Assembly: GCA_030066455.1 (NCBI GenBank)
Contig: JASJBQ010000014.1
Location: 1 to 20,251 of the forward strand
Direction of reading: 5' to 3'
Origin: Desulfobacterales bacterium
GTDB lineage: Bacteria > Desulfobacterota > Desulfobacteria > Desulfobacterales > UBA5852
DNA: 20,251 nt
Below are positions 1 to 20,251 of this stretch, one piece after another. Positions within the stretch are counted from its first letter, which is position 1, and each line of letters begins with the position of its first letter. Below the pieces are notes generated by a model, which saw only the letters and a list, made by a program, of their open reading frames with translations, was not told the DNA's origin and made no database searches. A program made the position numbers and the translations under genes.

Positions 1-1674
<1,674 letters not shown>

Positions 1675-2126
1675 TGTAGGCCTGCCAGCACCGCGGGGTC
1701 GGTCGGGCCCCATCCACCATGCGGAGCGGCCCTCTTGGCGGGGCGGCGCCGTAGGGGCGACCCTGATCACCTATTGAAGGATGATCCCGGCGGTTCCGGC
1801 CGTGCGGAGACCTGCCAATGACGGTGCCAACCTCCGGGCCCCAAGGATGTATCGCCGCGCATCTTTGCAGCCGCCCAACCGGATCTTGGCGAAGGGCATG
1901 TTCGGCGCCGCTGGATCTTTACTTGAGGGCAATGGTTCGTGTATACGGGAAAAATAATTATTGTTATAAATTTCATTGCTTTAACGACTTGACTCGATCG
2001 GCAGGCACCTCACCGGGAACCACGGCCGCCGACTTGACACCCAAGAGCCCGATTCTTAATACCGAAGGTTAAATGCGCACCGTTTTAAATCCAAACCAAT
2101 CCCATCGGGTAAGCAGGGGCCAGCCC
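1675..2126. other. Intergenic region with AT-rich island upstream of the kinase/VWA cluster
   Basis: About 450 bases with no convincing gene. The first part is GC-rich and holds no clear stem plus T-tract terminator for ppdK. From about 1943 to 1985 the composition turns sharply AT-rich and includes a perfect 10-base palindrome AATAATTATT at 1953-1962, which could be a protein-binding site or a promoter-proximal element. A candidate sigma70 promoter follows at 2034-2062. An 84-codon open frame at 1818-2072 has no ribosome binding site or recognisable sequence and is taken as chance. Confidence 0.6.
2034..2062 (+). promoter_or_regulatory. Candidate sigma70 promoter for the kinase/VWA cluster
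   Basis: A perfect -35 box TTGACA lies at 2034-2039. With a 17-base spacer it is followed by TAATAC at 2057-2062, a weak -10; CTTAAT at 2055-2060 is an alternative -10 with a 15-base spacer. Transcription would start near 2068-2070, about 55 bases before the chosen ATG at 2127. The -35 is strong and the -10 imperfect, so this is a prediction only. Confidence 0.4.
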
Positions 2127-3059
2127 ATGCCATCACGGCTTGTCACACGACGGCTGACTGTTGTATTGGTATGGCTGTTGGTCAGCCTCCTGAGCAGCGC
2201 CGAAGCCTTCGCCCTCACGCGGGATGAACGCATCGCCCAGGCCCGCCGGGACTGGTTGGTGGGCGTGGCCACCGAAAAAAGGATTGCCGCTGATCTGGAA
2301 CGCTACCAGGCTTCCGGCCAGGCTTCGCCCGAGGTGATCCAACTCTACGAAACCTATCTGGACCGGGTTCGCCGGCTTACCGAAGAAAAGCGCCGGGTCC
2401 TGGAAGCCCTCGAAGGCCGCAGCGGTGGCGGCAGACCATCGAATATAACAGCGCGAAGTCTGCCGGGCCCGGCCGATCAACCGGCCTACGATCCCCAGAT
2501 CCCCGAGGACCGCGAGCTTGACGAAACCCGCGCGCTGGAACAGGAATTCAATCGTTCGCTGGCCGCCTTCGACGACATGCTCCTGAAAGAAATCGAGCAG
2601 TCCCGCGTCGAGTCGGATCTCAAAATGAAGCAGTTGGCCCAGGAAGCCGCCCGGGCGGCCAAATCGCTGCGCGAACAGGGGCAAATGGAGGGCAGCGAGG
2701 GCGCCGAGCAGGGTATGCAGGAGGGCCAGAGCTCGGGTGGCAGCGGGAACGAGACCGGTGAGATGCAAAACGAACGGCAGGGCCAGAACACGCAGGAGGG
2801 CGGTGCCCTGGGCGACAAGGATGCCACCGCCAGCCAGGAGGACAGCGGCCAGGGAACCGACATGGCGCAGGCCCAAAACAAGCAGGACAAGGGGATGAGC
2901 TCAGGTGAATCCGGACCGCCGGGCGATGGCGACAAGATCAACACCCAAGATGACGATATCGTCGCGCGTCAGCTGCGGGAGGCGGCGGAGAACGAAACCG
3001 ATCCGGAGCTGAAAGAAAAACTGTGGAAAGAATACCGCGATTACAAAAAAAGCATCTAG
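2127..3059 (+). CDS. Secreted acidic Gln/Gly/Glu-rich protein of unknown function
   Basis: 310 residues. I start it at ATG 2127 rather than the in-frame ATG 2073, because AGGGG at 2115-2119 is well spaced and the protein then begins with a standard signal peptide: RLVTRR, a hydrophobic run VVLVWLLVSLLSS, and a likely cut after AEA or AFA near residue 27-29. The mature part begins with a charged, probably helical region (about 30-110) that looks coiled-coil forming. A second helical stretch follows (about 150-205), then a long low-complexity segment rich in Gln, Gly, Glu and Ser (about 205-285). It ends in an ordered-looking tail with VARQLREAAENETDPELKEK and then LWKEYRDYKK. I have the impression that similar tails occur in other uncharacterised proteobacterial proteins, but this is not checked. 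It is the first gene of the cluster and likely acts in the periplasm as a scaffold or linker; no enzymatic motif is seen. Confidence 0.8.
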   Translation: MPSRLVTRRLTVVLVWLLVSLLSSAEAFALTRDERIAQARRDWLVGVATEKRIAADLERYQASGQASPEVIQLYETYLDRVRRLTEEKRRVLEALEGRSGGGRPSNITARSLPGPADQPAYDPQIPEDRELDETRALEQEFNRSLAAFDDMLLKEIEQSRVESDLKMKQLAQEAARAAKSLREQGQMEGSEGAEQGMQEGQSSGGSGNETGEMQNERQGQNTQEGGALGDKDATASQEDSGQGTDMAQAQNKQDKGMSSGESGPPGDGDKINTQDDDIVARQLREAAENETDPELKEKLWKEYRDYKKSI

Positions 3060-4333
3060 GATGTACCGGCGTCCTTGCCGGCCCGCGCCGCGGTGCGGGC
3101 CGGACACGTTTGCAAACCGCAGCGCTTGTGACGCTGACCGCATATGCGCTGACCACCATTCTGAGCGGGTGCGCCAGCCACCGTTACAGTGCCCGTGACG
3201 TCGAGCCCACCAAAATCCAGATCGCCCAGCAGGAAATCCCCGAGACCGACCTGCTCGATGTGGGGATCGTCGTCTTTCACAGCGCGGAACTGACGGAGGA
3301 AGATGTCGAAGACAAAGGCACCAACAACGAGATCCGGCAGTCCGAAGCCCACTTCATCCCCTGCCATCTGCGCAACACCCTCCAACGCAGCGCCCAGTGG
3401 GGATCGGTCCGCGTCCTGCCGGAGGAAAGTGCCACCCAGGACGTTCTGGTCAGCGGTGAGATCCTGGAGTCCAACGGCCAGGAACTGGTTTTGAAAATCA
3501 AGGCCACCGACGCCCGCGGGCGGCTCTGGTACGAAGAGACCTATCGTCAGGAAGCTTCGGGGCAATCCTACAAGGATAATATTCCTTGGGAGCAGGATGC
3601 CTACCAGGACCTCTACAATACCATCGCCAACGATCTGGCCGCCCATCGTAAAAAACTGCCGGAAGGTTCGGCCGGAAGGATTCGAGCCGTCGCCAAGCTA
3701 CAGTTCGCCCGGGAATTTTCCCCTGAAGCCTACGACGACTATCTCATCGAGAACGAGGACCAGGAAGTCACCCTCAACCGCCTGCCAGCGGACGACGACC
3801 CGCAAATGGCCCGCCTCATGGCCGTTCGCGAGCGTGACCACATGTATATTGATACGCTCAATCAGTACTACGACGGATTCTATGCCGGCATGTGGCCGGC
3901 TTACGAGAACTGGCGCAAACTGGATCTGACCGAGCGGCTAGCGCGCAAAGAGATCGAAAAATCCGCCATGCTGCGCAAAGCCGGCGGCGCGCTGCTGGTC
4001 GCCATGGCCATCCTGCTGGAAGCCACCCAGGCCGGTGCCGGCAATATGCTCCAGGGACTCATGGCGGTTTCCGGCGGTCAGGTATTCATGAGCGGCATCA
4101 ATCTGTCCAAGCAGGCGGAGATACACTCGGCGGCCATCGCCGAACTGAGTGAGTCCTTCGGCGCCGACATGGAACCGATCAACCTCGAGCTCAAGGGACA
4201 AACCTACGAGCTCTCCGGTTCGGCCCAGGAACAATACCGTCAGTGGCAGGACCTGCTGCGCAATATCTACTTGCAGGAAACCGGCTTCGGACCCGGACCT
4301 GACAGCACCCCGGATGTAAGCGTGGCGGACTGA
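3023..4333 (+). CDS. Predicted lipoprotein of unknown function with internal glycine-rich hydrophobic segment
   Basis: The frame opens at GTG 3023, overlapping the previous gene by 37 bases, and gives 436 residues. The real start is uncertain. A lipobox LSGC puts the acylated Cys at residue 50 from GTG 3023, which is long for a lipoprotein signal. TTG 3110 would put it at residue 21 but gives a signal lacking a basic n-region. No start has a strong ribosome binding site. The mature protein has an alpha/beta-looking N-terminal half (LLDVGIVVFHSAEL; DVLVSGEILESNGQELVLKI), a helical middle rich in Tyr and acidic residues, and a Gly/Ala-rich hydrophobic segment (about 318-360) that could insert in or line a membrane. 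It then has a polar C-terminus. It probably sits in the outer membrane or the periplasmic face of the inner membrane and joins the downstream kinase/channel proteins. No family recognised. Confidence 0.72.
   Translation: MERIPRLQKKHLGCTGVLAGPRRGAGRTRLQTAALVTLTAYALTTILSGCASHRYSARDVEPTKIQIAQQEIPETDLLDVGIVVFHSAELTEEDVEDKGTNNEIRQSEAHFIPCHLRNTLQRSAQWGSVRVLPEESATQDVLVSGEILESNGQELVLKIKATDARGRLWYEETYRQEASGQSYKDNIPWEQDAYQDLYNTIANDLAAHRKKLPEGSAGRIRAVAKLQFAREFSPEAYDDYLIENEDQEVTLNRLPADDDPQMARLMAVRERDHMYIDTLNQYYDGFYAGMWPAYENWRKLDLTERLARKEIEKSAMLRKAGGALLVAMAILLEATQAGAGNMLQGLMAVSGGQVFMSGINLSKQAEIHSAAIAELSESFGADMEPINLELKGQTYELSGSAQEQYRQWQDLLRNIYLQETGFGPGPDSTPDVSVAD
3078..3103. repeat. Perfect 9-bp inverted repeat at the 3023-4333 gene start
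   Basis: CCGGCCCGC at 3078-3086 is the exact reverse complement of GCGGGCCGG at 3095-3103, with an 8-base loop. It lies just after the stop of the preceding gene (3059) and before the alternative TTG start at 3110. No T-tract follows, so it is not an intrinsic terminator. It could shape translation or processing of the message, or be a by-product of GC-rich coding sequence. Confidence 0.5.
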
Positions 4334-4427
4334 AACCCCGAACCTGATCAGCGTCAACCCATCCGGCCGCCGACAAGCAGGTGCCGATGAGACCGCTTAT
4401 AAACCGTCGAGACGCCACAACCGAAGA

Positions 4428-6830
4428 ATGCCGCCTTCAGACCATTCATCTTTTCACCCTGGCCAGGTTCTCGCCGGACGTTTCAAGCTAATTGCCCCCT
4501 TGGGACGGGGTGGAATGGGCGAAGTCTGGCAGGCCCACGACCGCACGCTTGACATCCACATCGCTCTGAAACTCCTACGGCCCGAACTGGCCGCGGCCGA
4601 AGGGGCGGTGGGGTTCATGAAAAACGAATGCCGGGCCGCACGCCGTCTGACCCATCCCAACATCGTCCGCATCTACGATTTTCACCCGCATGATCATCTT
4701 TCGTTCATCTCCATGGAATGGGTCGAAGGCCCCACCTTCGATCGCTGGCCCCCTCCCCCGGGTAGCGAGGGCCTGCAGCGGGCCCGGGTGCTGAGTGCGG
4801 TGGCCGATGCCCTCGACCATATCCATCGACAGGGTTTGGTTCATCGCGATGTCAAGGCCCGCAATATCCTGATGACGCCGGAAGGGCAGCCCAAATTGAC
4901 GGACTTCGGCATTGTCGGCCTGTGGCGTTTTCAGCCGGGCATGCTGGATATCCAATCCGGCGGGTCCTATGCCAGCATGAGCCCCCAGCAGCGCCACGGC
5001 CGGCCCCCGCATCCGGCCGACGACGTCTATGCCTTTGGCGTCCTGCTGCACGATGCCCTGACCGGCCAGCTCGCGTCGGGGATACCGGGTGACGACGCCG
5101 GTGCGGCGGAAACCCAGCCCCCCGATGTCGCCTCGCCTTTACACCAGGCGACGCCGGCCGAAAGGCAATTGCTTCAACTGGCGGAGCAGATGCGTGCACC
5201 GGCGCGCAGTGACCGGCCCGCCAGCATGGACGCTGTCCGCGAAGCCATCGACGCCGCCACGGGCGCCGAACGCCAAGACACGGCGCCGCCGGACACGGAC
5301 GGAGTGACGGCGACCGATCCACCGCTAACCCTTGCCGCCGGACGCATCGCCCCGCAGCCCTATACCCCCGCAGACGAAGCCGCCGCCGGTGCGCCCCGCC
5401 AGCGCCCCGTCGTATGGACACTGGCGCTGATCATGGGGGCTCTCGGCCTGATGGCGGCCGGCCTGGCCATCATCGGTTTCTTGACCCGACCGCCCGGTCC
5501 GACAGCCGCCGTGGAAGAACCGGATCCGCGGGCTAGCGAGGCCCGACCGCCGCCCACCGCGTCCGGAGAAGCCGCCGCTCCGCCCCAATCGCCGCCGCCG
5601 GCAGACGGCGCCCTGGCGGACGCTGAAAAAAACATGGCGCTGTGGCTCCAGGCCGCCGAACAGCTCAAGGCCAACTTCGCCGGCAACTGGGCGCCGGATG
5701 AACTTGAAACCGTGGAAGCCAGGGCCAAGGCGGCGGACACGGCCATGATCGCCAAGTCCTATGGCCAGGCGGCGGAAACCTACGCCGCCGCCGTCGCGGC
5801 GGCGGAAGCCATGCTGATGGAGCGGGAACCCCGCTTTGCCGCCGCCATGGACCAGGGGACCCGCGCCCTCCAGGCGAACCGCCCGGCGCCCGCACGCCAG
5901 CATTTCGAACAGGCCCTCAAGATTAAACCGGATGACGCGGACGCCCGCAACGGCCTGGCCGCCACCGATCGGCGGGAAAAGGTGCTGGCCCTGATGGCCA
6001 CCGGGCAGGCGCATGAAATCGAGGCACGCTACGAGCTGGCCCTGGCGGACTATGAAGCCGCACTCGGTCTGGAGAGCGATTTTGTGCCGGCCCGCGCTGC
6101 GGTGGACCGCTTGAAAGACCAGGTCGCCGAAGCCCAGTACAATCGACTCGTATCCGAGGGTCTCGGTGCCTACTACGGGGGCCGGCTGAAAGAGGCCCGC
6201 AGCCGCATCCAGGCGGCGCTCCAGTATCGGCCGGCGGGCCAGGAGGCTCGCGAGGCCCTGCGGCAAATCGATACGGCCGCGCGCGAGCAGCGGATTGCCG
6301 ATCTGCGTCGCCAGGGCCAGGCGGCCGAAAGCAAGGAGCAGTGGGACCGGGCCCTCCAGGCCTACGAGAAGGCGCTGGCCATCGACTCCGCGCTCCAGTT
6401 CGCCCATCTGGGGGCCGCGCGCAGCCGCGAGCGCATCCACCTTGACAAACGCCTGCGTTACTACCTCGATCATCCGGAAGCGCTGGCCTCCGACCGCTAC
6501 CTGGCGGAAGCACAGCAGCTCCTGACTGCAGCCGAGTCCCTGGCGCCCCGGGGGCCGCGGCTGGCCGCCCAGATCCAGACCTTGAAAGCCGGTGTTCAGG
6601 CCGCCGAGACCATGGTCCCCGTAACCCTTGTGTCCGACGGCCAGACCGATGTGGCCGTCCTCCGTGTGGCCCGTTTGGGCCGCATCACCCGTCAAACCAT
6701 CGAACTGCGTCCCGGCATCTATACGATTGTCGGGGCGCGCAACGGCTACAAGGACGTTCGCCAGACCATCCGCGTCGAAGCGGATCAGCGGGCATTGCAG
6801 GTGTCGATCGCATGCAAGGAAAAGATCTGA
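4428..6830 (+). CDS. Transmembrane Hanks-type Ser/Thr protein kinase with periplasmic TPR and PEGA-like regions
   Basis: 800 residues. The cytoplasmic N-terminal kinase domain (about 18-275) has all main catalytic elements: glycine loop GRGGMGEVW (26-34), Lys48 in ALK, a likely helix-C Glu67, HRDVKARN (139-146) and DFG (159-161). It should therefore be active. The usual KPxN is KARN here. A Pro/Ala/Asp-rich linker leads to one membrane helix (about 328-352, VVWTLALIMGALGLMAAGLA). The outer part has a Pro/Ala linker, then several TPR-like helix pairs (about 410-740, for example ARQHFEQALKIKPDDADA and ALQAYEKALAIDSA). It ends with a PEGA-like beta module (about 745-797, ELRPGIYTIVGARNGYKDVR). 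This is a PknB/PpkA-like sensor kinase; it probably phosphorylates threonines read by the FHA protein three genes downstream of the next gene. The next gene starts inside its last codons. The ATG has only a weak ribosome binding site. Confidence 0.93.
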   Translation: MPPSDHSSFHPGQVLAGRFKLIAPLGRGGMGEVWQAHDRTLDIHIALKLLRPELAAAEGAVGFMKNECRAARRLTHPNIVRIYDFHPHDHLSFISMEWVEGPTFDRWPPPPGSEGLQRARVLSAVADALDHIHRQGLVHRDVKARNILMTPEGQPKLTDFGIVGLWRFQPGMLDIQSGGSYASMSPQQRHGRPPHPADDVYAFGVLLHDALTGQLASGIPGDDAGAAETQPPDVASPLHQATPAERQLLQLAEQMRAPARSDRPASMDAVREAIDAATGAERQDTAPPDTDGVTATDPPLTLAAGRIAPQPYTPADEAAAGAPRQRPVVWTLALIMGALGLMAAGLAIIGFLTRPPGPTAAVEEPDPRASEARPPPTASGEAAAPPQSPPPADGALADAEKNMALWLQAAEQLKANFAGNWAPDELETVEARAKAADTAMIAKSYGQAAETYAAAVAAAEAMLMEREPRFAAAMDQGTRALQANRPAPARQHFEQALKIKPDDADARNGLAATDRREKVLALMATGQAHEIEARYELALADYEAALGLESDFVPARAAVDRLKDQVAEAQYNRLVSEGLGAYYGGRLKEARSRIQAALQYRPAGQEAREALRQIDTAAREQRIADLRRQGQAAESKEQWDRALQAYEKALAIDSALQFAHLGAARSRERIHLDKRLRYYLDHPEALASDRYLAEAQQLLTAAESLAPRGPRLAAQIQTLKAGVQAAETMVPVTLVSDGQTDVAVLRVARLGRITRQTIELRPGIYTIVGARNGYKDVRQTIRVEADQRALQVSIACKEKI

Positions 6831-8959
6831 ACCATACCACCCCTCCCGGCGACACCACGCCGCCGGATGACGCTGGCATGACGGCCGTCAAACCGGTTGC
6901 GTTCGACCCCCCCGGTGATCGGCCGCCGGCCGGCCGGCATCGCCGGGGCCGGCTTTGGCTGGTCGCATTGGGCCTGCCGGCCGCCGTGCTGGCCGCCCTG
7001 GCCTGGTTTGTCTTCACCGCCCGCCAAATCGAGTTGGTCATCGAGCCCTCCCCGGAAGAGCTCTCGATTCAGGGCGGCCTCCTGAGACCACGGGTGGGCG
7101 GGGCCTACCTGCTGCGCCCGGGCACATATCGCCTCCGGGCCGTACGTGCCGGCTACCACGACCTCGATCGCGCGTTTGACGTCGGGGCCGATCGGCACCA
7201 AACGCTCCAATTTGCGATGGAGAAGCTGCCGGGGCGAATCAACTTGACCACCCACCGTGAGGATCACCCCGACGAGGCGGTCAGCGGCGCCGTCGTCACC
7301 ATCGACGGCGAGGTCATCGGCCACAGCCCGCTGACGGAAGCCGCGGTGCCGGCCGGAAGCCGAACGCTGCGCCTGGAGGCGCCGCTGTACAAGCCGCACC
7401 AGGAGGTCATCGCGGTGGCCGGCGCCGATGAGCTGCAGACGATGGCCTTCGGTCTGGAGCCCAACTGGGCCGATGTGCGCTTTGCAACCACCCCGCCGGA
7501 CGCCTGGGTCCAGCTGGCCGATCGCCGGCTGGGGCGTACGCCGCTGACGGCACGCGTTGAGGCCGGAGTCCATCAGGTGAAGTTCCGCCATGCGGGCTAC
7601 AAACCGACGGCCGTCAACATCCGGGTCGTCGCCGGCCAGCCCCTGGAGGTCCCCGCCGTGGCGCTCGAAAAAATCGCGGGGCGCCTGTTCGTCACCTCAC
7701 GGCCGGCGGGGGCCAATGTCACGGTCGACGATCGTTTCTACGGACAGACCCCCCTGGACCTCCCATTGCCGCCGGATCGGGACCACGTGGTGCGTATTTC
7801 CGAGCCGGGCTACAAGACCGCCCGGCACGTTGTCCGCGTGGCCGGCGGCGCCAGGGCTTCGGTGGCGGCCGATCTCGTGCCCCGCCGCGGGAAGGTGCGC
7901 TTTCGGGTGTCGCCGTCGGACGCCCGGTTGCTGCTGAATGGTCAGCCCTACGGCCCGGTGCCGGCGTCGCTGGATCTGCTGGCCGTCCCCCAACGGATTC
8001 AAATCGTCAAGGACGGCTACCGCGAATTTCGCACCCAGGTCACCCCCCGTCCCGGCCACCCCCTGCTCATCGACGCCAGGCTCAAACGGCCTTACGAAAC
8101 CGACGTGCCCGGTATCATCCAGGCCCCCAACGGCTATCGCTTGAAACTGATGCAACCCGCCGCGGTAACCTTCCAGATGGGCTCCTCCCGCCGTGAACAG
8201 GGACGACGCGCCAACGAAACCCTGCGCGAAGTCCGCCTGCGTCACCCGTTCTATATCGGTCTGAAGGAGGTCACCAACGGCCAGTTCCGCGAATTCCAGG
8301 CCGCTCACGACGCCGGCCTGTTTAAAAATTACAGTTTGAACCGGGATGCGCAGCCGGCAGCGCAGATCACCTGGGAGCAGGCCGCGGCCTTCTGCAACTG
8401 GCTGAGCCGGCGGGAGGGGCTGCCCCCCGCCTATGTCGCCAAAGGCGGCAAACTGACGCCGGTCATCCCCATGAACCATGGCTATCGCCTGCCGACCGAG
8501 GCTGAGTGGGTCTTCTGTGCCCGCATCGATGCCACCGGCCGCATCGCCAAGTATCCCTGGGGAGACAAATTTCCGCCCGCGGACAAGACCACCAACCTGG
8601 CCGACCAGAGCGCCCAAACGATCCTGCAGCTATTTCTCGAAAACTATAACGACGGTCATCCCGTGGCCGCCCCCCCGGGCAGTTTGAAACCCAATCACCG
8701 CGGGCTGTTCGATCTGGGGGGCAACGTATCCGAGTGGTGCCACGACTACTACCAAATCTATACATACGCCCAAGGCCGGGTGTATACCGATCCCAGCGGG
8801 CCGGCCGACGGCCGGCACCACGTGATCCGCGGAGGAAGCTGGAAGCAGGCGTCGCTCCAAACCCTGCGCGGCGCCTACCGCGACTACCAGGAAAAACAGC
8901 GGCTGGACTTGGGGTTCCGCATCGGCCGATATGTTCAACCAAACCGGAAGGAGTCATGA
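6812..8959 (+). CDS. Membrane-anchored PEGA-repeat protein with C-terminal SUMF1/FGE-like domain lacking the catalytic Cys pair
   Basis: 715 residues; the ATG lies 19 bases inside the kinase gene, with AGGTG at 6799-6803 as a modest ribosome binding site. A basic cytoplasmic N-terminus (RHRRGR, 42-47) precedes one membrane helix (48-70), so the rest is periplasmic. Residues about 71-430 form five PEGA-type beta modules with typical phrases such as GTYRLRAVRAGY, GVHQVKFRHAGYKP and HVVRISEPGYKT. The C-terminal domain (about 435-710) is of the SUMF1/formylglycine-generating type: FQMGSS, FYIGLKEVTNGQFREF, GYRLPTEAEW, YPWGD, GLFDLGGNVSEW, and RGGSW at 673-677. In true formylglycine-generating enzymes two copper-binding Cys follow the GGS(Y/W) motif. 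Here the same stretch reads KQASLQTLR with no Cys, so it is likely a binding or structural domain, as proposed for TagR in the type VI kinase pathway. It fits a periplasmic partner or regulator of the kinase. Confidence 0.92.
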   Translation: MQGKDLNHTTPPGDTTPPDDAGMTAVKPVAFDPPGDRPPAGRHRRGRLWLVALGLPAAVLAALAWFVFTARQIELVIEPSPEELSIQGGLLRPRVGGAYLLRPGTYRLRAVRAGYHDLDRAFDVGADRHQTLQFAMEKLPGRINLTTHREDHPDEAVSGAVVTIDGEVIGHSPLTEAAVPAGSRTLRLEAPLYKPHQEVIAVAGADELQTMAFGLEPNWADVRFATTPPDAWVQLADRRLGRTPLTARVEAGVHQVKFRHAGYKPTAVNIRVVAGQPLEVPAVALEKIAGRLFVTSRPAGANVTVDDRFYGQTPLDLPLPPDRDHVVRISEPGYKTARHVVRVAGGARASVAADLVPRRGKVRFRVSPSDARLLLNGQPYGPVPASLDLLAVPQRIQIVKDGYREFRTQVTPRPGHPLLIDARLKRPYETDVPGIIQAPNGYRLKLMQPAAVTFQMGSSRREQGRRANETLREVRLRHPFYIGLKEVTNGQFREFQAAHDAGLFKNYSLNRDAQPAAQITWEQAAAFCNWLSRREGLPPAYVAKGGKLTPVIPMNHGYRLPTEAEWVFCARIDATGRIAKYPWGDKFPPADKTTNLADQSAQTILQLFLENYNDGHPVAAPPGSLKPNHRGLFDLGGNVSEWCHDYYQIYTYAQGRVYTDPSGPADGRHHVIRGGSWKQASLQTLRGAYRDYQEKQRLDLGFRIGRYVQPNRKES

Positions 8960-9258
8960 TGCCGCCCAATCGACGAAAGTGGCTACGCTTGCTGGTGCTT
9001 GGGTTTTGGATGGCCGCCGCCGGCCCGACCCGGGCCGAAGATGCTCCCGCGAATGCTCCGGCACCCCCCGCCCGGTCGACGGAAACCGCCGGGGACGAAT
9101 CGCCGCCCGCCCGGGTCGAAAACGCACCGGACGGCCCGTCCCGGACGGCCGTAAAACCCAGCGCCCCGGCCAAAAAGGCACCGCGCGCCCGCAAGCCTTT
9201 TCGACCCTCGGAGGAAATCCACGTGGACAAAGCAGTGGATTTCCCGGCCGACATATGA
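8959..9258 (+). CDS. Small secreted Pro/Ala-rich protein of unknown function
   Basis: 99 residues. Two ATGs are possible, 8956 (overlapping the previous stop as ATGA) and 8959. I prefer 8959 because the strong GGAAGGAG at 8946-8953 is 5 bases from it but only 2 from 8956. The protein starts with a clear signal peptide: basic PNRRKW, hydrophobic LRLLVLGFWMAAAG, and a likely cut after TRA. A disordered linker follows, rich in Pro, Ala and Lys. The tail is PSEEIHVDKAVDFPADI, which looks ordered and may be a docking peptide. It is translationally coupled to the PEGA/SUMF1 gene, so the two products probably act together in the periplasm. Other frames here are longer, but only this one has the start signals and the secretion signal. 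Confidence 0.8.
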   Translation: MPPNRRKWLRLLVLGFWMAAAGPTRAEDAPANAPAPPARSTETAGDESPPARVENAPDGPSRTAVKPSAPAKKAPRARKPFRPSEEIHVDKAVDFPADI

Positions 9259-9303
9259 CACTTTAACCGGGGAACGTTTCAACCAACCTTAGCGGAAGCG
9301 CCC

Positions 9304-10107
9304 ATGAAACAGAATTTGCCCGTCTCGCTCGAATTCATCTACCAGCTCTTCGCCCTGATCGTGATCGTGATTCTGGTGCATGCCGTCTACGTGGCCGCCG
9401 TTCGACCGGCGGCCGACACCTTCCTGGCGGAGCAGGCCCAGCACGCGGCCAGCGGACAGCCCACCGAGACCGAGCAGTCGATCCCCGTCATGATCCGGGA
9501 TTACGAACAGGAGGCCTGCTTCATCCTCATGTTCTGGGCCCTGGCGATCATGGCCTACAAAGCGGTGGTCATCGTGCGCCATCGGCAACTGCTGAACACC
9601 GATCTCATTCCATTGGCCGAGGGCGTGCGCGTGCTGCCCGAAGACACCCTGGCCCTCTCCCGGCGCATCCAGGCCCTGCCCGCGCAACAGCGCGAATCGC
9701 TGCTGCCGCGTGCGCTTTTGGCCGCGCTGCAGCGTTTCAGTTCAACACGCAACATCCAGGATGTGGCCAATGCCATGCATGCCTATTGCTCCAGCGAGGG
9801 CGAACGCCTGGATGCCGAACTGGCCATGATCCGCTATATCGCCTGGGCCATTCCTTCTGTGGGCTTCATCGGCACCGTACGGGGTATCGGCCAGGCCCTG
9901 GGACACGCCCACAAAGCCCTGGAAGGCGACATCATGGAAGTCACCCGCAGCCTGGGGGTGGCGTTCAACTCCACCCTGATCGCGCTGCTCATCAGTATCG
10001 TGCTCATGTTCCTGCTTCACCAGTTGCAGCTGCTGCAGGAGCGCTATATCTTGGACACAGAAGCCTACTGCGAAGACAAGCTGACCCGCCGGCTGCACAC
10101 CCACTGA
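9304..10107 (+). CDS. MotA/TolQ/ExbB-family proton channel subunit
   Basis: 267 residues, GGAAG at 9294-9298 upstream of ATG 9304. Four membrane helices are predicted: about 10-31, 72-92, 178-198 and 218-240. A cytoplasmic loop of about 85 residues between the second and third is typical of the family. The diagnostic core is AWAIPSVGFIGTVRGIGQAL (180-199) and LGVAFNSTLIALLISI (218-233). These match the two pore-lining helices of TolQ, ExbB and MotA, and Thr191 and Thr224 are candidates for the conserved pore threonines. Such proteins form pentamers around a dimer of single-helix partners (ExbD, TolR, MotB) and pass protons or sodium to drive mechanical work. No classical ExbD or MotB is nearby. 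The two VWA proteins downstream carry an ExbD-like anchor and are the likely partners. Confidence 0.93.
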   Translation: MKQNLPVSLEFIYQLFALIVIVILVHAVYVAAVRPAADTFLAEQAQHAASGQPTETEQSIPVMIRDYEQEACFILMFWALAIMAYKAVVIVRHRQLLNTDLIPLAEGVRVLPEDTLALSRRIQALPAQQRESLLPRALLAALQRFSSTRNIQDVANAMHAYCSSEGERLDAELAMIRYIAWAIPSVGFIGTVRGIGQALGHAHKALEGDIMEVTRSLGVAFNSTLIALLISIVLMFLLHQLQLLQERYILDTEAYCEDKLTRRLHTH

Positions 10108-10116
10108 GGATGAACG

Positions 10117-11538
10117 GTGAGCCTGATCGTCCTGGAAATACACGACGGCGGCATCCTGTGCACCGACACCGAAGGCCGCCTCCAACCCACGGAAACCGAC
10201 GCGCTGGAAAGCCCTGGTTTCGCCCTGCTGCGCGGACGCGACCTTCTGGTCGGCACCCCTGCCTACCACCAGGCCCGCCGACACCCCCGCCAGACCAACT
10301 GCCGGTTCTGGGAGGCATTCGACGCCCAGCCCCTGCGCAGCCCTGAATTCGAAGGCTACAGCCACGCCGAACTGGCCTACCGGCATCTCGAAGGGGTGTG
10401 GCGGCAAATTAAGACCGATCAAGCGGAAGTGATTCTCGTCGTTCCCGATCACTACGGGGACAAGGAACTGGGACTGCTGCTGGGCATCGCATCGACGCTG
10501 GGTATGCCGATCCGCGGCCTGATATCGCAGGCCCTGGCCGGCAGCCCGCCCCAGGCCTACCCCTGGTTCGACTTTCACGTGGACCTGCACCTCCACCGGC
10601 TGGTCCTGACGGCCGTGGACGGTCGCACCCGCCCCCGCGTGTGCCGCCATGCAACCATCGTCGATCAAGGCCGGGAAGCCCTCCACCGTCAGTGGGTGCG
10701 AATGCTGGCCGATGCTTTCGTCCGCCAGACCCGGTTCGATCCGCTCTATGCGGCCGCAAGCGAGCAGACCCTGCACGACCGCCTGCCCGGCATCACCGAT
10801 GCCGAGGAACGATCGGATCCGATCCAGGTCGAAATGCAGGCCGACGGCCGAACGCACCGCATCCAGGTCGAACGCCGGGCCCTGACGGCCCCTTACGCCC
10901 CCTGGATCGCAAGTCTGGCGGCAACCGTCGCCGCCTGGCAGGAGGCGCTGTCCGCACCGCCGGAGGCTTCGCGCCTGGTGCTCACCCACCGTGCGGCGGC
11001 GCTGCCAGAATTCGCGCCGCAGTTGGAAAGCGTCACCGGTCTGAACGCCCGACGGCTGCCCGTCGGGACGGCCGCCGCCAATGCCCTGGCCTACGCCGGT
11101 CTTTTCGCCGGCGGCGACAGCGCTCACGGCGTGCCCTTGCTGAAACGCGTTCCCGGACCAGCGGCCGAGACCCCCGCAGCGGCCCCCGCCGCGACGGCGG
11201 AAGCACCGCCTGCAGCCCCCACCCATCTGGTTTATCGCGGCTGGGCCTATCCCATCACCGAGGCGCCGCTGACGGTGGGACGCGAATTTCCGGCGGACAC
11301 CCGCGGCATCCGGGTCCGAGGCCAGCTGGCCGGGATATCACGGCAGCATTTTTCCGTATGCCGCGAAAACAGCCTGGTCGTGTTGACCGACACGAGCAGC
11401 TATGGCACGCGTGTGGATGATGTCGCGGTAACGGATACGGCCGTTCTCGCGGTGGGACAGGTCATACGCATCGGTACGCCGGGCGAAACCCTGCAGGCCA
11501 TTGCCTGCCTGACGGACCATGAAACGACGATCGCTTAA
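10117..11538 (+). CDS. Hsp70/actin-like (ASKHA) domain protein with C-terminal FHA domain
   Basis: 473 residues, starting at GTG 10117 with GAGG at 10106-10109. An ATG at 10110 is in another frame. The N-terminal 330 residues resemble an ASKHA nucleotide-binding fold: a first beta strand LIVLEIHDGGILCTD, the segment EVILVVPDHYGDKELGLLLG (104-123) like the middle of Hsp70 and FtsA/PilM-type proteins, and FHVDLHLHRLVLTAV (153-167) like the second phosphate-binding region. Whether it binds ATP is unclear, since the glycine-rich loops are weak. An Ala/Pro linker (about 345-365) leads to an FHA domain (about 370-465) with the canonical residues VGRE (Gly388, Arg389), SRQH (408-411) and SSYGT (427-431), which bind phosphothreonine. 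It therefore probably reads the product of the kinase. It lies between the channel and VWA genes, and the next gene overlaps its last 20 bases. Confidence 0.87.
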   Translation: MSLIVLEIHDGGILCTDTEGRLQPTETDALESPGFALLRGRDLLVGTPAYHQARRHPRQTNCRFWEAFDAQPLRSPEFEGYSHAELAYRHLEGVWRQIKTDQAEVILVVPDHYGDKELGLLLGIASTLGMPIRGLISQALAGSPPQAYPWFDFHVDLHLHRLVLTAVDGRTRPRVCRHATIVDQGREALHRQWVRMLADAFVRQTRFDPLYAAASEQTLHDRLPGITDAEERSDPIQVEMQADGRTHRIQVERRALTAPYAPWIASLAATVAAWQEALSAPPEASRLVLTHRAAALPEFAPQLESVTGLNARRLPVGTAAANALAYAGLFAGGDSAHGVPLLKRVPGPAAETPAAAPAATAEAPPAAPTHLVYRGWAYPITEAPLTVGREFPADTRGIRVRGQLAGISRQHFSVCRENSLVVLTDTSSYGTRVDDVAVTDTAVLAVGQVIRIGTPGETLQAIACLTDHETTIA

Positions 11539-12610
11539 TGTCTTTAGCCTTTCGTTCATCGACTGCATCTGCTGCGGTCTGGGGGCCGTTATTCTGCTCT
11601 TCGTGATCGTCAACGCCAAGAGCGCGGTCCAGCGCGACTTGGTGACCCAGGACGTCAACAGCGAGGCCGAACGCATCGAGCGCCAAGTCCTGGAGGGCCG
11701 CAAACGGCTGGTGGAACTGCGCAACGCGCTCGAAACCACCGAGGCGGACATCGCCCGCACCCAGGGCGCCAGCCGCCGGATCCTCAAACGCCTTGAAGCA
11801 CGCCGCGCCGAAATCGCCCATTACGACAAGGACAACCTGGCCGAAAAAGCCCACCTGAACAAACTCAAGGCCGACGTCCGCTCACTGGAGGAGGAGGTCC
11901 GGCGCCTCAAGGCGGGCAGCCAGGCCGAGGACGACCGCGGCGACACCATCCGCACTTTTGCCGGCGAGGGCGATCGCCAATACCTGACCGATCTCAAGGT
12001 GGGCGGAAGGCGCATCTTCATTCTCGTCGACACCTCGGCCAGCATGCTGGACGACACCATCGTGGGGATCATTCGCCGGCGCAATCTGCCGCGCGACGAA
12101 AAAGTGCGCGCCCCCAAGTGGCGCCAGACCGCCGCCACGGTGGACTGGATCACGGCCCAGATGCCGGCCGAGAGCCAGTACCAGATCTACACCTTCAACG
12201 AAGCCGCCCAACCGCTGATCCCGGGAACCCGCAACCAGTGGCTGCCGGCGGCCGAGAGCAAGCGCCTGGATGCGGCCGTCAAGCGGCTCTACCAGACCGC
12301 TCCGGCCAAGAGCACCAGCCTGGCCAACGCCTTCGACGCCCTGAGCCTGATGACGCCGCCCCCGGACAATATCTTTCTGCTGACCGACGGGCTGCCCACG
12401 ATGGGCGCCGGCAAACCCTGGCGCCGCAAGGTCTCCAGCAAAAAGCGTCTGAGTCTGTTCAACGATGCCATCGAAAAACTGCCGGCCAAGGTGCCGGTCA
12501 ACGTCATCCAGTTTCCCCTGCGGGGCGATCCCATGGCCGCCAGCGCTTTCTGGCGCCTGGCCACGCACACACGCGGCAGCTATTTCTGCCCGGCGGCGGA
12601 CTGGCCCTGA
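11519..12610 (+). CDS. VWA domain protein with ExbD/TolR-like N-terminal membrane anchor (first of a tandem pair)
   Basis: 363 residues; ATG 11519 lies inside the end of the FHA gene, indicating translational coupling. The basic N-terminus MKRRS precedes one helix (about 9-32) reading FSLSFIDCICCGLGAVILLF. Asp15 sits where ExbD and TolR carry their proton-binding Asp. Residues about 40-140 form a long charged coiled coil. The VWA domain (about 160-360) has a complete metal site: DTSAS (171-175), Thr266 in KSTSLANAF and Asp290 in FLLTDG. The protein should face the periplasm and bind a partner through its metal site. Together with the MotA/TolQ/ExbB subunit it is a candidate stator-type complex. 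The N-terminal 22 residues are nearly the same as in the next gene, while the rest has diverged. Confidence 0.9.
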   Translation: MKRRSLNVFSLSFIDCICCGLGAVILLFVIVNAKSAVQRDLVTQDVNSEAERIERQVLEGRKRLVELRNALETTEADIARTQGASRRILKRLEARRAEIAHYDKDNLAEKAHLNKLKADVRSLEEEVRRLKAGSQAEDDRGDTIRTFAGEGDRQYLTDLKVGGRRIFILVDTSASMLDDTIVGIIRRRNLPRDEKVRAPKWRQTAATVDWITAQMPAESQYQIYTFNEAAQPLIPGTRNQWLPAAESKRLDAAVKRLYQTAPAKSTSLANAFDALSLMTPPPDNIFLLTDGLPTMGAGKPWRRKVSSKKRLSLFNDAIEKLPAKVPVNVIQFPLRGDPMAASAFWRLATHTRGSYFCPAADWP

Positions 12611-12622
12611 AAGGCGGCACCC

Positions 12623-13651
12623 ATGGCGCGACAACGCCGCGAAATCGAAGTCTTCAGCCTCTCCTTTCTGGACTGCATCTGCTGCGCCTTCGGCGCCATC
12701 ATCCTGCTGTTCGTCCTCTCCAAGTTCTCCGAATCGCGCGTCATCGAAAACGTGCGCACGGATCTCAAGGCCCAGATCGTCCGCATGGAGGAGGAACTGC
12801 ACGAAATCCGGGGGCAGACCGTGCTGCTCGACCGCGAACTGACCGCCAAACGCGTGGTGCAGTCCGAGGCGCGCCAGAAACTGGCCCGGCTTCAGGGGGA
12901 TCTCACGGCCATCGAAGGCGAGTTTGCCGCCTCCCGCGACGACGCCGAGGTCCAGAACATCATCGAAGGCCGCATGGCCCGCGCCCTGCAGACGCTCACC
13001 GAGGAGATGAAGCGACTTTCCCAGGCCCCGCGCAAGCGCATCGACCGCAGCGTGGGCGGCATCCCCGTAGACAGCGAATACATCATCTTCATCATCGACA
13101 CCTCGGGGAGCATGCAGCGCGCCGCCTGGGTGACGGTCCAGAACAAGATCCGCGAAACCCTCGATATCTACCCCAAGGTCAAGGGCATCCAGGTCTTAAA
13201 CGACATGGGCGAGTACATGTTCCCCTATTACCGGGGCAAATGGATTCCCGACACGGCACGTTTCCGCAACCGGATCCTCGACACCCTCAAGACCTGGTTC
13301 CCCTTCAGCAACAGCAGCCCGGTGGAAGGCATCACCGAGGCCATCCGGACCTATTACGACCCCGGGCTGCGCATCAGCCTCTATGTGTTCGGAGACGAGT
13401 ACAGCGGCAGGAACATGCAGGGGGCCATCGAGGCGGTCGATCGCATCAACCGGACGGATAAAAAAGGCCGCCGCCTGGTCCGGATCCACGCCGTCGGCTT
13501 TCCCACCGTTCTGGACGACCCGCGGGGCATCACCGGCCTGCGTTTCGCCACCCTTATGCGGGCTCTGTGCGAGCGCAACGGCGGGGCGTTCGTCGGTCTC
13601 AACCAATCGAGCGGGTTGGGTTCCACCCGCGGGTTCCGCATCCGCTTCTGA
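12623..13651 (+). CDS. VWA domain protein with ExbD/TolR-like N-terminal membrane anchor (second of a tandem pair)
   Basis: 342 residues, 12 bases after the previous stop, with AAGG at 12611-12614. The anchor is VFSLSFLDCICCAFGAIILL (10-29), with Asp17 matching Asp15 of the neighbour and the same Cys-x-Cys-Cys. A coiled coil of about 100 residues follows (about 35-130). The VWA domain (about 145-340) has DTSGS (159-163) and a likely metal-site Asp258 in VFGDEYSG. The expected Thr position reads NSSPVEGIT, so the metal site is less canonical than in the neighbour. The two proteins probably arose by duplication and may form a heterodimer inside the channel pentamer. It is the last gene of the cluster, and a hairpin follows immediately after its stop. 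Confidence 0.9.
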   Translation: MARQRREIEVFSLSFLDCICCAFGAIILLFVLSKFSESRVIENVRTDLKAQIVRMEEELHEIRGQTVLLDRELTAKRVVQSEARQKLARLQGDLTAIEGEFAASRDDAEVQNIIEGRMARALQTLTEEMKRLSQAPRKRIDRSVGGIPVDSEYIIFIIDTSGSMQRAAWVTVQNKIRETLDIYPKVKGIQVLNDMGEYMFPYYRGKWIPDTARFRNRILDTLKTWFPFSNSSPVEGITEAIRTYYDPGLRISLYVFGDEYSGRNMQGAIEAVDRINRTDKKGRRLVRIHAVGFPTVLDDPRGITGLRFATLMRALCERNGGAFVGLNQSSGLGSTRGFRIRF

Positions 13652-13713
13652 GGTTCGGGGTTCTGAGATGAATCGATGCCATCCAGTCGACCCTGAACTG
13701 AGAACCCGGAACC
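13652..13713. terminator. Convergent intergenic hairpin, possible bidirectional terminator
   Basis: Arms at 13652-13664 (GGTTCGGGGTTCT) and 13701-13713 (AGAACCCGGAACC) pair over 13 bases with one mismatch around a 36-base loop. It lies between the stop of the second VWA gene and the stop of the convergent minus-strand gene. The octamer CCCTGAAC occurs at 13691 and again at 13712. There is no strong T-tract, so termination is inferred from position and structure. The left-arm sequence recurs at 20003-20014. Confidence 0.5.
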
Positions 13714-13727
13714 CTGAACCCTTGATT

Positions 13728-14384
13728 TCACCCCATCAGCCCGATGGAATACGCGATCTGAAACTGGCCCAGGTAATAGAGCGGAAGCCCGACCAGGCGA
13801 TTGTAGAAAGACGCGTGCACAAAGCGCTGCCGAGCAACGAAAAGATCGGAAAGGTAGAAGGCCAGCGCCCCGTTGATGACCAGCAGACGGCCGGTGACGG
13901 AAAAGTCGGCCGCACCGCACAGGGCGCCGGCCGCAATGAGCATGAGGGTGATGACCACGACATACCCCATTACGGGGTGACGCATGCCGTCGAGATAAGG
14001 CAGCAGACGCGCATACACGAAGGTGCTCACCGGAATGGCCGCAATGGCCGTCATCCACATGGCCGTTCCGGGGCGGGCCAGCATGCCAAAGGCCACGATA
14101 TAACCCACATGCCCCAGAAGAAAAGCCACCAGGCCGATGCGAAATGCGGTTTGGCCCGGTACCGCCAGGGCCACATCCCCAACGAGGCATAGCGTCAGCC
14201 CGCTGATGACGGCGAGGGCATAACGCGGATCCAGAGCCGTCTGGACGAGTGCCAGAATGATAAAAAGGGACGAGAGCAGAAATTTAAAACCGATTTTGAA
14301 TCGGGTCGCGCCTTTTTTTTCACTCAGCAGCAATGCCGCCAGAATAAAGGGCGCCCCCAAAAGGATGAAGCCTTGCGGCGTCAT
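13728..14384 (-). CDS. YhhN (lysoplasmalogenase) family membrane protein
   Basis: 218 residues. I start it at the ATG at 14384, because AGGAG (14394-14390) is 5 bases upstream; an ATG six codons earlier has no such site. The protein has about seven to eight hydrophobic helices. It shows family signatures: a GLTLCLVGDVALAVPG segment with the conserved Gly-Asp, FRIGLVAFLLGHVGYI, a later GALAFYLSDLFVA with its conserved Ser-Asp, and YYLGQFQIAYS at the end. Characterised members, such as human TMEM86B, cleave the vinyl-ether bond of lysoplasmalogens. Anaerobes of this kind may make plasmalogens, so the role is plausible but substrate use is not proven. It is the last gene of a minus-strand set after the acyltransferase, with a 92-base gap. 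Confidence 0.85.
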   Translation of the reverse strand: MTPQGFILLGAPFILAALLLSEKKGATRFKIGFKFLLSSLFIILALVQTALDPRYALAVISGLTLCLVGDVALAVPGQTAFRIGLVAFLLGHVGYIVAFGMLARPGTAMWMTAIAAIPVSTFVYARLLPYLDGMRHPVMGYVVVITLMLIAAGALCGAADFSVTGRLLVINGALAFYLSDLFVARQRFVHASFYNRLVGLPLYYLGQFQIAYSIGLMG

Positions 14385-14476
14385 GCCGTCTCCTGTTGGC
14401 ATCCGGGGTCCGAATACGGCATCCGCGCCACAATTGCGGTCACGGTCGCCATGAAGGCCGCCGGCTGTCCGGGTGG

Positions 14477-15220
14477 TCAGCCATGGGGGGTGCGCTCCAG
14501 TCCGGATGCAATGCTCTGGCGCACGCGGTCGGCCAGTTCGTTGATATTTCCGCGCGCATAGCCTTCGATGTCGATGGGTGCGTGAATGGTCATGGTCGCC
14601 CGTCCGGGAAAGAGGTCAAGCGTGTCCGAGGGCAGGATCTCGCGCGTCCCGTTGATGGTAACAGGCAGCAAGGGCAACTGCAGGTCGAGGGCGAAGTGAA
14701 ACGCCCCTCGCTTGAAATCTCTCAGCCGGCCGTCGCGGCTGCGGGTGCCTTCCGGAAAGAAAAGCACCGAGGTGCCGCGGGTGATCCGGGACTTGGCCGC
14801 CTCGATGGACTTCAGGGCCCCTTCCCGGTTCGAGCGGTCCACGTAGATGTGGCCCAGTTTGTCACAGGCGATACCGATGACGGGGATGTTGCGCAACTCC
14901 TGCTTCATCACCCATTTGAAGTCGATGTCCAGCCAGCCGTAGAGCACGAAAATATCGTACTGACTCTGGTGGTTGCAGACGACAACGTAGGATTGCGCCG
15001 GGTCGATATGGTGCCGGCCTTCGACCCTGACCAGCATGGGCGTAAACCAGCTGTTGATCCGTGCCCAACTCCGGGCGAAAAGACGGGCCAGGGTGGCGGG
15101 CGGTACGAACCACACCAGGGCTACGACCGACATGCCGCAAATAAAGGTGGAAATCCCCAGAACGGGAATTATCACCAGCCACTTGTAAATGCTGTAAAGG
15201 TACCTGAGGTATCGGTTCAC
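14477..15220 (-). CDS. plsC: 1-acyl-sn-glycerol-3-phosphate acyltransferase (PlsC family)
   Basis: 247 residues from GTG 15220. I choose this start because AAGGA (15233-15229) is 8 bases upstream of it. The nearby ATG at 15229 begins on the last A of that site and cannot use it, and an ATG at 15292 adds an unlikely Arg/Cys-rich extension. An N-terminal membrane segment (about 15-40) is followed by the acyltransferase domain, with NHQSQYD (His84, Asp89: the HX4D catalytic pair) and FFPEGTRS (154-161, PEGTR for the acceptor phosphate). GRLRDFKRGAFHFALD and PLLPVTINGT are also typical. The enzyme acylates lysophosphatidic acid to phosphatidic acid at the inner membrane. Specificity for another lysophospholipid is possible given the neighbouring lysoplasmalogenase-family gene. 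Confidence 0.92.
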   Translation of the reverse strand: MNRYLRYLYSIYKWLVIIPVLGISTFICGMSVVALVWFVPPATLARLFARSWARINSWFTPMLVRVEGRHHIDPAQSYVVVCNHQSQYDIFVLYGWLDIDFKWVMKQELRNIPVIGIACDKLGHIYVDRSNREGALKSIEAAKSRITRGTSVLFFPEGTRSRDGRLRDFKRGAFHFALDLQLPLLPVTINGTREILPSDTLDLFPGRATMTIHAPIDIEGYARGNINELADRVRQSIASGLERTPHG

Positions 15221-15319
15221 GGGATGCATCCTTCGTTTGGCGCGCCTGTGACCCACCCAGCGCCAACGGCACGGTGCGCATTCAGTCGCCACCGGCTGTC
15301 GTCTGCCGGACGGCCGCCG

Positions 15320-16630
15320 TCAAAGCCGCCAGTAGCGGATCCCTAGCTTTTCGGCCTCACCGGGGTCGAAAACGGCCTTGATATCGAGCAGCAGACGGTA
15401 GGCCGGGTTGAACATGTCCACCAGCGCGTCCAGGCCGCCTTTGGCGTAGGCGTCATGGCCGACCGCCAGAATGGCAGCGTCCGCATGGCGAACCTGGGAC
15501 CGGCTGACCAACTGGATACCGTAGTAACGCTGGGCCTCCGCCGGGTCCGCCAGGGGATCGTGCACCAGAACGTCCATGCCGTAATCCTGAAGCTCTTTGA
15601 CGATGTCCACCACGCGGGTATTGCGCAGGTCGGGAACGTTTTCCTTAAAGGTCAGCCCCAGGACGACCACCGTGGCCCCGCGCACCTGCCGCTCACCCCT
15701 GATCAGGAGTTTGACCGTCTTCTCGGCCACATATTTGCCCATGCCGTCGTTGATGCGGCGCCCGGCCACGATCATGTCCGGGTGATAGCCGATCGACTCG
15801 GCCTTGTAGGTCAAATAATACGGATCGACGCCAATGCAGTGCCCCCCGACCAGACCGGGGTGGAAATTGAGAAAATTCCACTTGGTGCCCGCCGCCGCCA
15901 GAACGTCGCGGGTGTCGATCCCCAGCCGGTCGAAGATCATGGCCAGCTCGTTCATCAGGGCGATATTCAGGTCGCGCTGGGTGTTCTCGATAACCTTGGC
16001 CGCCTCGGCCACCCGAATCGAGGGCGCCTGATGAATGCCGGCCGACACCACCCGGCCGTAGACGGCGGCCAGCAATCGGGTGGTCGCGGCGTCGGAGCCC
16101 GAAACGATCTTGACGATCCTGTCCAGCGTGTGGACCTTGTCGCCGGGATTGATGCGCTCCGGTGAATAGCCGACCGTGAAGTCGCTTCCGAACGCCAGGC
16201 CCGACTGCGCTTCGAGGATCGGCACGCAGACCTCTTCCGTGGCCCCGGGATAGACCGTGGATTCGAAGACCACGCAGCTGCCACGCGCGATGTGATCGCC
16301 CACCGACCGCGAGGCGCCCTTCAACGGCCCCAGGTCCGGGATCCGCGATTCGTCGATCGGCGTCGGCACGGCCACGATGATGAGCCGGCATTCGGCCAGC
16401 GCCTCGGCGTCGGCACTGAATTGGATATCCACGGTCCGAAGGTCCTCGGCCGCCACTTCGAGGGTGCGGTCGCGGCCGTCGCGCAGTTCGGCCACCCGCT
16501 CGGCGTTTAAGTCAAACCCCACCACGTCGAAATGGCGGGCCAGGTGCACGGCCAGGGGCAGGCCGACATACCCCAGCCCGACCACCGCGATACGGTCCTG
16601 TCGTGTGTCCAGCGATTCGATGGTCAGCAT
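15320..16630 (-). CDS. UDP-N-acetylhexosamine 6-dehydrogenase (TviB/WbpO-type nucleotide-sugar dehydrogenase)
   Basis: 436 residues, about the usual family length. It oxidises the C6 hydroxyl of a UDP-N-acetylated hexosamine to the uronic acid with NAD, for O-antigen, capsule or other envelope glycans. The N-terminal Rossmann domain has IAVVGLGYVGLPLA (14-27, with GxGxxG). VPTPID, ESTVYPGATEE, VGYSPERINPGDKVHT and KVIENTQRDLNIALMNE are typical of the TviB/WbpO/VipA branch. AGTKWNFLNFHPGLVGG precedes HCIGVDPYYLTYKAES, where Cys265 is the catalytic nucleophile. LGLTFKENVPDLRNTRVVD marks the C-terminal UDP-binding domain. AAAGGAG lies 12 bases before the ATG, which is a long spacing. No other sugar genes are in the window, so the glycan is unknown. 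UDP-GalNAc or UDP-GlcNAc is the likely substrate; UDP-glucose is less likely. Confidence 0.92.
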   Translation of the reverse strand: MLTIESLDTRQDRIAVVGLGYVGLPLAVHLARHFDVVGFDLNAERVAELRDGRDRTLEVAAEDLRTVDIQFSADAEALAECRLIIVAVPTPIDESRIPDLGPLKGASRSVGDHIARGSCVVFESTVYPGATEEVCVPILEAQSGLAFGSDFTVGYSPERINPGDKVHTLDRIVKIVSGSDAATTRLLAAVYGRVVSAGIHQAPSIRVAEAAKVIENTQRDLNIALMNELAMIFDRLGIDTRDVLAAAGTKWNFLNFHPGLVGGHCIGVDPYYLTYKAESIGYHPDMIVAGRRINDGMGKYVAEKTVKLLIRGERQVRGATVVVLGLTFKENVPDLRNTRVVDIVKELQDYGMDVLVHDPLADPAEAQRYYGIQLVSRSQVRHADAAILAVGHDAYAKGGLDALVDMFNPAYRLLLDIKAVFDPGEAEKLGIRYWRL

Positions 16631-16730
16631 GAAAACCGAGAACTCCTTTGGCGTTTGCAGGATCCGGACGAAAATCGGCCGCCATGACCAGGGGCGCTGC
16701 CCGTCGTCGTCCCGGCGGCATTCCGCCTGT

Positions 16731-16759
16731 ATTTGAATAAAAACTCAAGCTAAAGTCAA
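16731..16759 (-). promoter_or_regulatory. Candidate sigma70 promoter for the minus-strand dehydrogenase unit
   Basis: On the minus strand TTGACT (16759-16754) is followed by a 17-base spacer and TCAAAT (16736-16731). It is about 100 bases upstream of the dehydrogenase ATG. Five of six -35 bases and four of six -10 bases match consensus. Confidence 0.45.
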
Positions 16760-16774
16760 GGTTGGATAAAAAGC

Positions 16775-16804
16775 TTGACAACGCCCAAAGGGTTAATCCA
16801 TAAC
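16775..16804 (+). promoter_or_regulatory. Candidate sigma70 promoter for the TRAP transporter operon
   Basis: A perfect TTGACA at 16775-16780 is followed after 18 bases by CATAAC at 16799-16804, four of six to the -10 consensus. Its -35 box lies 15 bases from the -35 of the divergent minus-strand promoter, so one regulator bound between them could affect both units. The start would be about 255 bases before the dctP ATG, giving a long leader. Confidence 0.4.
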
Positions 16805-17068
16805 AACCTTTATTAATTGAGGTTTTTATGTCCAGACGTTTCCGGCAACATCTTCGCTACTGCTCCTACGATTATGCCTATTGAAGGCCTGCTGCTTGTC
16901 ATCCGCTGAGCATGCAGGCCCCCACCCGAAGCATCCGCCCCCCGGCAGTGATGATTCGTGCCTTCGTCCCATTGCTATCATCGGATCAAGCGGCTTGCCG
17001 CCGCCATCAGCGGGCAATGGCAAGACGCCTGAATCCTCAATCCAACCCGGCAAAGCCAAGGAGGACCC
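16805..17068 (+). other. Long leader region upstream of the TRAP operon
   Basis: 264 bases without a convincing gene. It contains a perfect 7-base inverted repeat, GGCCTGC at 16886-16892 and GCAGGCC at 16914-16920, and a 6-base one, CTTGCC at 16994-16999 and GGCAAG at 17019-17024. Neither has a T-tract, and I do not recognise a known riboswitch consensus. AAGGAGG just before the dctP ATG is a strong ribosome binding site. Confidence 0.4.
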
Positions 17069-18082
17069 ATGAAGAAACTGCTTTCGACCGTTGCCGTTTT
17101 ACTGCTGCCCGCACTGCTCCTGACCGTGGCACCGGCCGTCCATGCCGCCGATTCGCCCATCAAGCTGACCTACAGCATCTTTTTCCCACCCTCCCACGGC
17201 CAGTGCCAGGCGGCCGTAGCCTGGGCCGAAGAGATCGGCAAACGCACCAACGGTCGGGTGCAGATCCAGGTTTTTCCGGCCGGCACCCTGACCAAGGCCA
17301 AACAATGCTACGACGGCGTCGTCAACGGCATTTCCGACATCGGCATGTCGGTGTTTGCCTACACGCGGGGCCGGTTCCCGGTCATGGAGGCGCTGGACCT
17401 GCCGCTGGGCTATCCCAGCGGCCTGGTGGCCACGCGCGCGGCCAACGCCTTCTATGGCAAGTTCCAGCCCAAGGAACTGGCGCAGGTCAAACTGCTCTAC
17501 CTGCACGCCCACGGCCCCGGCCTGCTGCACACCAAACGTCCGGTCAAGACCATGGCGGACATGGCGGGTATGAAAATCCGCTCCACCGGTCTGAGCGCCA
17601 AGATCGTTGAAAAGCTCGGCGGCGTCCCGGTGGCCATGCCCCAGCCTTCAACCTACGAAGCCCTGCAAAAAGGGGTCGTCGAAGGCACCTTCGGGCCGAT
17701 CGAGGTGCTCAAGGGCTGGAAGCAGGGCGAGGTGATCCAATCCACAACCGACTGCCGCGGCGTAGGCTACACCACTGCCATGTTCGTGGTCATGAACCGC
17801 GGCAAATGGGATAAACTGCCCGCCGACGTCCAGGCGGTCTTCACGGAAGTAAGCCGGGAATACATCGACGTCCACGGCCGCACCTGGGACCAAAACGACG
17901 AAGAAGGCCTGGCCTTCACCTTGAGCCGCGGCAACCAGGTGATCCCGCTGTCGGAAGCGGAGAGTGCCCAATGGAAGGGCGCTGTGCAGCCGATCATTGA
18001 CAATTATGTCCAGTCCGCTAAAAGCAAGGGGTTGGCGGGCGACGATTACATCCAGACGCTCCGGGGATTGATCACCCGCTAA
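17069..18082 (+). CDS. dctP: TRAP transporter periplasmic solute-binding protein (DctP family)
   Basis: 337 residues with a strong AAGGAGG site. A signal peptide (MKKLL, hydrophobic run, cut after VHA at residue 26) exports it to the periplasm, where it captures an organic acid for the membrane subunits. Family signs include [13 protein letters not shown] near the mature N-terminus, [19 protein letters not shown] and [20 protein letters not shown]. In the segment [10 protein letters not shown], Arg171 matches the Arg that usually salt-bridges the ligand carboxylate. [20 protein letters not shown] is also typical. The ligand cannot be told from sequence alone; the TRAP family commonly binds C4-dicarboxylates, sugar acids, 2-oxo acids, or aromatic or amino acid-type anions. 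It is the first gene of a dctPQM operon. Confidence 0.95.
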
Positions 18083-18113
18083 AATCGAAGACCTTCCGGC
18101 ACCAGGAGAATTG

Positions 18114-18602
18114 GTGATCGAGCGACTTGAGAAATGGACTGCCCGCGCCGCCGAAATCTTCAATTGGGTCTCGGCGGCCGCAGTTACGGGCATGATGCTC
18201 CTGACCTGCATGGACGTCGTCCTGCGTCTGTTTCGCCGTCCCATTCCCGGCACGTATGAAGTCGTCGGCTTTCTGGGGGCGGTCTTCGCGGCCTTTTCGC
18301 TGGGGTACACCTCCACCAACCGCGGGCACATCGCCGTGGATTTTATCGTCCAGAAGCTGCCGCCCCGGGCCCAGACCGTCATCGATGGCGTGAATGCCCT
18401 GGTATGCGCTGTTCTGTTTGGGCTGCTGGCCCGGCAAAGCATGCGCTACGCCGCCGATCTGCAGTCTTTCGGCGAAGTGTCGATGACGCTGCAGATGCCG
18501 GTCTACCCGTTCGTCTACGGCATCGCCGCGGGCTGCTGGCTGCTGGTGGTGGTATTGGCGGTGCGGGTGCTGAAGAATCTGGCTCTCGCCCTGAAGCCTT
18601 AA
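18114..18602 (+). CDS. dctQ: TRAP transporter small membrane subunit (DctQ family)
   Basis: 162 residues. I start it at GTG 18114, because AGGAG at 18104-18108 is 5 bases away; the TTG just before at 18111 is only 2 away. The protein has four membrane helices, near residues 15-37, 50-70, 90-110 and 128-150. The family segments are MDVVLRLFRRPIPGTYEVVG, the basic-polar turn TSTNRGHIAVDF, and the last helix. It bridges the binding protein and the large subunit. The gap to dctP is 31 bases, so the two are cotranscribed. Confidence 0.93.
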   Translation: MIERLEKWTARAAEIFNWVSAAAVTGMMLLTCMDVVLRLFRRPIPGTYEVVGFLGAVFAAFSLGYTSTNRGHIAVDFIVQKLPPRAQTVIDGVNALVCAVLFGLLARQSMRYAADLQSFGEVSMTLQMPVYPFVYGIAAGCWLLVVVLAVRVLKNLALALKP

Positions 18603-18610
18603 AACCTGAT

Positions 18611-18626
18611 CCCCGATCTAACGGGG
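18611..18626. repeat. Short hairpin in the dctQ-dctM spacer
   Basis: CCCCG at 18611-18615 pairs with CGGGG at 18622-18626 around a 6-base loop, and one further T-A pair (18610/18627) extends it. No T-tract follows. It may affect message stability or relative expression between the two genes. Confidence 0.3.
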
Positions 18627-18685
18627 ACCATTCAAACCGGCGTCATCCGGTCCGGATGGCGCCGTTGTTGTGGAAAGCGATTCGC

Positions 18686-19987
18686 ATGTCCCCGACCGCC
18701 ATCGGCGTGCTTGGTCTGATCGCCCTGTTCGCTCTTATCTTCTCGCGCATGCCGGTGGGCTTCGTCATGGCCCTGATCGGATTCGTCGGTTTCAGTACCG
18801 TGGTCTCCTGGGAGGCCGCCCTGAGCCTCTTCGCCAAGGACATCTTCGACGTCTTCGGCTCCTACAATCTGACGGTCATTCCGCTGTTCATCCTCATGGG
18901 CCAGATCTCCTTCCACGCCGGCATCAGCACGCGGCTCTTCGATGTGGCCTACAAGTTCATCGGCCACTGGCCGGGAGGCCTGGCCATCGCCACCATCGGC
19001 GCCTGCACGGGGTTTTCGGCCATCTGCGGCTCCACCAACGCGACGGCCGCCACCATGGCGGCCGTCACCCTGCCGGAGATGCGCAAATACGACTACCACG
19101 ACACCCTGGCTGCCGGGGTCGTGGCCGCCGGCGGCAGCATGGGGATTCTGGTGCCGCCCAGCGTGATTTTCATTATTTACGGCATCATGACCGAACAGTC
19201 CATCGGCGAGCTCTTCATGGCGGGCATTCTCCCGGGGATGCTGCTGGCCGTGCTTTTCGTCGTCGCCATCGTCATCTGGGTGTCCCTGTCCCCGGAAATC
19301 GCCCCCCGGGGGCCGCGCACCGGCATCCGGGAGCGCATCGCCTCGCTGGCGGGCCTGATCGAAACCCTGCTGCTCTTCCTCCTCGTCATGGGCGGACTTT
19401 TCCTGGGGTTTTTCACCCCGACCGAAGCCGGTGCGGTGGGCGCCTTCGGATCGATCCTGATTGCCGTCCTGCGCCGCAACCTGACCGTCCGGGGCTTCGT
19501 ACAGTCCCTCTTCGAGACCACCCGCATCGCCTGCATGATTCTGGTGATCGTGGCCGGGGCCACCGTGTTCGGGCATTTCCTGGCCGTCACCCGGATTCCC
19601 TTCGACATCGCCGAATGGGTCGCGGGCTTCAACCTGCCGCCCTGGGCCATCATGAGCATGATCATCATGGCCTATCTCGTGGGCGGCTGCGTGATCGACG
19701 CCCTGGCCCTGATCATGCTCACCGTCCCCATTTTCTACCCGGTGGTGACCGCCATGGGCTACAATCCCATATGGTTCGGCGTCATCATCGTCCTGGTAAC
19801 CCAGATCGGGGTCATCACCCCGCCGGTGGGCGTCAATGTCTACGTGGTCAGCGGTGTGGCCCGGGACATCCCCCTGCAGGTGATTTTCAGAGGCGTCATC
19901 CCGCTTCTGATCGCCCTCGTGGTCGGCACCCTGATGATGCTGCCCTTCCCCCAGATCGCCCTCTGGCTGCCCGGCCTGATGCGCTAG
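18686..19987 (+). CDS. dctM: TRAP transporter large membrane subunit (DctM family)
   Basis: 433 residues, within the usual family range. ATG 18686 gives a normal DctM N-terminus (SPTAIGVLGLIALFALIFSR then MPVGFVMALIG). An ATG ten codons earlier (18656) is possible but less typical. About 11 to 12 hydrophobic helices are visible, with the two-fold family pattern. Diagnostic segments are LTVIPLFILMGQISFHAGIS, GFSAICGSTNATAATMAAV, GVVAAGGSMGILVPPSVIFI and FFTPTEAGAVGAFG. In the second half YLVGGCVIDALALIMLTVPI and GVITPPVGVNVYVVSGV match it. The protein is the sodium-coupled import channel and works with dctQ. The gap to dctQ is 83 bases. Confidence 0.95.
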   Translation: MSPTAIGVLGLIALFALIFSRMPVGFVMALIGFVGFSTVVSWEAALSLFAKDIFDVFGSYNLTVIPLFILMGQISFHAGISTRLFDVAYKFIGHWPGGLAIATIGACTGFSAICGSTNATAATMAAVTLPEMRKYDYHDTLAAGVVAAGGSMGILVPPSVIFIIYGIMTEQSIGELFMAGILPGMLLAVLFVVAIVIWVSLSPEIAPRGPRTGIRERIASLAGLIETLLLFLLVMGGLFLGFFTPTEAGAVGAFGSILIAVLRRNLTVRGFVQSLFETTRIACMILVIVAGATVFGHFLAVTRIPFDIAEWVAGFNLPPWAIMSMIIMAYLVGGCVIDALALIMLTVPIFYPVVTAMGYNPIWFGVIIVLVTQIGVITPPVGVNVYVVSGVARDIPLQVIFRGVIPLLIALVVGTLMMLPFPQIALWLPGLMR

Positions 19988-20081
19988 CAGGGCAGGTTTG
20001 GGGGTTCGGGGTTCCGGGTTGGGGTTTAAGGTGGATGGCGGCCGATCGTCAGCCGCGGAGGCGGAGTGGAAAAACCTTTAG

Positions 20082-20157
20082 GGTTTCAGGTGTCGGGGTT
20101 CAGGTTTCAGGGCGTGGCTGCAAGCGCCGACGCCAGGTCTTCCTGACACCTGAAACC
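20082..20157. repeat. 13-bp perfect inverted repeat, possible terminator of the TRAP operon
   Basis: GGTTTCAGGTGTC at 20082-20094 is the reverse complement of GACACCTGAAACC at 20145-20157. The loop is about 50 bases and carries a further GGTTTCAGG copy. It lies about 95 bases after the dctM stop. No T-tract follows, so a terminator role is uncertain; it could instead be a mobile or repeat-family remnant. Confidence 0.55.
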
Positions 20158-20173
20158 TGGACACTGAAACCTT

Positions 20174-20215
20174 GACGGTCTCGTAAAAAGTCATGATTTA
20201 GACGGTTTCGTAAAA
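20174..20215. repeat. Two near-identical 15-base direct repeats
   Basis: GACGGTCTCGTAAAA at 20174-20188 and GACGGTTTCGTAAAA at 20201-20215 differ at one base and start 27 bases apart. The first has AGTC after it. Such spaced units look like part of a dispersed intergenic repeat, but only this stretch of it is in the window. Confidence 0.55.
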
Positions 20216-20251
20216 TGTTCGAGATCAAGGCTTGCGAATCCTGAGGAATGA

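Follow-up and report, generated by a model that had tools for sequence, protein, structure and literature searches.

MotA/TolQ/ExbB-type motors power flagella, nutrient uptake, division, and gliding. Further systems of this motor type are held to be still awaiting discovery (PMC12204202). A core consisting of a TolQ-like subunit and paired VWA proteins has already been proposed, as a prediction with a structure model in which the VWA pair was independently placed inside a TolQ-like pentamer (PMC12204202, Mol Biol Evol 2025, section 8). That section and the legend of Fig. 4c,d describe these TPH-vWA motors by a TolQ-like gene, no adjoining tolR or exbD, and two unlike VWA genes whose pore helix bears an Asp, all of which, likened by description, are shared by the locus presented here. 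The TPH-vWA/TolQ-like motors (PMC12204202) and the present cassette both occur in Proteobacteria and Verrucomicrobia. PEGA, FGE/SUMF1, kinase, and the other cassette genes go unmentioned in the main-text passages on the TPH-vWA motors. Three other systems offer partial parallels. The AglRQS gliding motor of Myxococcus combines one channel protein with two unlike axle-type proteins, AglQ and AglS, which are described as MotB homologues (PMC9389320). In the GldKLMN/type IX secretion system, an FGE-domain envelope protein stands beside a proton-driven motor, and TolQ-TolR-TolA/TolB-Pal has the same channel fold and threonines as the cassette. Here, we describe a nine-gene cassette that looks like an inner-membrane ion-driven motor whose moving part bears periplasm-reaching adhesion-type (VWA) heads.

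Gene Content and Distribution of the Cassette

The window is the whole stretch of 20,251 nucleotides that was analysed, from a Desulfobacterales bacterium (contig JASJBQ010000014.1). The cassette within it comprises the following genes:

Gene 1, 2127..3059, + strand: secreted protein, largely variable, with a conserved C-terminal segment, DDDIVARQLREAAENETDPELKEKLWKEYRDYK, at about 2949-3050
Gene 2, 3023..4333, + strand: predicted lipoprotein with a FlgT/PqiC/PelC/CsgG/TolB-N-type domain (~3203-3673) followed by a long helical hairpin; start codon uncertain
Gene 3, 4428..6830, + strand: Hanks-type kinase domain (~4470-5282), transmembrane helix, TPRs, and PEGA-like C-terminus (Pfam)
Gene 4, 6812..8959, + strand: one transmembrane helix, four PEGA stretches, and an FGE/SUMF1 domain
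Gene 5, 8956..9258, + strand: small secreted protein with a variable linker and a conserved C-terminal tail (~9199-9255) ending FPADI-stop
Gene 6, 9304..10107, + strand: MotA/TolQ/ExbB-type channel subunit with pore threonines T191 (9874) and T224 (9973)
Gene 7, 10117..11538, + strand: Hsp70-type nucleotide-binding domain (10117-11118) fused to FHA (11272-11475)
Gene 8 (VWA1), 11519..12610, + strand: transmembrane 'transpore' helix with Asp15 (11561-11563), coiled coil, and VWA domain (Pfam)
Gene 9 (VWA2), 12623..13651, + strand: transmembrane helix with Asp17 (12671-12673), coiled coil, and VWA-like domain (family alignment)

The nine consecutive genes claimed in the first-pass annotation (2127..13651, all on the + strand) are confirmed, and they keep a conserved order. 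From at least 531 confirmed relatives, 80 loci were sampled, and order and presence were counted in the 52 that span gene 2 through gene 9; L010, whose genes 7-9 lie apart from genes 4-7, was excluded from the counts because it lacks gene 2. The same order and strand are found in 51/52 of these loci, and the remaining one keeps all nine genes in two divergent blocks. Genes 8 and 9 are both found in all 52 loci, in each case together with gene 6. The same annotation had named a failure of homologues to co-occur in other genomes as grounds for rejection. When this was examined, the channel, VWA, and lipoprotein genes were found to co-occur genome-wide with their order held: gene 9 is present in 10 of the 185 genomes of the class of L030, all ten also carry genes 2 and 6, and none of the 185 has gene 2 in the absence of gene 6. 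Two loci, L037 and L068, are reduced to genes 6-9, which indicates that genes 1-5 are dispensable in some lineages. Composition, order, and co-occurrence are thus established directly, as are the conserved residues and the folds of genes 2 and 7 described below.

The conserved neighbourhood occurs sporadically across several bacterial phyla and is sparse wherever it was counted (3/198, 10/185, and 2/199 genomes in three genome sets). One cultured carrier is Desulfosarcina alkanivorans PL12 (locus L032). A protein search returned Methylophaga and other Gammaproteobacteria among the matches listed, Idiomarina not being among them. A quick FastTree groups the window with Desulfobacterales, its branches being long and its groups taken from titles, and does not by itself prove transfer. 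Such a scattered distribution, together with a MotA-like channel and a membrane partner, would also fit a Zorya-like anti-phage defence system. This reading is very improbable and was dropped on the PADLOC result, in which gene 6 matched ZorA only marginally (13.5 bits, E 0.0067), the kinase matches were generic, and no Zorya partner or effector was detected.

The Channel Subunit and the VWA Pair

Gene 6 belongs to the MotA_ExbB family (54.3 bits against a Pfam cut-off of 22.9) and is single-copy in each of 14 genomes. Both T191 and T224 are kept in 68/68 gene 6 sequences and align by motif (GT plus a later T) with those of ExbB-like proteins from the same genomes. In six genomes searched for ExbD and MotB_plug matches, no such gene adjoins the cassette channel gene (0/6), whereas an ExbD/MotB neighbour accompanies 17/20 of the MotA_ExbB matches outside the cassette in those genomes; the three without a partner are two weak partial matches in G003 and one in G004. 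The gene layout of the TPH-vWA motors, a tolQ-like gene with an unlike VWA pair, is found in 52/52 loci, with none of the six channel genes accompanied by tolR or exbD.

The transmembrane Asp is present in 77/77 intact N-termini of gene 8 and in 80/80 of gene 9, window included, among the 80 loci, which were retrieved by two peptide patterns, one of them part of the VWA transmembrane helix itself; in ten loci chosen by profile and not by motif, it is present in 20/20 VWA proteins. When the VWA helix was compared with ExbD and MotB, hhalign gave probabilities of 0.5-5.7%, against 8% for a control transmembrane segment and just 47% for ExbD versus MotB, and Pfam ExbD and MotB_plug found no match among ten VWA N-termini. 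The apparent likeness of this helix to motor partners lies in the Asp and its context only. The cassette differs in this respect from AglRQS, as its partners are VWA proteins for which hhalign and Pfam gave no MotB homology, and from the Tol system, in which TolR stands where the cassette has VWA proteins.

The pairing of a MotA/TolQ/ExbB-type subunit with two VWA proteins as its partner, put forward in the first-pass annotation, is supported, and order (51/52) and co-occurrence show these genes to be conserved as a unit. Conservation of the threonines and Asp, co-occurrence of the genes, and the lack of an adjoining ExbD/MotB gene give good support to the VWA pair serving as axle in an ion-driven motor. 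VWA domains with metal sites frequently serve as binding modules, and the pore region of gene 6 (GTVRGI) departs from that of TolQ/ExbB, the ExbB-like proteins of the host having mostly GTVWGI. Both points would suit a sensing or assembly scaffold in which gene 6 and the VWA proteins perform no mechanical work and ion flow either does not occur or is incidental. We regard such a scaffold as quite unlikely, since neither the two pore threonines nor the two Asp residues vary in the sequences examined, which is hard to square with a bare scaffold.

The Envelope Parts

Gene 1 matches no Pfam family; it has a hydrophobic segment at its N-terminus and an LW.EY motif in 41/41 homologues. The alpha/beta domain of gene 2 has the CsgG/PelC/FlgT/TolB-N envelope-protein fold, with a moderate fold match, and is similar to the folds of envelope lipoproteins and ring components; Foldseek returned no match at E 0.001 or better, and the lipobox was not found in several Acidobacteria homologues. 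This first domain also resembles the TolB N-terminal domain, and no TolA, Pal, or TolB propeller was found among the nine cassette genes. The transmembrane helix of gene 3 spans residues 334-352. The C-terminal end of gene 5 reads [FYL]P.[DN]I in 63/63 homologues and FP.DI in 59/63.

Several of these parts bear on what the motor might drive. Export or surface motility, after the manner of type IX secretion or the Myxococcus gliding machines, is favoured by the FGE domain of gene 4, for which GldK is the top NCBIfam match, by the PelC, CsgG, and FlgT-like rings among the top fold matches of gene 2, and by the precedent of AglR with its unlike partners AglQ and AglS (PMC9389320). It is nevertheless an unlikely output. 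The GldK score of 105.4 bits lies far under the curated cut-off of 350, on which membership in type IX secretion was rejected; the cassette channel is of the MotA_ExbB family, a further difference from GldKLMN, and no other T9SS NCBIfam matches were found among the nine proteins. No conserved tenth gene was found: the most widespread flanking cluster occurs in 8/80 loci, 62 of the 80 having at least 3 kb downstream, and no dedicated cargo gene is therefore linked to the cassette.

Kinase, FHA, and the Hsp70-Like Protein

The nucleotide-binding domain of gene 7 has the Hsp70/DnaK fold. Unlike DnaK/Hsp70, the protein has no substrate-binding domain, the nucleotide-binding domain being followed by a linker and FHA, and its second phosphate-binding region is presumably unlike the DnaK motif. 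Gene 7 is missing from 7/52 loci.

The first-pass annotation had the kinase/FHA pair gating the machine, with the gene 3 kinase phosphorylating a partner, the FHA of gene 7 reading the mark, and the motor being switched as a result. In favour of gating, the kinase motifs in the window are intact, and gene 7 is present in 24/24 kinase-bearing loci compared with 21/28 others (p 0.011, relatedness ignored). In a sister system, a MotA-like gene is adjoined by FHA and PP2C phosphatase genes at 4/5 loci, and one locus carries a kinase-PEGA gene. Against such gating, a kinase domain is present in 24/52 loci, many gene 3 homologues being without it, and of the 26 kinase ORFs that the 80 loci contain, HRD was matched by regular expression in 14 and DFG in 13. 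FHA is found in 35/52 loci, 16 of the 28 without a kinase among them, and its association with the kinase is not significant (Fisher p 0.14); by regular expression, S.xH was matched in 30 and NG[TS] in 6 of 51 FHA ORFs. As a general mechanism the proposal is not supported, a universal kinase/FHA switch being rejected on the presence counts, and a phospho-gated machine in the form described appears improbable. The kinase is an optional extra, outside the cassette core.

Proposed Mechanism and Significance

The cassette probably encodes a 5:2-type motor that is driven by ions and seated in the inner membrane, with a VWA axle pair, accessory envelope parts, and added regulators. Gene 6 would form a pentameric channel, and genes 8 and 9 would supply an obligate pair of unlike axle proteins with one helix each inside the pore. 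The Asp of each helix would bind a proton or sodium, each helix would continue in the periplasm into a coiled coil that ends in a VWA head, and ion flow would turn or tilt the axle. From the VWA heads, force may be relayed via the gene 2 lipoprotein together with the conserved gene 1 and gene 5 tails. The products of genes 3 and 4 would act as membrane-anchored periplasmic scaffolds (TPR, PEGA, FGE), and the cytoplasmic Hsp70-like gene 7 protein and, in some lineages, the gene 3 kinase domain are putative added regulators. Stoichiometry, ion flow, motion, contacts, and outer-membrane output are what we infer here. More tentatively, and with some doubt, the cassette may represent a distinct class of trans-envelope machine with an obligate unlike-VWA pair as its axle, in which VWA metal sites would grip short acidic peptide tails (FPxDI in gene 5, and that of gene 1) and thereby pull on gene 2 lipoproteins arranged as a ring in the outer membrane, the Hsp70-type ATPase domain would act as a cytoplasmic clutch, and the sister lineage would carry a phosphatase/FHA switch on a similar motor.

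The machine had been called undescribed in the first-pass annotation. This is only partly right, given the prediction of the TolQ-like and paired-VWA core in section 8 of PMC12204202. Searches of open-licence PMC papers yielded neither the full nine-gene cassette nor a lipoprotein with a FlgT/PelC/CsgG/TolB-N-like domain. Nor did they yield an Hsp70-NBD-FHA protein, a secreted small protein whose C-terminus is FPxDI or a near-variant (63/63), or the FHA- and PP2C phosphatase-bearing sister system. More than one kind of phospho-signalling gene set has thus become attached to this motor branch. One such motor now has a full parts list, in which the core is separated from optional parts, and clear predictions follow, concerning a pair of Asp residues, a pair of VWA metal sites, and a single invariant C-terminal tail.

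Cassette and surroundings

Nine ORFs on the forward strand, overlapping or separated by short gaps, extend from 2127 to 13651, and the nine-gene cluster of the first-pass annotation is right. The remainder of the window encodes the following features:

37-1674, PEP-utilising enzyme, upstream neighbour of the cassette
13728-14402, reverse strand, YhhN-family gene, just downstream and opposite in strand
14477-15292, reverse strand, acyltransferase gene, just downstream and opposite in strand
15320-16630, reverse strand, UDP-glucose/GDP-mannose dehydrogenase, ordinary
17069-19987, forward strand, TRAP transporter (DctP, DctQ, DctM), ordinary

The nearest relatives of the window are Desulfobacterales MAG loci, one of which (L008) shares 92% identity in gene 9.

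Conservation of the cassette

An alignment of gene 9 (VWA2) was scanned against 84,980 species genomes, giving at least 531 confirmed relatives, of which the best 80 were examined. Gene 2 (lipoprotein) and gene 9 occur together in 52 of these 80 loci, all of which have genes 3, 4, 6, and 8; gene 5 is found in 51/52, gene 7 in 45/52, and gene 1 in 41/52. The 11 loci missing gene 1 all have gene 2 at the edge of the examined DNA. Gene order and strand are common to 51/52, the exception (L043) keeping all nine genes in two divergent blocks. As labelled in the records, the taxa include Desulfobacterales, Gammaproteobacteria, Acidobacteriota, Planctomycetota, and others, some loci being MAGs and possibly mis-binned. 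L037 (Verrucomicrobia) and L068 (Kiritimatiellaeota) carry genes 6-9 only, with other genes in the upstream 7 kb, and this set is possibly a minimal form. No gene cluster beyond the cassette recurred in more than 8/80 flanks of the best 80 loci (of at least 531 relatives). Genes 8 and 9 and a partial gene 7 containing N runs adjoin a division gene cluster in one genome (L010:8160-10999 and L092), whose genes 4-7 are located elsewhere, through either rearrangement or an assembly fault.

Because the best 80 loci had come from peptide patterns, whole genomes were searched by profile. Within the class that includes L030 (Gammaproteobacteria as labelled), gene 9 was found in 10/185 genomes; the corresponding counts are 3/198 for the phylum that includes L032 (Desulfosarcina) and 2/199 for that of L027 (Phycisphaerales), the genome of the named locus being counted each time. 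Among the 185 genomes, the gene 6 profile matched 15, 12 of them at E < 1e-70; these comprise all 10 gene 9 genomes together with G290 and G301, whose short contigs end after gene 8. The gene 2 profile matched 11/185, namely all 10 gene 9 genomes and G301. Gene 6 is present as one copy in 14/14 genomes. Ten profile-picked loci, nine from the L030-class search and one from the L032-phylum search, hold the same cassette within contig limits, except that gene 5 had no match in L125 and L127, gene 6 follows gene 9 in L122, and cassette gene 7 is missing from 5/10.

Channel subunit and VWA pair

Gene 6 contains a MotA_ExbB domain, and its T191 and T224, kept in 68/68 sequences, coincide with two conserved threonines of ExbB-like proteins from the same genomes. 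R193 (window 9880-9882), beside the first pore threonine, is Arg in 68/68 (GTVRGI), whereas ExbB/TolQ-like proteins of the same hosts mostly have Trp at this site (GTVWGI). A partner survey of six genomes gave 26 MotA_ExbB matches, 6 from the cassette and 20 from elsewhere. An ExbD or MotB_plug match lies within ~1 kb of 17/20 non-cassette matches and 0/6 cassette channel genes; the three non-cassette matches without a partner are two weak partial ones (G003) and one gene (G004).

Both VWA proteins (genes 8 and 9) begin with an Arg-rich stretch followed by a single TM helix, SF[LI]D....G.GA. Its Asp is present in 77/77 intact gene 8 and 80/80 intact gene 9 N-termini (window counted; a further three rows for gene 8 and one for gene 9 are truncated at this end), as well as in 20/20 VWA proteins of the profile-picked set. 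Sequence comparison did not establish that this helix is homologous to ExbD or MotB. Both pore helices contain a CxCC.xGA motif (window 11561-11610 and 12671-12720), in which the Cys four residues after the Asp is almost invariant; L054 and L080 lack it in gene 9.

Section 8 of PMC12204202 describes VWA genes 'in heterologous pairs' next to tolQ homologues, without tolR/exbD, with an Asp-bearing pore helix and an AlphaFold 3 model placing the Asp toward the threonine ring; the core idea of a motor with a VWA pair has therefore already been published as a prediction. The earlier proposal that the VWA pair partners the channel subunit is right in outline and had been published before. PEGA, SUMF, and kinase are absent from the consulted text of PMC12204202, as is VWA from that of PMC12505986, and no description of the whole cassette was found among open-licence PMC papers.

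Kinase and FHA domains

Of the 52 loci, 24 have a kinase domain, in 23 as a fusion with gene 3 and in 1 separately; FHA is detected in 35/52, and gene 7, the Hsp70-type NBD-FHA protein, is missing from 7/52. FHA is present in 19/24 kinase loci versus 16/28 non-kinase loci (p 0.14), and gene 7 in 24/24 versus 21/28 (p 0.011, kinship among loci ignored). Regex matches to HRD and DFG occur in 14 and 13 of 26 kinase ORFs, and those to S.xH and NG[TS] in 30 and 6 of 51 FHA ORFs. Among the profile-picked loci having gene 3, 2/8 carry the kinase domain. From these presence and motif counts, kinase and FHA are accessories to the cassette, gained or lost between loci. Gating by the kinase/FHA pair, as first proposed, finds no support as a general mechanism and is at best lineage-specific.

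A sister system and the output of the cassette

Five loci with less strong matches to gene 6 (E 1e-26 to 1e-31; L131-L135) were also examined. FHA and PP2C phosphatase genes adjoin a MotA-like channel gene in four of the five (L131:7048-16949, L132:4125-8816, L133:2984-9525, and L135:205-2722, the last locus being incomplete and cut short). L131 and L132 encode trypsin-FHA fusions and a VWA protein whose TM helix bears an Asp (SALDLFASA.GAFILI). In L133, a coiled-coil protein in which Pfam detects no VWA domain carries an Asp helix of that type, and a VWA-FHA gene is separate from it. Within the stretches examined, a kinase gene, fused to PEGA, is found in L131 only, and none of the features of this system (FHA, PP2C, VWA/Asp helix, kinase) was found in L134. 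The gene 6 profile scores 96-109 bits for these weaker matches versus ≤24 for the hosts' ordinary ExbB-like proteins.

Our best guess for the output of the cassette is force on the outer membrane.
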